Part shown: positions 1 through 64,000 of the stretch, piece after piece
Layout: every line of letters starts with the position of its first letter
Numbering within the stretch: the first letter of the stretch is position 1
NCBI GenBank assembly: GCA_015057035.1
Contig: SVFC01000005.1
Coordinates: forward strand, 1-64,000
Reading direction: 5' to 3'
Length of the DNA stretch: 64,000 nucleotides
DNA from: Lachnospiraceae bacterium
GTDB taxonomy: Bacteria > Bacillota > Clostridia > Lachnospirales > Lachnospiraceae
Notes under the pieces: generated by a model
Told to the model about the DNA's origin: nothing
The model's input: the letters and a program-made list of their open reading frames with translations, nothing else
Database searches by the model: none
Position numbers and translations under genes: made by a program

Positions 1-1
1 A

Positions 2-703
2 CCAAAGGCTTTATCTGGTGGACAGAGACAGCGTGTTGCTATGGGTCGTGCTATCGTTCGTAATCCTAAGGTATTCCTTATGGACGAACCTTTATCAAAC
101 CTTGATGCTAAACTTCGTGTACAGATGAGATCAGAAATCGCTTCATTACATAACAGATTAGGTGCTACAATTATCTACGTAACACATGACCAGACAGAAG
201 CTATGACACTTGGTACAAGAATCGTTGTATTAAAAGACGGTGTTATCATGCAGGTTGACTCACCACAGAAATTATACAACCAGCCAAATAACTTATTCGT
301 TGCTGGATTTATCGGATCACCACAGATGAACTTCATCGATGCTGAATGTGTAATCAATGGAAGCAAAGTAGTATTAAACTACGGCGATTTCTCAGTAGAA
401 TTACCAGAAGCAAAAGCTAAGAAGTTAATCGATGGCAACTACAATGGCAAGAAAGTTGTATTAGGTATCAGACCAGAAGATATCAGCTATGGCGCAGGCG
501 TAGCATCTGTTGATACAGAAGTAACTGGTTACGAATTATTAGGTGCTGAAGCATTAATCTACTGTGTAGTAGCTGGTGCTAACGTTACAGCAAGAGTTAA
601 CTCAGATGTTGTTGCTAAATACGGCGACAAGATTACTCTTTCATTAAATCCAGAAAAGATTCACGTATTTGATAAAGAGACTGAATTGACAATTACAAAC
701 TAA
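2..703 (+). CDS. Sugar-type ABC transporter ATP-binding protein (5' truncated by window edge)
   Basis: This is the C-terminal 233 residues of an ABC importer ATPase of the MalK/UgpC/MsmX type, which powers carbohydrate or glycerol-phosphate uptake at the inner face of the membrane. The reading frame is open from base 2. The fragment begins just before the signature motif LSGGQRQRVAMGRA, followed by Walker B (FLMDEP), the D-loop (SNLDAK) and the H-loop (YVTHDQ). The last ~120 residues form the TOBE-type regulatory domain, with IRPEDI at its expected place. The Walker A region lies outside the window. No permease or binding-protein gene follows, so it may be a shared ATPase (MsmX-like); that is inference. 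A terminator follows directly. Confidence 0.93.
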   Translation, partial: PKALSGGQRQRVAMGRAIVRNPKVFLMDEPLSNLDAKLRVQMRSEIASLHNRLGATIIYVTHDQTEAMTLGTRIVVLKDGVIMQVDSPQKLYNQPNNLFVAGFIGSPQMNFIDAECVINGSKVVLNYGDFSVELPEAKAKKLIDGNYNGKKVVLGIRPEDISYGAGVASVDTEVTGYELLGAEALIYCVVAGANVTARVNSDVVAKYGDKITLSLNPEKIHVFDKETELTITN

Positions 704-733
704 TTCGGTAAAATTAAATAGTTGTAAATTTGT

Positions 734-765
734 GGCAAGGTGTGAATTTACACCTTGCCTTTTTA
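734..765 (+). terminator. Intrinsic terminator after the ABC ATPase gene
   Basis: A perfect 10-bp stem (GGCAAGGTGT / ACACCTTGCC) with a 6-base loop is followed by a run of T. It lies 30 bases after the stop codon. Confidence 0.9.
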
Positions 766-850
766 CATACATAAAAGGGTATTTTATGTGCACTCGCGCA
801 TAAGATAGTTGTTGCTACGCAACCGTACTTAAAGTGAAAGGATACGACGT

Positions 851-1939
851 ATGATTTCTACACAAAAGTTACTGAATTGCTTAAATGAGATAAAAGAGAT
901 TACCAAACTGGATTTGGCGTTATTCCACGATAATGGCAAAGTGGCTGCGGCAACCATGTCTGTGGATGCAAGACTTGAGTCCATCGTCAGTGAGTTCGCA
1001 TCTTCAGAAGCAGAACAGCAGACCTATATGGACTATCTTTTTTACAAGGTCAATATTGAAAATGATATGGAATACATTTTGGTAACAGAAGGTGTAGTAG
1101 AGAACTCCTTTGTTATTGGACAGATGGCAGTATGTCAGATTCGCAACCTCATTTTAAGCAAAGCAGAAACCTATGACCGTAACAATTTCATTCAGAATGT
1201 TTTATTAGGCAATTTGCTTACAGTAGATTTATATGGTCGTGCAAAAAGGCTTCATATCGAAGCAAAGCCTCGTGTAACCTACGTGATTGATACTGGCAAC
1301 AAGAGTACAGATATGGTTATGGAACTGGTAAAGAACCTGTCTGACTTAAAGGCGGGAGATTTTGTTACCAGTGTGGATGAACACAGTGTAGTTCTGGTAA
1401 AAGACGTTTCCTATATTGAAGAAGATGATATGGACGAAGAACTGGAAGGTATTGCCGTAAGTTTGGTGGACAACCTTCATATGGAAGCCATGGTCAAGGT
1501 TCGTGTTGGTTATGGTAACGTAGTAACCCAGATCCCAGACATGGCCCAGTCGTATCAGGAAGCCAAGATGGCTTTGGAAGTAGGCAAGGTATTTTACGCA
1601 AGCATGGATACCATTTCCTATGGAAAACTTGGCATTGGTCGTTTGATTTATCAGCTTCCAATGAGCTTGTGTGACATGTTTATCAAAGAAGTGTTTGGAG
1701 ATACCATCCCAGATATTTTGGAAGACGAAGAAGCAATGTCCACAATTAATAAGTTTTTTGAGAACAATTTAAATATTTCTGAGACAGCAAGACAATTATA
1801 TGTACATAGAAATACATTGGTATATAGATTAGAACGCATTGAAAAAGCTATCGGTCTTGATATCCGTAGCTTTGATGATGCTATGACCTTCCGTATTGCC
1901 ATTATGGTATTGGCACATATGAAGGCTACACGTAATTAA
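851..1939 (+). CDS. CdaR/PucR-family transcriptional regulator
   Basis: A 362-residue cytoplasmic protein whose last ~60 residues match the PucR C-terminal helix-turn-helix (HTH_30) found in CdaR sugar-diacid regulators: NNLNISETARQLYVHRN, then TLVYRLERIEK. The middle part (GYGNVVTQIPDMAQSYQEA) resembles the GGDEF-like segment that precedes this HTH in the family. The N-terminal ~130 residues are a probable sensor region with no motif I recognise. It stands alone between the ABC ATPase terminator and the topoisomerase genes, so its target is not obvious; control of the upstream sugar transporter is a guess. The ATG is preceded by AAAGGA at suitable distance. Confidence 0.82.
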   Translation: MISTQKLLNCLNEIKEITKLDLALFHDNGKVAAATMSVDARLESIVSEFASSEAEQQTYMDYLFYKVNIENDMEYILVTEGVVENSFVIGQMAVCQIRNLILSKAETYDRNNFIQNVLLGNLLTVDLYGRAKRLHIEAKPRVTYVIDTGNKSTDMVMELVKNLSDLKAGDFVTSVDEHSVVLVKDVSYIEEDDMDEELEGIAVSLVDNLHMEAMVKVRVGYGNVVTQIPDMAQSYQEAKMALEVGKVFYASMDTISYGKLGIGRLIYQLPMSLCDMFIKEVFGDTIPDILEDEEAMSTINKFFENNLNISETARQLYVHRNTLVYRLERIEKAIGLDIRSFDDAMTFRIAIMVLAHMKATRN

Positions 1940-1979
1940 GATGTGTATAAATAATATCTAAGAAAGAGAGTAGGATATA

Positions 1980-3902
1980 ATGGCAAAAAAGGTAACATAC
2001 GACGAGAGTAGTATTTCCATATTGGAGGGGCTTGAGGCGGTTCGTAAACGTCCTGGTATGTATATCGGTAGTGTTTCCCGTAAAGGTTTAAACCACCTCA
2101 TTTATGAAATCGTAGACAACTCAGTGGACGAACATCTGGCAGGAGAATGTGATACCATCTGGGTAACTTTGGAAAAAGACGGTTCTTGTACCGTTGAAGA
2201 TAATGGACGTGGTATTCCAGTAGGTATGCACGCAAAAGGGGTATCAGCGGCACGTATTGTATTTTCTACCTTACATGCTGGTGGTAAATTTGACGACTCC
2301 GTATATAAGACCAGTGGTGGTCTCCACGGTGTAGGTTCATCTGTAGTTAACGCGTTATCTACTTATATGGATGTAGAAATCAGCCGTGAGGGATTCGTAC
2401 ACCATGACCGTTATGAAAGAGGTAACCCAACAGTTAAGTTAGAGAATGGTTTACTTCCTAAGATCGCAAAAACCAAGAAGACTGGTACCAAGATTAACTT
2501 CTTACCAGACCCAGAAATCTTTGAAAAGACATACTTCAAAGAAGATGATGTTAAGAGTCGTATGCATGAGACAGCATACTTAAATCCAAACCTTACGATT
2601 ATCTATGAAGACCGTCGTAAAGATGAGATTGAGCATATCGAATACCATGAACCAGACGGAATCATTGGTTTTGTTAAGGATTTGAATAAGAATCTGGAAA
2701 CACTTCACGATGTGATTTATTTCAAGGGCGAAAGTGAAGGCATTACCGTAGAAGCAGCCATTCAGTACACCAACGAATTCCACGAGAATATCCTTGGTTT
2801 CTGTAACAACATCTACAACGCAGAGGGTGGTACACACATTACTGGTTACAAGACTGCCATGACCACCATTATCAATGCTTATGCCAGAGAACTTGGTATA
2901 TTAAAAGAAAAAGACATTAACTTCACTGGTGCGGATGTACGTAACGGTATGACAGCAGTTGTATCGATTAAGCATCCAGATCCACGTTTTGAAGGACAGA
3001 CCAAGACTAAATTGGACAACCCTGATGCATCCCGTGTAACTGGTAAGGTTACCGGCGATGAAATGCAGTTGTTCTTTGATAAAAACTTAGAAACCTTAAA
3101 AGCAGTTATTTCCTGTGCGGAAAAGGCAGCGAAAATACGTAAGACAGAAGAGAAGGCGAAGACTAACCTCTTAACTAAGCAGAAATTCTCCTTTGACTCT
3201 AACGGTAAGCTTGCCAACTGCGAGAGCCGTGACGCTTCCAAGTGCGAAATCTTCATTGTAGAGGGTGATTCCGCTGGAGGCTCTGCGAAGATGGCTCGTA
3301 ACCGTATGTATCAGGCAATTATGCCTATCCGTGGTAAAATCTTAAACGTAGAAAAAGCCAGCATCGATAAAGTCCTTGCAAATGCAGAAATTAAAACCAT
3401 GATTAATGCTTTTGGTTGTGGTTTTTCCGAAGGATATGGTAACGACTTTGATATTAGCAAACTTCGTTATGATAAGATTATCATTATGGCCGATGCGGAC
3501 GTTGACGGTGCACACATCTCAACACTGCTTTTGACATTGTTCTATCGTTTTATGCCAGAATTGATTTTTGAAGGTCACGTATATGTAGCAATGCCACCTC
3601 TTTACAAGGTAATTCCAACCAAAGGGGAAGAAGAGTATCTCTATGATGATGCCGCATTGGAAAAATACAGACGTACACATACAGGCAACTTCACCTTACA
3701 GCGTTACAAAGGTCTTGGTGAAATGGATGCAGAACAGCTTTGGGAAACTACTTTGAACCCAGAGACCCGTATGATGCGCCGTGTAGAAATCGAAGATGGC
3801 CGTATGGCATCTGACGTTACAGCAATGCTTATGGGTACTGATGTTCCACCACGTAGAGCATTTATCCATGAACATGCCCATGATGCAGACCTAGACGTAT
3901 AA
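1980..3902 (+). CDS. parE: Type IIA topoisomerase subunit B (topoisomerase IV ParE-like)
   Basis: A 640-residue ATPase subunit of a type IIA DNA topoisomerase. Domains in order: the GHKL ATPase (EIVDNSVDEHLAG near residue 45, DNGRGIP near 75, GGLHGVG near 115), the transducer domain, then the TOPRIM domain with EGDSAGGSAK near 428 and the metal-binding DADVDGAH near 504, and the C-terminal PLYKV and QRYKGLGEM motifs. The partner subunit lies 27 bases downstream. I prefer topoisomerase IV over gyrase because the A subunit lacks a clear GyrA box and because gyrB/gyrA usually sit near the origin with recF; family alignment would settle it. Confidence 0.85.
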   Translation: MAKKVTYDESSISILEGLEAVRKRPGMYIGSVSRKGLNHLIYEIVDNSVDEHLAGECDTIWVTLEKDGSCTVEDNGRGIPVGMHAKGVSAARIVFSTLHAGGKFDDSVYKTSGGLHGVGSSVVNALSTYMDVEISREGFVHHDRYERGNPTVKLENGLLPKIAKTKKTGTKINFLPDPEIFEKTYFKEDDVKSRMHETAYLNPNLTIIYEDRRKDEIEHIEYHEPDGIIGFVKDLNKNLETLHDVIYFKGESEGITVEAAIQYTNEFHENILGFCNNIYNAEGGTHITGYKTAMTTIINAYARELGILKEKDINFTGADVRNGMTAVVSIKHPDPRFEGQTKTKLDNPDASRVTGKVTGDEMQLFFDKNLETLKAVISCAEKAAKIRKTEEKAKTNLLTKQKFSFDSNGKLANCESRDASKCEIFIVEGDSAGGSAKMARNRMYQAIMPIRGKILNVEKASIDKVLANAEIKTMINAFGCGFSEGYGNDFDISKLRYDKIIIMADADVDGAHISTLLLTLFYRFMPELIFEGHVYVAMPPLYKVIPTKGEEEYLYDDAALEKYRRTHTGNFTLQRYKGLGEMDAEQLWETTLNPETRMMRRVEIEDGRMASDVTAMLMGTDVPPRRAFIHEHAHDADLDV

Positions 3903-3929
3903 AATTCGGAAAGTGAGAGTTTGTAGAAA

Positions 3930-6176
3930 ATGCAAAACACAATGCAAGAAAATAACATCATCCGCACCGAGTATTCGGAGCTGATGCAAAAATCATATAT
4001 TGACTACGCCATGAGCGTAATCATTGCCCGTGCACTTCCTGATGTACGTGATGGTTTAAAGCCAGTACAGAGACGTGTATTGTACGATATGTCAGAATTG
4101 GGCGTAAAATACGACAAACCACACCGTAAGAGTGCGCGTATTGTCGGTGATACCATGGGTAAATATCACCCACATGGTGACTCATCTATTTACGAAGCAT
4201 TAGTAGTAATGGCACAGGATTTCAAGAAGGGATTACCACTCATTGATGGACACGGCAACTTTGGTTCCATCGAAGGTGATGGCGCCGCTGCTATGCGTTA
4301 TACGGAAGCACGTCTTCAGAAGGTAACTCAGGAAGCATATCTGGCAGATTTGGACAAGGATGTAGTAGACTTTGGACCAAACTTCGATGAAACAGAAAAA
4401 GAACCACTGGTTCTTCCTGTTAAGGTTCCAAACCTTCTCATTAATGGTGCAGAAGGTATTGCGGTAGGTATGGCAACCAGTATTCCACCACATAACTTTG
4501 GTGAAGTCATTGATGGTGTGATTGCCTATATGAAAAATCCAGACATCACCACAGAAGAATTGATGCAGTATATCCAGGGACCAGATTTTCCAACTGGTGG
4601 TATCGTGGCCAATAAAGACGAGCTTTTGTCTATCTACGAGACAGGTATGGGTAAAATCAAAATCCGTGGTAAGGTAGAAGTGGAAAAATTAAAAGGTGGC
4701 AAGGAAAACTTAGTTATCACTGAGATTCCATACACCATGATTGGTGCTAACATTGGTAAATTCTTACTTGATGTGGCTGCTTTGGTAGAAACCAAAAAGA
4801 CCAGCGATATCGTGGATATTACCAACCAGTCATCAAAAGACGGTATCCGTATCGTATTAGAACTAAAAAAAGGCGCAAACATCGACGCCTTAACGAATCT
4901 TCTCTATAAGAAGACCAAGTTAGAAGATACCTTCGGTGTAAATATGTTAGCTGTAGCAGATGGCAGACCAGAAACCATGGGACTTATCCCAATCATTCGC
5001 CATCATGTAAACTTCCAGTATGAAATCGCTACCAGAAAATACAAAACACTTCTTGCAAAGGAACTAGACAAAAAAGAAATCCAGGAAGGTTTAATTGAGG
5101 CTTGTAATGTCATTGACCTTATTATTGAAATCCTTCGTGGATGCGCTAGTAGAAAAGACGCAGAAAAATGTCTTACCACAGGAGACACTTCTAATATCAA
5201 ATTCAAATCCAAAGAATCTGAGAAGATGGCTAAGCAACTACGATTTACTGAACGCCAGGCCAAGGAAATTTTAGAAATGCGTCTCTATAAATTAATTGGT
5301 TTGGAAATTGACGCTTTGATGAAAGACCACAACGAGACCTTAGAGAAAATCGCTCTTTACGAAGATTTATTGTCTCATCGTTCTTCTATGGCGAAGATGA
5401 TTATGAAGGAGCTTACCGCATTCAAGAAAGAATATGGCAAAGAACGTAAAACAGTCATCGACAACCTTGCAGAAGCAGTGGTAGAGGAAAAACCAATCGA
5501 AGAAAAAGACGTAGTATTCTTAATGGATCGTTTCGGATATGCAAAAACCATCGATGTTTCGATTTACGAGAGAAACAAAGAAACTGCAGATTCTGAAAAT
5601 CGTTATGTATTTACCTGTAAGAATACAGATAAGATTTGTATTTTCACAAATACAGGTAACTTACATCTTATAAAAGTGTTAGATTTACCAGCAGGTCGAT
5701 TAAAAGACAAGGGTAACCCTATCGACAATATGAGTAACTACGATAGTAAAACAGAAAACTATGTATACCTTGCAAGCCTTCAGTCTGTAGCATCAGGCAA
5801 AGTAGTGTTTGGTACCAAGCAGGGTATGGTAAAATTGGTAGATGGTAACGAATTCGTAGTAGGTAAGAAGACCACTGCAGCAACCAAACTTGCCGATGGT
5901 GATGAAGTATTAGCAGTAAAAGCGTTAAAAGGCAACGAAACTATGGTAATGCGTTCTGGTAAAGAAGCATTCCTTCGTATCGAATGTGCAGCCATTCCAG
6001 AGAAGAAGAAAACTGCTGTCGGTGTTCGTGGTATGAAGTTAGATAAAGGCGACGAACTTAAGAATATCTATATCCTTGGAGATGGAGAGAATGAAGTGAT
6101 TGAAGTGAAAGGCAAAGAACTTTCCTTAAATCGCCTTCATATTGGAAATCGTGATACCAAGGGTGTGAAACGTTAA
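3930..6176 (+). CDS. parC: Type IIA topoisomerase subunit A (topoisomerase IV ParC-like)
   Basis: A 748-residue DNA breakage-reunion subunit that pairs with the preceding ATPase subunit to decatenate or relax DNA. The N-terminal winged-helix part carries [11 protein letters not shown], the quinolone-resistance segment [10 protein letters not shown], and the catalytic tyrosine Y124 in MRYTEARL. The coiled-coil arm follows, ending near [12 protein letters not shown]. The C-terminal beta-pinwheel is weakly conserved: the only GyrA-box-like place reads AVGVRGMKL, not QRRGGKG, which argues for topoisomerase IV. Translation probably starts at the ATG at 3930; the RBS (AAAGTGAGAG) is weak. Confidence 0.86.
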
Positions 6177-6178
6177 CA

Positions 6179-6263
6179 GTGTGAAACAAGGTTTCACACG
6201 CGAAAATAAATTTTCGCATGGGAGTTTGTGTTCCACGAACTCTGGATGTGCTAGAAAAGCACA
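6179..6263 (+). other. Four tandem hairpins between parC and folC
   Basis: Four consecutive inverted repeats fill the gap: 6179-6199 (GTGTGAAAC/GTTTCACAC, 3-base loop), 6200-6217 (GCGAAAA/TTTTCGC, 4-base loop), 6222-6242 (GAGTTTGTG/CACGAACTC, one G-U pair, 3-base loop) and 6247-6263 (TGTGCT/AGCACA, 5-base loop). None is followed by a T run, so they do not look like intrinsic terminators. The last one abuts the folC ribosome binding site. Function unknown; RNA processing or stabilisation is a possibility. Confidence 0.6.
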
Positions 6264-6272
6264 GGAGGAACT

Positions 6273-7661
6273 ATGTTAAGTTATAAGGAAGCACGTGAAT
6301 TTGTAGAAGAATCAAAATCTAGAGGCAGCGTGTTGGGACTTACCAACATGCGAGCCTTAATGAATGAACTTGGCAATCCGCAGAACACCATTCCTACGGT
6401 CCATATCGCAGGAACCAACGGAAAAGGCTCTGTAGGTGCTTACCTTGCGTCTATTTGTAAAGAAGCACATTTTACAGTGGGAAGATACTGTTCGCCAGCA
6501 GTATTTGATCCATTGGAATGCTGGCAGTATGATGGACGAAATATTACAGAAGATGAATATGCAGATGCTATGTCACAGGTAAAAACTGCCTGTGACATTG
6601 TGGTATCCAAAGGTATCTATCCAACAGCCTTTGAGATAGAAACTGCAGTGGCATTTGTGTATTTTGCAAAAATGAAACCAGATGTATTTTTGCTGGAAAC
6701 TGGTATGGGGGGAGAGACGGATGCTACCAATGTAGTAGACAATCCACTTGCCTGTGTAATTACCAAGATTAGTTATGATCATATGCAATTTCTGGGAAAT
6801 TCCCTGGAAGAGATTGCCGGTGTCAAAGCAGGAATTATGAAGCCAGGTGCTACCATATTCTGGGGAGAGCAGGAATCAGAAGCGGAAAAAGTACTGGAAC
6901 GAAAATTTGCAGAAGTTTCCAAACTAGGTGAAGAACAAGGGTTAGAAACGGTACTGGGTGACTTTTTCCCAACCAGAGTAAAACTTACTTCTATCCAGCC
7001 AGGTGAACTACGTTTTACCTATCTTGGTGTAAACTATATGACCAGAATGGCAGGTATATATCAGATGCAGAATGCAGCCCTTGCTATTGCGGTATTCGAT
7101 GGGCTCTGGCCAAGACTTTTGTTCGGTTTGCAGGATGAAATGCAGATGTGGAATGATGAGAGTGCGCCTCTGGCAGGATGGATGGATATGGAATATGCTT
7201 CCAGAGCAGGTGTTTTATTTGCAAACTGGCCTGGAAGATTTGAAGTGTTAAGCCAGGAACCATTGTTGATAATCGATGGCGCTCATAATGAGGATGCAGC
7301 AATTCAACTTGCAAAAACTGTAGAAAATAGTTTTACAAATCAGTCTCTTATATATATAATAGGTGTGTTAGCGGACAAGGAGCATAGGAAAATGCTTGAG
7401 ATTATGCTTCCATATGCAGAAAAGGTGTTTTGTATTACACCGCAGAATGCCCGTGGTTTAGATGGAAATCTGCTGACAAAAGAAGTGCAGGAAGTTGTTT
7501 CAGAGAAAGGTTTAAATGCAGATGCCCAGTACTGTGAAACGATAGGGGAGGCTCTAGATAAAGCCGTTGCCTATGGTATTCAGAAGGGTATGCCGGTATT
7601 AGCATTTGGATCGTTGTCATATCTGGGAGATTTGAAAAGATGTTTGATAGAGAAAAGATAA
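6273..7661 (+). CDS. folC: Folylpolyglutamate synthase / dihydrofolate synthase
   Basis: A 462-residue Mur-ligase-family ATP enzyme that adds glutamate to dihydropteroate and to folates in the cytosol. The ATP loop [12 protein letters not shown] lies near residue 46, the [11 protein letters not shown] motif near 145, KAGIMKPG near 188 and the C-terminal ligase motif IDGAHNEDA near 336. AGGAGGA stands just before the ATG. It heads a folate operon: folE starts inside its last 22 bases. There is a possible insert of about 25 residues rich in W, D and E near 285-310; its exact limits need alignment. Confidence 0.93.
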
Positions 7662-8200
7662 AAAAAGGCGTAGAACTGATTCTGGAAGGAATTGGGGAAG
7701 ATAAAAACCGAGAAGGCTTGATAGAAACTCCAGATCGCATTGCTAGAATGTATGAGGAGATTTTTGCGGGCTTATATGAGAACGCAGAAGAACCATTGTC
7801 TAAGACCTTTACTTCAGACAATCATGAGATGGTCATTGAAAAAGACATAGTCTTTTATTCTACTTGTGAGCATCATTTTATGCCGTTCTTTGGAAAGGCT
7901 CATGTTGCTTATATTCCGGACGGTAAAGTTGTGGGCTTAAGTAAACTGGCACGTACTGTAGAAGTGTTTGCAAAACGTCCACAGATTCAGGAACAGCTTA
8001 CAGAGCAGATTGCGGATGCCCTGATGGAATATTTAAAGCCACAAGGGGCAATAGTAATGATAGAAGCAGAGCATATGTGTATGACTATGCGTGGAATCAA
8101 GAAAACTGGCAGTAAAACAGTGACTTTTTCCATGAAGGGCGTTTTTGAAGAGAACGAAGCGCTGGTAAATCGCTTTTTGGCGTTGGTGAAAAACAACTAG
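7640..8200 (+). CDS. folE: GTP cyclohydrolase I
   Basis: A 186-residue enzyme that converts GTP to 7,8-dihydroneopterin triphosphate, the first step of folate synthesis. The zinc and active-site segment [20 protein letters not shown] has its cysteine at about residue 76, followed by [11 protein letters not shown] and the second metal-site region [12 protein letters not shown]. The length is normal for the family. The start overlaps the end of folC by 22 bases, implying translational coupling; GGGAG nine bases upstream serves as RBS within folC. Confidence 0.95.
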
Positions 8201-8256
8201 AACTGAGATTGATTCATAGTATCTGCTTTTAGATAGTATTTAAAGAGGAAAAAATA

Positions 8257-9063
8257 ATGAGAATCGGAAATAAGGAATTTAATACAAAAGAACACACTTA
8301 TGTGATGGGTATTTTGAATGTAACTCCCGATTCATTTTCAGATGGTGGCAAATATTCTAGTCTTGACGCCGCACGAAAACGTGCAGAGGAGATGATGAAG
8401 GAGGGGGCCGCCATTCTTGATATTGGTGGAGAATCCACAAGACCAGGATACACGAGAATCTCAGATTCTGAGGAAATAGCCCGTGTTGTTCCAGTAATTG
8501 AAGCGGTCAAAAAGGATTTGGAAATCCCAATTTCTGTGGATACCTATAAATCATCAGTGGCGAAGGCTGCCATTGAAGCAGGAGCAGACTTAATCAACGA
8601 TATCTGGGGATTAAAGGCTGACCCATATATGGCAAGAGTCATTTCAGATAAAAAGGTGTCTTGCTGTCTGATGCATAACCGCGACAATACAGACTATAAC
8701 AATTTTGTGTCAGATTTGATTCGAGATTTGAGAGAATCTATTGATTTGGCGTTAAAGGCAGGAATCAGGGACGACAAAATCATTGTGGATCCAGGGATTG
8801 GATTTGCAAAAACTTTGGAGCAGAACCTCCAGGCATTAAAACATCTGGATAGGCTACAACAACTGGGCTATCCAGTATTGTTAGGAGCATCCAGAAAGTC
8901 CGTGATAGGGGATAGTCTGCACCTGCCAAAAGAAGAAAGATTAGAGGGAACCTTGGCGACCACAGCCCTTGCTGTAAAAAGTGGATGCAAGTTCGTCAGA
9001 GTCCATGACATAAAAGAAAATGTACGTGTAGTACGAATGATGGAAGCCATTCTAAAGGCATAA
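8257..9063 (+). CDS. folP: Dihydropteroate synthase
   Basis: A 268-residue TIM-barrel enzyme that joins hydroxymethyl-dihydropterin pyrophosphate to p-aminobenzoate; it is the sulfonamide target. Both signature segments are present: MGILNVTPDSFSDGGKY near residue 18 and AAILDIGGESTRPG near 52. Further conserved parts are DTYKS near 95, NDIWG near 114, and GASRKS followed by VRVHDIKE near the end. RBS AGAGGAA precedes the ATG. Third gene of the folate operon. Confidence 0.95.
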   Translation: MRIGNKEFNTKEHTYVMGILNVTPDSFSDGGKYSSLDAARKRAEEMMKEGAAILDIGGESTRPGYTRISDSEEIARVVPVIEAVKKDLEIPISVDTYKSSVAKAAIEAGADLINDIWGLKADPYMARVISDKKVSCCLMHNRDNTDYNNFVSDLIRDLRESIDLALKAGIRDDKIIVDPGIGFAKTLEQNLQALKHLDRLQQLGYPVLLGASRKSVIGDSLHLPKEERLEGTLATTALAVKSGCKFVRVHDIKENVRVVRMMEAILKA

Positions 9064-9111
9064 CGATAACAATTTCGGGAATTGCAAAATGACCCATATA
9101 AGAGGAAATAT

Positions 9112-9954
9112 ATGAGAAACCAAGATTGTATCAAGATTACGAATTTAAAAGTATTCGCTCACCACGGAGTATTTGAAGAGGAAAAAAGAGACGGACAGGA
9201 TTTTTATATTAATGCAGTGCTTTATCTGGACCTTCATACCCCTGGAAAAAGTGACAGATTGGAAGATTCCTTAAACTATGGTGAAGTATGTCATTTTATT
9301 CATAAGGTTTTTACAGAAAAATCCTATGATTTGATAGAGGCGGCTTGTGAGAATCTCTGCACACGTATGTTGCTTGAGTTTGAACAGTTAACAGAGGTGG
9401 AGGTGGAGTTACAGAAGCCTCATGCACCAATTGGTCTTCCTTTTGAAAATGTTTCGGTTACTATGTGCCGTAAATGGCATCGAGCCTATCTGTCTTTTGG
9501 CTCAAATGTGGGAGACAGTGAGAAGTTGATTCTAGATGGAATAAGAAAAATACAGGAACATCCGTTGATTCGAGGTGTTGTTTCATCGAAATTACTGACA
9601 ACCAAACCATATGGGCCTGTAGAGCAACCAGATTTTGTGAATGGCTGCTTGAAGATAGACACGTTATTGAATCCAGAAGAACTTTTGGAATTTTTGCACG
9701 AAGTGGAAGCGGGAGCAGACCGTACCAGAGAACTTCGCTGGGGACCAAGAACTTTAGACTTGGATATCGTTTTTTACGATAAGTTGGTGTATGAGAGTGA
9801 AGACCTTGTGATTCCACATGTGGACATGCAGAATCGCCAGTTTGTTTTAGAGCCATTGGCAGAGCTATGTCCAAACTATAGACATCCGATGCTTGGCAGA
9901 ACAGTAAAACAGATGCGGGGAGAACTTAAGAATGTGGAATATGTAAATCAGTAA
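9112..9954 (+). CDS. folBK: Dihydroneopterin aldolase / HPPK fusion
   Basis: A bifunctional enzyme for two successive folate steps. Residues 1 to ~120 are dihydroneopterin aldolase (VFAHHGVFEEEK, then LNYGEV and EVELQKPHAPI). Residues ~125 to 280 are 6-hydroxymethyl-dihydropterin pyrophosphokinase (LSFGSNVGD, TKPYGPVEQPDFVN, and the nucleotide-binding RTLDLDIVFY). I start it at the ATG at 9112, preceded by AGAGGAAAT, rather than the in-frame TTG at 9082 which has no RBS. This gives 280 residues. With folC, folE and folP it nearly completes the route from GTP to folate; folA and the pab genes are not in the window. Confidence 0.92.
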   Translation: MRNQDCIKITNLKVFAHHGVFEEEKRDGQDFYINAVLYLDLHTPGKSDRLEDSLNYGEVCHFIHKVFTEKSYDLIEAACENLCTRMLLEFEQLTEVEVELQKPHAPIGLPFENVSVTMCRKWHRAYLSFGSNVGDSEKLILDGIRKIQEHPLIRGVVSSKLLTTKPYGPVEQPDFVNGCLKIDTLLNPEELLEFLHEVEAGADRTRELRWGPRTLDLDIVFYDKLVYESEDLVIPHVDMQNRQFVLEPLAELCPNYRHPMLGRTVKQMRGELKNVEYVNQ

Positions 9955-10015
9955 GATTATGCTGTATTTGACATAATAGATACGAGCGTATTTTGATAGA
10001 ATGAGAGGATAACAA

Positions 10016-10663
10016 ATGAAAGCAGTGTTATTTGACTTAGATGGAACCTTGAGCAATTCCAAGGAAGGCATTACAAAGTGCGTACAGTACGCTTTGAAGC
10101 ATTTTGGAATTGAAGAGCCAGACAGAGATAAACTGGAGATTTTTATTGGACCACCATTGGTAGATAGTTTTATGAATTTTTATGGAATGAGTCTGGAGGA
10201 TGCCAAGATTGCTACAGCAAAATATCGTGAGCGATATACACCAATCGGTATTCATGAGGCATCAATGTATCCTGGAACCCGTGAATGTATCGAAGAATTA
10301 AAGAAACAGGGATATATCATTGGTATGGCTTCTTCTAAACCAGAAGAGTATTGTAGAATCATCTTGGAAGACTTTGGAATTCTGGATTTGTTTGATGATG
10401 TAGTTGGTGCAACTATGGATGGACGAATTGATTCCAAGGAAGAAGTTCTTATGGAGGTGTTCCGCAGATGGAGCCACTATGGCAAAGATGAAATGTGCCT
10501 GATTGGAGATTCCATCTATGATGTAGAGGGAGCCAATCTTGTAGGTATTCCTTGTATCGCAGTGTCATATGGATTTGGTGATGTAAAAGAAATGACAGAA
10601 GCTGGAGCGGTGGCTGTGATTGATAATCTGGTTGAACTTCCAGATGTGTTGAAAAAAATGTAG
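10016..10663 (+). CDS. HAD-superfamily hydrolase, phosphoglycolate phosphatase-like
   Basis: A 215-residue HAD phosphatase with all four motifs: DLDGTLSNS (nucleophile Asp near residue 7), ASSKPE (motif II Ser), Lys in the DSKEEVL region, and IGDSIYDVEGA (motif IV). The helical cap between residues ~15 and 85 is the subclass I type of the Gph/PpaX branch. The substrate cannot be told from sequence. It follows the folate operon by 61 bases and may serve metabolite repair. Confidence 0.85.
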   Translation: MKAVLFDLDGTLSNSKEGITKCVQYALKHFGIEEPDRDKLEIFIGPPLVDSFMNFYGMSLEDAKIATAKYRERYTPIGIHEASMYPGTRECIEELKKQGYIIGMASSKPEEYCRIILEDFGILDLFDDVVGATMDGRIDSKEEVLMEVFRRWSHYGKDEMCLIGDSIYDVEGANLVGIPCIAVSYGFGDVKEMTEAGAVAVIDNLVELPDVLKKM

Positions 10664-10701
10664 TATTTGTAATTGTTATGAGCTTGTTCCAAGAATATTA
10701 G

Positions 10702-11532
10702 ATGGAAATCTTGGAGCGGATGGAAAGGAATCTAAAATTGATAAAAAAATTTGGACTTGCATCAAAAATCTGGGATATCGCATATCCCGTTCTAATGTAT
10801 TATGCAGCGATTTCTATAGGAATTATATGTGCACAGCTGGTGTTCGGAGTAAGCAACGAGAGTTATATGCTTTGCAAAACCATTGGCAGCGTAGTGGCAC
10901 TGTTATATGTTTATACCGAGTACAAGCATGATCTGATGCTTCGTGGGGAATATGGTATAAAACCACAGTTTTCCTTGGGAAGATTTGTGAATCTGGTAGC
11001 GGTGATTGGGATTACAGTGTGTTTATCCATCGCATTGAATAACTTGATTTCCATGTCCCCACTGATAGATATGTCAGAAGAATTCCAGAATGCTAGTGAT
11101 GCGTTTTATGGAAGTAACATCTGGATGGAACTGTTGGGCTCGGCGTTAGTAACTCCATTATTAGAAGAATTATTACATAGAGGAGTAGTGTACAAACGCC
11201 TTCGACTGATGATGGGATTCGCACCGTCAGTGCTGGTATCTGCTCTTATTTTTGCTGCATTGCATTTTAATATTGTGCAGTTTACCTATGCATTTTTGCT
11301 TGGTATTGCCCTGGCGATTTTTGTAGAGAAAACTGGCAAGGTATATCCAGCAGTGATTGCTCATATGGTGGCAAATGGTATTGCTGTGATTCGCACGGAA
11401 ACAGGCTTTTTGATGGGTACAGTAGATAAAAGTGCATTTGCCTGGACCATCTCCGTGATACTATGTGTTGTTGGTGTCATTGGTTTGGTGTTATATGGAA
11501 TGTCTATTAATAGAAAAAGAGATAAAAGATAG
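10702..11532 (+). CDS. CPBP-family intramembrane metalloprotease
   Basis: A 276-residue integral membrane protein with about seven hydrophobic segments. The CPBP (CAAX protease / Rce1-like) motifs are clear: EELLHRGVVYKRL (EExxxR) near residue 155, FAALHFN (FxxxH) near 191, and a final IAHMVANG near 223. Members cleave in the membrane or act in peptide and bacteriocin self-protection; no bacteriocin genes lie nearby, so the role is open. The start at 10702 has only a weak RBS. Confidence 0.85.
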   Translation: MEILERMERNLKLIKKFGLASKIWDIAYPVLMYYAAISIGIICAQLVFGVSNESYMLCKTIGSVVALLYVYTEYKHDLMLRGEYGIKPQFSLGRFVNLVAVIGITVCLSIALNNLISMSPLIDMSEEFQNASDAFYGSNIWMELLGSALVTPLLEELLHRGVVYKRLRLMMGFAPSVLVSALIFAALHFNIVQFTYAFLLGIALAIFVEKTGKVYPAVIAHMVANGIAVIRTETGFLMGTVDKSAFAWTISVILCVVGVIGLVLYGMSINRKRDKR

Positions 11533-11549
11533 AGAAGGATGTAAATAGA

Positions 11550-12335
11550 ATGTCAAAGATTGTATTTTTTGATATAGATGGAACTATCTGGGATTGGGAT
11601 ACCAATATTCCGGAAAGCACGATTACAGCAATTAGACAGCTTCGTGCCAATGGGCATAAGGCGTTTATTTGCAGTGGACGTTCCAGAGGAAATATTTGTG
11701 CACCAAAATTATTCGATGTAGGATTCGATGGTGTGATTGCTGCCTGTGGCAATCATGTGGAGATGGACGGAAAGATTCTTTATGAAAAACTCTTAGAGCC
11801 AGCCCTTGTTCATAAGGTTATTGAAGTCTGCGAAGCGAATGGAATGCCGGTGGTATTGGAAGGGCCTGTAAAGCATTTCTTTAGTGAGACTGGTTTTGAG
11901 GACGATCCATATATGGATTATCTGATTAAAGATATGGGAGAGCGTGCCCGCTTCTTACAGGAATATACCGATGATGTGCATATCAACAAATTTTCCGCAG
12001 ATGTGCTGCCGCAGACGAACTATGAAGCAATCAAAGAGGCTTTGCAAGATGAGTTTGATTTTATGATGCATGATGCAGTAGTGCTGGAATGTACTCCAAA
12101 GGGAACATCTAAAGCGACAGGGATTGAATGGCTGTGTAACCATCTTGGGGTTGCAAAAGAGGATACCTATGCCATTGGCGACAGCATCAATGATATGGAG
12201 ATGCTGCAGAGTGTAGGACATGGCATTGCAATGGGCAATGCTACTCAGGTGGCGAAGGATGTGGCAGAGTATGTGACAACAGATATTCATGAAGATGGAA
12301 TTATGAATGCTTTGAAGCATTATAATCTTATCTGA
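11550..12335 (+). CDS. Cof-type HAD-IIB hydrolase
   Basis: A 261-residue HAD phosphatase of the Cof/YidA class: nucleophile motif FFDIDGTIWDW near residue 6, motif II FICSGRSRG near 38, a large C2-type cap in the middle, the Lys in CTPKGTSKATGIEWL and motif IV AIGDSINDMEML near 208. Such enzymes remove phosphate from sugar phosphates or flavin and pyridoxal cofactors. It follows the CPBP gene by 17 bases with RBS AGAAGGA. Confidence 0.88.
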   Translation: MSKIVFFDIDGTIWDWDTNIPESTITAIRQLRANGHKAFICSGRSRGNICAPKLFDVGFDGVIAACGNHVEMDGKILYEKLLEPALVHKVIEVCEANGMPVVLEGPVKHFFSETGFEDDPYMDYLIKDMGERARFLQEYTDDVHINKFSADVLPQTNYEAIKEALQDEFDFMMHDAVVLECTPKGTSKATGIEWLCNHLGVAKEDTYAIGDSINDMEMLQSVGHGIAMGNATQVAKDVAEYVTTDIHEDGIMNALKHYNLI

Positions 12336-12412
12336 TCTGGAAAAGAATTGTGAGTTTATAAACATTTAAGAATTATGCCAACCCTTGATTTTACTTGGAA
12401 AAATAGAATTTA

Positions 12413-12439
12413 TTAGCACTCTGATAAAAAGAGTGCTAA
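12413..12439 (+). promoter_or_regulatory. CIRCE operator (HrcA binding site)
   Basis: A perfect match to the CIRCE consensus: arms TTAGCACTC and GAGTGCTAA separated by exactly nine bases. It lies in front of groES-groEL and so should allow HrcA repression relieved by heat stress. No hrcA gene lies in the window. Confidence 0.97.
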
Positions 12440-12446
12440 TTTTCTG

Positions 12447-12475
12447 TTGACTTTTATTTTTTCTAGTAATATTAT
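12447..12475 (+). promoter_or_regulatory. Candidate sigma-A promoter for groESL
   Basis: TTGACT at 12447-12452 and TATTAT at 12470-12475 are separated by 17 bases. It begins 8 bases after CIRCE, so CIRCE lies upstream of the -35 box instead of at the transcription start. Confidence 0.7.
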
Positions 12476-12543
12476 CTATACTAGAGCAATAAATTGATAA
12501 GAAAAGACTTTTTCGTCTTTACATAAAAAGGAGGAATTTTAAG

Positions 12544-12831
12544 ATGAAATTATCACCACTTACAGACAGAGTTGTGTTAAAACAGTTAGAAGCTGAAGAA
12601 ACTACCAAGTCTGGTATTATTTTAACCGCATCTGCACAGGAAAAACCACAGGAAGCAGAAGTTATCGCAGTTGGTCCTGGCGGAATGGTTGACGGCAAAG
12701 AAATCGTAATGCAGGTAAAAGTAGGACAGAAGGTTATCTATTCTAAATATGCTGGCACAGAAGTAAAACTTGATGGACAGGAATATATTATTGTTCGTCA
12801 GAACGACATTCTCGCTGTTGTAGAAGATTAA
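12544..12831 (+). CDS. groES: Co-chaperonin GroES
   Basis: A 95-residue heptameric lid for GroEL. It opens with LSPLTDRVVLKQLEAEE and shows the conserved TKSGIILTASAQEKPQ mobile loop, VIAVGPGG, the VGQKVIYSKYAGTEVK segment and a final NDILAVVE. RBS AAGGAGG precedes the ATG. Controlled with groEL by the CIRCE site upstream. Confidence 0.97.
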   Translation: MKLSPLTDRVVLKQLEAEETTKSGIILTASAQEKPQEAEVIAVGPGGMVDGKEIVMQVKVGQKVIYSKYAGTEVKLDGQEYIIVRQNDILAVVED

Positions 12832-12874
12832 TTTTGAAAATTCGGGCATTGCCCTAAGAATAGGAGTAATTTAA

Positions 12875-14497
<1,623 letters not shown>

Positions 14498-14525
14498 TCA
14501 AGCTATTTAGCCTAGACAAGAAGAG

Positions 14526-14560
14526 ACACTATATGGTATCTTTACCATATAGTGTTTTTT
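14526..14560 (+). terminator. Intrinsic terminator after groEL
   Basis: A 13-bp stem (ACACTATATGGTA / TACCATATAGTGT) with a short TCTT loop and a T tail. The next small gene starts only 17 bases later. Confidence 0.9.
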
Positions 14561-14576
14561 GATGAAGGAGAGCAAA

Positions 14577-14849
14577 ATGAAAAAAGCAAAACAGATTTTA
14601 GCAATCTTAGGAATTGTATTAATCTTAGGAATCAACATATTATTGGTTGTGTCAGCATTTGGTGCAACAGAAGATAATACCAACATCTTTAATGCAGCTA
14701 TCGTAACTGTAATCTTAGTTCCAGTGTTATTATGGATTTATCTGTATATTTTCAAGTTAATCAAGAAAAATGCAGAGGACAAGCAGGCGAAGGCAGAAGA
14801 ATTACTGAGCAAAGAAGAAACTCAGGAAGAAGTGGATGACGTAGAATAA
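14577..14849 (+). CDS. Small two-span membrane protein, unknown function
   Basis: A 90-residue protein: a short basic N-terminus, a hydrophobic span at about 7-27, a polar link (ATEDNTN), a second span at about 40-62, then a highly charged tail (KKNAEDKQAKAEELL and an acidic end). I start it at the ATG at 14577 with AAGGAGAG upstream; an earlier in-frame TTG falls inside the groEL terminator. I do not recognise the family. The position directly after a terminator suggests low read-through expression or a promoter I cannot see. Confidence 0.7.
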   Translation: MKKAKQILAILGIVLILGINILLVVSAFGATEDNTNIFNAAIVTVILVPVLLWIYLYIFKLIKKNAEDKQAKAEELLSKEETQEEVDDVE

Positions 14850-14854
14850 AAGAC

Positions 14855-14884
14855 TTGTAAACTATACATGTTTTTTGATATACT
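14855..14884 (+). promoter_or_regulatory. Candidate promoter for the SEC-C gene
   Basis: TTGTAA and TATACT separated by 18 bases, 67 bases before the start codon at 14951. Confidence 0.5.
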
Positions 14885-14950
14885 ATATGTCACGCAGGGC
14901 GAATTATACGCCTTAAAATAAATACTTGATTAGAAAAGGTGGATGATCAA

Positions 14951-15451
14951 ATGGCATTATTAAAAGAATGGCATAAAATTGCTTATAATGAAAAAATGGA
15001 CCAGGGAGAAATGCAGAGATTTTGGGCAGATTACTTCTTAAAAGAACAGGGCGTATATGAACAGTTATTAACTACTCCAGATGAAGTTGTTTCTGGAACA
15101 GTAAAAGAACTTGCTGAAAAGTATAACCTTTCTCTTATGGAAATGACAGGTTTCCTAGATGGAATCAATGATTGCCTTGTAACTCCAAACCCAATCGAAG
15201 AGATGGAAGAAGATACAGTTGTTAGCCTTGGATTTGATAAAGCTAAATTATACAAAGGTATGGTTGCTGCCAATGCAGAATGGCTTTACGGACTTCCAAT
15301 GTGGGATGATATCTTTGACAAAGAGACACAGAAGGCTCTTTACTTAGAACAGAAGAAGTCAGGAACTGTAGTAGTAGGCAAGAAGGTTGGACGTAACGAT
15401 CCATGTCCATGTGGATCAGGCCGCAAGTACAAACAGTGCTGTGGTAAATAA
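14951..15451 (+). CDS. SEC-C metal-binding domain protein
   Basis: A 166-residue cytosolic protein ending in the zinc-binding SEC-C motif ([18 protein letters not shown]), the same element found at the end of SecA. The N-terminal ~140 residues are helical and acidic and resemble small clostridial SEC-C proteins of unknown role. Start chosen at the ATG at 14951, eight bases after AGGTGG; the GTG at 14939 lies on that RBS. Monocistronic: own promoter upstream and terminator downstream. Confidence 0.85.
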
Positions 15452-15470
15452 TTATTCTTAAGAGTAGATA

Positions 15471-15514
15471 ACACATCATAAATTGGTAAAATTCGGTTTG
15501 TGATGTGTTTTTTA
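15471..15514 (+). terminator. Intrinsic terminator after the SEC-C gene
   Basis: Stem ACACATCATAAA / TTTGTGATGTGT (one G-U pair) with a 14-base loop, then six T. It shows that the ATG at 15500 is not the start of the next gene. Confidence 0.85.
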
Positions 15515-15532
15515 TTGGTTGGAGATAGTGCA

Positions 15533-16105
15533 ATGAATAAGTTACTGGAATTGTTTTTAACATTTGTAAAAATTGGTGCATTTACCTTTGGCGGTGGATA
15601 TGCCATGATTTCCATCATTGAAGATAATTGTGTGGAGAAGAAAAAGTGGATTACCCACGATGAAATGATGGATATTACTGTGATTGCAGAATCCACACCG
15701 GGACCAATTGCCATTAATTGCGCAACTTTTGTGGGACACAAAATCGCAGGCCTTGCTGGTGCGGTTTGTGCAACTTTGGGAGTTGTATTGCCATCATTTT
15801 TAATCATATTTGTAATATCGTCATTTTTAGATAATTTCTTGGAGATAGAGATTATAGCGAAAGCTTTCTACGGAATCAAAGTTGCAGTAGGTGTTCTAAT
15901 TTTGGATGCAGGGATTAAGATGTTTAAGAAAATGTCAAAGAAGATTTTTCCAAGAGTGATTATGGCGCTTTCCTGTATCACTATGTTTTTTGTGCAGATG
16001 TTTGCAATCAAATTTTCTGCAATTAGTTTGATGCTTATTGCAGGAGCAGTTGGACTTGTGGCCTTTTTGATTCAGGGAAGGAAGAAGGAGGTAAGCGTAG
16101 AATGA
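15533..16105 (+). CDS. Chromate transporter-family protein, first half
   Basis: A 190-residue membrane protein of the CHR family, short form. It carries the hallmark FGGGYAMI near residue 20 and AESTPGPIAINCATFVG near 52, with about five hydrophobic segments. Short CHR proteins are encoded in adjacent pairs that together equal one full ChrA; the second half follows with a 4-base overlap. Start at the ATG at 15533 (GGAG eight bases upstream), because the earlier ATG at 15500 lies in a terminator. Natural substrate is uncertain; chromate export is only the family name. Confidence 0.87.
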   Translation: MNKLLELFLTFVKIGAFTFGGGYAMISIIEDNCVEKKKWITHDEMMDITVIAESTPGPIAINCATFVGHKIAGLAGAVCATLGVVLPSFLIIFVISSFLDNFLEIEIIAKAFYGIKVAVGVLILDAGIKMFKKMSKKIFPRVIMALSCITMFFVQMFAIKFSAISLMLIAGAVGLVAFLIQGRKKEVSVE

Positions 16106-16668
16106 TTTATTTAGAATTATTGGTTGCTTTTCTTCAGGTAGGACTTTTTTCTTTTGGGGGCGCATATGGGGCAATCCCATTGATTCGAGATGTTGTATTG
16201 TCCAATGGATGGATGGACGAAGAAATGCTTACATATATGATTGCAGTAAGCGAAAGTACACCAGGGCCGATTATGGTGAATCTGGCGACTTATGTAGGGA
16301 ATACACAGGGAGGAATTCTAGGTGCAATTGTAGCAACTACAGGCGTTGTGTTACCTTCTTTCATTATTATATCTATAATTACTGTATTGTTGAAAAATGT
16401 GGTGAAAAATCCGTTTTTTCAGGCAGTGCTCCGAGGATTAAAGCCATGTGTGATTGGAATTATTCTTGCCACAGGACTTTATATGATTGTAAGCACCTGT
16501 ACAGTTATAGAAGAGAGCATAAAATTAGATTTACGGGCGGGCATTATTCTAGTGCTTTTGATAGGGATTAAGAGTGTGTACAGGCAAGTTACGAAAAAGA
16601 AGTTTTCGTCAATTATGCTAATTCTATTATCTGCTATAGTTGGCGTGGTTGTTTTAAGTATGATATAG
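16102..16668 (+). CDS. Chromate transporter-family protein, second half
   Basis: A 188-residue partner of the preceding protein. The same CHR motifs recur: FSFGGAYGAIPLI near residue 15 and VSESTPGPIMVNLATYVG near 48, followed by hydrophobic segments. The ATGA overlap with the first half and the AAGGAGG site imply coupled translation and a heteromeric transporter with antiparallel halves, as proposed for this family. Confidence 0.87.
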   Translation: MIYLELLVAFLQVGLFSFGGAYGAIPLIRDVVLSNGWMDEEMLTYMIAVSESTPGPIMVNLATYVGNTQGGILGAIVATTGVVLPSFIIISIITVLLKNVVKNPFFQAVLRGLKPCVIGIILATGLYMIVSTCTVIEESIKLDLRAGIILVLLIGIKSVYRQVTKKKFSSIMLILLSAIVGVVVLSMI

Positions 16669-16688
16669 AAAGGTGAAGGTGGAGTACT

Positions 16689-17093
16689 ATGAATATTTTA
16701 ATTATTGATGGACAAGGTGGTCAATTAGGCAGCCAGTTAGTAAAAGGGATTATGGCAAATTGCAAAGACGCGAGAATCACTGCTGTTGGAACTAATGCAG
16801 TGGCAACAGGCGCAATGTTAAAGGCTGGTGCTCATCAGGCTGCTACAGGGGAAAACCCAGTTATTGTTGCATGCAGAAAAGCAGATGTCATTGTAGGACC
16901 AATTGGGATAGTGATTGCTGATTCCTTATTTGGTGAGGTTACACCAAAGATGGCGGTTGCGGTAGGGCAGGCTGATGCAGTAAGAATCCTTCTTCCTGTG
17001 AATAAATGTGATAATCTTGTAGCAGGTGTGACAGATTTATCCATGACAACCTTGATAGAAGATGTGATTAAAAAAATCAAGGAAATTGCGTAA
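16689..17093 (+). CDS. DUF3842 family protein
   Basis: A 134-residue protein matching the clostridial DUF3842 family, whose members begin with a Rossmann-like IDGQGGQLGSQLVK and contain GTNAVATGAMLKAGA and ADVIVGPIGIV. The glycine-rich N-terminus suggests nucleotide binding, but no reaction is known. It follows the transporter pair by 20 bases with RBS GAAGGTGGAG and may be co-transcribed. Confidence 0.8.
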   Translation: MNILIIDGQGGQLGSQLVKGIMANCKDARITAVGTNAVATGAMLKAGAHQAATGENPVIVACRKADVIVGPIGIVIADSLFGEVTPKMAVAVGQADAVRILLPVNKCDNLVAGVTDLSMTTLIEDVIKKIKEIA

Positions 17094-17101
17094 TATATTC
17101 C

Positions 17102-17130
17102 TTGCTATTTTTATAAAAGAATGCTATTAT
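17102..17130 (+). promoter_or_regulatory. Candidate sigma-A promoter for the ECF S-component gene
   Basis: TTGCTA at 17102 and TATTAT at 17125-17130 with a 17-base spacer. Transcription would start near 17137, giving a leader of about 143 bases. Confidence 0.6.
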
Positions 17131-17136
17131 TAACGA

Positions 17137-17259
17137 GTCGTTCAGAAGTTCGATATAAAAGACAGAAGTCTATAAGGATTTTTATTATACGAATATTTAT
17201 GAGATCAATACTAAGAAGGTGTTGCTATGTTCCCAGAAGGGAAGAGTACACCTTTTTTT
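17137..17259 (+). promoter_or_regulatory. Structured leader ending in a terminator (candidate riboswitch or attenuator)
   Basis: Between the promoter and the gene lie a long-range helix (17149-17158 with 17185-17193, one bulge) enclosing a small hairpin (AGAC/GTCT at 17160-17171), then a terminator hairpin (AAGGTGT/ACACCTT, 17216-17254, with an inner TTCCC/GGGAA stem) and a T run. The terminator sits only 20 bases before the start codon, as in transcriptional attenuation. I could not match it to a known riboswitch class. Confidence 0.55.
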
Positions 17260-17279
17260 ATTGCTGAAAGGAACTATTT

Positions 17280-17810
17280 ATGAAAAAAAACGACATTAAG
17301 AAATTAACCTTATCCGCTATGTTCTTAGCTTTGGCACTGGTTATGCCATTTCTAACAGGACAGATTCCACAGATTGGAGCAATGCTTTGCCCGATGCACA
17401 TTCCAGTATTGTTGTGTGGCTTCTTCTGTGGTGGGCCATGGGGACTTTTGGTGGGCTTTGTCGCACCGGTTTTGCGTTCCATAATTTTTGGAATGCCACC
17501 AATGTTTCCAAAGGCAATCTGTATGGCATTTGAACTTGCAACCTACGGACTCGTTTCTGGATTATTACATAAGGTATTGCCAAAGAAAAAATGGACCGTG
17601 TATGTGTCATTGATTCTTGCTATGATTGCAGGACGTGTTGTGTGGGGACTTGCAATGCTTATCTGTATGGGATTTGATGTAACCAAGTTCGGCGCATCTG
17701 CATTTATCTCAGGAGCACTATTGAACGCAATCCCAGGAATCATCGTTCAGTTAGTATTAATTCCAATTCTTGTAATCGTATTGGAAAAATACGTCAAGAG
17801 AGAAGAGTAA
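17280..17810 (+). CDS. ECF transporter S component (vitamin or cofactor uptake)
   Basis: A 176-residue membrane protein with about six hydrophobic segments and the features of ECF substrate-binding components: basic start, LSAMFLALALVMPF near residue 11, and MLCPMHIPVLLCGFFCG near 34. The run LRSIIFGMPPMFPKAICMAFEL resembles S components annotated as pantothenate-like, but I cannot fix the substrate. It would use a shared EcfA/EcfA'/EcfT module encoded elsewhere. It stands alone behind its own promoter and leader terminator, as expected for a gene controlled by its ligand. Confidence 0.8.
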   Translation: MKKNDIKKLTLSAMFLALALVMPFLTGQIPQIGAMLCPMHIPVLLCGFFCGGPWGLLVGFVAPVLRSIIFGMPPMFPKAICMAFELATYGLVSGLLHKVLPKKKWTVYVSLILAMIAGRVVWGLAMLICMGFDVTKFGASAFISGALLNAIPGIIVQLVLIPILVIVLEKYVKREE

Positions 17811-17817
17811 CTTGTAC

Positions 17818-17874
17818 TTGACCAGAAAAAAATATATGATATACTAATAGTAGTTAGTCTAGACTAACTACTAT
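17818..17874 (+). promoter_or_regulatory. Promoter with overlapping 28-bp palindrome (metalloregulator-type operator candidate)
   Basis: TTGACC at 17818-17823 and TATACT at 17840-17845 are 16 bases apart. A perfect palindrome with no spacer begins two bases later (17847-17874; half-site ATAGTAGTTAGTCT) and covers the expected start of transcription. The core TTAGTCTAGACTAA is reminiscent of DtxR/MntR-type sites. It is followed by TTTTT, so it could also terminate transcription from the preceding gene. Confidence 0.6.
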
Positions 17875-17950
17875 TTTTGTTTAATTCAAACGAAGCGTAT
17901 CTGAGGAAACATAAACACAGGTTAGCATACAGTATATAGGAGGGCATTTT

Positions 17951-18784
17951 ATGGAAAATATATTAGTAGCATTTGGATTAACCCTCATAGCGGGTTTAAG
18001 TACTGGAATCGGTAGCGTAATTGCATTTTTTGCAAAAAAAACAAATAAGAAGTTCTTGTCAGTAAGTTTAGGATTTTCGGCAGGTGTAATGATTTTTGTG
18101 TCCATGATTGAAATATATCAAAAAGCACAGGATGCCTTGGTGGCGGATTTAGGAGATAAACCAGGAGCGTGGCTGACGGCCATTGCTTTTTTCGGTGGGA
18201 TTTTTCTGATTGCTATTATAGACAAATTGATTCCTTCCGCAGAAAATCCACATGAGCCAAGTAATGTCTTGGCTGATTGTGAAAGCTGTGGAGATTGCGA
18301 AGTGTGTGTGAAAGAGCGCAAGAAAGAAAAAAATAAATTAATGCGAATGGGTGTGTTTACTGCCCTTGCGATTGCGATACATAACTTCCCAGAGGGAATG
18401 GCAACCTTTGTATCAGCATTGCAGGAACCAGAGCTGGCAATCCCAATCGTTGCAGCTATTGCGATTCATAATATTCCAGAAGGAATCTCAGTATCAGTTC
18501 CAATCTATCAGGCTACAGGATCCCGTAAGAGAGCATTTCTTTATTCTTTGTTGTCAGGTCTTGCGGAACCAATTGGAGCATTGGTAGGATGGTTAATTCT
18601 AGTTCCGATTATGAGTGATGCAGTATATGGAATCATTTTTGCAGGAGTAGCAGGGATCATGGTGTTTATTTCTGTTGATGAGCTTTTGCCATCTGCAAGG
18701 GAGTATGGAGAACATCATTTGTCTATCTATGGAATGATTTCTGGCATGATGGTAATGGCTGTAAGCTTGTTGTTATTTATGTAG
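17951..18784 (+). CDS. zupT: ZIP-family metal transporter (ZupT-like)
   Basis: A 277-residue membrane importer of zinc, iron or manganese. It has about eight hydrophobic segments. The metal-site signatures are in place: [17 protein letters not shown] near residue 139 and [18 protein letters not shown] near 173, both with the HNxPEG core. The cytosolic loop between spans III and IV has a short Cys-rich stretch ([10 protein letters not shown], near 112), which may bind metal. RBS GGAGG precedes the ATG. The palindromic site at the promoter suggests metal-dependent repression. Confidence 0.9.
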
Positions 18785-18798
18785 AGATAAAATTTTGC

Positions 18799-18827
18799 TT
18801 TACAAATTCTAAAAAATGGAATACAAT
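18799..18827 (+). promoter_or_regulatory. Candidate sigma-A promoter of the thrS T-box unit
   Basis: TTTACA at 18799 and TACAAT at 18822-18827 with a 17-base spacer, just before the T-box leader. Confidence 0.6.
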
Positions 18828-18833
18828 ATATCA

Positions 18834-19107
18834 AGATTTAAATAATCGAAAAACGTTGATGAGAAGAGTACGTTGTGAACGTGTACCAGAGAAAGACGCC
18901 ATAGCAATGCTATGTGGTGCGAGCGTCCTTACAAAGAAGCAGCCGAAGACCACCTCAGAGTGACCCCAATCCGGTCCGGCAGACACCGTTATCGTCAGAA
19001 TGAGACTTGTTTTCAGAGTAGTTGTGAAAATGAGTGAATTTGGGTGGAACCACGATTATGTTTAGTCGTCCCAGATGCAACTAATGTTGTATCTGGGACT
19101 TTTTTTC
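18834..19107 (+). ncRNA. T-box riboswitch leader of thrS
   Basis: The T-box sequence TGGGTGGAACCACG is at 19041-19054. Its antiterminator partner (TCGTCCC, 19066-19072) is shared with the terminator stem GTCCCAGAT/ATCTGGGAC (19068-19099), followed by seven or more T. The upstream region has a stem I with an AG-bulge-like CCAGAGA and an AGTA element. Two adjacent ACC threonine codons (18949-18951, 18952-18954) are candidate specifiers. Uncharged tRNA-Thr should favour read-through into thrS. Confidence 0.93.
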
Positions 19108-19167
19108 ATTTTATGGATTAATCAACCAGATACAAGAAAACATTTGTATAGGAAAAGGAGAAAGAAA

Positions 19168-21129
19168 ATGAAAATCACACTCAAAGACGGCTCTGTAAAA
19201 GAGTACAGCGAAGCAAAAAGCGTCTATGATATCGCCCTTGATATCAGTGAAGGTCTTGCACGCGTAGCATGTGCAGGTGAATTAAACGGGGAAATCGTAG
19301 ACTTAAGAACAGTAGTAAGCGAAGACGCTACACTGAACATCGTAACAGCAAATGATCCTGCAGGATTACAGGTTATTCGTCACACAGCTTCCCACATTAT
19401 GGCAGAAGCAGTAAAACGTCTTTTCCCAGAAGCAAAGGTAGCTATTGGACCAGCAATCGAAGATGGTTTCTACTATGACTTCGACAGAGAACCATTTTCA
19501 AGAGAAGACTTAGATGCCATCGAAGCAGAGATGAAAAAAATCATTAAGGAAGGCAAGAGAATCACAAGATTCACACTTCCAAGAGAAGAAGCAATCGCTC
19601 TTATGAAAGAAAAGAACGAGCCATACAAGGTTGAGTTAATTGAAGACCTTCCAGCTGATGCAGAAATCTCTTTCTATGATCAGGAAGGATTTGTAGACCT
19701 TTGTGCAGGACCACACCTTATGAATACAAAGGGTGTTAAGGCATATAAGCTTATTTCTTCTTCTATGGCTTACTGGAGAGGCGATGCAAACAAAGCAAGA
19801 CTTCAGAGAATTTATGCAACAGCATATAACAACAAAGAAGATTTACAGGCACATATGGATCACTTAGAAGACATTAAGATGCGTGATCATAATAAACTTG
19901 GCCGTGAAATGGGACTTTTCACAACGGTTGATGTAATCGGACAGGGACTTCCTCTTTTCACACCAAAGGGAACAAAGATGATTATGAAACTCCAGAGATG
20001 GATTGAAGACTTGGAAGAGCAGGAATGGGGATATGTTCGTACAAGAACACCACTTATGGCAAAATCTGATCTTTACAAGATTTCTGGACACTGGGATCAC
20101 TACAAAGATGGAATGTTTGTAATGGGTGATGAAGAAGTGGATAAAGAAGTATTTGCACTTCGTCCAATGACATGTCCATTCCAGTATTTTGTATACAAAA
20201 ATGAACAGCATTCTTACCGTGATCTTCCATACAGAATGGGCGAAACATCTACATTGTTCCGTGCAGAAGACTCTGGTGAAATGCATGGTTTAACACGTGT
20301 TCGTCAGTTTACAATTTCCGAAGGACACAATGTAATCCGTCCAGACCAGGCAGAAGAAGAATTAAAGGCATGTCTCGACCTTGCATACTTTATTCTTTCA
20401 ACATTAGGATTACAGGATGATGTAACATATCGTCTTTCTAAATGGGATCCAAACAACAAAGAAAAATACCTTGGAGATGACAACTACTGGAACTCAACAC
20501 AGGATGCACTTCGTCAGGTTCTTATTGAAAAAGGAGTATCCTTTACAGAAGAAGACGGAGAAGCAGCATTCTATGGACCTAAGATTGACATCCAGGCTAA
20601 GAACGTATACGGCAAAGAAGATACAATGATTACAATCCAGTTAGACTGTGCAATCGCAGAAAACTTCGATATGTACTATGTAGACCAGAATGGTGAAAAG
20701 GTTCGTCCTTACATCATCCACAGAACATCTCTTGGCTGTTATGAGAGAACACTTGCTTGGTTAATTGAAAAATACGCAGGTAAGTTCCCAACATGGCTTT
20801 GCCCAGAACAGGTACGTGTACTTCCAATTTCTGAAAAATATTCAGAATACGCAGAGAAAGTTATGAAGGAATTAAAAGCAAACGGCGTAGATGCAACAGT
20901 TGACAATCGTGCAGAGAAGATTGGTTACAAGATTCGTGAAGCGCGTATGGACAGACTTCCATATATGCTCGTAGTTGGTGCACAGGAAGAAATCGACGGC
21001 ACAGTTTCTGTAAGAAGCCGTTTTGCTGGCGATGAAGGTGTAAAACCTCTTGCTGACTTCGTAGATCAGATTTGCAAGGAAATCCGTACAAAGGAAATTC
21101 GTAAAATCGAAGTAGAAGAAGCAAAATAA
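19168..21129 (+). CDS. thrS: Threonyl-tRNA synthetase
   Basis: A 653-residue class II synthetase that charges tRNA-Thr. Domains: TGS (1-60), the editing domain with HTASHIMAEAVKRLFP near 72 and CAGPHL near 180, the catalytic core with RPMTCPFQYFVYK (zinc Cys), ISEGHNVIRP (zinc His) and HRTSLGCYERTLAWLIE, and the C-terminal anticodon domain (RVLPISEKY onward). I use the ATG at 19168 with AAAGGAG upstream; in-frame codons before it belong to the T-box terminator region. The second zinc-site segment is SEGH, not the more common DDAH. Confidence 0.96.
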   Translation: MKITLKDGSVKEYSEAKSVYDIALDISEGLARVACAGELNGEIVDLRTVVSEDATLNIVTANDPAGLQVIRHTASHIMAEAVKRLFPEAKVAIGPAIEDGFYYDFDREPFSREDLDAIEAEMKKIIKEGKRITRFTLPREEAIALMKEKNEPYKVELIEDLPADAEISFYDQEGFVDLCAGPHLMNTKGVKAYKLISSSMAYWRGDANKARLQRIYATAYNNKEDLQAHMDHLEDIKMRDHNKLGREMGLFTTVDVIGQGLPLFTPKGTKMIMKLQRWIEDLEEQEWGYVRTRTPLMAKSDLYKISGHWDHYKDGMFVMGDEEVDKEVFALRPMTCPFQYFVYKNEQHSYRDLPYRMGETSTLFRAEDSGEMHGLTRVRQFTISEGHNVIRPDQAEEELKACLDLAYFILSTLGLQDDVTYRLSKWDPNNKEKYLGDDNYWNSTQDALRQVLIEKGVSFTEEDGEAAFYGPKIDIQAKNVYGKEDTMITIQLDCAIAENFDMYYVDQNGEKVRPYIIHRTSLGCYERTLAWLIEKYAGKFPTWLCPEQVRVLPISEKYSEYAEKVMKELKANGVDATVDNRAEKIGYKIREARMDRLPYMLVVGAQEEIDGTVSVRSRFAGDEGVKPLADFVDQICKEIRTKEIRKIEVEEAK

Positions 21130-21142
21130 AAAATATTTTCAG

Positions 21143-21188
21143 AACTCTATCATTAGAATTAGAACTAATGGTAGAGTTTTTTGTTTTT
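21143..21188 (+). terminator. Intrinsic terminator after thrS
   Basis: Stem AACTCTATCATTAG / CTAATGGTAGAGTT (one non-standard pair) and a T-rich tail, 14 bases after the stop codon. Confidence 0.9.
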
Positions 21189-21285
21189 TAAACGGTATTT
21201 TTTTACAGTATAAATTTATGTCAATGATTCATACTAAAATTGTAATTTCATAACACAAGAGTATGTGAAAAAAGGAGGTAGAATT

Positions 21286-21600
21286 ATGGTAAAATTAGAC
21301 TGTACAGTAGTCGGCTGTGCCTATAATGCTGACAATAGCTGTAGAAGAGAAAATATTACAGTAGGTGGACATGAGGCTCATAAGTCATCAGAAACAGTTT
21401 GCAAGAGCTTTGCACCAAAAGGAACAAACACATTGGTAAATGCCTGTGGCGGAGCTAAGAAAGAAACTAAAGTTGCCTGTGATGCAGTAAACTGTAAGTA
21501 CAATGAAGCAAAAGTGTGTCATGCAGAACACATCGGTATTGCAGGACGTCATGCGGTAACTAATGGCGAAACAGAGTGTGGAACATTCGTTGAAAGATAA
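21286..21600 (+). CDS. Cys-rich protein with two DUF1540 repeats
   Basis: A 104-residue protein made of two DUF1540 units (about residues 3-47 and 61-104). Each unit has the spacing C-x(4)-C-x(6 or so)-C followed by a later C (LDCTVVGCAYNADNSC and VACDAVNCKYNEAKVC), suggesting small metal-binding modules. Family members are common in clostridia; their function is unknown. I start it at the ATG at 21286, preceded by an ideal AAAGGAGG; the longer frame begins at a GTG inside that site. Confidence 0.85.
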   Translation: MVKLDCTVVGCAYNADNSCRRENITVGGHEAHKSSETVCKSFAPKGTNTLVNACGGAKKETKVACDAVNCKYNEAKVCHAEHIGIAGRHAVTNGETECGTFVER

Positions 21601-21637
21601 AAATTAAAAAAATTTTAACTAAATTTGTCTTGTCAAG

Positions 21638-21759
21638 CAGCTTATTTGCCGATTTTTCAGGAAAGTTTGTAAAAAATCGGCAAAAGCTGATGACGGAAAA
21701 GCCCTAAAATTGGGGAAGGGCATAAAATGAATATGAATTTTGTCGAATTATGACGACAA
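21638..21759 (+). other. Three consecutive hairpins upstream of lgt
   Basis: An 18-bp stem with one 2-base bulge (21638-21657 with 21672-21689; arms carrying TTTGCCGATTTTT and AAAAATCGGCAAA), then GCCCT/AGGGC (21701-21721) and TTGTCG/CGACAA (21740-21759). None has a T run. This could be an unannotated small RNA or a long 5' leader of lgt. Confidence 0.45.
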
Positions 21760-21837
21760 CTTGTGGGCTAGATTAGTTGATTTTTGGATAATGTTATCGT
21801 AAAATGTAACAGTACCAAATCACAGGAGGTCGGAAAA

Positions 21838-22713
21838 GTGGATTACAGTATTAACTTTCCTAACTTACATATTTATCTAGATAATATTGGAAAAAACATC
21901 ATGATAGGTGACTTTGCAATAGCCTATTATGGAATTTGTATTGCCGTTGGTATGATGGGTGCAATTTTGCTAGCAACGCATTTGTCAAAGAAGACGGGGC
22001 TTAATTCCGATGTAGTATACGATGTTGCCATTTGGGGCATTCTTGCTGCGATTGTTGGTGCAAGATTATATTTTGTGGCTTTCCAATGGGATTATTATAG
22101 CCAGGACTTAACAAGAATCTTTAACCTGCGAGAAGGGGGGCTTGCGATTTATGGTGGCATTCTCGGAGCAGTGTTAGCGGTATTTATATATACAAGAGTC
22201 AAGAAATTAAAACTCGGACCAATAGCGGATGTGGCAGCACCTGCTATTGCATTGGGACAGTGCGTAGGTAGATGGGGGAACTTCTTTAACAGAGAAGCCT
22301 TTGGCTGTTATACGGACAACCTTTTTGCAATGCAGATTCCGGTTTCTGCAGTTCGAGCTGGAGAGATTACAGCAGATTTACGTGCGAATATAGTAACGGT
22401 GGATGGAATTAATTATATTCAGGTGCATCCAACCTTCCTGTATGAGTCTATGTGGAATCTGTGCGTGATGATTTTGTTGGTATTATATATTAAGCATCGC
22501 AAATTTGACGGCGAAGTATTCCTGTTATATCTGTCGGCGTATGGTCTTGGAAGAGTATGGATTGAAGGCTTGAGAACGGATCAGTTACTAATTCCTAATA
22601 CAGATATTCCTGTGTCTCAGGTTTTGGCTGCTTTCATGATTGTATTTGGAATCACATGGATTGTCATAAAACGAATCAGTATAAAAAAAGAGAAGGTATA
22701 CGAAGAAGCGTAG
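21838..22713 (+). CDS. lgt: Prolipoprotein diacylglyceryl transferase
   Basis: A 291-residue integral membrane enzyme that moves diacylglycerol from phosphatidylglycerol to the cysteine of prolipoproteins. The family signature GQCVGRWGNFFNREAFG lies near residue 140 and the HPTFLYES motif near 200; about seven membrane spans are visible. I start it at the GTG at 21838, 8 bases after AGGAGGT, giving MDYSINFPNL; the earlier TTG frame start lacks an RBS. The tail ends in a basic stretch. A small Spo0E-like gene follows by 16 bases. Confidence 0.94.
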   Translation: MDYSINFPNLHIYLDNIGKNIMIGDFAIAYYGICIAVGMMGAILLATHLSKKTGLNSDVVYDVAIWGILAAIVGARLYFVAFQWDYYSQDLTRIFNLREGGLAIYGGILGAVLAVFIYTRVKKLKLGPIADVAAPAIALGQCVGRWGNFFNREAFGCYTDNLFAMQIPVSAVRAGEITADLRANIVTVDGINYIQVHPTFLYESMWNLCVMILLVLYIKHRKFDGEVFLLYLSAYGLGRVWIEGLRTDQLLIPNTDIPVSQVLAAFMIVFGITWIVIKRISIKKEKVYEEA

Positions 22714-22729
22714 GATGACAGGTGAAAAA

Positions 22730-22891
22730 ATGAACACACTAGAAAATCTTAGAAACAAAATTGAAGAAGTTAGAAAAGAATTAAACGAGAAGGTTGTATC
22801 TGAAGAATATGAAAGCTATTATGCAAAAAGCGTAGAGTTAGATCAGCTGATTGCGGAATATGTGGACCTGGAAGAACAGATTCCAGCATAA
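22730..22891 (+). CDS. Spo0E-like small protein (53 aa)
   Basis: A short open frame with an RBS-like AGGTGAAA and an ATG 16 bases after lgt. The 53 residues form two predicted helices (NTLENLRNKIEEVRKELNEK and a second one) with the motif SVELDQLIAEY, close to the S-x-E-L-D-x-L-I core of Spo0E-type aspartyl-phosphate phosphatases. Those proteins dephosphorylate Spo0A-P or related response regulators and so delay sporulation. The family is small and diverged, so the assignment is moderate. A terminator follows at 22925. Confidence 0.65.
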   Translation: MNTLENLRNKIEEVRKELNEKVVSEEYESYYAKSVELDQLIAEYVDLEEQIPA

Positions 22892-22924
22892 AACTTCATT
22901 AGAAAAACTGAATATTTATCTTAG

Positions 22925-22956
22925 GACGTATAGTTTTGAACTATACGTCTTTTTTA
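22925..22956 (+). terminator. Intrinsic terminator after the Spo0E-like gene
   Basis: Perfect 11-bp stem GACGTATAGTT / AACTATACGTC with a 3-base loop and T tail. Confidence 0.92.
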
Positions 22957-22988
22957 TTGCAAAAATAGTACTTTTTCTCTAAAAAGGC

Positions 22989-23017
22989 TTGATTTTAGGG
23001 CATTTATGGGGTATTAT
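22989..23017 (+). promoter_or_regulatory. Candidate promoter of the dcw cluster
   Basis: TTGATT at 22989 and TATTAT at 23012-23017 with a 17-base spacer. The MraZ-type repeats begin right at the expected transcription start. Confidence 0.7.
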
Positions 23018-23022
23018 AGAGA

Positions 23023-23074
23023 AAAAGTGGAGGAAAGTGGAGCGAAAAACCATAAAAGTGGTGGGAAGTGGTGG
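23023..23074 (+). promoter_or_regulatory. MraZ-box-like direct repeats
   Basis: Four GTGG cores in two pairs: GTGG at 23027 and 23037, then 23058 and 23068, i.e. spacings 10, 21 and 10 bases. Each has a purine-rich lead (AAAGTGGAGG, AAAGTGGTGG). MraZ is known to bind short G-rich direct repeats in front of its own operon, so this is the expected autoregulatory site. Confidence 0.75.
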
Positions 23075-23163
23075 ATAAGTTGATAACATTGTGGATAACT
23101 TATTTCACCGGCTGCAAACTGCTGAAAAAACAATAAACGCTTACGAAGAAAGGAGGAAAAGCC

Positions 23164-23595
23164 ATGTTCTCGGGTGAATACAATCATACAATTGATGCAA
23201 AAGGCCGACTTATAGTGCCTTCCAAGTTCCGTGAACAGCTTGGTAATGAATTTATGATTACCAAGGGCTTAGATGGATGTTTATTCGTATACTCCAATGA
23301 AGAATGGGAAAACATCGAGAAATCCTTCCGTGAGAAACCACTTACCTCTAAGGATGCAAGAAAGTTTATGCGTTTCTTCTTTGCAGGAGCTTGCTCTTGT
23401 GAGGTGGACAAGCAGGGACGTATCTTGATTCCTAATAACTTAAGAGAATATGCAGGCATTGACAAAGATGTGGTGTCTGTAGGTGTATTAAGCCGTGTGG
23501 AAATCTGGAGCAAAGAAAAATGGCTGGATAGCAGTGATTACGATGATATGGATGAAATCGCTGAACATATGGCAGAACTTGGATTTGGAATTTAA
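23164..23595 (+). CDS. mraZ: Transcriptional regulator MraZ
   Basis: A 143-residue DNA-binding ring protein with two SpoVT/AbrB-like halves. Each half has the DxxGR core: [15 protein letters not shown] near residue 11 and [15 protein letters not shown] near 80. MraZ represses or tunes the division and wall cluster it heads. RBS AAGGAGG precedes the ATG, and the GTGG repeats lie in the 140-base leader. Confidence 0.96.
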
Positions 23596-23615
23596 TTAGA
23601 AAGGAAAACTTGACC

Positions 23616-24563
23616 ATGGAGTTTAATCATTATTCCGTATTATTGGGTGAGACAATTGAATATTTGAATGTTCGTCCAGGCGGAATCTACGTTGACGGAA
23701 CTCTTGGTGGAGGTGGACATGCTTACGAAGTATGTAAGCGTTTGAATGGTCAGGGATGCTTCATCGGAATTGATCAGGATGCGGATGCTATCCAGGCAGC
23801 GAGCGAGAGATTGGCAGAATATGGCGACCTGGTAACCATCGTAAGAAGCAACTATTCCAACATGCGCCAGGTATTACATGACCTAGGAATTGACAAGGTG
23901 GATGGAATCGTTTTAGACCTTGGAGTTTCTTCCTTCCAGTTAGATACGCCAGAGAGAGGATTTACATACCGTAGTGCAGATGCACCATTGGATATGCGAA
24001 TGGATGACAGACAAACTCTTACTGCTAAGGACATTGTCAATGAATACAGTGAGATGGATCTGTTTCGTATTATTCGTGACTACGGTGAAGATAAATTTGC
24101 AAAGAACATTGCAAAACACATTGTGAACGCTAGAAAAAAAGAACCAATTCTTACAACGGGACAGTTAAATGAGATTATTGATGCTGCCATTCCTATGAAG
24201 ATGAAGGTGACAGGTGGACATCCATCCAAACGTACCTATCAAGCGCTGAGAATTGAATTGAATCACGAGTTGGATGTATTAAAAGATACTTTAGATGACA
24301 TGATTGAACTTTTAAATGAAGACGGAAGAATATGTATTATTACATTCCATTCATTGGAAGATCGTATTGTGAAAACAATTTTTAAGAAAAATGAAAATCC
24401 ATGTACATGTCCAAGCCATTTTCCTGTTTGCGTATGTGGCAAGAAATCAAAAGGACATGTAGCAACAAGAAAACCGATTCTTCCATCAGAAGAAGAGTTG
24501 GAAGTTAATAGTCGTTCCAAGAGTGCGAAACTTAGGATTTTTGAGAAACAAACAGAGAAATAA
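23616..24563 (+). CDS. rsmH: 16S rRNA (cytosine-1402 N4)-methyltransferase
   Basis: A 315-residue SAM-dependent enzyme that methylates N4 of C1402 in the ribosomal P site. Motifs: [13 protein letters not shown] at the start, DGTLGGGGH near residue 30, [10 protein letters not shown] near 104 and the C-terminal [11 protein letters not shown] place the start at the ATG at 23616; the TTG six bases earlier is less likely. The usual second gene of dcw clusters. Confidence 0.95.
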
Positions 24564-24596
24564 ATAGAGAAGTAAACGTATTTTGGGAGTAATAAA

Positions 24597-25070
24597 ATGA
24601 GTAGAACATATTATGTGAATGGTAGTGCTGTTCGTGAGCTGGAAACACAGCCATTAAGACGACCAGAGAGACCAGACAGAAGAAAAATAGAAGAGGAACA
24701 GCGCAAGAAACGCAGACGTAATGCTGCCAGAAGAAACAGAGAGCGTGAGCTGGGAATGAGCAAAGGCTACGTTTTGTTTTTATCAGCATGTGTGGTTGCA
24801 GTGGCAATCTGTGCAGTGAACCTGATTCAGATGCAATCACAGGTTAGCCAGCGTATGAAGAATATTGCTGCTATGGAGAGTCAGCTTAATGACATGAAGG
24901 CAGATAACGATGCCAGATATAAGGAGATTGTAACATCCGTAGATTTGGAGTATATTAAGGATGTAGCAATCAATCAGCTGGGCATGAATTATGCAACTGC
25001 AGAGCAGTTGATTTACTTTACAGTAGATAATCAGAACTTCATGGACCAGTATGGAGATATTCCAGAGTAA
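24597..25070 (+). CDS. ftsL: FtsL/DivIC-like septum protein
   Basis: A 157-residue bitopic membrane protein. A very basic cytoplasmic N-terminus of ~55 residues (RRKIEEEQRKKRRRNAARRN) precedes one span (about 61-80), followed by an extracellular coiled coil with regularly spaced Q, L and N and a VAINQLGMNYATAEQ end, typical of FtsL. It links to DivIC and FtsQ/DivIB in the division complex. The identity rests on topology and on position between rsmH and the transpeptidase genes, since the family has little sequence identity. Confidence 0.8.
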   Translation: MSRTYYVNGSAVRELETQPLRRPERPDRRKIEEEQRKKRRRNAARRNRERELGMSKGYVLFLSACVVAVAICAVNLIQMQSQVSQRMKNIAAMESQLNDMKADNDARYKEIVTSVDLEYIKDVAINQLGMNYATAEQLIYFTVDNQNFMDQYGDIPE

Positions 25071-25085
25071 TTTAGGAGTAATAAC

Positions 25086-27053
25086 GTGGTAAAAAAAGAA
25101 GTTAATAAGAGAAAGAAACCAATATTTAAGTTTTCCAAAGCAATGCGCATGAAGTTAATGGTGTTATTTACATGCATTACTTTGCTTTTTTGTGCTCTTA
25201 TTGGACGACTGATGTACATTAATTATACCAGTGGAGAAAAATACAAGGAAAAAGTACTATCGATGCAGTCATACGATAGCGTGACCATACCATACCAGAG
25301 AGGAGATATTCTTGATAGTAATGGTACAGTTCTTGCTACCAGTGTGGCTGTTTATAATGTAATCATGGACTGTTCTGTTATGAACGCCACGACGAAGGTG
25401 GACGGGGAAAATGTAAAAAAATACGTTGAGCCAACCCTTGAGGCGTTGTTAGAATGTTTTCCGGATTTGGATGAACAGACTCTGCGTGGATATTTAAAAA
25501 ACAAACCAGACAGTAAATATATTATTTTGAAGAAAAAACTCTCATATGATGAGATACAGCCATTTATCAATATGCAGGAAGCGGTGGATGAAGATGGTAA
25601 CAAACTAAATCCAAATATTCGTGGTGTGTGGTTTGAAAAAGAGTTCCAGAGATATTATCCTTTTGATTCCCTGGCGAGTTCTGTTATCGGATTTGTTTCT
25701 TCAGGGAATGTGGGAACCGTCGGTTTGGAGAACTACTATAATAGTACATTAAATGGAATTAATGGTCGTGAGTATGGATATTTAAATTCAGATAGCGATT
25801 TTGAAAAAACGGTAATTGCTCCAACCCATGGTAGTACTTTGGTTACAACTATTGATGCAAATATCCAGTCTATTGTAGAGAAAAAGATTAAAGAATTTAA
25901 TGATACCTATCGCGATAACTATACAGAAGGAGATGGAAGTGCGAATACGGCAGTTATCATTCTGGATCCTAATACAGGCGCAGTTCTTGCGATGGCACAA
26001 AAAACAGTCTTTGACTTGAATAATCCAAGAGATTTAACAGGGATTATGACAGAGGAAGAGAAGGCGGAAGCTACGAATGAGCAAATTCTTGCGGAATTAA
26101 ATAAGGTCTGGAGAAACTATTGTATTTCTGAGACTTTTGAACCTGGTTCTGTGCAGAAACCATTTACCATTGCTGGCGGTTTGGAAACAGGAAAACTAAA
26201 CATAAATATGACATTTGAATGTGACGGACATGAAGAAATCGGTGGTCACAAGATAAGTTGTGTTAATACCAGAGGGCATGGGATTGAAACTCTGGAAAAA
26301 ACATTGATGGACTCTTGCAATGACTCTATTATGCAGATGACATACTTGTTAGGAATAGATACATTCTCCAAGTATCAGGGAATCTTTAATTTTGGCCAGA
26401 AAACGGGAATTGATTTGCCTGGGGAAGCCAATACTGCAGGTCTTATTTATACAGCAGAGAATATGACCAAGGTTGATATGGCAACCAATGCTTTTGGGCA
26501 GAACTACAATGCCACTATGATTCAGATGGCGAGTGCTTTTGCATCGGTTATTAATGGCGGATATTATTATCAGCCGTATCTGGTAGAAAAAGTATTGGAT
26601 GCAGATGGAAAAACTATATCTAAAACAGAACCAACCTTGTTGAAACAGACAATTTCCAATAGCACAAGTGGGATATTAAAGAAATATTTATACAATACAG
26701 TTACCTCGGGTACTGCAAAACATGTAAAAGTAGATGGGTATTCTATGGGGGGCAAGACAGGAACTGCGGAAAAATTACCACGTGGAAATGAGAAATATTT
26801 AGTTTCTTATGCTGGATTTGCTCCATATGATAATCCACAATTGCTGATTTACTGTATCGTGGATGAGCCTAATTCTGAGGAACAGGATCACAGTTATTAC
26901 GCACAGAACATCTGTCGTGAGATTTTAAAAGAAGTTCTTCCATATATGAATATTTATCAGGACGAAGAATTGACAGGTATTAATAATAATCTTGGAATTA
27001 CTGGAACTGATCCGTTTTATACCAAGGCAGAAGAAAATACTCCACAGGAATAG
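25086..27053 (+). CDS. Class B penicillin-binding protein (FtsI/PBP2-type), first copy
   Basis: A 655-residue septal or elongation transpeptidase. Residues 1-~45 are a basic tail and one membrane span; a PBP dimerisation domain follows (RGDILDSNGTVLATS near 77). The transpeptidase domain has SVQK at 355-358 (SxxK), SCND near 417 (SxN) and KTGT in GGKTGTAEKLP. It starts at GTG 25086 with TAGGAG upstream. It ends in a short polar tail, not a PASTA domain. Whether it is the vegetative FtsI or a sporulation form cannot be told. Confidence 0.92.
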   Translation: MVKKEVNKRKKPIFKFSKAMRMKLMVLFTCITLLFCALIGRLMYINYTSGEKYKEKVLSMQSYDSVTIPYQRGDILDSNGTVLATSVAVYNVIMDCSVMNATTKVDGENVKKYVEPTLEALLECFPDLDEQTLRGYLKNKPDSKYIILKKKLSYDEIQPFINMQEAVDEDGNKLNPNIRGVWFEKEFQRYYPFDSLASSVIGFVSSGNVGTVGLENYYNSTLNGINGREYGYLNSDSDFEKTVIAPTHGSTLVTTIDANIQSIVEKKIKEFNDTYRDNYTEGDGSANTAVIILDPNTGAVLAMAQKTVFDLNNPRDLTGIMTEEEKAEATNEQILAELNKVWRNYCISETFEPGSVQKPFTIAGGLETGKLNINMTFECDGHEEIGGHKISCVNTRGHGIETLEKTLMDSCNDSIMQMTYLLGIDTFSKYQGIFNFGQKTGIDLPGEANTAGLIYTAENMTKVDMATNAFGQNYNATMIQMASAFASVINGGYYYQPYLVEKVLDADGKTISKTEPTLLKQTISNSTSGILKKYLYNTVTSGTAKHVKVDGYSMGGKTGTAEKLPRGNEKYLVSYAGFAPYDNPQLLIYCIVDEPNSEEQDHSYYAQNICREILKEVLPYMNIYQDEELTGINNNLGITGTDPFYTKAEENTPQE

Positions 27054-27065
27054 AAAACGAATCAT

Positions 27066-27112
27066 AACCTCATAATTGCCTACATAAGATACAATAAGGC
27101 GATTATGAGGTT
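27066..27112 (+). promoter_or_regulatory. 15-bp hairpin covering the start of the second PBP gene
   Basis: AACCTCATAATTGCC (27066-27080) pairs with GGCGATTATGAGGTT (27098-27112), one G-U pair, 17-base loop. The right arm contains the candidate AAGG and the ATG at 27105. There is no strong T run, so it could control translation rather than end transcription. Confidence 0.55.
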
Positions 27113-28835
27113 ATTGTTTATGATAAGAAATAAGACATATAACCGCAAGAAAATCTGTGTTTTTGGTAGCTTTGCCATAATACTTGGCGTTGCTCTAATT
27201 GGACGACTAATATATATTATGCTGTTCCAGCACGATTATTACTTAAATAAAGCAATTCAATTACAACAACGTGAACGACAGATAAAGGCAGCCAGGGGAG
27301 AGATTGTAGACCGAAATGGTGTGGTTTTGGCCACCAACGAAGCAGTATGTACTATTTCTGTGATTCATAATCAGATTACAGATGAAGAAAAAGTAATTGC
27401 AATATTATGTCAGGAACTAGGGCTTTCTGAGGAGTACGTGCGTAAAAGAGTGCAGAAGGTTACTTCTATTGAGAAAATAAAAAGCAATGTGCCGAAAGAA
27501 ATCGGAAAAAGAATTCTTGCATATCAGTTGGATGGTGTGAAGGTGGATGAAGATTATAGGAGAGTGTATCCCTATAATGAATTAGCATCTAAGGTGTTGG
27601 GATTTACAGGTTCAGATAATCAAGGGATTATTGGACTGGAATCAAAATATGAGAGTGTGTTAAAGGGGCAGGATGGAACGATTCTTACCTTTACGGATGC
27701 CAGAGGAAGGGAAGTCTCTGATTTGCAGGAAACGCGTGTGGAACCTATTCGTGGAGATACCTTACAATTGACGTTAGATTATAATATCCAATCTTTTTGC
27801 ACACAGATGGCGGAGAAAGCATATCTGCAGAAAGAAGCAGATAGTGTCAGTATTTTGGTTATGAATCCACAAAATGGTGAAATGCTGGCAATGGTGAATT
27901 ACCCAGAATTCAACCCCAATGATCCGTTTACGTTGATTGAAAAGTACAGCGAGTATATAGGGACAGAAAAAGAAAATGAAGTACTAAATGAAATGTGGAG
28001 AAACCCCTGCGTCAGTGACACTTATGAGCCGGGGTCTACTTTTAAGATTATTACGACTGCGGCGGCATTAGAAGAGAATGTTGTGTCGCTAACTGACCGT
28101 TTTTATTGCCCAGGATATATTGTTGTAGGAGATAGAAAAATTCGTTGTCATAAAACTGCGGGGCACGGTTCGGAGAACTTTGAAGAAGGAATAGAGAATT
28201 CCTGTAATCCGGTATTCATTGATGTAGGGCTCCGTCTAGGTGCGACAAGGTATTATCATTATTTTGAAAAATTTGGTTTGCTGGATAAAACTAAGATTGA
28301 CTTACCGGGAGAAGCGGGCACAATTATGCATCAGGAAAGTAAAATTGGTCCTGTGGAACTAGCCACAATATCGTTTGGTCAGTCTTTTCAGATTACACCA
28401 GTGCAACTGGCCACGACAGTGTCATCGCTAATTAATGGTGGTAATCGCGTTACCCCACATTTTGCTAAGGCGATTTGCGATAGTAGTACAGGAGCGGTGC
28501 AGGAACTGGAATATGACAGTTTAAGTGGAATATGTTCCGAAGAAACTTCTGAGACATTGCGTTATCTTTTGGAACAGGTAGTGTCAGATGGATCAGGAAG
28601 TAAAGCCAAGGTGGAAGGATTTGAAATAGGCGGAAAAACAGCCACTTCTCAGACATTGCCACGCTCACAAAATAAGTATATCTCATCCTTTTTGGGATTT
28701 GCTCCGGCTAGTGATCCAAAGGTGTTAGTACTGGTTATTATTAATAACCCAAAGGGAATATATTACGGTGGAACAGTAGCGGCTCCAATCGCACAGGAAA
28801 TCTTTGAAAACATCTTGCCTTACCTTGATAAATAA
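27105..28835 (+). CDS. Class B penicillin-binding protein, second copy (SpoVD/FtsI-like)
   Basis: A 576-residue paralogue of the preceding transpeptidase: an N-terminal span (about 18-38), dimerisation domain (RGEIVDRNGVVLATNEAV), STFK at 311-314, SCN in IENSCNPVFI, and the last motif as KTATSQTLP (K511-T512-A513), where nearly all relatives have KTG. No PASTA domain is visible at the end. Two starts are possible: ATG 27105 (AAGG upstream, inside a hairpin) and ATG 27120 (GAGG upstream). Likely division or spore-cortex peptidoglycan cross-linking. Confidence 0.88.
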   Translation: MRLLFMIRNKTYNRKKICVFGSFAIILGVALIGRLIYIMLFQHDYYLNKAIQLQQRERQIKAARGEIVDRNGVVLATNEAVCTISVIHNQITDEEKVIAILCQELGLSEEYVRKRVQKVTSIEKIKSNVPKEIGKRILAYQLDGVKVDEDYRRVYPYNELASKVLGFTGSDNQGIIGLESKYESVLKGQDGTILTFTDARGREVSDLQETRVEPIRGDTLQLTLDYNIQSFCTQMAEKAYLQKEADSVSILVMNPQNGEMLAMVNYPEFNPNDPFTLIEKYSEYIGTEKENEVLNEMWRNPCVSDTYEPGSTFKIITTAAALEENVVSLTDRFYCPGYIVVGDRKIRCHKTAGHGSENFEEGIENSCNPVFIDVGLRLGATRYYHYFEKFGLLDKTKIDLPGEAGTIMHQESKIGPVELATISFGQSFQITPVQLATTVSSLINGGNRVTPHFAKAICDSSTGAVQELEYDSLSGICSEETSETLRYLLEQVVSDGSGSKAKVEGFEIGGKTATSQTLPRSQNKYISSFLGFAPASDPKVLVLVIINNPKGIYYGGTVAAPIAQEIFENILPYLDK

Positions 28836-28891
28836 TCCAAAATAACGTATACTGTAAGGTGGTTTAAAAGTTACTCCAAGGAGGAAGATAC

Positions 28892-30253
28892 ATGAATTTA
28901 GATGGCAAAAAAGTTCTGGTAGTAGGTACAGGAATTAGTGGAATTGCCGCCGCAGAACTTCTTATAAAGAAAAACATTCAGACCACATTGTTCGACGGAA
29001 ATAAAGACTTAGATATAGAGAAATTATATGCAAAGAGTGAGATTTTAAAATCCATTCCTTTGATCCTCGGTGAATTATCAGAAGAGCAGATGAAGGAATT
29101 TGATGTAACTGTACTTAGCCCTGGCGTTCCAACGGATTTGCCAATGGTAAATGCTATGCGCGACTTGGGAATAGCTATCTGGGGTGAGATTGAGCTTGCA
29201 TATTATTTTGCCAAAGGACGCATTGTGGCCATTACAGGTACCAACGGAAAAACCACAACCACCGCTTTGACGGGAGAGATTATGAGCGAATATTTTGCGG
29301 ACGTGAAAGTGGTTGGTAATATTGGTATTCCTTATACTTCCGTAGCATTGGATACAACAGAGGATACTGTGACAGTGGCAGAAATTAGTAGTTTCCAGTT
29401 AGAAACAGTGCATGAATTTAAACCTATTGTTTCTGCGATTTTGAATATTACACCAGACCATTTGAATCGTCACCATACTATGGAATGTTATATTAAAGCC
29501 AAAGAAGATATTACTATGAACCAGACGAAGAATGAGGTTTGTGTATTAAACTACGAAGATGAGGTTCTTAGAGAGTTTGCGGTAACATGTCCTGCGACGG
29601 TTATCTTTTTTAGTAGTCAGAGAAGGTTAGAGAGTGGGTTTTATTATGCAGATAAAGAAATCCATTATGCCCATGGCGGAGAAGACGAAGTTGTGATTCA
29701 TGTGGATGAGTTAAATATTCTCGGTGAACATAACTATGAAAATGTAATGAGCGCTTGTGCTATGGCAGTTAGTGTTGGTGTTCCAATGGATGCCATTCGC
29801 ACAGTTCTTCGTCGTTTCCAGGCAGTAGAACATAGAATAGAGTATGTAACTGAAAAGAGAGGAGTACGTTTTTACAACGACTCTAAGGGAACGAATCCGG
29901 ATGCGGCCATTAAGGCAATCAAAGCAATGAATCGTCCAACCTATCTGATTGGTGGAGGTTACGACAAGGCTTCAGAATATGATGAATGGATTGAAAGTTT
30001 TGATGGTAAAGTAAAAGAACTTGTATTAATTGGACAGACTGCAGAGAAGATTCAAGAGTGTGCCCATAAGCATGGATTTTTTAATACTGTAATTTTTGAA
30101 ACCTTTGAAGAGGCTATTTGTTATTGCTATGAGAAATCTGTTTCTGGAGATGCAGTTTTGCTTTCTCCAGCATGTGCAAGTTGGGGAATGTTTGCGAATT
30201 ACGAAGAACGTGGCAGAATTTTTAAAGAAATTGTAAGAGGTCTTAAGGAGTAA
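28892..30253 (+). CDS. murD: UDP-N-acetylmuramoyl-L-alanine:D-glutamate ligase
   Basis: A 453-residue cytosolic Mur ligase that adds D-glutamate to UDP-MurNAc-L-alanine with ATP. The N-terminal Rossmann domain begins VLVVGTGISGIAAAE; the ATP loop GTNGKTTTTAL is near residue 117; the central NITPDHLNRH near 190 and the C-terminal YNDSKGTNPDA near 330 and LLSPACASWGMF near 425 are all present. RBS AAGGAGG. The next gene starts 5 bases after its stop. Confidence 0.96.
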   Translation: MNLDGKKVLVVGTGISGIAAAELLIKKNIQTTLFDGNKDLDIEKLYAKSEILKSIPLILGELSEEQMKEFDVTVLSPGVPTDLPMVNAMRDLGIAIWGEIELAYYFAKGRIVAITGTNGKTTTTALTGEIMSEYFADVKVVGNIGIPYTSVALDTTEDTVTVAEISSFQLETVHEFKPIVSAILNITPDHLNRHHTMECYIKAKEDITMNQTKNEVCVLNYEDEVLREFAVTCPATVIFFSSQRRLESGFYYADKEIHYAHGGEDEVVIHVDELNILGEHNYENVMSACAMAVSVGVPMDAIRTVLRRFQAVEHRIEYVTEKRGVRFYNDSKGTNPDAAIKAIKAMNRPTYLIGGGYDKASEYDEWIESFDGKVKELVLIGQTAEKIQECAHKHGFFNTVIFETFEEAICYCYEKSVSGDAVLLSPACASWGMFANYEERGRIFKEIVRGLKE

Positions 30254-30257
30254 TTGA

Positions 30258-31427
30258 GTGAGAGATAGTAAGCGAGGCGTAGAACGTCGTCCGATGGAGA
30301 AGCAGGGCGAAGAAAAACGCAGAGAAAAAACAAGTTCATATTTTGATTATAATCTGCTGTTTTTGATTATTTTCCTGGTGTGCTTTGGACTGGTTATGCT
30401 ATACAGCTCTAGTTCTTATATTGCAGCGAATTCAGCGCTATTTAATTATGACGGAGCATATTATCTGAAAAAACAGTTGCGTAATATTGCAATTGGGGCT
30501 GTGGGAATGATTGCACTTATTTTTATAGACTATCGTTTCTGGAGAAAATTGTCTGTACTGGCATATTTAGGTTCGTTTGCACTTTGTATTGCAGTGTTTT
30601 TTATCGGATCGGATTCTCATGGTTCTACTCGTTGGATTGATCTTGGACCGATTTCTTTCCAACCATCGGAAATTGCAAAAATTGGAATCATTCTATTCCT
30701 TGCAATGACTTTGGAAAAAGTGGCCAAGAATTTAAAATCCGGGTGGAATCTGATTAAAGTTTTGTTGCTGGTTGCTCCGGTGATTGCGGCCGTTGCGGTA
30801 AGCAATCTTAGTACTGCAGTTATTCTTGCCGGTATTGCAGTGTGTATGCTTTTTGTTGCAAGCCCTAAGTATTGGCATTTCTTCTTCGTTGGTGGCGCAG
30901 GTGTACTATTCGTGGCATTGTTTATTGCCTTTGCAGGCTATCGTATGGGAAGAATTGAAGCATGGCTTAATCCAGAAGCTGCTGGAGATGGCGCATATCA
31001 GACCCTGCAGGGGTTATATGCAATTGGTTCCGGAGGATTGTTTGGAAAAGGCTTAGGAGAAAGCTTGCAGAAGTTGGGAAATGTTCCAGAATCTCAGAAC
31101 GATATGATTTTTACAATTATCTGTGAAGAACTTGGATTGTTCGGCGCGGTTAGTGTTATTTTGCTGTTTCTGTTATTAATCTGGCGCATGATGATTATTG
31201 CCAACAACGCAAAAGATTTATACGGTTCACTGATTGTAGTGGGAGTTATGTCTCATGTGGCTATTCAGGTTATTTTAAACATTGCAGTAGTAACCAATTC
31301 TATTCCAAATACAGGTGTAATTCTACCTTTTATCAGTTATGGTGGAACGTCCTTTATTTTCCTCTTGTGTGAGATGGGACTTGTCCTAAGCGTATCAAGA
31401 GGAATCAAACTAGAAGCGATTAAATAG
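30258..31427 (+). CDS. ftsW: Lipid II polymerase / division protein FtsW
   Basis: A 389-residue SEDS-family membrane glycosyltransferase with ten or so spans. Visible signatures are LVMLYSSSSYIA in the first span region, GSTRWIDLGPISFQPSEIAKIG near residue 130, and the C-terminal VPESQNDMIFTIICEELG followed by NTGVILPFISYGGTSFI. The first ~30 residues are basic and polar. I start at GTG 30258, six to seven bases after AAGGAG, which itself overlaps the end of murD. It acts with one of the class B PBPs upstream. Confidence 0.93.
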   Translation: MRDSKRGVERRPMEKQGEEKRREKTSSYFDYNLLFLIIFLVCFGLVMLYSSSSYIAANSALFNYDGAYYLKKQLRNIAIGAVGMIALIFIDYRFWRKLSVLAYLGSFALCIAVFFIGSDSHGSTRWIDLGPISFQPSEIAKIGIILFLAMTLEKVAKNLKSGWNLIKVLLLVAPVIAAVAVSNLSTAVILAGIAVCMLFVASPKYWHFFFVGGAGVLFVALFIAFAGYRMGRIEAWLNPEAAGDGAYQTLQGLYAIGSGGLFGKGLGESLQKLGNVPESQNDMIFTIICEELGLFGAVSVILLFLLLIWRMMIIANNAKDLYGSLIVVGVMSHVAIQVILNIAVVTNSIPNTGVILPFISYGGTSFIFLLCEMGLVLSVSRGIKLEAIK

Positions 31428-31434
31428 GAGTAAT

Positions 31435-32181
31435 ATGGTAAGAGAGAAAAAGAAAAAAACTTCCAGATGGAAGTTGATTCTGTTGGCCATTTTTTCTATT
31501 ATTCTTGCGTTAGGAATCCTGGCACTTTTAATGATTAAGGTGTTTGTGGTAAAGAACGTAAAAGTAGAAGGCAACGAACTTTATGATGATAACTTAATAA
31601 AGACAACCGTATTAAATGATGAGTATTCATGGAATAGTTTGTATGTGTTTTTGAAGTATACCTTTACGGATACACAACAGCTTCCTTTTATTGATACTAT
31701 GGAGATTACTATGGAAGACCCACAGACTTTGAATATCAAGGTTTATGAAAAGGGGTTGTTGGGTTATCTCTACATACCTGCAATTGGACAGAATGCGTAT
31801 TTTGATAAGGACGGTATTGTGGTGGAAACATCCACGCGCATTATTGAGAATGTTCCTAGAATGGAAGGGTTAGGATGTGATACTGTGGTCCTGTATGAAA
31901 AACTTCCAATTGAGGATAAATTATTAAAACAATTGCTGACACTTACCCAGACTTTAAAACGAGACCAGTTGGAACCAGATGCTATTTTGTATGGCGTGAA
32001 GAATTCTCCGGTTTTAAAATATGCAGATGTTTCAGTGAATCTTGGCTCTATGCAGTATTTAACGCAGAAGGTAGAACGTGTTCGAAAGATACTTCCGCAG
32101 CTTGCAGGAATGGCTGGAACACTACATTTAGAGAATTGGGACGAGCAAACAACAAATATTGTGTTTGAAAAGGCAGAATAA
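31435..32181 (+). CDS. ftsQ: Cell division protein FtsQ/DivIB
   Basis: A 248-residue bitopic protein: a basic N-terminus (REKKKKTSRWK), one span at about 14-35, then the extracellular POTRA domain opening with VKNVKVEGNELYDDNLIKT, and a beta domain. This is the DivIB form found in Firmicutes, which stabilises the FtsL-DivIC complex. The TAGGAG before its ATG stands right after the ftsW stop. Confidence 0.88.
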   Translation: MVREKKKKTSRWKLILLAIFSIILALGILALLMIKVFVVKNVKVEGNELYDDNLIKTTVLNDEYSWNSLYVFLKYTFTDTQQLPFIDTMEITMEDPQTLNIKVYEKGLLGYLYIPAIGQNAYFDKDGIVVETSTRIIENVPRMEGLGCDTVVLYEKLPIEDKLLKQLLTLTQTLKRDQLEPDAILYGVKNSPVLKYADVSVNLGSMQYLTQKVERVRKILPQLAGMAGTLHLENWDEQTTNIVFEKAE

Positions 32182-32204
32182 TTAAAAAAAATAACAAATT
32201 TCTG

Positions 32205-32233
32205 TTGATTATTTTGCGGAAAAATTATATTAT
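32205..32233 (+). promoter_or_regulatory. Candidate sigma-A promoter of ftsZ
   Basis: TTGATT and TATTAT with a 17-base spacer; the layout matches the mraZ promoter exactly. It would give ftsZ its own transcript with a ~70-base leader. Confidence 0.65.
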
Positions 32234-32311
32234 ATGGTATATGGGTATAGAAAGTGGTCTTATTGGGCTCAATTGATATAAATCTTGGGAGAGAAAGAGG
32301 AGGAAACCCCC

Positions 32312-33553
32312 GTGCTTGAAATTAGAACAACAGAAGCAGATGCTAGTGCAAAAATTATCGTGATTGGTGTTGGTGGCGCTGGTAACAATGCTGTTAACCG
32401 TATGATTGATGAAAATATTGGTGGAGTAGAATTTATCGGTGTTAATACTGATAAACAGGCATTACAGTTATGCAAGGCTCCTACTTTAATACAGATTGGT
32501 GAAAAACTTACAAAGGGATTAGGCGCTGGCGCAAAACCTGAAATCGGCGAAAAGGCTGCAGAAGAAAGTTCAGAAGAATTAGCTGCTGCAATCAAAGGTG
32601 CAGATATGGTATTCGTTACCTGTGGTATGGGTGGCGGAACTGGTACAGGTGCAGCTCCAGTTGTTGCTAAGATTTCCAAGGATCAGGGAATCTTAACTGT
32701 AGGTGTAGTTACCAAACCTTTCAAATTCGAAGCAAAACAGAGAATGATTAATGCAATCGATGGTATTGACCGTTTAAAAGATAACGTAGATACATTGATT
32801 GTTATTCCTAATGATAAACTTCTTGAAATTGTTGACAGACGTACAACAATGCCAGATGCTCTTAAGAAAGCAGATGAAGTGTTACAGCAGGCAGTTCAGG
32901 GTATTACAGACCTTATTAATCTACCTGCACTTATTAACCTTGACTTCGCAGACGTTTCTACCGTTATGAAGGACAAAGGTATGGCACATATCGGTATCGG
33001 TAGTGCTAAGGGTGACGAGAAAGCAATCGAGGCTGTTAAGCTTGCTGTTGCATCTCCACTTCTTGAGACAACAATTAATGGTGCAAGCCATGTAATTATT
33101 AATATTTCTGGTGACATTTCATTAATGGATGCCAATGATGCAGCTAGTTATGTTCAGGATCTTGCAGGTGAAGATGCTAATATCATCTTTGGTGCTAAGT
33201 ATGACGAAACAATGGTAGACGAAGCTGTTATTACAGTTATTGCTACTGGATTGGAAAGTGGACGTAGAACACCAACAAGTATTCCAAACGTTATGCAGTA
33301 TGCACAGCAGACAAGACCTACAACAGTAACACCTAACTATGCAGCAAGAACAAGTGCTAACAGCGGATTACATACAGCTCCAGCAGGTGCAACCGTAAGA
33401 CCAGCAACTACACCAATTGCTCCAGCACAGCCTGCGGCTCCAGCGAATAATCCAGCATATACATCTGGTATTGTTCAGCCACGTCAGCCAGAAAGCACTG
33501 TAAAACCAGTAGAAATCAACATTCCTGATTTCTTAAAGAATTCAAAGAGATAA
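32312..33553 (+). CDS. ftsZ: Cell division GTPase FtsZ
   Basis: A 413-residue tubulin-like GTPase that forms the cytokinetic ring. The motifs are [20 protein letters not shown] at the start, [13 protein letters not shown] near residue 106 and [11 protein letters not shown] near 205. A Pro/Ala/Thr-rich linker of ~70 residues precedes the conserved C-terminal peptide [13 protein letters not shown] choose GTG 32312, eight bases after AGGAGG; the longer frame from TTG 32285 would read through that RBS. It has a promoter and a terminator of its own. Confidence 0.96.
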
Positions 33554-33562
33554 GATTTACGA

Positions 33563-33595
33563 AAGACGAGATTGATTAGAATCTCGTCTTTTTTT
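33563..33595 (+). terminator. Intrinsic terminator after ftsZ
   Basis: Perfect 11-bp stem AAGACGAGATT / AATCTCGTCTT, 6-base loop, seven T. It closes the dcw cluster and rules out the far upstream start of the spoIIGA frame. Confidence 0.92.
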
Positions 33596-33631
33596 ATTTT
33601 GAAAAATCAAAAAAAAGGAAGTGATGGAAAG

Positions 33632-34420
33632 GTGCTGGTGGATACCTACATATTTTATGCGGATATATATTTTGTCCAAAATGTTATAGTCAAGTTGGGA
33701 ATTTTGACGCTTACCATAAGAACTTTAAAAATACAAATGACAAAGCCTGTGATAAAAGTAGTAGCGGTTGCCATAATAGCAACGCTTTTAGAAATCACAG
33801 GTCTTTTTTTCTTCCCGTATTACGGTTTATTCGTATTGTTTATGCATATGATTCTAATTCCATCTATGATGGCTGTCTTATTGTGGAGGCAAAGAGAAAT
33901 CCTTGGAAAAGCCATCGTTTGTGGCTATTTTTATGTAATTCTGTTAAATGGTGTGATTGAAGTATTATGGAATCTGATTGGGAATGGCTGGGGATATCCA
34001 CTTTTGGTTCTAACAGGAAATATCATATGTGTGTTAATCGTTCTTTATGTGCTACATAGATGGAGAATTAGCAAAGGAATCTATCCTGTAGACATACATT
34101 TTCCTGACATTATCTGGACGGTACAGGGGTTCTATGACTCAGGTAATCATTTGAAAGACCCATATACAGGAAAGAGTGTGCATATTATTTCAGGTAAATT
34201 AGCAAGGAGACTGGAGCTAGCACCTGAGAAAAAAGTTTGTATTCCATATCAGTCACTTGGAAACAGCGATGGATTAATAGATGTATATTACATAGATGAG
34301 ATTAAAATCAAGAAACAGGAATCGGTAATTGTACAAAAAGGGGTGCCTTTGGCTGTTGCGGAAGAGAGTGTTTTTGCAGGCAAAGGGTATGAGATGATTA
34401 TTAATGAGGATGTGTGGTAG
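33632..34420 (+). CDS. spoIIGA: Sigma-E processing peptidase SpoIIGA
   Basis: About 262 residues: five membrane spans in the first ~150 residues, then a cytoplasmic aspartic-protease domain with the catalytic [15 protein letters not shown] near residue 165. SpoIIGA sits in the septum and cleaves pro-sigma-E in the mother cell after the SpoIIR signal from the forespore. The start is uncertain (GTG 33632 or GTG 33638); both follow a GGAAG/GGAAAGG stretch, and earlier codons fall in the ftsZ terminator. It is shorter than the ~309-residue Bacillus protein. sigE follows by 11 bases. Confidence 0.85.
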
Positions 34421-34431
34421 GAGTGTTTAAA

Positions 34432-35166
34432 ATGTGGAACAAATTAATAGCGTTTTTATGTGACTTTTGGAGAAAAATTAGTGCTTCTTTGAGAGAAGAA
34501 GATAATACATCGGTTTTTTATATTGGTGGCTCGGAAGTGCTACCACCGCCTCTTAGTCAGGAAGAGGAAAAAGAGTATTTGAATCAGCTGTCAGGCAATG
34601 AATGTGAGGAAGCAAAGAAAAAATTGATTTCCCATAACTTGAGATTAGTCGTTTATCTTGCACGAAAGTTTGAAAATACAGGAGTCGGGGTGGAAGATTT
34701 AATATCTATCGGAACAATTGGTTTGATTAAGGGCATTCACACCTTTAATCCGGAGAAAAATATCAAGTTAGCAACGTATGCATCAAGATGCATTGAGAAT
34801 GAGATTTTAATGCATTTAAGAAGAACGAATAAATTAAAACTGGAAGTGTCTTTTGATGAGCCACTAAATATGGATTGGGATGGAAATGAGTTGTTATTGT
34901 CAGATATTCTGGGAACAGACGAGGATATTATCTATCGGGACTTGGAAACGGAGGCGGAGATTGGATTGCTTCGAAAAGCAATGGAGAAATTGTCTGACCG
35001 AGAGCGTGAAATTATCGAACTACGTTATGGCTATAATCGTAAGAATGACAAAGAAATGACGCAAAAAGAAGTGGCGGATTTGCTTGGGATTTCCCAGTCC
35101 TACATATCGAGATTAGAAAAAAAGATTATGACGCGACTTCGTAGGGAGATACAGAGGATAGAATAA
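34432..35166 (+). CDS. sigE: RNA polymerase sporulation sigma factor SigE
   Basis: A 244-residue mother-cell sigma factor made as a pro-protein. The N-terminal ~30 residues are the pro-region ending at [16 protein letters not shown], which fits the known processing region. Region 2 reads [22 protein letters not shown] and [19 protein letters not shown]; region 4 has the helix-turn-helix [20 protein letters not shown]. Start at ATG 34432, eight bases after TAGGAG. It forms an operon with its protease SpoIIGA. Confidence 0.95.
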
Positions 35167-35265
35167 AGAGAAGAGATTATTAAAAATCATTAAATTCAGA
35201 AAGAATAGGAGAAAAATAGCACAAGAAATGTTATAATATAGAAAAAGACGATAGGAGGTACCTGT

Positions 35266-36864
35266 ATGATTCTTGAGTTTTTGGGCGCAGCACGCGAAGT
35301 AACTGGAAGTTGTCATTATGTATCCTTTGGAGATATTCATTTTCTTGTGGATTGTGGTATGGAACAGGGAGCAGACCTGTATGAAAATCAGGAAATCCCT
35401 GTGAATCCTGCAATTATCGACTATGTGTTTGTAACACACGCACACATTGACCACTCGGGATTACTACCTCTTTTGTATAAGAATGGTTTTCGTGGTCAGG
35501 TTTATGCCACGAAAGCTACTACGGAGCTATGTAACATTATGCTTCGTGATTCTGCACATATTCAGGAATTTGAAGCGGAGTGGAAGAATCGCAAAGCAAG
35601 ACGTGCGGGAAAGCCAGAAGTCTTGCCATTGTATGATACCAATGATGCTAATGGAGTATTAGGCCATTTTGTATCTTGCGATTATCAGAGTAAGATGACC
35701 ATATGTGAAGGTTTATCGGTTCGATTTGTAGATGCAGGACATTTGCTGGGGTCTTCGTCTATTGAAATCTGGATTACAGAAGAGGGAATAACGAAAAAGC
35801 TTGTTTTTTCAGGAGATATCGGCAATGGCAATCGCCCATTGATTCGTAATCCAGAATACATTCGAGAAGCGGATTATATCATTATGGAGTCTACTTATGG
35901 TAATCGTACCCATGAGCTTCCACCAGATTATGCTGTCGAACTTGCAAAGGTTTTAAAAGACACTTTTATGAGAGGTGGGAATGTGGTGATTCCAGCATTT
36001 TCTGTTGGTAGAACTCAGGAGATGCTGTACTTTTTGCGTCGAATTAAGACGGAGAATATGCTACCAGAATTTCCGGATTTTGAAGCATATGTAGATAGTC
36101 CTTTATCTGTAGAGGCAACCAACGTATTTCATTTAAATGTGGCAGAGTGCTTTGATGAGGAAGCACTGGAACTGGTTAATAGTGGAATTAATCCGATTCG
36201 TTTCCCGGGACTCAAGGTTTCAGTTACTAGTGATGAATCCAAGATGATTAACTTTGATCCAAAACCAAAGGTAATCATTTCAGCTTCTGGTATGTGTGAG
36301 GCGGGGCGTATCCGTCATCATTTAAAACACAATTTATGGCGTGAGGATTCTACTATAATGTTTGTGGGATATCAGGTGCCTGGTACTTTAGGAAATAGTT
36401 TGCTTGGAGGAGCGGATAAAGTAAAACTGTTTGGCGAAGAAGTAGAAGTTCGTGCGAAAATTGTTAATTTGCCAGGTATCAGTGGTCATGCGGACTTACC
36501 ACAGTTAATAGAATGGGTAAAAGCCTTTGAAAATACACCAACCAAGGTTTTTGTGGTGCATGGTGATGAAGAAAGTGCAGTTGCTTTTGCAGAGACAGTA
36601 AAGGCAACGGTAGGGGTTGATGCTGTGGCACCATATACAGGTGATATATATGATTTGGAAAGCGGTTTCTGCGTCCAGGAAGGTACTCATAAATTAGCAG
36701 AGAAGAAGGTTAAGGCTAAGACTCCAACTGGCGTATTTGCCCGTTTAATCGCTGCAGGAGAACGTTTAGTTGCAGTGATTCGTAAATGTGAAGGTATGGC
36801 AAACAAGGATTTGGCAAAATTCGCAGACCAGATAAATTCTCTGTGTGATAAGTGGGATAGATAA
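35266..36864 (+). CDS. Beta-CASP metallo-beta-lactamase RNA-processing-type nuclease
   Basis: A 532-residue cytosolic protein. The MBL metal motif HAHIDHSGLLP is near residue 57, the acidic SGDIGNGNRPL near 184, then the beta-CASP part with MESTYGNR near 205, PAFSVGRTQEMLY near 243, SASGMCEAGRIRHHL near 339, HADLPQ near 408 and VVHGDEES near 427. This is the CPSF73-like class that cuts or trims RNA. The last ~70 residues are an added tail. RBS TAGGAGG. A TATAAT at 35232 may mark a promoter, without a clear -35. Confidence 0.87.
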   Translation: MILEFLGAAREVTGSCHYVSFGDIHFLVDCGMEQGADLYENQEIPVNPAIIDYVFVTHAHIDHSGLLPLLYKNGFRGQVYATKATTELCNIMLRDSAHIQEFEAEWKNRKARRAGKPEVLPLYDTNDANGVLGHFVSCDYQSKMTICEGLSVRFVDAGHLLGSSSIEIWITEEGITKKLVFSGDIGNGNRPLIRNPEYIREADYIIMESTYGNRTHELPPDYAVELAKVLKDTFMRGGNVVIPAFSVGRTQEMLYFLRRIKTENMLPEFPDFEAYVDSPLSVEATNVFHLNVAECFDEEALELVNSGINPIRFPGLKVSVTSDESKMINFDPKPKVIISASGMCEAGRIRHHLKHNLWREDSTIMFVGYQVPGTLGNSLLGGADKVKLFGEEVEVRAKIVNLPGISGHADLPQLIEWVKAFENTPTKVFVVHGDEESAVAFAETVKATVGVDAVAPYTGDIYDLESGFCVQEGTHKLAEKKVKAKTPTGVFARLIAAGERLVAVIRKCEGMANKDLAKFADQINSLCDKWDR

Positions 36865-36889
36865 GAGAAAAACTTAGGTGGAAAAACGA

Positions 36890-37579
36890 ATGAGTACAAA
36901 CATAATTGTAATAAATGAAGATTTTAAAAAGAGGACAGCCATTAAGGGTGTCCTCTTTGACATGGACGGAGTTGTCTTAGATACGGAAAAACTCTATACC
37001 CGCTTCTGGCAGGAGGCGGCGCAGTATTATGGTTATCCAATGACAAAAGAACAGGCCCTTGGGATGCGTAGTTTAAATCGTGGGGTAGGAGAAGCAAAAT
37101 TAAAATCTTACTTTGGAGAAAGCGTGGATTATGAGCAGGTTCGTAACAAACGAATGGAGCTTATGGATGCTTTTATCAAAAGAGAAGGGGTGGAACGAAA
37201 ACCAGGGATTGTAGAACTGCTGGATTATCTGGATGCAAATGGCATAAAACGTGCCATTGCAACTTCTTCGCCTCTGGAAAGAACCCAGCTTTATCTTATG
37301 CAGGTAGGGCTCATTGACCGTTTTGATGCACTGATAAGTGGCTATATGGTAGAAAAGGGCAAGCCAGAACCTGATATTTACCTCTATGCAGCATCTCAAC
37401 TAGGGCTTAAGCCAAATGAGTGTGTGGTTTTAGAAGACTCGCCTACGGGCATTCTGGCAGCTCACAGAGCAGGTTGTATTCCTGTCATGGTTCCAGATCA
37501 GGATGAACCAGATGAAGAAACGAAGAAATTATTATATGGAGTGGCAGATTCACTGTTTTTTGTTAAAGAGCTACTATAA
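36890..37579 (+). CDS. HAD-superfamily phosphatase (beta-phosphoglucomutase-like)
   Basis: A 229-residue HAD enzyme: nucleophile motif KGVLFDMDGVVLDTE near residue 18, a helical cap typical of the beta-PGM/YcjU/GS1 branch, motif II IATSSPLER near 121, the Lys in VEKGKPEPDIYL and motif IV VLEDSPTGILAA near 179. Substrate unknown; small sugar phosphates are usual. The start at ATG 36890 follows AGGTGG by eight or nine bases. Confidence 0.87.
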   Translation: MSTNIIVINEDFKKRTAIKGVLFDMDGVVLDTEKLYTRFWQEAAQYYGYPMTKEQALGMRSLNRGVGEAKLKSYFGESVDYEQVRNKRMELMDAFIKREGVERKPGIVELLDYLDANGIKRAIATSSPLERTQLYLMQVGLIDRFDALISGYMVEKGKPEPDIYLYAASQLGLKPNECVVLEDSPTGILAAHRAGCIPVMVPDQDEPDEETKKLLYGVADSLFFVKELL

Positions 37580-37596
37580 TAGAATAGGCTCGTTGG

Positions 37597-37649
37597 TAGA
37601 CTTTTAGGAAGGGATATTATATAATAGAAAAAATGTATCTTATACATTT
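37597..37649 (+). promoter_or_regulatory. Candidate promoter with downstream inverted repeat
   Basis: TAGACT (37597) and TATAAT (37620-37625) with a 17-base spacer, then AAATGTA/TACATTT at 37631-37649, placed on the expected transcription start. The repeat may be an operator for the surface-protein gene. Confidence 0.45.
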
Positions 37650-37664
37650 AGAAGGAGGGGTTTT

Positions 37665-40136
37665 ATGAAAAAAAGGGGTTTATCATTCATTTTGGTAGTT
37701 ATGATGGTTGTGACAATGTTGCCAATGACAGCATTTGCTGCTGAAATGAGCGACGCATTTAAGGCAATTCTAAATGAAGACGGCAAATTGCTGGTAACAG
37801 AATCTAGTGGGGAAGATGCACAGAGCTTTTTGAGTGGGTACATTGCGAGAAAAGCAAATGCCACAAGCGATGGTTCGTATAGTTTTACCTTAGATGAATA
37901 TCGAGCAGAAGATGGAACATGTGTAATCAGTAGAATTGATAATATGGACTATTCCTGCTTAGAAACATATGAATTAGAAATTGTATATGAAGATGTTTAT
38001 AGCGACGCATTTAAGGCGATTTTCGAAGATGGAAAAGTTGTTGTTTCATCTTATAGTGAAAATGGAGCAGATGCTATGCAATCTGTGCTTATGGGGCACT
38101 TTAGCAAATATGATACAGAAAGCTGTAGTTTTCAGGCTTCCTATGTCAATGAAGATGCTACAGAGTGTACCGTATCGATGTATCAGTATGACCAATATGG
38201 TTCAATGAGTTTAGCAGAGCAGCATATTGTTCAAGTGACATATGATGAAAAGTATAGCGAAGAATTTTTAGGTTATTTAAATTCAGATGGAAAATTTGAA
38301 ATGAATTCAGTTCTTCCAACAACTCCAGACGACTTCTATGGTTATTTTGAAGTGTTGTTTATGAGTGAATTGGAAAATGGTATGAATTTTTCATATGTAT
38401 CAGAGGATGCATCTTCCTTTGATTTGACAATTAATTATGGAAAACCAACTCAGGAAACTCATACGGTAGAGCTTGTATATAATTATGACGAAGATGTGCA
38501 AGAGAAATTGGTTGCGTTTATTGAGAGTTTCCCAGAAGATATTGAATATTTTAATGTTCGAGATTTAGAGTTAATCAATTACTGGCTGAACAATGCTGGT
38601 ACAGAAGAAGCAAATACTCTAGATTCTTTCTCTGGAGAGTTGAAGTCATATTTGAATTATAACAATATCAAGTTCTTTGTGGATAATAGAGCAGGTGCAG
38701 ATGAACCATTCTATACAGAGAGACTTGGTGTTGCAAGCTTTATGTTTGATGATGTGGTATATCATATTGACTATTTTTTAGGTACTCGTGCAGAACATGT
38801 GATATATGTTCCGGATAATACAGAAAACACATCAGAAGCGCTGATGAAAGCTGCACAGAGTAGAATCGATGAATATATTGGAGCTGGTAAAATTGAGTTA
38901 ACTCATAATGGAACAGTTTACGATACATGGGTATCTGAACTGTATGAATTGTCACGCTGGGAGTGGGAACAGGAGAATCCAAATCTTACATTGGAAGAAT
39001 TCAAAGCAATGGGCAATATCTATATACCTGCTTATGAAGACTTCGCAGAAATGATTTATATTGAGGGTGTAAAGGAAGACGATCCTTGTTATGCAGTAAA
39101 CATCAAAGATGGCGCCAATACAGAAGATACCTTCTATATCATCGTAAGAGCTGATAGTTCTAAGATGGTAACGCCTGAATACAAAACGGTCGATGTGAAA
39201 AACAACGTAGAAATCAGTTCGGACTCAGCAGACATTCCACTGGATACAAGTATTGAAGTAGATAAATTAACTAGTGGCACAGTATATGATAAGATTATGG
39301 AAGTGCTGGGAGTTGAAGAGAACGAAACCTATGACCTTAAGTTATATTCAGATTCGTTGAAAGATTATTTTTCTAAATTAGAGAATGGAAGTTTTGAGGT
39401 TCGTATTCCTGTTGCAGAAAAATTAAAAGACAAGGAATTAGTTGCATACTATGTGGATGCAAATGATAAGGTTGTTGAGTACAGTGTTTCTATCGAAGAT
39501 GGATATGCCGTATTTGCTACCAATCATTTTAGTATTTATACTTTAGCAGAGAAAACTGTGGTAGAAGAAAACTTTGGTGACGGAAGTATTGAAGAAAAAC
39601 AAGAAGAAATTGTAGAAAAGATTCCATTTACAGAAGAAGAAAAAGCACAGATCGAAAGTGGTGCAGAAGTTAAGGTAACATTGGAACTGAAGGATATTTC
39701 TGAAACAGTATCTGCTACAGATAAAACATTAATTGAAGATAAAGTAGAAGAAAATGTTCAGATAGGTATTTATCTCGACGTGAATATGTTTAAGCAGATT
39801 GGAAACAACGAAGCAGTTAAAATTCCTGAATTAAAAGAAACGATTACAATTCAGTTTACGGTACCAGATGAACTCTTAGTATTAGATGGTTCTAAGAATC
39901 GTGTGTATAATATCGTTCGTGTTCATGATGGCGTTGCAACAATCCTTGATGCCAAATTTGATGCAGAAACAAAAACAATTTCTTTTGAGACAGATTGTTT
40001 CTCAACATATGCGTTAGTATATATCGATGAACCAATCACTGGAACTGGTGATTTGACATCATCTGCATGGTTGGCTTTTACGGTAATTGGTCTTGCTGTT
40101 GTATGTTTTGGTATGAAGAAACGCTATTTTAACTAA
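37665..40136 (+). CDS. Large secreted surface protein with three N-terminal repeats
   Basis: An 823-residue protein with a clear Sec signal peptide (KKRGL, a hydrophobic core, then TAFAAEM; cleavage about residue 26). Three related units of 84-85 residues start at residues 29, 113 and 198, each opening with SDAF/SEEF and ending in an EIVYED or QVTYDE strand. The long middle part is acidic. The last 35 residues (from GTGDLTSSAW) are a span plus KKRYFN, like a sortase sorting signal, but with PITGTGD where LPxTG or a NPxTGD-like motif is expected. No catalytic motif seen; probably cell-wall displayed. Confidence 0.75.
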   Translation: MKKRGLSFILVVMMVVTMLPMTAFAAEMSDAFKAILNEDGKLLVTESSGEDAQSFLSGYIARKANATSDGSYSFTLDEYRAEDGTCVISRIDNMDYSCLETYELEIVYEDVYSDAFKAIFEDGKVVVSSYSENGADAMQSVLMGHFSKYDTESCSFQASYVNEDATECTVSMYQYDQYGSMSLAEQHIVQVTYDEKYSEEFLGYLNSDGKFEMNSVLPTTPDDFYGYFEVLFMSELENGMNFSYVSEDASSFDLTINYGKPTQETHTVELVYNYDEDVQEKLVAFIESFPEDIEYFNVRDLELINYWLNNAGTEEANTLDSFSGELKSYLNYNNIKFFVDNRAGADEPFYTERLGVASFMFDDVVYHIDYFLGTRAEHVIYVPDNTENTSEALMKAAQSRIDEYIGAGKIELTHNGTVYDTWVSELYELSRWEWEQENPNLTLEEFKAMGNIYIPAYEDFAEMIYIEGVKEDDPCYAVNIKDGANTEDTFYIIVRADSSKMVTPEYKTVDVKNNVEISSDSADIPLDTSIEVDKLTSGTVYDKIMEVLGVEENETYDLKLYSDSLKDYFSKLENGSFEVRIPVAEKLKDKELVAYYVDANDKVVEYSVSIEDGYAVFATNHFSIYTLAEKTVVEENFGDGSIEEKQEEIVEKIPFTEEEKAQIESGAEVKVTLELKDISETVSATDKTLIEDKVEENVQIGIYLDVNMFKQIGNNEAVKIPELKETITIQFTVPDELLVLDGSKNRVYNIVRVHDGVATILDAKFDAETKTISFETDCFSTYALVYIDEPITGTGDLTSSAWLAFTVIGLAVVCFGMKKRYFN

Positions 40137-40172
40137 AAATAAAGTGCTGTGCAACTTGCACAGCACTTTTTA
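40136..40172. terminator. Bidirectional terminator between convergent genes
   Basis: AAAGTGCTGTGCA / TGCACAGCACTTT with a very short loop, flanked by A-rich sequence on the left and T-rich on the right, so it can stop both the surface-protein transcript and the pmbA transcript. Confidence 0.88.
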
Positions 40173-40182
40173 TATTAGATGT

Positions 40183-41532
40183 TTATTTTCCAGCAACCTT
40201 CATTCCTGGTACAAGAACAGATGGTGAACCACATCTGTGTGCACTTAAGGCGCCTGGGTTGAATTTTAAATCTTCACCAACGGATGTGATGTTTTTCATC
40301 AACTCTAAGAAGTTGCCTGATACGGTAAGTCCTTTGATTGGACCAGCCTTCTTGCCGTCTTCAATCTTAAATCCACCAGCAGAAAGTGAGAAGTCACCAG
40401 TGATTGGGTTAGCGCCAGCATGCATACCTTCTACAGAAGTAATGTAAAGACCGTTTCCTGCTTCAGCAAATAAATCTTCTAAGCTTCCCTTTACAGGATT
40501 GATGTAGAAACTGTAATGGTTGATGCCTACAGTAGAAGCGTAAGAGCCTTTGTAGCCATTACCTGTAGTTTTTACGCCAGCCTTTGCTGCGGTAGCAAGG
40601 TTGTGAAGGAAAGTGGTAAATTTACCATTCTCAATAACATTCTTAGCGTATGTAGCAGCGCCTTCATCGTCGAATGTAGCTTTTGCTAAAGCATCTTTGT
40701 ACATTGGGTCATCTGTAAGTGTAACAATATCTGCAGCAACAGTTTCACCCAGTTTGTCTTTTAAGAGAGAAAGACCTTTCTGAGCAGCTTCTGCAGAGAA
40801 AACAGAAGAGTATGTGCTAAGAAGACTTGCCATAACTTTGTTTGAAAATACGATAGTATATTCGCCACTGTCTACAGAAGTATAGCCAATCGTATCAATA
40901 GCATCTTTTACAGCTTCTTTTGCAATGTAAGTCTTATCGAAATCTTTCATTTTTCCGGAACCGATTTCCATACCTGTGTACATCTCTTTTCCATCAGATA
41001 CAATAGCGTAACCATAGCAGTACTGGAAAGAAGATTTGTCTACAAGGTCAATACCGTTAGAATTGAAGATAGCTCTTTCGCCTGAACCATATCCAGCAAC
41101 AGCCTGAGTACCGTCAATAACGCGTTCGTCCTGAGCATAGATTTCTTTCTGCAAATCCAAAGCAAAATCTACAAGCTCAGAGGCTGCTGGGGTTGTCGTT
41201 TCTTCTTCTTCGATAGTTGCATAGGTGTCCCCCTGCTTATGAATAAAAGATGGAGCTTCACTTTCTAAGGTATTAGCGTTTTCAATGGCACGAACTACGA
41301 TGGATTCAGCTTCTTCCTCTGTCATATTTTCAGTAGAAGCGTAACCGGTCTGGCCATTCACGTTGCAACGGAAGCAAACACCCATAGTATCGGCTGTGCT
41401 AAAGCCCTTTACTTCTGTCATGAAGATTTCAACGCTGGTGGAATCTTCTTTGGTATAGTATAATTCATAATCTTTTACATTATTTTCAGCAGCATATTTA
41501 ATGACTGCATTTTTAAATTCCTGATAATTCAT
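40183..41532 (-). CDS. pmbA: TldD/PmbA-family protein, PmbA (TldE) type
   Basis: A 449-residue cytosolic partner of TldD. It lacks the HExxxH zinc motif, as TldE/PmbA subunits do, but has the family glycines in the C-terminal part (STVGINHYSFYINPVKGS, GMHAGANPITGDFSLSAGG). The TldD/TldE pair degrades unfolded or leader-bearing peptides and matures some ribosomal peptides. I start at ATG (complement of 41530-41532) with AGAGGTG upstream. It follows tldD by 27 bases in the same operon. Confidence 0.9.
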   Translation of the reverse strand: MNYQEFKNAVIKYAAENNVKDYELYYTKEDSTSVEIFMTEVKGFSTADTMGVCFRCNVNGQTGYASTENMTEEEAESIVVRAIENANTLESEAPSFIHKQGDTYATIEEEETTTPAASELVDFALDLQKEIYAQDERVIDGTQAVAGYGSGERAIFNSNGIDLVDKSSFQYCYGYAIVSDGKEMYTGMEIGSGKMKDFDKTYIAKEAVKDAIDTIGYTSVDSGEYTIVFSNKVMASLLSTYSSVFSAEAAQKGLSLLKDKLGETVAADIVTLTDDPMYKDALAKATFDDEGAATYAKNVIENGKFTTFLHNLATAAKAGVKTTGNGYKGSYASTVGINHYSFYINPVKGSLEDLFAEAGNGLYITSVEGMHAGANPITGDFSLSAGGFKIEDGKKAGPIKGLTVSGNFLELMKNITSVGEDLKFNPGALSAHRCGSPSVLVPGMKVAGK

Positions 41533-41559
41533 TTTCTTCACCTCTCTATAGAATATTGA

Positions 41560-42942
41560 TTAACGTCCGCCTACAGTAATAGAAGATACACGGATCATTG
41601 GCTGACCAACGTCTGTTGGGATGCTTCCTGAAGATGCGCCACACATACCCTGGCCACGGGATAAATCTTGTCCAACCATATCAATATCCATAAGGATTTC
41701 AGAACCTTTACCGATTAAGCTTGCACCACGAACTGCTTCGCAAATCTTACCATTACGAACAATGTAGCCTTCATTTACAGCAAAGTTGAAATCACCAGTT
41801 ACAGGGTTTACAGAACCGCCACCCATAGATTTTGCAAAAAGACCATATTCGATAGAAGAGATAATATCTTCGTTTTTATCTGTACCTTCTGCGATGAAAG
41901 TGTTTGTCATACGTGATGTTGGTTCATATACATAGCTCTGACGACGGCTGTTACCGGTAGAAGCCATGCCCATACGACGACCATTTAATTTGTCTACCAT
42001 ATAGGATTTTAAGATACCATTTTCGATTAGTACATTTCTCTGTGCTGGTGTACCTTCATCGTCGATGTTGATAGAACCCCAGGCATTTGGAATAGTACCG
42101 TCATCAAGAGCAGTAACTTTTTCATTAGCGATTTGCTGACCCATTTTTCCAGCAAATACAGACTGTCCTAAAGCAACACCAGATGCTTCTAAGCCGTGGC
42201 CACATGCTTCGTGGAAGATTACGCCGCCGAAACCATTGCCGATTGCAACTGGCATTTTTCCAGCTGGGATATATCCGGCATTAATCATTACCATTGCCTG
42301 ACGAGCAGCTTCTTCACCGATTTCCTTTGGTGTATGTAATTCGTAGAATTCCATACCCATACGTCCACCAGGAGAGCATGAACCTGTCTGATTTTCGCCA
42401 TTTTTACTAGCGACAGCACTGACAGCCATACGAGTACGAATCTGTCTGTCTTCAGCCAGTAAGCCTTCCGTAGTAGCGATTAAGATGTTATGGTCAACAT
42501 CAATAAAGTTCGCTGTTACCTGAGCAATGTCTGAATGATAGTTCTTCGCTGTATCGCTGGCTTCACGCATTAAATCGATTTTTGTAGTATTAGCTACAGT
42601 TGATGGAACCACACGAACTGGGTGAATGTCTCCAAAGCGACGTTCATGTAGAACGATGGTTTCCATCTCGCGGGCGCCTGATAAAGCGTCTGCTACCTTC
42701 TGTGCGCAGTTTAAAATTCCTTCTCTGGAAAGAGAAGCGGTAGAACCAGATACACATCGGGTTCCTTTGAAAATACGAATACCTACACCAGAAATAACAC
42801 CGTCAGCAATTTTATCTACTTTAGATGCTACCATACTGATGGTTTTAGACTTTGTGTATTCTGCAAATACTTCAGCATAATCAGCGCCTGTTGATGATGC
42901 TTTCCATAATGCTTCGTTAATAAGATTTTGTGATAATAACAT
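41560..42942 (-). CDS. tldD: Metalloprotease TldD
   Basis: A 460-residue metallopeptidase subunit. The zinc motif HEACGHGLEAS (HExxxH) lies near residue 236, inside GFGGVIFHEACGHGLE; further family parts are ANAWGSINIDDEGTPAQ-like sequence (starting IPNAWGSINIDDEG) and VNPVTGDFNFAV near the end. The start is the ATG at 42942 (complement), preceded by TTAGGAGG; the longer frame is not needed. No RiPP precursor or leader-peptide gene lies nearby, so a general proteolysis role is more likely. Confidence 0.92.
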   Translation of the reverse strand: MLLSQNLINEALWKASSTGADYAEVFAEYTKSKTISMVASKVDKIADGVISGVGIRIFKGTRCVSGSTASLSREGILNCAQKVADALSGAREMETIVLHERRFGDIHPVRVVPSTVANTTKIDLMREASDTAKNYHSDIAQVTANFIDVDHNILIATTEGLLAEDRQIRTRMAVSAVASKNGENQTGSCSPGGRMGMEFYELHTPKEIGEEAARQAMVMINAGYIPAGKMPVAIGNGFGGVIFHEACGHGLEASGVALGQSVFAGKMGQQIANEKVTALDDGTIPNAWGSINIDDEGTPAQRNVLIENGILKSYMVDKLNGRRMGMASTGNSRRQSYVYEPTSRMTNTFIAEGTDKNEDIISSIEYGLFAKSMGGGSVNPVTGDFNFAVNEGYIVRNGKICEAVRGASLIGKGSEILMDIDMVGQDLSRGQGMCGASSGSIPTDVGQPMIRVSSITVGGR

Positions 42943-42973
42943 TATTCTTTTCCTCCTAACACTGATACTTAAT

Positions 42974-43002
42974 AGAATAATATTTTTTGTACGGGAAGTC
43001 AA
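42974..43002 (-). promoter_or_regulatory. Candidate sigma-A promoter of tldD-pmbA
   Basis: On the - strand, TTGACT (42997-43002) and TATTCT (42974-42979) with a 17-base spacer, about 30 bases before the tldD start. Confidence 0.6.
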
Positions 43003-43036
43003 TGGGACAGAGCTGTCAACTACCTTAATTTTTCAT

Positions 43037-43062
43037 TAAAAAACGCCTACGTTAAGTAGGCG
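43037..43062 (-). terminator. Intrinsic terminator overlapping the sigG stop codon
   Basis: On the - strand, CGCCTAC / GTAGGCG with a 5-base loop and six T. The TAG stop of sigG lies inside the 3' arm, so the last codons form the hairpin. Confidence 0.85.
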
Positions 43063-43823
43063 CGCATATGCTTTAAGGCATTTTTTTCCAGACGTGAGAC
43101 CTGTGCTTGAGAAATGTGGATTTCTTCGGCAACTTCTATCTGGGTTTTTCCCTCATAAAAGCGAAGACGAATGATTTGTTCATCCCTGTCATTTAATTGT
43201 TTCATAGCGGTGGAAAGCGAAAGATCTTCAATCCAGTTTTCTTCTTTGTTATTCTTATCTGAGATTTGGTCCATAACATAGAGGGTGTCTCCGCTGTCGG
43301 TGTAGACTGGGTCAAAAAGACTTAAGGGTGTCTGGATGGCGTCTAATGCGTAGACAATTTCTTCTACTGTGAGTTCACATTCCTTGGCGATTTCTTCTAG
43401 TGTTGGCTCGTGCTGAGAGTTGCGAGATAGTAGTTCTTTGGCATGAATGGCCTTGTATGCCGTGTCACGGAGAGAGCGGGGGATACGATAAGAACTATTA
43501 TCACGAAGATAGCGACGTATTTCCCCGATAATCATTGGAACAGCATAAGTGGAAAATTTGACGCCAATGGTGGGGTCGAAATTATCAATGGATTTCATTA
43601 GTCCGATGCAACCGATTTGGAATAAGTCATCCAGATTCTCATTATGATTGGAAAAACGGCGGATGACGGAGAGGACTAGACGTAAATTACCTTGGATATA
43701 GGTTTCACGTGCTTCCGTGTCGCCAGCCTTGATGCGTTTGAATAATTCTTCTTTTTCTTCTTCTTTCAGTATAGGAAGTTTTGCGGTATTAACTCCACAG
43801 ATGTCGACTTTGTATGTGCCCAT
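43047..43823 (-). CDS. sigG: RNA polymerase sporulation sigma factor SigG
   Basis: A 258-residue late forespore sigma factor. The N-terminus KVDICGVNTAKLPILKEEE matches the SigG start, including the CGV(N/D)T(A/S)KLP segment known to matter for anti-sigma Gin/SpoIIAB control. Region 2: NLRLVLSVIRRF, DDLFQIGCIGLMKSIDNFD, KFSTYAVPMIIGEIRRYLRDN. Region 4 ends in EVAEEIHISQAQVSRLEKNAL. In Bacillus sigG directly follows spoIIGA-sigE; here it is 8 kb away and inverted. RBS TAGGAGG. Confidence 0.95.
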   Translation of the reverse strand: MGTYKVDICGVNTAKLPILKEEEKEELFKRIKAGDTEARETYIQGNLRLVLSVIRRFSNHNENLDDLFQIGCIGLMKSIDNFDPTIGVKFSTYAVPMIIGEIRRYLRDNSSYRIPRSLRDTAYKAIHAKELLSRNSQHEPTLEEIAKECELTVEEIVYALDAIQTPLSLFDPVYTDSGDTLYVMDQISDKNNKEENWIEDLSLSTAMKQLNDRDEQIIRLRFYEGKTQIEVAEEIHISQAQVSRLEKNALKHMRAYLT

Positions 43824-43872
43824 AATGGGGTATCCTCCTATAGATGTGCTATTGACACATTTTTCTAAGAAA

Positions 43873-43901
43873 AGTCTTTACATTTTTTGTAAAAAATATG
43901 C
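43873..43901 (-). promoter_or_regulatory. Weak candidate sigma-F/G-type promoter of sigG
   Basis: On the - strand, GCATA (43897-43901), 15 bases, then GTAAAGACT (43873-43881). The -35 box fits the sigma-F/G pattern; the -10 has GT where GG is usual. sigG is known elsewhere to be read by sigma-F and then by itself. Confidence 0.3.
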
Positions 43902-43931
43902 GGTGTTTTACTATACTTTTTTGAAAAAGAA

Positions 43932-43971
43932 TGTTATAATATTAACAATCGTAATACTGTGGTGTATTACG
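43932..43971 (+). promoter_or_regulatory. Extended -10 promoter with palindromic operator candidate
   Basis: TG at 43932-43933, one base, then TATAAT at 43935-43940, without a good -35. The inverted repeat CGTAATAC-6 bases-GTATTACG (43950-43971) covers the expected transcription start. It should govern the dehydrogenase-like gene and perhaps the hydrogenase genes behind it. It is not a Rex-type site. Confidence 0.5.
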
Positions 43972-44001
43972 GTTTTGTGAATAAAGGATTGGAGGAAAAA
44001 C

Positions 44002-44802
44002 ATGGGACATTTAACAGGCAAAACTGCCATCATCACCGGTGGTGGTAGAACAGTTTTAGCAGATGGACGTTGCGGTTCCATCGGTTATGGTATTGCAACT
44101 GCATATGCGAAAGAAGGCTGTAATCTTGTTCTTACAGGACGTGATGAACAGAAACTTCTGGATGCAAAGGAAGAACTAGAGAGACTATATGGAATCCAGG
44201 TTCTGCCAATTACTGCAAACATTAGATCTGGTGCAGATAATGAAGCTATTGTAGATGATGTAATTAAACAGACAGTAGATAAATTTGGCCGTATTGATGT
44301 GTTGATTAATAATGCACAGGCTTCAGAAGCGGGAGTGCCACTGGCAGTACATACAACAGAGCAGTTTGACTTGGCAATTTATTCTGGTTTATATGCTGCT
44401 TTCTATTATATGAAGGCATGTTATCCATATTTGGTAGAGACACAGGGAACTGTTATTAACTTTGCTTCCAGTGCAGCTATGTCTGGTGGCCTTGGTCAGG
44501 CAGCAAATGGTGCGGCAAAGGAAGGTATTCGTGCGCTTTCTCGTGTTGCAGCAACAGAATGGGCAGAAGATGGTATTAATGTAAACAGTATTTGTCCACT
44601 GGCATGGACTGTGCAGTTAGAAAAATACAAAAAAGCATATCCTGAAAGCTTTAAGAAAAACTGGCCAACACCACCAATGAAGAGATTTGGTGATCCAGAG
44701 CTTGAGATTGGACGTGTTTGTGTACAGATTGCAAACCCAGACTTTAAGTATATGACTGGTGAAACAATTATGCTTGAAGGCGGTATGAGTTTAAGACCAT
44801 AA
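44002..44802 (+). CDS. Short-chain dehydrogenase/reductase-like protein lacking the catalytic tyrosine
   Basis: A 266-residue SDR-fold protein. The nucleotide loop is TGGGRTVLADGRCGSIGYG, with about nine extra residues compared with the usual TGxxxGIG; NNAQAS replaces the NNAG motif; the catalytic Ser is in NFASSAAM. At the Tyr place of YxxxK it reads N169-GAA-K173, and there is no Tyr at the YxxxxxxK spacing of FabI-like enzymes either. The C-terminal part (MTGETIMLEGGMSLRP) is normal. It may be a non-catalytic or altered enzyme. It sits 43 bases before the hydrogenase genes behind an operator-like repeat. Confidence 0.8.
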   Translation: MGHLTGKTAIITGGGRTVLADGRCGSIGYGIATAYAKEGCNLVLTGRDEQKLLDAKEELERLYGIQVLPITANIRSGADNEAIVDDVIKQTVDKFGRIDVLINNAQASEAGVPLAVHTTEQFDLAIYSGLYAAFYYMKACYPYLVETQGTVINFASSAAMSGGLGQAANGAAKEGIRALSRVAATEWAEDGINVNSICPLAWTVQLEKYKKAYPESFKKNWPTPPMKRFGDPELEIGRVCVQIANPDFKYMTGETIMLEGGMSLRP

Positions 44803-44845
44803 ACATGGTATTGAATAAACATATGATATTTTTAGGAGGAAAATA

Positions 44846-45334
44846 ATGGAACATATTAGTGAAGCGGCGGCTGCAAAAATCGCAGAAATCTGTGATAGAT
44901 ACGCAAACGAAAAGACACCGCTTATGATGATTTTAAGTGACATCCAGAATGAATATGGATATATTCCTTTAGATGTTCAGCAGATTGTATCTGAAAAAAC
45001 AGGGATTTCAGTAGCAGAAATCTATGGAGTAGTAACCTTTTATTCATTCTTCTCCCTGGAACCAAAGGGAAAATACGTTATCGGATGCTGCTTAGGAACT
45101 GCATGTTACGTAAAAGGTGCACAGCAGATTATTGATAAATTCTCAGAACTTATCGGCATTGGACCAGGAGAAACATCGGAAGATGGATTGTTCACCATCG
45201 ATGCATTACGTTGTATCGGTGCCTGTGGTATTGCACCAGCAGTAACAATTAATGGAAAAGTTTATCCAAAACTTACTGTTGATATGGTTGAACCTATCGT
45301 AGATGAATATCGTGCTTTAGGAGGTGCAAACTAA
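44846..45334 (+). CDS. hydC: Bifurcating [FeFe] hydrogenase subunit HydC (NuoE-like)
   Basis: A 162-residue thioredoxin-fold [2Fe-2S] subunit. The four cluster cysteines lie in CCLGTACYVKG (about residues 90-97) and CIGACGIAP (about 126-133). The N-terminal part (MMILSDIQNEYGYIPLDVQQIV) matches NuoE/HndA. It passes electrons between the flavin subunit and the hydrogenase. RBS TTAGGAGG. Its stop overlaps the next start by one base (TAATG). Confidence 0.93.
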   Translation: MEHISEAAAAKIAEICDRYANEKTPLMMILSDIQNEYGYIPLDVQQIVSEKTGISVAEIYGVVTFYSFFSLEPKGKYVIGCCLGTACYVKGAQQIIDKFSELIGIGPGETSEDGLFTIDALRCIGACGIAPAVTINGKVYPKLTVDMVEPIVDEYRALGGAN

Positions 45335-47214
45335 TGAAAAATTTTGAAGAATTAAGTACAAAGATTTGCGCCTGTGAAGAAGCCTTAAATAGCAAGCTTG
45401 ACGGCTCAAATGGAAAACGTGCCATTTTATTATGTGGTGGTACAGGTTGTATTTCATCGAACTCTCTGGAAATCAAAGACAAATTCCAGCAGATGATTGA
45501 TGAAAAAGAGATGAATGATAAAGTAACTGTTAATATCGTAGGTTGCTTTGGTTTCTGTTCTCAGGGACCATTCGTAAAAATCTATCCAGAAGATACCCTT
45601 TATCGTCTTGTACAGCTTGAAGACGTAGAAGAAATCTTTGAAAAAGATATTATCGGTGGCGAAATCGTAGAACGTCTTCTTTATGTTGATCCAGCAACAC
45701 AGGAAAAGGTTGTAAAACAGGAAGACATTAACTTCTATAAGAAGCAGAAGAGAATTGCTTTACATGGCTGTGGTGTTATTAACCCAGAAAATATTGATGA
45801 AGCAATGGGTAAAGGCGCATTTGTTGGTTTAAAACGCGCATTATCTATGACCCAGCAGGAAGTATTAGATGAAATCTTAGCTTCTGGTCTTCGTGGACGA
45901 GGAGGCGGTGGCTTCCCAGCTGGTCGTAAATGGTCTTTTGCTTATGCAACAGAAGCGGACCAGAAATATGTAGTATGTAATGGTGACGAAGGTGACCCAG
46001 GTGCATTCATGGACCGTTCCATCTTAGAAGGTAATCCATTTGCAGTAATCGAAGGTATGATGATTGCAGGTTATGCTATTGGTGCATCGGAAGGTTATTT
46101 CTATGTACGTGCAGAATATCCAATCGCTGTAAATCGTTTGAAAAATGCTATTAAACAGATGAACGAAGCAGGCGTTTTAGGTGAAAATATTATGGGATCT
46201 GGATTTAGCTTCCAGGCACATATCCGTCTTGGTGCTGGTGCGTTCGTATGTGGTGAAGAAACAGCCCTTCTTAACTCTATTGAAGGTAAGAGAGGTATGC
46301 CACGTCCACGTCCACCTTTCCCAGCAGTAAAAGGTTTATGGGGCAAGCCAACCATCGTAAATAACGTAGAAACCCTGGCTTGTGTTCCTTATATTTTACG
46401 TGAAGGTTCAGCAGAATTCGCCGCTTGTGGTACAGAAAACTCTAAAGGTACTAAGGTATTCGCATTAGGTGGAAAAGTAAACAACGTTGGTCTTGTAGAA
46501 GTACCAATGGGAACAACACTTCGCGAACTGATTTATGATATCGGTGGCGGTATTCCAAATGGAAAAGAGTTCAAAGCTATTCAGACGGGTGGTCCATCCG
46601 GTGGATGTTTAACAGCAGCTCATTTAGACGAACCAATCGACTTTGACAACTTAGTTGCAAAAGGTTCAATGATGGGTTCTGGTGGTGCTATCGTTATGGA
46701 CGAAGACAACTGTATGGTTGACGTTGCGAAGTTCTATATGGAATTCATCTGCGACGAATCCTGTGGTAAATGTTCTCCATGCCGTATCGGTACTAAGAGA
46801 ATGCTTGAAATCCTTACCCGTATTACAGAAGGTAATGGTACAATGCAGGATTTAGAAGAGTTAGAAGAATTAGGACAAGCAGTTCAGGCGAACTCATTGT
46901 GTGCTCTTGGACAGACAGCTGCAAACCCAATTATTTCTACTCTTAGAAACTTTAGAGATGAATACATTGCTCATATCGTGGACAAGAAGTGTCCTGCTAA
47001 GATTTGTAAGAACCTTATGCGTTACGCAATCGTTCAGGACAACTGTTTTGGTTGTGGTATGTGTGCAAAAATGTGTCCAGCAGACGCAATTGCTCGTACA
47101 GATTATGTTGCACCTGGTAAGAAACTTGCTTCCTTCCAGATTGACCCAGCGAAGTGTCTTAAGTGTGGTGCTTGTATTGAAACATGTAAATTCTCAGCAA
47201 TCGAGAAGCAGTAA
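45334..47214 (+). CDS. hydB: Bifurcating [FeFe] hydrogenase subunit HydB (NuoF-like, NADH- and FMN-binding)
   Basis: A 626-residue flavoprotein. In order: an N-terminal [2Fe-2S] thioredoxin-like domain (LCGGTGCISSNS, VGCFGFCSQGP); the NADH/FMN-binding NuoF core (GLRGRGGGGFPAGRKW near 186 and NGDEGDPGAFMDR near 216); SLBB region; the [4Fe-4S] motif CGKCSPCRIGTKRM near 478; and a C-terminal double [4Fe-4S] ferredoxin (CFGCGMCAKMCP, CLKCGACIETC). In such complexes NADH and reduced ferredoxin are used together to make H2, or the reverse. Confidence 0.95.
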   Translation: MKNFEELSTKICACEEALNSKLDGSNGKRAILLCGGTGCISSNSLEIKDKFQQMIDEKEMNDKVTVNIVGCFGFCSQGPFVKIYPEDTLYRLVQLEDVEEIFEKDIIGGEIVERLLYVDPATQEKVVKQEDINFYKKQKRIALHGCGVINPENIDEAMGKGAFVGLKRALSMTQQEVLDEILASGLRGRGGGGFPAGRKWSFAYATEADQKYVVCNGDEGDPGAFMDRSILEGNPFAVIEGMMIAGYAIGASEGYFYVRAEYPIAVNRLKNAIKQMNEAGVLGENIMGSGFSFQAHIRLGAGAFVCGEETALLNSIEGKRGMPRPRPPFPAVKGLWGKPTIVNNVETLACVPYILREGSAEFAACGTENSKGTKVFALGGKVNNVGLVEVPMGTTLRELIYDIGGGIPNGKEFKAIQTGGPSGGCLTAAHLDEPIDFDNLVAKGSMMGSGGAIVMDEDNCMVDVAKFYMEFICDESCGKCSPCRIGTKRMLEILTRITEGNGTMQDLEELEELGQAVQANSLCALGQTAANPIISTLRNFRDEYIAHIVDKKCPAKICKNLMRYAIVQDNCFGCGMCAKMCPADAIARTDYVAPGKKLASFQIDPAKCLKCGACIETCKFSAIEKQ

Positions 47215-47230
47215 TTAGGAGGGCAGTCAA

Positions 47231-48997
47231 ATGGCAAAAATTAATATTAAAATTGAAGGTGTCTCCTATCAGGTAGAAGAAGGATTAACTATCCTTGAAG
47301 CTGCAAAAGCATGTGGATACGAGATTCCATCATTATGTGCATTTAATCACGGGGAATGTTCTAACGGTTCCTGCCGTGTATGTTTAGTAGAAGTAACTGG
47401 TGCAAGAGGTCTTGTGGCTTCCTGTGTTAATCCAGTAAGCGAAGGTATGGATATTCATATTTCCACACCAAAAGCAACAGAAGCACGTCGTGCATCTGTA
47501 GAATTATTGTTATCAAACCACAACCAGAATTGTCAGCAGTGTGACAAAAATGGTCAGTGTGAACTTTTACATGTTGCATCCTTAACAGGTGCTCGTGAAG
47601 GCCGTTATCAGGGCGTAAAAACACCTACTACCATTGATGAATTAACACCATCCATCATCCGCGATACTTCAAAATGTATCCTTTGCGGACGTTGTGTAGC
47701 AAGATGTGAAAATGCTCACGGCTTAGGAATCCTTGGGTTCCAGAACCGTGGATTTAAGACCATCGTTGGACCAGCAGAAGACCGTTCTTTTGCAGATTCA
47801 CCATGTATCCTCTGTGGACAGTGTGTAAGCGTATGTCCAACAGGTGCTTTAATGGAAAAATCAGAAATCGGCAAGGTTGACGCTGCATTCAAAGCTGGAA
47901 AACACGTTATCGTTCAGACAGCACCAGCAGTTCGTGCAGCCCTTGGCGAAGAATTTGGCCTTCCAATTGGTACACCAGTAACAGGCAAGATGGTAGCCGC
48001 ATTAAAGAGACTTGGTTTCCACAAAGTATACGATACCAACTTTGCTGCAGACCTTACTATTATGGAAGAAGGAACAGAACTTCTTGGAAGAATCCAGAAC
48101 AATGGCGTACTTCCAATGATTACTTCTTGTTCTCCAGGATGGGTAAACTACGCAGAATACAATTACAGTGATTTGTTAGATCATCTTTCAACCTGTAAAT
48201 CGCCACACCAGATGCAGGGTGCAATCATTAAATCTTACTATGCAGAAAAGAATGACATTGATCCAAAAGATATCTTTGTAGTATCTATCATGCCATGTAC
48301 TGCTAAGAAAGATGAAAAAGAACGTGAACAGATGCAGGTAGAAGGTATTAAGGACGTTGATGCAGTTCTTACCACCCGTGAACTTGCTCGTATGATTAAA
48401 CGTGCTGGTATTCTTTTCAATCGTCTTCCAGATGAAGAATTTGATCAGGACCTTATGGGTGAATACACAGGTGCTGGTGTTATCTTCGGTGTAACTGGTG
48501 GTGTTATGGAAGCAGCACTTCGTACTGTATACTATGTTTTAACTGGAACAGAACACGAAGCAATCAAATTTGAACAGGTTCGTGGTTTTGAAGGAATCCG
48601 TGAAGCATCTCTCGATATTAACGGAACAGTAGTAAACGTAGCAATTGCACACGGTATGAAGAATGCCAAAGTATTACTGGATGATATCCGTGCAGGAAAA
48701 TCAAAATATCACTTCATCGAAATTATGGGATGTCCTGGTGGATGTATCGCCGGCGGTGGCCAGCCATACGTAAGAAGCTGCTTCTTGCCAAATGAATCTG
48801 ATGACATCATGGACACCTACAAAGAGAAGAGAGCAAAAGCATTATATAGTGAAGACGAAAGACAGGTATTACGTCAGTCACACAACAATCCACAGATTAA
48901 AGCACTTTATGATGACTTCCTTGGAAAACCAAACTCTCATAAAGCACACAAACTCTTACATACACATTACAATGCAAGAGTTGGGTTTAATGACTAG
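47231..48997 (+). CDS. hydA: [FeFe] hydrogenase catalytic subunit HydA (group A, NADH/ferredoxin-linked)
   Basis: A 588-residue hydrogenase. N-terminal [2Fe-2S] domain (CAFNHGECSNGSCRVC), the His-Cys [4Fe-4S] site (HNQNCQQCDKNGQCELLH), two [4Fe-4S] ferredoxin motifs (CILCGRCVARC and CILCGQCVSVCP), then the H-cluster domain: L1 TSCSPGW (C300-S301), L2 MPCTAKKDE and L3 EIMGCPGGCIAGGGQP, and the small-subunit-like tail (HNNPQIKALYDDFLGKP). L1 has Ser where CpI has the second Cys. It forms the trimeric enzyme with HydB and HydC. Confidence 0.95.
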   Translation: MAKINIKIEGVSYQVEEGLTILEAAKACGYEIPSLCAFNHGECSNGSCRVCLVEVTGARGLVASCVNPVSEGMDIHISTPKATEARRASVELLLSNHNQNCQQCDKNGQCELLHVASLTGAREGRYQGVKTPTTIDELTPSIIRDTSKCILCGRCVARCENAHGLGILGFQNRGFKTIVGPAEDRSFADSPCILCGQCVSVCPTGALMEKSEIGKVDAAFKAGKHVIVQTAPAVRAALGEEFGLPIGTPVTGKMVAALKRLGFHKVYDTNFAADLTIMEEGTELLGRIQNNGVLPMITSCSPGWVNYAEYNYSDLLDHLSTCKSPHQMQGAIIKSYYAEKNDIDPKDIFVVSIMPCTAKKDEKEREQMQVEGIKDVDAVLTTRELARMIKRAGILFNRLPDEEFDQDLMGEYTGAGVIFGVTGGVMEAALRTVYYVLTGTEHEAIKFEQVRGFEGIREASLDINGTVVNVAIAHGMKNAKVLLDDIRAGKSKYHFIEIMGCPGGCIAGGGQPYVRSCFLPNESDDIMDTYKEKRAKALYSEDERQVLRQSHNNPQIKALYDDFLGKPNSHKAHKLLHTHYNARVGFND

Positions 48998-49056
48998 GAA
49001 TGTGGTTTTGATTTGTTGAGGTTGTATTTGCTGAGCAAATTTAATGAAATGATTTG

Positions 49057-49084
49057 TCAGGGGAACTCAGTTCCCCTGATTTTT
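49057..49084 (+). terminator. Intrinsic terminator after hydA
   Basis: TCAGGGGAA / TTCCCCTGA, 5-base loop, five T. It ends the hydrogenase structural operon and separates it from the maturases. Confidence 0.9.
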
Positions 49085-49184
49085 CTTGAGATATGATTAG
49101 TGTTATTAGTGCTATTATTGTTACTAATATTGCTATTATTGGTTTATTTTTGTGATTTAGGATTTGTGTTTTTTGATTTTGGGA

Positions 49185-49349
49185 TTTTTAGGTACCACAA
49201 AGATGGATTTCCTCTTTATACCTAATAAATTTCTGAATTGATTGCTTTTTAGGCACAGAAAAGGAAAATTTTCCTTGTCATACCTAAAAATGCTGATATG
49301 AATATGATTTCTTAGGTACAGAGTGGTTAATGACGATTTTGGTACCTAA
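49185..49349 (+). repeat. Three tandem palindromic elements (TTAGG...CCTAA)
   Basis: The 386-base gap 48998-49384 holds, after the terminator and an AT-rich run, three similar imperfect palindromes of ~38-45 bases: 49185-49229, 49246-49290 and 49312-49349. Each starts with TTAGGTAC or TTAGGCAC, ends with TACCTAA, and has a different interior. Start-to-start spacing is about 61-63 bases. No coding potential was seen. Each could fold as a hairpin in RNA. Confidence 0.65.
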
Positions 49350-49384
49350 ATTTGAATTTGTAGGGTAGATGGAGGCGCTAGGAT

Positions 49385-49681
49385 ATGCTTTACATAAAGG
49401 CTATTGCAACTAAATTAATAGATGATTCAAACTATCCAGAAATTGTTTTATGCGAATTTATTGATTACAATGGTAAAAAACATGAATTTATTGAAAAGTG
49501 GCCTGTGATTTCGGATAAAGATTTTTCAAATTTTTTTCCAGTAGATTGTGTTATTGGATGCACTATTTTAAAAGAAAATGCTGAATCATATATAGTTAGT
49601 ACACTAGAACCGTGGGACATCGAATCAGAAGAAGACTTAACTGAGTTTGAAATAAGCAAAAGTTTATTGATGAAGATTTAA
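49385..49681 (+). CDS. Small acidic protein of unknown function (98 aa)
   Basis: A 98-residue, Asp/Glu-rich, soluble protein with an aromatic-rich middle (EFIEKWPVISDKDFSNFFPVD) and ISTLEPWDIE-like end (VSTLEPWDIESEEDL). A good RBS (TGGAGG) stands nine or so bases before the ATG, supporting a real gene. It recalls small acidic proteins scattered near polymorphic-toxin immunity genes, but I cannot name a family and no toxin gene is present. It lies alone between the palindrome cluster and hydE. Confidence 0.55.
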   Translation: MLYIKAIATKLIDDSNYPEIVLCEFIDYNGKKHEFIEKWPVISDKDFSNFFPVDCVIGCTILKENAESYIVSTLEPWDIESEEDLTEFEISKSLLMKI

Positions 49682-49725
49682 GAAACTTCCAATTTATATA
49701 CATAAATTAAAAAAAGGAAAGAACA

Positions 49726-50766
49726 ATGTCATATCAAGAAGTAGTAAAAGAAGTACGAGAAAAACAGAATATTGATCTAGCACAGCTTCGCCTTCTTCTT
49801 GGTGAGACAACAAAAGAGAACATCGAATATCTCTATAAAAATGCCAGAGAAGTAGCAGATGAAATCTATGGAAAGCGCGTTTTCAAACGCGGCCTTATTG
49901 AATTCACCAACTATTGCAAAAACGACTGTTATTACTGCGGAATTCGCAGAAGTAACGCAACCACGGAACGATATCGTCTAGAAAAAGAAACGATTCTAGA
50001 TTGTTGTAAAAAGGGTTATGACCTTGGTTATCGAACCTTTGTATTACAAGGCGGCGAAGATGGATATTTTACAGATGAGAGAATTTGTGAGATTGTAAGT
50101 GCAATACATAAAGAGTATCCAGACTGTGCAATTACCTTATCCATTGGTGAAAAATCAAAGGAAAGCTACCAGAAGTATTTTGAGGCAGGAGCAAACAGAT
50201 ATCTGTTAAGACACGAGACTGCTAATAATGAGCATTATAAAATGCTTCATCCAGGATATTTAAGTCTCAAAAAAAGAAAACAGTGCTTATGGGATTTAAA
50301 GGAAATAGGCTATCAGGTAGGCTGTGGGTTTATGGTTGGTTCTCCTTATCAGACCATAGAAACACTCTACGAAGACCTACAATTCATTAAGGAATTAGAA
50401 CCGCATATGGTGGGCATTGGACCGTTTATTCCACAACGGGAAACACCATTTGCAAAAGAAACTGCTGGAACTTTGGATATGACCTTAAAATTGTTAGCAA
50501 TTATCAGGCTCATTCATCCACACGTATTGCTTCCAGCGACAACAGCTCTTGGAACCATTCATGAGAATGGTCGCGAATTGGGTGTTTTGGCAGGAGCAAA
50601 TGTTATAATGCCAAATTTATCTCCAGCGGATGTCCGTGATAAGTACAAACTGTATGATAATAAGGCTTGTACTGGTGATGAGGCAGTAGAAGGAGATAAA
50701 AACCTTAGGTTACGTATGGAACAGATCGGGTATGAACTCGTGTGTGACAGAGGGGATTTCCAATAA
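49726..50766 (+). CDS. hydE: [FeFe] hydrogenase maturase HydE (radical SAM)
   Basis: A 346-residue radical-SAM enzyme that helps make the bridging dithiolate ligand of the H-cluster. The cluster motif is FTNYCKNDCYYCGIRRSN (CxxxCxxC) near residue 63; later parts include LQGGEDGYFTD, LRHETAN and VGSPYQT, as in HydE/BioB-like barrels. RBS AAAGGAAAG. It begins the maturation operon hydE-hydG-hydF. Confidence 0.93.
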   Translation: MSYQEVVKEVREKQNIDLAQLRLLLGETTKENIEYLYKNAREVADEIYGKRVFKRGLIEFTNYCKNDCYYCGIRRSNATTERYRLEKETILDCCKKGYDLGYRTFVLQGGEDGYFTDERICEIVSAIHKEYPDCAITLSIGEKSKESYQKYFEAGANRYLLRHETANNEHYKMLHPGYLSLKKRKQCLWDLKEIGYQVGCGFMVGSPYQTIETLYEDLQFIKELEPHMVGIGPFIPQRETPFAKETAGTLDMTLKLLAIIRLIHPHVLLPATTALGTIHENGRELGVLAGANVIMPNLSPADVRDKYKLYDNKACTGDEAVEGDKNLRLRMEQIGYELVCDRGDFQ

Positions 50767-50835
50767 ATTAAGAAAACTAGTACAGACTATGAGATATAGT
50801 AGGTGTAAATATAAAATAGAGAAAAGAGTAATAAA

Positions 50836-52257
50836 ATGTACGACGTAAAATCATTAAAAGCAGAAGAATTTATTTCAGATGAAGAAATTTTAGGCACTTT
50901 GGCATATGCAGATGCCAACAAAGACAATGTGGAACTGATTGATTCCATCTTGAATAAAGCAAGAGAACGAAAAGGCTTAAATCATAGAGAAGCATCCGTA
51001 CTTCTTGCTTGTGATATGGAAGATAAAATTCAGGAAATGTATGCTTTGGCAAAACAGATTAAAGAGGATTACTACGGAAACCGTATTGTAATGTTCGCAC
51101 CATTGTATTTGTCCAATTATTGCGTGAATGGCTGTGTTTATTGTCCATATCACCTGAAAAATAAGCATATTGCACGTAAAAAACTTACTCAGGAAGAAGT
51201 GGCAAAGGAAGTTATCGCTTTGCAGGATATGGGACACAAGCGTCTTGCTATTGAAGCGGGAGAGGATCCTGTAAATAACCCAATTGAGTATATTTTAGAG
51301 TGTATTAATACAATTTATAGCATTAAGCATAAAAATGGCGCTATTCGCCGTGTAAATGTGAATATTGCTGCCACAACCGTAGAGAATTATCGTAAACTGC
51401 ACGATGCGGGCATTGGAACTTATATTTTGTTTCAGGAAACCTATAACAAAAAGAGCTACGAAGAACTTCATCCAACTGGACCAAAACACGACTACGCATA
51501 CCATACAGAGGCTATGGATCGTGCTATGGAAGGTGGAATTGATGACGTAGGTTTGGGCGTTTTATTTGGATTGGAATTATATCGCTACGAATTTGCAGGT
51601 CTTTTAATGCACGCAGAACACTTAGAAGCAGTGCATGGCGTTGGACCACATACCATAAGTGTTCCAAGATTAAAACGTGCAGATGATATTGATCCAGATA
51701 CTTTTGATAATGGTATTGATGACGATACTTTTGCAAAAATCTGTGCATTGATTCGTATTTCTGTGCCATACACAGGCATGATTATCTCTACAAGAGAATC
51801 TCAGGCAGTTCGTGAAAAGGTATTGCCATTGGGCGTTTCTCAGCTTAGTGGTGCTTCTAAAACCAGCGTAGGTGGTTACGCAGAGCCAGAAACTGAAGAA
51901 GAGATAACCAGTGCGCAGTTTGATGTCAGCGATAACAGAACTTTGGACGAAGTAGTAAACTGGTTAATTAAAATGGGCCATATCCCAAGCTTCTGTACGG
52001 CATGTTATCGTGAAGGCAGAACCGGTGACCGCTTTATGACCCTCTGCAAAAATATGCAGATCTTAAACTGCTGTCATCCAAATGCTTTGATGACACTTAA
52101 GGAATATTTAGAGGACTATGCTAGTCCAGAAACAAAGGAAATCGGTGGGAAATTAATTGAGCAGGAGTTGGAAAAAATTCCAAATCCAAAGGTAAAGGCC
52201 ACTGCAACGGAGTATATTCATAACATTGCGGATGGAAAGAGAGATTTCCGATTCTAA
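50836..52257 (+). CDS. hydG: [FeFe] hydrogenase maturase HydG (radical SAM tyrosine lyase)
   Basis: A 473-residue enzyme that cleaves tyrosine to give the CO and CN ligands of the H-cluster. The radical-SAM motif is NYCVNGCVYCPYH near residue 97 (CxxxCxxC), followed by EAGEDP near 140. The C-terminal second-cluster site is present: FCTACYREGRTGDRFM plus a Cys near 405 (TLCKNM). RBS is weak (AGAGTAATAAA) before ATG 50836. Confidence 0.94.
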   Translation: MYDVKSLKAEEFISDEEILGTLAYADANKDNVELIDSILNKARERKGLNHREASVLLACDMEDKIQEMYALAKQIKEDYYGNRIVMFAPLYLSNYCVNGCVYCPYHLKNKHIARKKLTQEEVAKEVIALQDMGHKRLAIEAGEDPVNNPIEYILECINTIYSIKHKNGAIRRVNVNIAATTVENYRKLHDAGIGTYILFQETYNKKSYEELHPTGPKHDYAYHTEAMDRAMEGGIDDVGLGVLFGLELYRYEFAGLLMHAEHLEAVHGVGPHTISVPRLKRADDIDPDTFDNGIDDDTFAKICALIRISVPYTGMIISTRESQAVREKVLPLGVSQLSGASKTSVGGYAEPETEEEITSAQFDVSDNRTLDEVVNWLIKMGHIPSFCTACYREGRTGDRFMTLCKNMQILNCCHPNALMTLKEYLEDYASPETKEIGGKLIEQELEKIPNPKVKATATEYIHNIADGKRDFRF

Positions 52258-52301
52258 GTAAATGTAAAAATGAGACAAACATATTATGAGCGAGGTGTCA
52301 A

Positions 52302-53561
52302 ATGAGTTTAAACCAGACCCCAAGTGCCAACAGATTACATATCGGGATTTTTGGAAAAGTAAATAGCGGAAAATCAACACTTATCAATGCTTTTACAGGG
52401 CAGGATGTGTCCATTGTATCTGATATTGCTGGAACAACCACAGATGTGGTAACCAAGGCAATGGAGATTGCGCCACTCGGACCATGTGTGCTCATTGATA
52501 CAGCGGGCTTTGATGATACCACAATGCTTGGAGAGGCTCGTAAAGAGAAAACACGACTTGCGGCTGAGAAATGCGATATTGCGGTACTTCTTTTTGCAGA
52601 AACTTCAATCAATGTCACGGCAGAAGATGATTTATCCTATGAAAAAGAATGGTACTCTTATTTTGTAAAAAATAAAATACCAGTCCTTGCGGTAGTTAAT
52701 AAAACTGATTTATCGGGTGAAAATATATATGCGGAAAATATTCATGCAGAAAATAGTCAGGTGAATAATAACCTGATAGAAGAAATCAAGAAGATTACCA
52801 AGGAAGAGCCAGTAATTATTAATGCAAAATCTGGAATGGGAATCGACTCCCTAAAAGAAGCCTTAGTAAGAAAAACTCCAGAAGATTTTGAGACAGGCTT
52901 TATTACAGGGAACCTCATCAAAGAAGATGATGTGGTAATGCTGGTAATGCCTCAGGATGCTCAGGCACCAAAGGGAAGACTGATTCTGCCACAGGTGCAG
53001 ACCATCCGTGAACTTCTGGATAGAAAATGCGTAGTGATGTCTGTGACCCCGGATAAAATGTCACAGGCATTAGAACAGTTAAAGAATCCACCAAAACTCA
53101 TTATTACGGATTCCCAGGTGTTTAAGGCCGTGTTTGAATTAAAACCAGAGGAAAGTATGTTGACTTCCTTTTCGGTTTTATTTGCGGCATATAAAGGCGA
53201 TTTGCTTTATTACATAGAAGGTGCGAAGGCAATTGATAGACTTACAGAGACTTCCAAGGTCTTAATTGCAGAATGTTGTACCCACGCACCATTATCTGAG
53301 GATATTGGAAGGGTGAAAATTCCAAATATGCTAAGAAAACGATTTGGAAAGGGATTATTCGTTGATGTGGTTAGTGGAACGGATTTTCCAAAAGATTTGC
53401 GAGAATACGACCTTATCATTCAGTGTGGTGGTTGTATGTTCAACCGAAGATATGTGCTAAGCCGTGTGAATAGAGCCAAGGAACAGGCGGTTCCAATGAC
53501 AAACTATGGTGTGACAATCGCACACATGACAGGAATCTTAGATGACATATCCTATTCATAG
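52302..53561 (+). CDS. hydF: [FeFe] hydrogenase maturation GTPase HydF
   Basis: A 419-residue scaffold that assembles and delivers the diiron subcluster to HydA. N-terminal GTPase: Walker A GIFGKVNSGKSTLINA near residue 14, SDIAGTTTD, DTAGFDD and NKTD. The C-terminal [4Fe-4S] site is visible as CCTHAP near 329 and the CGGC in IIQCGGCMF near 380. RBS GAGGTG before ATG 52302. Confidence 0.94.
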   Translation: MSLNQTPSANRLHIGIFGKVNSGKSTLINAFTGQDVSIVSDIAGTTTDVVTKAMEIAPLGPCVLIDTAGFDDTTMLGEARKEKTRLAAEKCDIAVLLFAETSINVTAEDDLSYEKEWYSYFVKNKIPVLAVVNKTDLSGENIYAENIHAENSQVNNNLIEEIKKITKEEPVIINAKSGMGIDSLKEALVRKTPEDFETGFITGNLIKEDDVVMLVMPQDAQAPKGRLILPQVQTIRELLDRKCVVMSVTPDKMSQALEQLKNPPKLIITDSQVFKAVFELKPEESMLTSFSVLFAAYKGDLLYYIEGAKAIDRLTETSKVLIAECCTHAPLSEDIGRVKIPNMLRKRFGKGLFVDVVSGTDFPKDLREYDLIIQCGGCMFNRRYVLSRVNRAKEQAVPMTNYGVTIAHMTGILDDISYS

Positions 53562-53623
53562 TGTAAAAATAGATTTCAGCAAAAACATATATTAAATAAT
53601 TTTACCAAGCGAGGAAGAAGATT

Positions 53624-55300
53624 ATGGCTTGTCTTACCTTAAAAAAATCCAACTGTAAAAACTGCTATAAATGTATTCGACATTGTCCAGTCAAAGCCAT
53701 TCGATTTTCTGGGAATCAGGCGCATATTATGAAAGACGAATGCATTTTATGTGGACAGTGTTTCGTAGTATGTCCTCAAAATGCCAAGGAAATTGTGGAT
53801 TCTACAGAAACTGTAAAAGTGATGTTAAAAGAAGAAAATCCAGTTTTTGTCAGTCTTGCACCTTCCTTTATTGCCAACTACGAAGGTGTTGGCATTGAGG
53901 CAATGAGAGAAGCATTACAGAAGTTAGGATTTATAGACGTGGAAGAGACTGCCATCGGCGCCACTATTGTAAAAAATGAATACGAGAAAATGCTGGCAGA
54001 GGGAGAGCGTGATGTCATTATTACCTCTTGTTGTCCAACCATTAATTTGTTGATTCAGAGACATTTTCCAAGCGCATTGCCATATCTGGCGGACGTAGTG
54101 TCTCCAATGCTGGCACATTGTATGGACATTAAGAAACGCTATCCAAATGCGAAAACAGTATTTATTGGACCTTGTGTGTCTAAGAAATATGAAGGCGAAA
54201 GTTCAGGTGGAATTGTAGATGCAGTCCTGACATTTGAAGAGTTATCCAACTGGTTAAAAGAAGAAAATATCCAGTTAAAGCAGGAAGTAAAAGAGAATGA
54301 AGCTAGCCGTGCCAGATTTTTCCCAACTGCTGGTGGAATTTTAAAAACTATGAAGCAGGAAACTTCCGAATATACATATCTGACCTTTGATGGAGTGGAG
54401 AGTTGTATGAATGCACTTCGCGATATTGAGGAAGGCCGTGTACATAAATGCTTCATTGAAATGTCCGCTTGTGTAGGCAGTTGTATTGGTGGACCTGTTA
54501 TGGAAAAATACCATAACTCCCAGTTGATTAGTGATTATATTGCAATTAGTGAGTTTGCAGGAAAAGAGGACTTCCCAGTGGAACAGCCTGCATCTGAGAA
54601 CATAAAAAAGACCTTTGTCCAAGGCGAACGTAATCTGCATCAGCCTTCAGAAGAAGAAATTAATGATGTGCTTCGCCAAATGGGCAAAACAAAACCTTCG
54701 GATGAACTAAATTGTGGCTCCTGTGGATACAATACCTGTAGAGAAAAGGCAATTGCTGTTTGTCAGGGCAAAGCAGAGATTTCTATGTGTTTACCATATC
54801 TGAAGAAAAAAGCAGAGAGTTTTTCTAATACAATTGTAAAGAATACGCCAAACGCCATTGTGGTAATTGATGAAGATTTGCAGGTTCAGCAGATTAACGA
54901 AGCGGCTAGAAAAATGATGAATCTTCGGTTTAGTTCGGATATTCTGGGAGAATCAGTGGTGCGTGTGTTAGATCCAGTGGATTTTATTCAGGTGCTTGAT
55001 TCGGGTGAAAGCATTCACGATAAGAAAGTTTATCTGGAAGAATACAAACGTTATGTAGAACAGTCCATTGTGCATGATGAAGAGTCACATCTTCTAATCT
55101 GTATTATGCGTGATATTACAGAAGAAGAAAAACATCGTGAAAAACGAGAGGATATTAGTCGTCAGACAATAGAAGTTGCAGACAAAGTGGTGGACAAGCA
55201 GATGCGAATTGTCCAGGAAATCGCCTCCCTTTTAGGAGAAACTGCAGCGGAAACCAAGATTGCACTTACCAAATTAAAGGAGTCAATTAAGGATGAATAA
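53624..55300 (+). CDS. Sensory-type [FeFe] hydrogenase with PAS domain (HydS-like)
   Basis: A 558-residue protein: two [4Fe-4S] motifs (CKNCYKCIRHCP, CILCGQCFVVCP) in the first 50 residues; an H-cluster domain with L1 TSCCPTIN (C136, C137), L2 IGPCVSKKYE and L3 EMSACVGSCIGGPVM; a four-Cys Fe-S motif (NCGSCGYNTC, then C and C) near 365; a PAS domain from about 405 (NTPNAIVVIDEDLQVQQINEAA); and a coiled tail. The altered L1 and L3 motifs and the PAS domain match group C sensory hydrogenases, which report H2 or redox state. The phosphatase gene overlaps its end by 8 bases. Confidence 0.88.
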   Translation: MACLTLKKSNCKNCYKCIRHCPVKAIRFSGNQAHIMKDECILCGQCFVVCPQNAKEIVDSTETVKVMLKEENPVFVSLAPSFIANYEGVGIEAMREALQKLGFIDVEETAIGATIVKNEYEKMLAEGERDVIITSCCPTINLLIQRHFPSALPYLADVVSPMLAHCMDIKKRYPNAKTVFIGPCVSKKYEGESSGGIVDAVLTFEELSNWLKEENIQLKQEVKENEASRARFFPTAGGILKTMKQETSEYTYLTFDGVESCMNALRDIEEGRVHKCFIEMSACVGSCIGGPVMEKYHNSQLISDYIAISEFAGKEDFPVEQPASENIKKTFVQGERNLHQPSEEEINDVLRQMGKTKPSDELNCGSCGYNTCREKAIAVCQGKAEISMCLPYLKKKAESFSNTIVKNTPNAIVVIDEDLQVQQINEAARKMMNLRFSSDILGESVVRVLDPVDFIQVLDSGESIHDKKVYLEEYKRYVEQSIVHDEESHLLICIMRDITEEEKHREKREDISRQTIEVADKVVDKQMRIVQEIASLLGETAAETKIALTKLKESIKDE

Positions 55301-56465
55301 TTTGTGCTTAGAATACGGCTACAAAAGTGTCCATCATTATGGGGAAGAACTATGTGGTGACCATGTTGAAGTAGCAGAGCAGAATGAAAATTCCATAGTA
55401 ATTGTCTTGGCAGATGGTTTGGGAAGTGGGGTAAAAGCCAGTATTTTATCTACACTTACTTCTAAGATTATCGCTACAATGCTGGCAGAAGGTATGTCCA
55501 TTGATGAGTGTGTATCCACCATTGCGGCTACTTTGCCAGTATGTTCCGTGCGAGGTGTAGCATATTCTACGTTTACGATTATGCACATTATAGAGAATGA
55601 AACCATTGAGATTATTCAGTATGATAATCCAGAAGTTATTATGCTTCGTGATGGGGTGAATTTTGAATATCCTAGAACAGAAATGACAATAGATGGGAAA
55701 AAAATATATAAAACTATTCAGCATTTGCAGGAAGGGGACGTATTTATCGCTATGAGCGATGGCTGTCCTCATGCAGGAGCGCACAACACCTATAATTATG
55801 GTTGGAAAAGAGAAGACATTATAGGATTCATGGAAGTGATGAATATGAATGGTCTGGCAGCCAAGAATCTGGCAACAATGCTAATCGAAGAATGTGAAAA
55901 ACTGTATGAAAATGAACCTTCTGATGATGCTACAGCCTGTGTGGTCAAGATTCGCAAGCGTGAACCAATCAATATTTTATTTGGTCCACCACTGAATCCA
56001 GAAGATGAAAGTAGTATGTTTTCTTTATTCTTTTCCCAGGAAGGCAGACATGTGGTTTGCGGAGGCACTACATCTAAACTTGTGGCCAAATTTCTTGGAG
56101 AAGATATTGAAACAGTTATGAACACCGAAGAAACCGACATTCCACCAATGGCAAAGATTGATGGGGTTGACCTGGTTACCGAAGGCGTTGTTACAATTAA
56201 CCGCGTAACAGAGTATGCAAAGGATTATCTTGGTGAAAATGAACGTTTTGAAGAATGGTATTTCAAGAAAAATGGTGCAGCACGGATTTGCAAATTGCTT
56301 TTTGAAGAGGCAACTGATATTAATTTCTATGTAGGAAAAGCAATTAATCCTGCGCATCAGAACCCGAATCTGCAGATAAATATTAATATTAAGATGAGTC
56401 TTGTGGAGGATTTGTCAAAATCCTTGCGAGAACTGGGAAAACGAGTTAAAGTTAGTTATTTCTAA
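55293..56465 (+). CDS. SpoIIE/PP2C-type serine phosphatase coupled to the sensory hydrogenase
   Basis: A 390-residue protein. The first ~225 residues are a PPM/SpoIIE phosphatase: VIVLADGLGSGVKASILST near residue 33 with the metal Asp, FIAMSDGCPHAG near 152, and EPSDDATACVVKI near 210. The remaining ~165 residues are not recognised. It overlaps the sensory hydrogenase gene and has RBS AAAGGAG inside it, so both are made together. Such pairs are known in other H2-producing anaerobes; a phosphoprotein target is expected but not seen here. Confidence 0.87.
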   Translation: MNNLCLEYGYKSVHHYGEELCGDHVEVAEQNENSIVIVLADGLGSGVKASILSTLTSKIIATMLAEGMSIDECVSTIAATLPVCSVRGVAYSTFTIMHIIENETIEIIQYDNPEVIMLRDGVNFEYPRTEMTIDGKKIYKTIQHLQEGDVFIAMSDGCPHAGAHNTYNYGWKREDIIGFMEVMNMNGLAAKNLATMLIEECEKLYENEPSDDATACVVKIRKREPINILFGPPLNPEDESSMFSLFFSQEGRHVVCGGTTSKLVAKFLGEDIETVMNTEETDIPPMAKIDGVDLVTEGVVTINRVTEYAKDYLGENERFEEWYFKKNGAARICKLLFEEATDINFYVGKAINPAHQNPNLQININIKMSLVEDLSKSLRELGKRVKVSYF

Positions 56466-56536
56466 GAACTATACATATGATACATATGGATTTGGTTGCA
56501 TTTTACAAAATGCTATGGTAAAATTCATAAGTTACA

Positions 56537-56595
56537 AAGGTGAGTTCGAGACCTTCCTCACCGACCTACATAGGGAAAAAACAAAACTAAAGGAG
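56537..56595 (+). promoter_or_regulatory. Structured queT leader (candidate preQ1 riboswitch)
   Basis: GGTGAG/CTCACC (56539-56562) has a 12-base loop whose CCTT (56552-56555) can pair with AAGG of the RBS (56590-56593). An alternative helix AAGGT/ACCTT excludes the first. A short hairpin and an A-rich linker (GGGAAAAAACAAAACTAAAGG region) follow. A hairpin, an A-rich tail and loop pairing to the RBS are the hallmarks of preQ1 aptamers, and the gene is queT, but consensus bases do not all match. Confidence 0.4.
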
Positions 56596-56599
56596 ACAA

Positions 56600-57124
56600 A
56601 TGAATATGAGAAAGTCAAGTGTTGCAACACTCACACAAGCAGCGATCATTGCGGCGCTATATGTAGTGTTGACAATGATTGCCAACGCATTGGGGTTGGC
56701 AAATTATGCCATTCAGGTGAGATTTTCAGAGGCGCTGTGTGTGTTACCGTTTTTTACCGTGTCAGCGGTGCCTGGACTGTATATTGGCTGTGTGATTGCC
56801 AATTTATTGACGGGAGCGGCTATTTGGGACATCCTGTTTGGAAGCCTTGCGACCCTAATTGGTGCAATTGGAACTTATCTATTACGTAAGCATAAGTTTT
56901 TAATGACCTTACCCCCAGTGATTGCAAATGCGATTATTGTGCCATTGGTTCTGCGCTATGGTTACGGAATTACTTGGGAATTCGAAGGAGTAGATTGGTC
57001 TATTCCATATTTTGCTACAACAGTAGGAATTGGCGAGATTATCTCAGTATGTGTACTGGGGAGTTTACTATTAAAAGTGTTATTACCATATAGAAATATT
57101 ATATTTGGTACACAGTCCAAATAA
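56600..57124 (+). CDS. queT: QueT-family queuosine precursor ECF S component
   Basis: A 174-residue membrane protein with five or six spans. The QueT pattern is clear: AAIIAALYVVLTMIANALGLANYAIQVRFSEAL near the N-terminus (read as IQVRFSEALCVLP), then VPGLYIGCVIANLLTGA, DILFGSLATLIGA and a C-terminal VGIGEIISV. It binds preQ1 or a related queuine precursor for ECF-driven uptake. RBS AAAGGAG, which the leader hairpin could mask. Confidence 0.88.
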   Translation: MNMRKSSVATLTQAAIIAALYVVLTMIANALGLANYAIQVRFSEALCVLPFFTVSAVPGLYIGCVIANLLTGAAIWDILFGSLATLIGAIGTYLLRKHKFLMTLPPVIANAIIVPLVLRYGYGITWEFEGVDWSIPYFATTVGIGEIISVCVLGSLLLKVLLPYRNIIFGTQSK

Positions 57125-57177
57125 CTCGACTGTAAAGTGATGATATACGAATAGAAAATAAAAAATAGGAGGTAGTT

Positions 57178-58971
57178 ATGAAGAAGTTGCTGGATTTAAT
57201 TTCAGAAGAAGTAACAAAAGCATTCGTGGAATGTGGTTATGATGAAAAATACGGAAAGGTTACATTATCTAATAGACCTGACCTTTGTGAATATCAGTGC
57301 AATGGTGCAATGGCAGCTGCCAAAGAATATAAATGTGCTCCATTTATGATTTCTGATAAGATTGCAGAAATTCTATCTGGAAATGCTATGTTTTCCATGG
57401 TGGAATCTGTAAAACCAGGATTTTTAAACCTGAAATTGGACGGTGCATATTTAGCCTCTTATTTAAATGATATGCAGGCAGATGCAGGACGTTTTGGTTG
57501 TGATAAACCAGAAAATCCTAAGACGATTATGGTTGACTACGGCGGAGCAAATGTGGCTAAGCCACTTCATGTAGGACATCTTCGTTCTGCAATTATCGGT
57601 GAAAGTATAAAACGTATTGGTAAATTCATTGGTCATGAGATGATTGGTGACGTGCATCTTGGAGACTGGGGGCTCCAGATGGGTCTTGTTATTACAGAAC
57701 TTAAGTTAAGAAAACCAGAGCTGGTGTATTTTGATGAGTCTTTCGAAGGTGAGTATCCAGAAGAAGCACCATTTACTATCTCTGAATTAGAAGAAATTTA
57801 TCCAACAGCCAGCGGTAAATCTAAAACAGACGAGGCGTATAAAGAGGCTGCCCTTGCTGCAACCAATGAATTACAGCAGGGAAGAAGAGGATATCGTGCA
57901 TTACTTGCGCATATTTTAGCCGTTTCTGTGACAGACTTAAAGAAGAACTATGATAATCTGAATGTATCATTTGAGTTATGGAAGGGTGAATCAGACGCAC
58001 AGCCTTATATTCCAGATATGGTTCAGAAGTTAAAAGATGGTGGATTTGCTTACGAAAGCGAAGGCGCACTTGTAGTTGATGTAAAAGAAGAAACAGATAC
58101 TAAGGAGATTCCACCTTGTATTATCTTAAAATCTGACGGAGCATCATTATACAGTACAACAGACCTAGCAACTCTGGTAATGCGTATGGAAGACTATAAT
58201 CCAGAAGGCATTATTTATATTACTGACAAACGTCAGGAACTTCACTTCAACCAGGTGTTCCGCTGTGCTAAGAAGACTGGCATTGTAAAACCTGAAACAG
58301 AACTGACACATATTGGTTTTGGTACCATGAACGGCAAGGATGGCAAGCCATTCAAGACTCGTGATGGTGGTGTAATGCGTCTGGAATATCTCATTCAGGA
58401 AATTTATGAAGAGATGTTAAAGAAGATTACAGAAAATCAGAAATCCAAAGAAGATCTGGATATCAGCACAGAAGAAGCAGAAAAAATCGCAAGAACAGTA
58501 GCTCTTGCAGCAATTAAGTATGGTGACCTTTCTAACCAGGCAAGTAAGGATTACATCTTCGATATTGACAGATTTACATCCTTTGAAGGTAACACAGGTC
58601 CATACATCCTTTACACCATTGTTCGTATCAAATCCATCCTTGGAAAATACGAAGCAACAGGCAAATCTGTAAGTGATTGCCTCGGTGTAATGGAAGCAGC
58701 TCACAACGATCATGAGAAGGATTTAATGCTTTCTTTATCACGTTTTAATGCAGTTGTAGAAAATGCATACGAAGAAGTAGCACCACACAAGATTTGTGCT
58801 TACATCTATGAACTTGCGAACGCTTTCAATGGCTTCTATCATGGAACTAAAATCCTGTCAGAAGCAGATGAAAACGTACAGAAATCTTATATTGGTTTAT
58901 TAAGTCTCACAAAGAGCGTATTAGAAACCTGTATTGATATGCTTGGTTTTGAAGCGCCAGAGAGAATGTAA
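57178..58971 (+). CDS. argS: Arginyl-tRNA synthetase
   Basis: A 597-residue class I synthetase. The N-terminal additional domain (1-~110) is followed by DYGGANVAKPLHVGHLRSAIIGE with the HIGH-type HVGH near residue 130. The catalytic core continues with GDVHLGDWG and the YSTTDLAT element; the KMSKS region is degenerate (MNGKDGKPFKTRDG), as is common in ArgRS. The DALR anticodon domain ends at EAPERM. RBS TAGGAGG. Confidence 0.95.
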   Translation: MKKLLDLISEEVTKAFVECGYDEKYGKVTLSNRPDLCEYQCNGAMAAAKEYKCAPFMISDKIAEILSGNAMFSMVESVKPGFLNLKLDGAYLASYLNDMQADAGRFGCDKPENPKTIMVDYGGANVAKPLHVGHLRSAIIGESIKRIGKFIGHEMIGDVHLGDWGLQMGLVITELKLRKPELVYFDESFEGEYPEEAPFTISELEEIYPTASGKSKTDEAYKEAALAATNELQQGRRGYRALLAHILAVSVTDLKKNYDNLNVSFELWKGESDAQPYIPDMVQKLKDGGFAYESEGALVVDVKEETDTKEIPPCIILKSDGASLYSTTDLATLVMRMEDYNPEGIIYITDKRQELHFNQVFRCAKKTGIVKPETELTHIGFGTMNGKDGKPFKTRDGGVMRLEYLIQEIYEEMLKKITENQKSKEDLDISTEEAEKIARTVALAAIKYGDLSNQASKDYIFDIDRFTSFEGNTGPYILYTIVRIKSILGKYEATGKSVSDCLGVMEAAHNDHEKDLMLSLSRFNAVVENAYEEVAPHKICAYIYELANAFNGFYHGTKILSEADENVQKSYIGLLSLTKSVLETCIDMLGFEAPERM

Positions 58972-59001
58972 CTCGCCAAAATTATAATGGAGGTAAAAAC
59001 G

Positions 59002-59301
59002 ATGAAATTTAATACAGAAAGTTTTGAAAAAGAAGTTTTAAATGGAACAGGAATCGCAATGGTGGATTTCTATGCAGATTGGTGTGGTCCATGTAAGATG
59101 CTTGCGCCAACAATTGAAGAAATTGCATCTGATCGTACGGATATTCTTGTAGGAAAGATTAACGTAGATGAAACTCCAGATTTGGCAGCAAAGTATGGTG
59201 TTATGAGCATTCCAACTGTAATTGTATTTAAAGACGGAGTAGAAGTTGCAAGAAGTGTTGGCTTCAAATCTAAACCAGAATTGCTGGGAATGTTAGAATA
59301 A
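59002..59301 (+). CDS. trxA: Thioredoxin
   Basis: A 99-residue disulfide reductase with the active site DFYADWCGPCKMLAP near residue 27 and the cis-Pro MSIPTVIVFKDG near 72. Start at ATG 59002, 8 bases after GGAGG; the earlier ATG at 58987 lies on that RBS. It follows argS by 30 bases and ends before a strong terminator. Confidence 0.95.
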   Translation: MKFNTESFEKEVLNGTGIAMVDFYADWCGPCKMLAPTIEEIASDRTDILVGKINVDETPDLAAKYGVMSIPTVIVFKDGVEVARSVGFKSKPELLGMLE

Positions 59302-59350
59302 TTTATAGAAAATAATTCTAAACAAACTAAACAAAATTTAAACTATAATG

Positions 59351-59392
59351 AAAAGACGATAAAGTCCATTGACTTTGTCGTCTTTTCTTTTA
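59351..59392 (+). terminator. Intrinsic terminator after trxA
   Basis: AAAAGACGATAAAGTC / GACTTTGTCGTCTTTT (one mismatch), 4-base loop, T-rich tail. Confidence 0.9.
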
Positions 59393-59441
59393 TACTCGAA
59401 AAAAAACAACTTGATTTTATGAGAGATAAAAGAGGTGCAAG

Positions 59442-60425
59442 ATGGAGAAGAGAACGAAAAGAATATTGTTAGGGACAGGCGTTTTTGCTGCAGGTGTCGT
59501 GGCTGTAAAATCAGTCTCTGATCTTGTGACAAAATATTTGATGAAGGTGGCAATAGACAGAGAGCCACCCGTAAGTGCGACTCAATCTAATAAAATGAAA
59601 GAACGCATTATGGCGGATGAATCAATTTGCGAATTTACCACTGCTATTAATATGGCAAAGGAACAACTTGAATTAGGTGATTGTGAAACCGTAGATATTG
59701 TTGCAGATGATGGAATCATGTTGTTAGGGCATTGGCATCAAGCAGAGAATCCCAAGCGTACAATTATAGCGATGCATGGTTGGCGTTCTTCATGGTCTAG
59801 TGATTTTGGAATCATTTCAGATTTTTGGCACAAAAACAATTGTAATGTGTTGTATGTAGAACAAAGAGGACAGAATAATAGCGGTGGAGATTATATGGGA
59901 TTTGGCTTGCTAGAACGATTTGACTGTCTGAACTGGATTTGTTGGGTGAACGAACGTTGCGGAATAGATCTTCCAATTTATTTGGGCGGGGTGTCTATGG
60001 GGGCAAGTACAGTTTTAATGGCAACAGGATTAGACTTGCCAGAGAACGTAAAAGGTGTTGTGGCGGATTGTGGATTTACCTCTCCATATGCCATTTGGAA
60101 ACATGTAGTAGAAGATAATTTGCGATTGCCATATGGACTTTATGCAACTGCAGCAGAAGATATTTGTAAGAAAGCAATACAAGTTAGTCCAAAAGATTAT
60201 TCTACTGTGGATGCCATGAAAGTATGCAAAGTGCCAGTGTTGTTCATTCATGGAACAGACGATGGCTTTGTTCCAGTAGAGATGAGCTATGAGAACTATA
60301 AGGCGTGCATTGCACCAAAACGTATTATGGTAGTTCCAGGTGCAAATCACGGAATGAGTTATTTTATTGACAAAGAAAAATACGAGAAAGAAATAAAGGA
60401 ATTTTGGAGAGAGTACGATGTTTGA
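59442..60425 (+). CDS. Membrane-anchored alpha/beta hydrolase
   Basis: A 327-residue protein with a short basic start and one N-terminal hydrophobic segment (about 7-25), then an alpha/beta-hydrolase fold: oxyanion region HGWRSSWSSDFG near residue 107, nucleophile elbow GGVSMGASTVLM (Ser near 188), the acid in FIHGTDDGFVP near 268, and the His in PGANHGMSYF near 304. It resembles clostridial hydrolases annotated as dienelactone- or peptidase-like; the substrate is unknown. Its stop overlaps the next gene by 8 bases. Confidence 0.82.
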   Translation: MEKRTKRILLGTGVFAAGVVAVKSVSDLVTKYLMKVAIDREPPVSATQSNKMKERIMADESICEFTTAINMAKEQLELGDCETVDIVADDGIMLLGHWHQAENPKRTIIAMHGWRSSWSSDFGIISDFWHKNNCNVLYVEQRGQNNSGGDYMGFGLLERFDCLNWICWVNERCGIDLPIYLGGVSMGASTVLMATGLDLPENVKGVVADCGFTSPYAIWKHVVEDNLRLPYGLYATAAEDICKKAIQVSPKDYSTVDAMKVCKVPVLFIHGTDDGFVPVEMSYENYKACIAPKRIMVVPGANHGMSYFIDKEKYEKEIKEFWREYDV

Positions 60426-61101
60426 AGCTGCAAATGAAGATAAAATGTATATGGAAATGTTGATGTCCAATGTGAATAAAGATACTTTAGAATGGGCGCA
60501 GCGGAGAGGCATGGATGCACAATGCCTTATGACCTATTATAATTGTGCAATGAGAGAAGTGGAGACAAAATTTCGTGTCTTAGATGAAGAGTTTTCATTG
60601 TTAAATGATAGAAATCCTATTAGCAGTATTAAAACTAGATTGAAATCGGTTCCAAGTATTGTTGAGAAATTAGAACGAAGAGGTTGGGAAGTTTCATTAA
60701 CCACGATTGAAAGGGAAATTAATGACATAGCAGGGGTACGTGTTATCTGTTCTTTTACTCAGGATGTGTATAAAATGGCAGATGCGTTACTAGCACAGGA
60801 TGATATTACGCTTGTAGCATATAAAGACTATATTAAGCATCCAAAACCAAATGGTTATCGTAGTTTGCATCTAATTGTTGAAGTCCCAATCTTTTTGGAA
60901 AAGCAAAAGCGTAAAATGAAAGTGGAGATTCAATTGCGTACCATCTCAATGGATTGCTGGGCAAGTTTAGAACATCAATTACGTTATAAGAAGGGAAAGC
61001 ATTTGCCTGAAATGACGGAGCAGGAACTTCTTACCTGTGCAAAACTGAGTATGGAATTAGACGAACGGATGGAGAAACTAAGGAAAGAGACGAATATATA
61101 A
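60418..61101 (+). CDS. Small alarmone synthetase (RelQ/YjbM-type GTP pyrophosphokinase)
   Basis: A 227-residue single-domain (p)ppGpp synthetase. The RelA/SpoT synthetase motifs are present: SIKTRLKS near residue 65, NDIAGVRVICSF near 101, HPKPNGYRSLHLIVEVP near 140, and VEIQLRTISMDCWASLEHQLRYKK near 170. No hydrolase, TGS or ACT domain is present, which marks the RelQ/RelP class. The start overlaps the upstream hydrolase gene by 8 bases. It responds to stress signals rather than to stalled ribosomes. Confidence 0.9.
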   Translation: MFEAANEDKMYMEMLMSNVNKDTLEWAQRRGMDAQCLMTYYNCAMREVETKFRVLDEEFSLLNDRNPISSIKTRLKSVPSIVEKLERRGWEVSLTTIEREINDIAGVRVICSFTQDVYKMADALLAQDDITLVAYKDYIKHPKPNGYRSLHLIVEVPIFLEKQKRKMKVEIQLRTISMDCWASLEHQLRYKKGKHLPEMTEQELLTCAKLSMELDERMEKLRKETNI

Positions 61102-61105
61102 CAGT

Positions 61106-61142
61106 GAAAAACAGGAAGCGTGGTAATCGCTTCCTGTTTTTC
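61106..61142. terminator. Terminator after the alarmone synthetase gene
   Basis: GAAAAACAGGAAGCG / CGCTTCCTGTTTTTC, a perfect 15-bp stem with a 7-base loop. A-run on one side and T-run on the other, so it could work both ways. Confidence 0.93.
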
Positions 61143-61143
61143 A

Positions 61144-61172
61144 TTGCAAGCAATTCGATAGTTTGTTATACT
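61144..61172 (+). promoter_or_regulatory. Candidate sigma-A promoter of the HAD-NUDIX unit
   Basis: TTGCAA at 61144 and TATACT at 61167-61172 with a 17-base spacer. Confidence 0.65.
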
Positions 61173-61212
61173 TATTTTAGAAGCGTAACGCATTAGATTG
61201 GGAGCCAAAATA

Positions 61213-61887
61213 ATGATAAAAGCAGTCATTTTTGATATGTATGAAACACTAATTACACAGTTTGAGAGCCCACTATATTATGGAACTCAGATGGCAGAAG
61301 ATGTAGGGCTTACCCCGGAAGTTTTTTTGCCAAGCTGGCGAAGGACAGAAGTGGATCGTGGAACTGGAAAAATGACCTTTGAACAGTCCATAGAATTAGT
61401 GTTAAATGAGCATAATTTATATTCGGATGAATTGTATCATAAGATTGTAGAGAAGAGAATTGCAATTCAGGCAGACTGTTTTCATCATTTGCACGAAGAA
61501 ATCATCTCTATGCTTTCGGAGCTTAAGACCAAGGGGATGAAGATTGGGTTAATTAGTAATTGTTTCTCTGAAGAAGCAAAGCTGATTCATGAGAGTGCGT
61601 TATATCCATTTTTTGATGTAGTTTGTTTGTCTTATGAAGAAGGAATTATGAAGCCAGAGAAAGAGATTTTTTATAGATGTATGAGTAGACTTGGTGTTCA
61701 GCCAGAGGAGTGCTTGTATGTGGGCGATGGTGGTAGTCAGGAGTTAGAAACTGCTCGTGGATTAGGAATGCAAGCAGTACAAGCGGTCTGGTATCGCTGT
61801 GAGGAAGGTGAGGGCAGAATGGCTGCAATACGCTCAGAGTTTCAGCAGGTAGAAGGTCCATTGGAGATTGTGAGAAAATTATGTTAG
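61213..61887 (+). CDS. HAD-superfamily hydrolase
   Basis: A 224-residue HAD enzyme: motif I AVIFDMYETLITQ (second Asp replaced by Tyr in DxD/E; reads D-M-Y-E-T), a helical cap, motif II LISNCFSEE near 117, the Lys in IMKPEKEIFY and motif IV VGDGGSQELETA near 174. The DMYET start is that of haloacid-dehalogenase-like or YjjG-like branches. Start at ATG 61213 after GGGAG; the TTG at 61198 is part of the RBS. The next gene overlaps by 7 bases. Confidence 0.82.
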   Translation: MIKAVIFDMYETLITQFESPLYYGTQMAEDVGLTPEVFLPSWRRTEVDRGTGKMTFEQSIELVLNEHNLYSDELYHKIVEKRIAIQADCFHHLHEEIISMLSELKTKGMKIGLISNCFSEEAKLIHESALYPFFDVVCLSYEEGIMKPEKEIFYRCMSRLGVQPEECLYVGDGGSQELETARGLGMQAVQAVWYRCEEGEGRMAAIRSEFQQVEGPLEIVRKLC

Positions 61888-62336
61888 CAAAAAATAAAAG
61901 TGGTTGGAGTGTATTAGAATATTTAAATATCGGCGAAGATAAAATAGCTGACTATGAAAATGTCACAGGAGCATTCGCAATTGTGAATGTAAAAGGTCAA
62001 TATTTAATAGGATACAATTCTTGGAGACAGCAATGGGAATTCCCTGCTGGTGGTATAGAGCAAGGTGAAACCGCAAGACAGGCTGCAGAAAGAGAACTGT
62101 TTGAAGAAACTCACCAGATAAACCATGATTTGGAATTTAGAGGTTTATTTAAAGTTATGAAGCCAAATGGAGAAATAAAGTATCAAGCAATATTCTTGGG
62201 ATATCAGGATGAGTTAGCGCCATTTGACAAACACAATGGTGATGAGATGGACGAAATAAGGTTGTGGGATTTAAAAGAAGACATTGGTTATGTGGATGAA
62301 TGTGATTTAAAAATGGTTGAGATGGCCTGTTTATAA
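61881..62336 (+). CDS. NUDIX hydrolase
   Basis: A 151-residue pyrophosphohydrolase. The Nudix box is GGIEQGETARQAAERELFEET near residue 56, split here as GGIEQGE and AAERELFEET; it follows the expected GxxxxxExxxxxxxREUxEE pattern. Members hydrolyse nucleoside diphosphate derivatives. The start lies inside the end of the HAD gene, so the two are translationally coupled and may act on related nucleotides or sugar phosphates. Confidence 0.88.
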   Translation: MLAKNKSGWSVLEYLNIGEDKIADYENVTGAFAIVNVKGQYLIGYNSWRQQWEFPAGGIEQGETARQAAERELFEETHQINHDLEFRGLFKVMKPNGEIKYQAIFLGYQDELAPFDKHNGDEMDEIRLWDLKEDIGYVDECDLKMVEMACL

Positions 62337-62359
62337 ATTGAGATATGAGGAGGTATGAT

Positions 62360-62569
62360 ATGAGAGATAAATACGTGATAAATTGTCCGTTTTGTGGTGG
62401 GACAGAGATAATTGAGAGTTATCAAACTGGATATGCAACGATAACGGCGACTAGTAATATGTGGGGTGGAGTTGCACTATATCATTCTATTTGCCGCAAC
62501 TGTGGAAGCGTAGTAAGAAGTTATGTAAAGGAACCAGAGAAACTTCTGAAACGAAAAGATAGAAAATAG
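62360..62569 (+). CDS. Small zinc-ribbon protein (69 aa), unknown function
   Basis: A 69-residue protein with two Cys pairs: CPFCGG near residue 9 and CRNCGS near 45, a zinc-ribbon layout, with a short aromatic stretch (TSNMWGGVALYHS) between them and a basic end. The start at 62360 follows GAGGAGG by seven or so bases; the longer frame starts on the RBS. I do not recognise a named family. Confidence 0.65.
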   Translation: MRDKYVINCPFCGGTEIIESYQTGYATITATSNMWGGVALYHSICRNCGSVVRSYVKEPEKLLKRKDRK

Positions 62570-62614
62570 TGAGGCACGACATTTTAGATTGTTAGAGTAA
62601 GAGGTGAAGATACT

Positions 62615-63121
62615 ATGAAAAGCAAAGACAATATAATAGTCAATAAGTATATCGCAATTTTTCATAAAAGAAATTTTTTGACAGCTTTTTTATGCACTAT
62701 GATAGTTTTTGTTCCTCTTTTTGCGGTTGCACTGATTTTTGATGTAATTGAATCAGATATTTTGATTGCCTTTATTCCTTTCTTATTAGCTATATTATTT
62801 CTTGCTTTAGCATCGTTTTACACTATTAGGTTCAAGCAAATGATAGTTAATCAAGAAAAACTATACAGCGTGAGGTTTAATGATGAAAATGCCGAGCATC
62901 TTGAAACAACTATATACCTTTCTAACGAGTGGCTGATATGTGCAGGAATCAGTGCTATACATAAAGAACATATTAAGGCGATAAGTTCCACGCTTCGCTA
63001 TGGTCAAGCTGGCGCATCAAATGAGATAATAGTGAAAACAGCAGATGATAAGAAGTACAGAATTTGGTGTATGAGTGCATCTAATGTTCAAAAAATACGC
63101 AACTGGAAAAATAGTAAGTAA
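62615..63121 (+). CDS. Membrane protein with PH-like cytosolic domain, unknown function
   Basis: A 168-residue protein with two hydrophobic spans at about 21-42 and 48-68 and then ~95 polar residues in a beta-rich arrangement (TTIYLSNEWLICAG, IKAISSTLRYG, NEIIVKTADDKKYRI, a final helix). The pattern resembles small bacterial YcxB/PH-like membrane proteins, a fold guess only. RBS GAGGTGAAG. Confidence 0.55.
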   Translation: MKSKDNIIVNKYIAIFHKRNFLTAFLCTMIVFVPLFAVALIFDVIESDILIAFIPFLLAILFLALASFYTIRFKQMIVNQEKLYSVRFNDENAEHLETTIYLSNEWLICAGISAIHKEHIKAISSTLRYGQAGASNEIIVKTADDKKYRIWCMSASNVQKIRNWKNSK

Positions 63122-63161
63122 ATATCGGTTTGTTTAAAAGATATTCTATGGAGTAAACAGT

Positions 63162-63788
63162 ATGATTAACCGCGAAGATATGTTAGAACTCACAAGGCGT
63201 ATGACGCCAGAGCGAACCTGCTTTGACAGACTTGCTGGAGCATACATAAATGATTGTGGGGAAATAGAAGATAGTTTCAATATCCATTTTGGAAAACTAT
63301 CTGGTTCGGAAAAAGCAAGAAACTTAGAGATCGCCAAGGCGATTCCTTTTTCCAAGACAAATGTGCAGTTAAAAGAATATGATTTCCCAATCACCAGCAA
63401 GGGAAGGGACAGCATGTATCAGTTGCTTCAGGCAATTCAACAGTGTGGACTAAAGAATGATGCACTGATGGATGTGTTATATGAGCAGATTACTGATGGC
63501 TTTGTCATTGATGAAGAGTTTGCAATCTATGTTTTTCATGGTGTATATGATATTCCTTTGAAGGGAAAAGATAAGGAAAGCCTTTGGGAATCGGAAGAGG
63601 TATATGACTTTATTATCTGCACCATCAGTCCTATGAAAGCGGAATATGAGCCTGATGCACCAGTGTTTGGATTTTTGTATCCTGCATTTTCTGGAAGAAG
63701 TGCCGATAGAGAAAAGATAGATGTTTTCCATGCGAATCCGGAGTGGAAAGAAGAAGGTATCCTATATAAGTTGTTTGGAAATACCTAA
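63162..63788 (+). CDS. DUF4317-family protein (short form)
   Basis: A 208-residue protein matching the clostridial DUF4317 pattern: MINREDMLELTRRMTPERTCFDRLAGAYI-like start (LTRRMTPERTC and GAYINDCGEI), later VFHGVYDIPLKGKD, and VYDFIICTISPMK followed by VFGFLYPAFSGRS. Typical family members are roughly 350-400 residues, as far as I recall, so this is a short version that ends soon after the FGFLYPAF motif. No frameshift is apparent. Function unknown. Confidence 0.7.
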   Translation: MINREDMLELTRRMTPERTCFDRLAGAYINDCGEIEDSFNIHFGKLSGSEKARNLEIAKAIPFSKTNVQLKEYDFPITSKGRDSMYQLLQAIQQCGLKNDALMDVLYEQITDGFVIDEEFAIYVFHGVYDIPLKGKDKESLWESEEVYDFIICTISPMKAEYEPDAPVFGFLYPAFSGRSADREKIDVFHANPEWKEEGILYKLFGNT

Positions 63789-63830
63789 TTTTATTATTAA
63801 ATTTTAGATGTTAAAGCGAGGAAGAACTAT

Positions 63831-64000
63831 ATGGAATTAAAGGATGTATTACTGAAAAGAAGAAGTGTAAGAAAATTCACAGAAGAACCAGTATCCGATG
63901 AAATGATAGAAGAATTACTGCATGCAGCCATGAGTGGTCCAAGTGCTTGCAATAAAAGACCTTGGGATTTTTATGTGGTAACACAGGCAGAGGCGTTGGA
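63831..64000 (+). CDS. Nitroreductase-family protein (3' truncated by window edge)
   Basis: The first 56 codons of an FMN-dependent nitroreductase: LLKRRSVRKFTEEPVSDEMIEELLHAAMSGPSACNKRPW, given here as its parts KRRSVRKFTEEPV (FMN-phosphate contact) and AAMSGPSACNKRPWDF (flavin-site region). RBS AGGAAG precedes the ATG. The end is outside the window. Confidence 0.85.
   Translation, partial: MELKDVLLKRRSVRKFTEEPVSDEMIEELLHAAMSGPSACNKRPWDFYVVTQAEAL

What the first reader, a model, noticed from the sequence alone, without database searches (positions are those of the whole stretch)
53624..56465. Sensory [FeFe] hydrogenase fused to PAS, translationally coupled to a SpoIIE-type phosphatase
Seen: an H-cluster protein with altered L1 (TSCCPTIN) and L3 (SACVGSCIGGPV), a four-Cys Fe-S motif and a PAS domain; the next frame, overlapping by 8 bases, has a PPM phosphatase core plus ~165 residues I cannot name. 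Known: group C (HydS-like) hydrogenases are thought to sense H2 or redox, and phosphatase pairing is reported in other anaerobes. Inference: H2 level is converted to protein dephosphorylation. The partner kinase or anti-sigma target is missing from this window, and the phosphatase C-terminus may be a new output or docking domain.
Basis: partly seen in the sequence, partly recalled or inferred. Interest (0 to 1): 0.7.

Follow-up and report, generated by a model that had tools for sequence, protein, structure and literature searches.

The report
Hydrogen-sensing enzyme paired with protein phosphatase
This bacterium carries a known kind of two-protein switch, in which a probable hydrogen sensor is encoded together with a protein phosphatase; the part for which no explanation was found is a conserved extra domain at the end of the phosphatase.

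Summary
Window 53624-55300 encodes a PAS-bearing, HydS-type [FeFe]-hydrogenase; 55293-56465 encodes a SpoIIE/PPM phosphatase with an extra C-terminus of about 166 residues; the frames overlap by 8 nt. The pairing is not new: it matches HydS and its phosphatase of Ruminococcus albus 7 (66% and 63% identity, same overlap), fits the published description of hfsB-hfsC, and fits HydDB class C3, "phosphatase-linked (putative)". In a sample of 391 genomes of the class, 110 carry both parts, one only the phosphatase, one only the sensor (contig edge), 279 neither.
New here: (1) the C-terminus is a conserved domain without a Pfam, NCBIfam or PDB match; it also occurs alone in 8 of 10 genomes of one family, directly after hydA in the three looked at. 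(2) At this locus the companions seen at R. albus (Rex, AdhE, an APH-fold phosphotransferase, HfsA-like proteins, a second hydrogenase) are missing and hydE-hydG-hydF stand directly upstream; the pair was probably acquired horizontally. (3) No orphan STAS/anti-sigma pair was found in the held genome (84.7% complete).
Most likely mechanism: the H2-dependent state of HydS passes through PAS and a conserved C-terminal helix to the phosphatase. Target and role of the C-terminal domain remain unknown.

The parts
53624..55300 (+). HydS-type sensory [FeFe]-hydrogenase with PAS domain (P0001, 558 aa)
   Evidence: 66% identical over 557 aa to R. albus 7 HydS
53642..53785 (+). N-terminal 2x[4Fe-4S] ferredoxin-like domain (residues 7-54)
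   Evidence: Pfam Fer4 matches; its 8 Cys are invariant in 104 rows
53840..54496 (+). H-cluster domain (residues 73-291)
   Evidence: PF02906, E 6e-51
54713..54790 (+). Cx2Cx4Cx16C motif (C364, C367, C372, C389)
   Evidence: PF04060; invariant in 104 rows; same spacing as given for M2e/M2f in PMC8163306 (passages)
54830..55123 (+). PAS domain (residues 403-500)
   Evidence: PF00989, residues 403-498, E 1e-5, and other PAS models
55124..55297 (+). C-terminal stretch of HydS (residues 501-558), proposed output helix
   Evidence: mean top-residue frequency 0.67, against 0.50 for PAS and 0.54 for the H domain, but 0.69 for the ferredoxin part and 0.80 for the FeS motif; helical nature and docking are inferred
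55293..55300 (+). 8-nt overlap of the two reading frames
   Evidence: exactly -8 in 40 of 107 rows and in R. albus 7
55293..56465 (+). SpoIIE-family PPM phosphatase with extra C-terminal domain (P0002, 390 aa)
   Evidence: 63% identical to the R. albus 7 phosphatase over full length
55293..55964 (+). PPM phosphatase domain (residues 1-224)
   Evidence: PF07228; D23, D41, D156, D211 invariant in 107 rows; best PDB sequence matches are a serine phosphatase and SpoIIE
55965..56462 (+). Unnamed C-terminal domain (residues 225-390) with near-invariant GPP, CGGT, TEG, GxAxNxAH and GK motifs
   Evidence: no database match; stand-alone homologues
49726..50766 (+). hydE, H-cluster maturase
   Evidence: TIGR03956 over cut-off
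50836..52257 (+). hydG, H-cluster maturase
   Evidence: TIGR03955 over cut-off
52302..53561 (+). hydF, H-cluster maturation GTPase, ends 62 nt before hydS
   Evidence: TIGR03918 over cut-off
44846..48997 (+). hydC-hydB-hydA of a trimeric [FeFe]-hydrogenase (HydA group A6)
   Evidence: NF040763 over cut-off for HydA; NuoE/NuoF-type partners
49056..49080 (+). terminator-like hairpin between hydA and the hydE-hydG-hydF-hydS-phosphatase run
   Evidence: pattern match only: longest stem of the scan (11 pairs) with T tail; 11 such sites were found where shuffles give 8.3 (sd 3.2)

Best explanation
A two-protein, H2-responsive phosphatase switch of the HydS / HfsB-HfsC kind. H2 (or the redox state it sets) changes the H-cluster and relay clusters of HydS; the change reaches the PAS domain and a conserved C-terminal helix. 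That helix, on a separate polypeptide, plays the part that the fused coiled-coil linker plays in RsbU and, by prediction, in the PAS-coil-PPM phosphatase RsbP: it docks on the phosphatase switch helices and sets its activity. The phosphatase then dephosphorylates a protein that governs fermentative electron disposal. From published deletions in T. saccharolyticum I infer the sign: HydS restrains the phosphatase when H2 is low. The C-terminal domain of the phosphatase is proposed to bind a ligand or to dock the substrate. Shown here: domains, intact catalytic and cluster residues, near-obligate pairing. Inferred: H2 as signal, helix docking, sign, and role of the C-terminal domain. Unknown: the phosphoprotein target, most of all in this genome, where the companions known from R. 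albus were not found.
For: Near-obligate pairing: 110 genomes with both, 2 discordant, 279 with neither; adjacency in 105 of 110 distinct loci; overlap -8 in 40, -4 in 17 and -1 in 12 of 107 rows. Intact PPM aspartates and Fe-S cysteines. The HydS C-terminal stretch (0.67) is better conserved than PAS (0.50) and H domain (0.54), and phosphatase residues 46-82, which I equate with the switch helices, are the best conserved of the stretches compared (0.746; 0.572 for the rest of the PPM domain; 100 rows). In RsbU a coiled-coil linker was shown to drive the switch element; for RsbP this is a prediction, and SpoIIE has the switch without the linker (passages of PMC12143880). The R. albus 7 pair is the same by sequence and overlap; an eight-gene cluster with its sensory hydrogenase falls 111-fold in co-culture (passages of PMC6776011). 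In T. saccharolyticum deletion of hfsA and/or hfsB raises ethanol, deletion of the whole operon or of hfsC and/or hfsD does not, and the authors call hfsC and hfsD necessary (passages of PMC5707799).
Against: No experiment on this protein, and no assay of any HfsC-type phosphatase in the passages read. Over-expression of hfsD alone in a strain without hfsABCD also gives high ethanol (passages of PMC11837493), so the phosphatase effect could be indirect, through hfsD. In the PAS-less group D enzyme TamHydS the C-terminal cluster does not change oxidation state with H2 (abstract of PMC13104023), which speaks against simple electron relay to the PAS domain. The C-terminal stretch is not the best conserved part of HydS: the FeS motif (0.80) and the ferredoxin part (0.69) exceed it. 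Covariation is inconclusive: helix-switch pairs are not enriched in the top 200 (observed/expected 1.0), while PAS and helix are mildly enriched against the rest of the PPM domain (1.6-2.3) (100 pairs, effective number 74). No structure could be predicted. Two genomes break the pairing: G121 has the phosphatase without a strong HydS match, and in G096 the two lie about 16 kb apart.
Confidence: 0.6

Rival explanations
1. Classical partner switching: the phosphatase dephosphorylates a STAS (RsbV/SpoIIAA-like) protein that a HATPase anti-sigma factor phosphorylates, so that H2 frees a sigma factor.
For: The PPM domain is of the SpoIIE type, whose known members act this way (recalled; partly in passages of PMC12143880). 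In locus L093 (G096) the phosphatase stands directly before a DRTGG protein and a SpoIIAB-like HATPase, followed by a PAS-less HydS-like hydrogenase and a hyd operon.
Against: L093 is 1 of 110 loci, and a single-sequence search with this genome's SpoIIAA found no such frame in any of them. In the window's genome the stand-alone STAS and the small HATPase frame form a spoIIA operon with a sigma factor, and a SpoIIE with SpoIIE_N is present. The genome is 84.7% complete, so absence is not proof.
Confidence: 0.15
2. The opposing kinase is the APH-fold phosphotransferase of the rex-adhE-APH-hfsA-hydS-phosphatase-hydA2 cluster, and the two enzymes set the phosphorylation of AdhE or of the operon's regulator.
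For: APH-fold gene in 23 of 110 loci and AdhE in 24, lower bounds because flanks were short; R. albus 7 cluster, whose phosphotransferase matches PF01636 (E 1e-12) and RIO1 over their cut-offs and Pkinase below its cut-off. NADH-ADH activity rises on hfsB deletion while NADH-ALDH does not, so the authors suggest post-transcriptional control too (passages of PMC5707799).
Against: In the window's genome the phosphotransferase was not found (no positive control in that call) and AdhE only as partial matches in frames of 387-432 aa. In most loci neither was seen within the fetched flanks. APH-fold enzymes often act on small molecules (recalled).
Confidence: 0.2
3. In this lineage the pair acts on hydrogenase build-up itself: it is expressed with hydE-hydG-hydF and tunes maturation or the adjacent A6 hydrogenase.
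For: hydE-hydG-hydF-hydS-phosphatase run in one direction, with a terminator-like hairpin upstream of it; the nearest relative L032 also has the maturases beside hydS, on the other strand; stand-alone copies of the C-terminal domain follow hydA in three genomes of another family.
Against: Within the fetched flanks maturases lie beside the pair in only two other loci, L032 and L085; gene order alone.
Confidence: 0.12
4. HydS is simply a slow catalytic hydrogenase and the phosphatase is a bystander in the transcript.
For: HydS keeps the cluster cysteines and the first L1 cysteine.
Against: 110:2 concordance and a PAS and C-terminal stretch kept without any catalytic need.
Confidence: 0.04

Closest known systems
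HydS and its SpoIIE-type phosphatase of Ruminococcus albus 7 (plasmid pRUMAL01)
   Same: 66% and 63% identity over full length, same 8-nt overlap
   Different: R. albus has LysR, rex, adhE, an APH-fold phosphotransferase, two [2Fe-2S] proteins and a second hydrogenase around it; the window has hydEGF upstream and QueT downstream
hfsB-hfsC of Thermoanaerobacterium
   Same: PAS-bearing [FeFe]-hydrogenase followed by a serine-phosphatase homologue (passages of PMC11837493)
   Different: sequences not compared here; flanked by hfsA and hfsD, not found at the window
HydDB group C3, phosphatase-linked (putative) [FeFe]-hydrogenases
   Same: sensor hydrogenase thought to act through a Ser/Thr phosphatase (Table 1 of PMC5037454, passage)
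   Different: the class is defined by sequence clusters, which could not be run here
RsbP and RsbU of Bacillus subtilis
   Same: PAS or other sensor, helical linker, SpoIIE-related PPM (passages of PMC12143880)
   Different: fused in one protein there, two proteins here; no hydrogenase and no such C-terminal domain in them (recalled)
TamHydS, group D
   Same: 2x[4Fe-4S], H domain and Cx2Cx4Cx16C cluster (passages of PMC8163306)
   Different: no PAS; [quoted passage not shown]

Membership tests
Group C / M2f sensory [FeFe]-hydrogenase | H domain with conserved H-cluster cysteines | tested here: met
   PF02906; C137, C184, C283, C287 in 104 of 104 rows (equivalence to the ligands recalled)
Group C / M2f sensory [FeFe]-hydrogenase | C-terminal Cx2Cx4Cx16C cluster motif | tested here: met
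   C364, C367, C372, C389; motif from PMC8163306
Group C / M2f sensory [FeFe]-hydrogenase | PAS domain after the C-terminal cluster (absent in group D) | tested here: met
   PF00989, residues 403-498
Group C / M2f sensory [FeFe]-hydrogenase | proton-relay cysteine C299 not conserved | tested here: inconclusive
   position 136, equated with C299 by recall, is Cys here, in R. albus HydS and in 76 of 104 rows, other residues in 28: not strictly conserved in the family, but kept in the window
HydDB C3, phosphatase-linked | Ser/Thr phosphatase encoded with the hydrogenase | tested here: met
HydDB C3, phosphatase-linked | falls in the C3 sequence cluster of HydDB | not testable with these tools
   HydDB classifier not available
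SpoIIE-type PPM phosphatase | PPM fold with metal-binding aspartates | tested here: met
   PF07228 over cut-off; D23, D41, D156, D211 in 107 of 107 rows
SpoIIE-type PPM phosphatase | dephosphorylates a STAS-domain protein | not testable with these tools
   no orphan STAS protein found in the held genome
NBD_C (PF17042) nucleotide-binding domain, for the phosphatase C-terminus | profile similarity over the domain | tested here: not met
   hhalign probability 1% against 5 NBD_C sequences; 3 of 75 members gave weak matches, best E 0.014
hfs-type operon | hfsA upstream and hfsD downstream | tested here: not met
   neither at the window; HfsA-like in 84 of 105 and HfsD-like in 41 of 97 loci with room

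The most novel reading that the evidence does not exclude
The C-terminal domain is a second sensor or docking module of H2 metabolism, not yet described as far as my searches show, that is shared between the phosphatase and a trimeric hydrogenase operon: it stands alone directly after hydA in the three genomes of one genus that were looked at. The phosphatase would then read two inputs at once, H2 through HydS and a metabolite or the state of the metabolic hydrogenase through this domain.
Probability: 0.35. Interest if true: 0.65.

Novelty: new member of a known kind. Interest (0 to 1): 0.42.

Why it matters
How anaerobes turn H2 level into a choice between H2 and ethanol or acetate is an open question in rumen, gut and biofuel microbiology, and the HydS-phosphatase pair is a leading candidate in Clostridia. 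The work here shows that the pairing is near-obligate in a sample of 391 genomes, that the phosphatase carries a conserved domain without a name in the libraries searched, and that the rest of the operon is exchangeable: the window is a reduced version in which kinase, AdhE and second hydrogenase were not found. That separates the core (sensor, helix, phosphatase, C-terminal domain) from the accessories and makes the core directly testable.

Tried and rejected
NBD_C or another nucleotide-binding kinase domain for the phosphatase C-terminus: weak single-member matches, none with E below 0.001 (75 of 107 domains scanned, one per 80% cluster), did not survive a profile comparison (1%). The best PDB hit of the C-terminal profile, phosphoheptose isomerase at E 0.063, vanished with a more diverse profile (no hit to E 10). 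From the alignment I suspect an alternating alpha/beta fold with conserved loops, by eye only.

Orphan anti-sigma partner in the own genome: only spoIIAA-spoIIAB-sigma, with SpoIIE present. The three other HATPase hits lie in frames of 487, 359 and 469 aa and were judged by length only; a scan that included one of them (L151) failed. The second STAS hit lies in a 552-aa frame and was not looked at further.

A PASTA-bearing Ser/Thr kinase and an adjacent PP2C phosphatase are present elsewhere in the genome (L183) and I take them as a pair of their own. A 178-aa kinase-like frame just beyond the window (contig 64348-64884) has only a sub-threshold RIO1 match.

Covariation between HydS and phosphatase: inconclusive. 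Fusion of the two proteins: no strong phosphatase match lies in a frame longer than 432 aa. Structure prediction: never obtained.

Promoter scan: 36 sites against 38.8 expected by shuffling; terminator scan: 11 against 8.3, so no promoter is claimed and the hairpin is only a candidate. Rfam: no match at 43500-58000. G+C content shows no step at the pair, so the horizontal-transfer reading rests on the tree and the patchy distribution alone. Alignment A7 held one out-of-frame row (L175) and was replaced by A8 without it. Two of three viral-contig scans returned one locus, the same one (L141), the third none.

Rows dropped: phosphatase matches weaker than about 1e-27 were left out of the pairing count; those listed cover the PPM part only or are pieces of genomes already counted, and one search does not list all weak matches. 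HydS-region matches weaker than about 1e-27 were left out; those just below cover only the FeS stretch, in frames of 757-919 aa, or are pieces of genomes already counted. Of the 111 phosphatase genomes, G219 and G138 were not fetched for the neighbourhood counts. Four of 111 phosphatase frames were left out of the 107 by length.
Full report
Observation. The first protein has two N-terminal [4Fe-4S] motifs, an H-cluster domain, a Cx2Cx4Cx16C motif and a PAS domain. The second is a SpoIIE-type PPM phosphatase (residues 32-220) followed by about 166 residues without any Pfam or NCBIfam match. Cluster cysteines and PPM aspartates are invariant in the alignments made here (104 and 107 rows).

Surroundings. 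Upstream on the same strand lie hydC-hydB-hydA of a trimeric hydrogenase (HydA scores above the group A6 cut-off), a terminator-like hairpin at 49056-49080, an unnamed 98-aa frame, then hydE, hydG and hydF, and 62 nt later hydS. Downstream is a QueT transporter gene.

Pairing. I searched an even sample of 391 genomes of the class with the phosphatase and with the FeS-PAS-helix part of HydS. Counting strong matches, 110 genomes have both, one only the phosphatase (G121), one only HydS (G057, at the start of a small contig), 279 neither (Fisher p about 3e-96, which ignores relatedness). I fetched 109 loci; with L002 and the window, and one record counted once, 110 distinct loci remain, and 105 have HydS directly upstream on the same strand. 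Of the five others three are contig ends, one has HydS about 16 kb away (G096), one has no strong HydS match (G121). Two phosphatase genomes of the 111 (G219, G138) were not fetched.

Known relatives. In Ruminococcus albus 7 the order on plasmid pRUMAL01 is LysR, rex, adhE, phosphotransferase, two [2Fe-2S] proteins, HydS, SpoIIE-type phosphatase, second hydrogenase, with the same 8-nt overlap; HydS is 66% and the phosphatase 63% identical to the window's. HydDB lists group C3, phosphatase-linked, role putative (passage with Table 1). In Thermoanaerobacterium the order is hfsA, hfsB (PAS hydrogenase), hfsC (serine-phosphatase homologue), hfsD (passages of PMC11837493). In T. saccharolyticum deleting hfsA and/or hfsB raises ethanol, deleting hfsC and/or hfsD or the whole operon does not (passages of PMC5707799), from which I infer that HydS restrains the phosphatase. 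A caution: hfsD over-expression alone, without hfsC, also gives high ethanol in T. thermosaccharolyticum. In R. albus an eight-gene cluster with the sensory hydrogenase is 111-fold lower in co-culture (passages of PMC6776011). The original papers on R. albus HydS (2014; not held) and on hfs (2009; not looked up) were not read; they are known here through other papers.

What differs at this locus. Across the 110 loci an HfsA-like [2Fe-2S] protein precedes HydS in 84 of 105 with room, an HfsD-like hydrogenase follows in 41 of 97 with room, and an APH-fold phosphotransferase, AdhE and Rex occur in at least 23, 24 and 10 (flanks were short, so these three are lower bounds). The window has none. 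In its genome (84.7% complete) the phosphotransferase was not found (no positive control), the HfsD query met only HydS, HydA and short weak matches, and AdhE only partial matches. The R. albus HfsD equivalent passes the NCBIfam cut-off for TIGR04105, FeFe_hydrog_B1 (577 bits, cut-off 450).

Origin. In a tree of 57 phosphatases (a part of the 110) the window is sister to G327 of another family (SH-aLRT 99) and sits among many families, while the only other full-length copy in its own family sample (G243, 41% identity; 1 of 15 other genomes listed) branches far away. Horizontal acquisition is the simplest reading; loss in most of the family is the alternative, and G+C content shows no step. G327 also has the maturases next to HydS, in the opposite direction.

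The C-terminal domain. It ends all 107 aligned phosphatases (G231, G257, E297, G348 and N352 in every row), with near-invariant GPP, CGGT, TEG, GxAxNxAH and GK motifs. It has no Pfam, NCBIfam or PDB match (75 of 107 domains scanned), and similarity to the NBD_C domain was tested and not found. In 398 genomes of the phylum 122 have it, mostly in a frame of about 370-530 aa. Frames under 210 aa occur in ten genomes: three (G588, G538, G507; one genus) are stand-alone genes directly after hydA of a hydCBA-like operon; G656, G633, G765 and G770 were looked at and are broken frames or contig ends; G720, G503 and G419 were not looked at. A search of the family of G588 found stand-alone copies in 8 of 10 genomes (the surroundings of three were seen), and a profile comparison confirms homology (99.9%). 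So the domain exists as a unit of its own in hydrogenase operons. I found no description of it: the paper searches made showed none under the terms used, and only listings and passages were read.

Partner kinase. In the own genome the stand-alone STAS and the small HATPase frame form a spoIIA operon with a sigma factor, and SpoIIE is present for them. Among the 110 loci a SpoIIAB-like HATPase was found once: in L093 the phosphatase is followed by a DRTGG protein, a HATPase, a PAS-less HydS-like hydrogenase, another DRTGG protein, a PHP protein and hydCBA-like genes. This single case resembles the ATPase neighbour reported for TamHydS (passages of PMC8163306) and keeps partner switching alive as a minority reading.

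Mechanism. The HydS C-terminal stretch (0.67) is better conserved than its PAS (0.50) and H domain (0.54), though not than its FeS motif (0.80) and ferredoxin part (0.69), and phosphatase residues 46-82, by my reading the switch helices, are the most conserved of the stretches compared. In RsbU the switch is driven by a coiled-coil linker from the sensor, and the same is predicted for RsbP (passages of PMC12143880). I therefore propose that HydS supplies this helix in trans. Covariation did not decide it, and no structure could be computed.

Verdict. Ordinary as a pairing (known class, close relative studied), with two points worth keeping: the unnamed, module-like C-terminal domain, and a reduced, probably transferred version of the system in which the usual companions were not found.

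Noticed in passing
L172:7623-8102, L173:6945-7415, L174:7099-7575: Stand-alone copies of the phosphatase C-terminal domain directly after hydA of a trimeric hydrogenase operon; stand-alone copies in 8 of 10 genomes of that family, surroundings seen in three.
   Followed up: partly
L093:3174-8171 (-): Phosphatase without adjacent HydS, followed by DRTGG, SpoIIAB-like HATPase, PAS-less HydS-like hydrogenase, DRTGG, PHP and hydCBA-like genes.
   Followed up: partly
L128:6996-8168 (-): Phosphatase next to an HfsA-like protein in G121, a genome without a strong HydS match.
   Followed up: no
L117:2788-7755: Two HydS genes before one phosphatase; G372 carries two separate HydS-phosphatase pairs (L110, L111).
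   Followed up: no
L141:3-5572: An IMG/VR contig carries what looks like the end of hydA, then HydS and the phosphatase, next to a large serine-recombinase-like frame (hydA and recombinase by eye).
   Followed up: no
window 49385-49681: 98-aa frame between hydA and hydE with no Pfam or NCBIfam match.
   Followed up: no
window 47231-48997: The A6 hydrogenase has L1 motif TSCSPGW, with Ser where HydS has its invariant second cysteine.
   Followed up: no
L171:2349-2885 (contig 64348-64884, just past the window): 178-aa kinase-like frame with a glycine-rich loop by eye; RIO1 match below cut-off.
   Followed up: partly
plasmid collection, NZ_CP154629.1: A 2.63-Mb Acetoanaerobium noterae record is filed as a plasmid and looks like a chromosome by size.
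   Followed up: no
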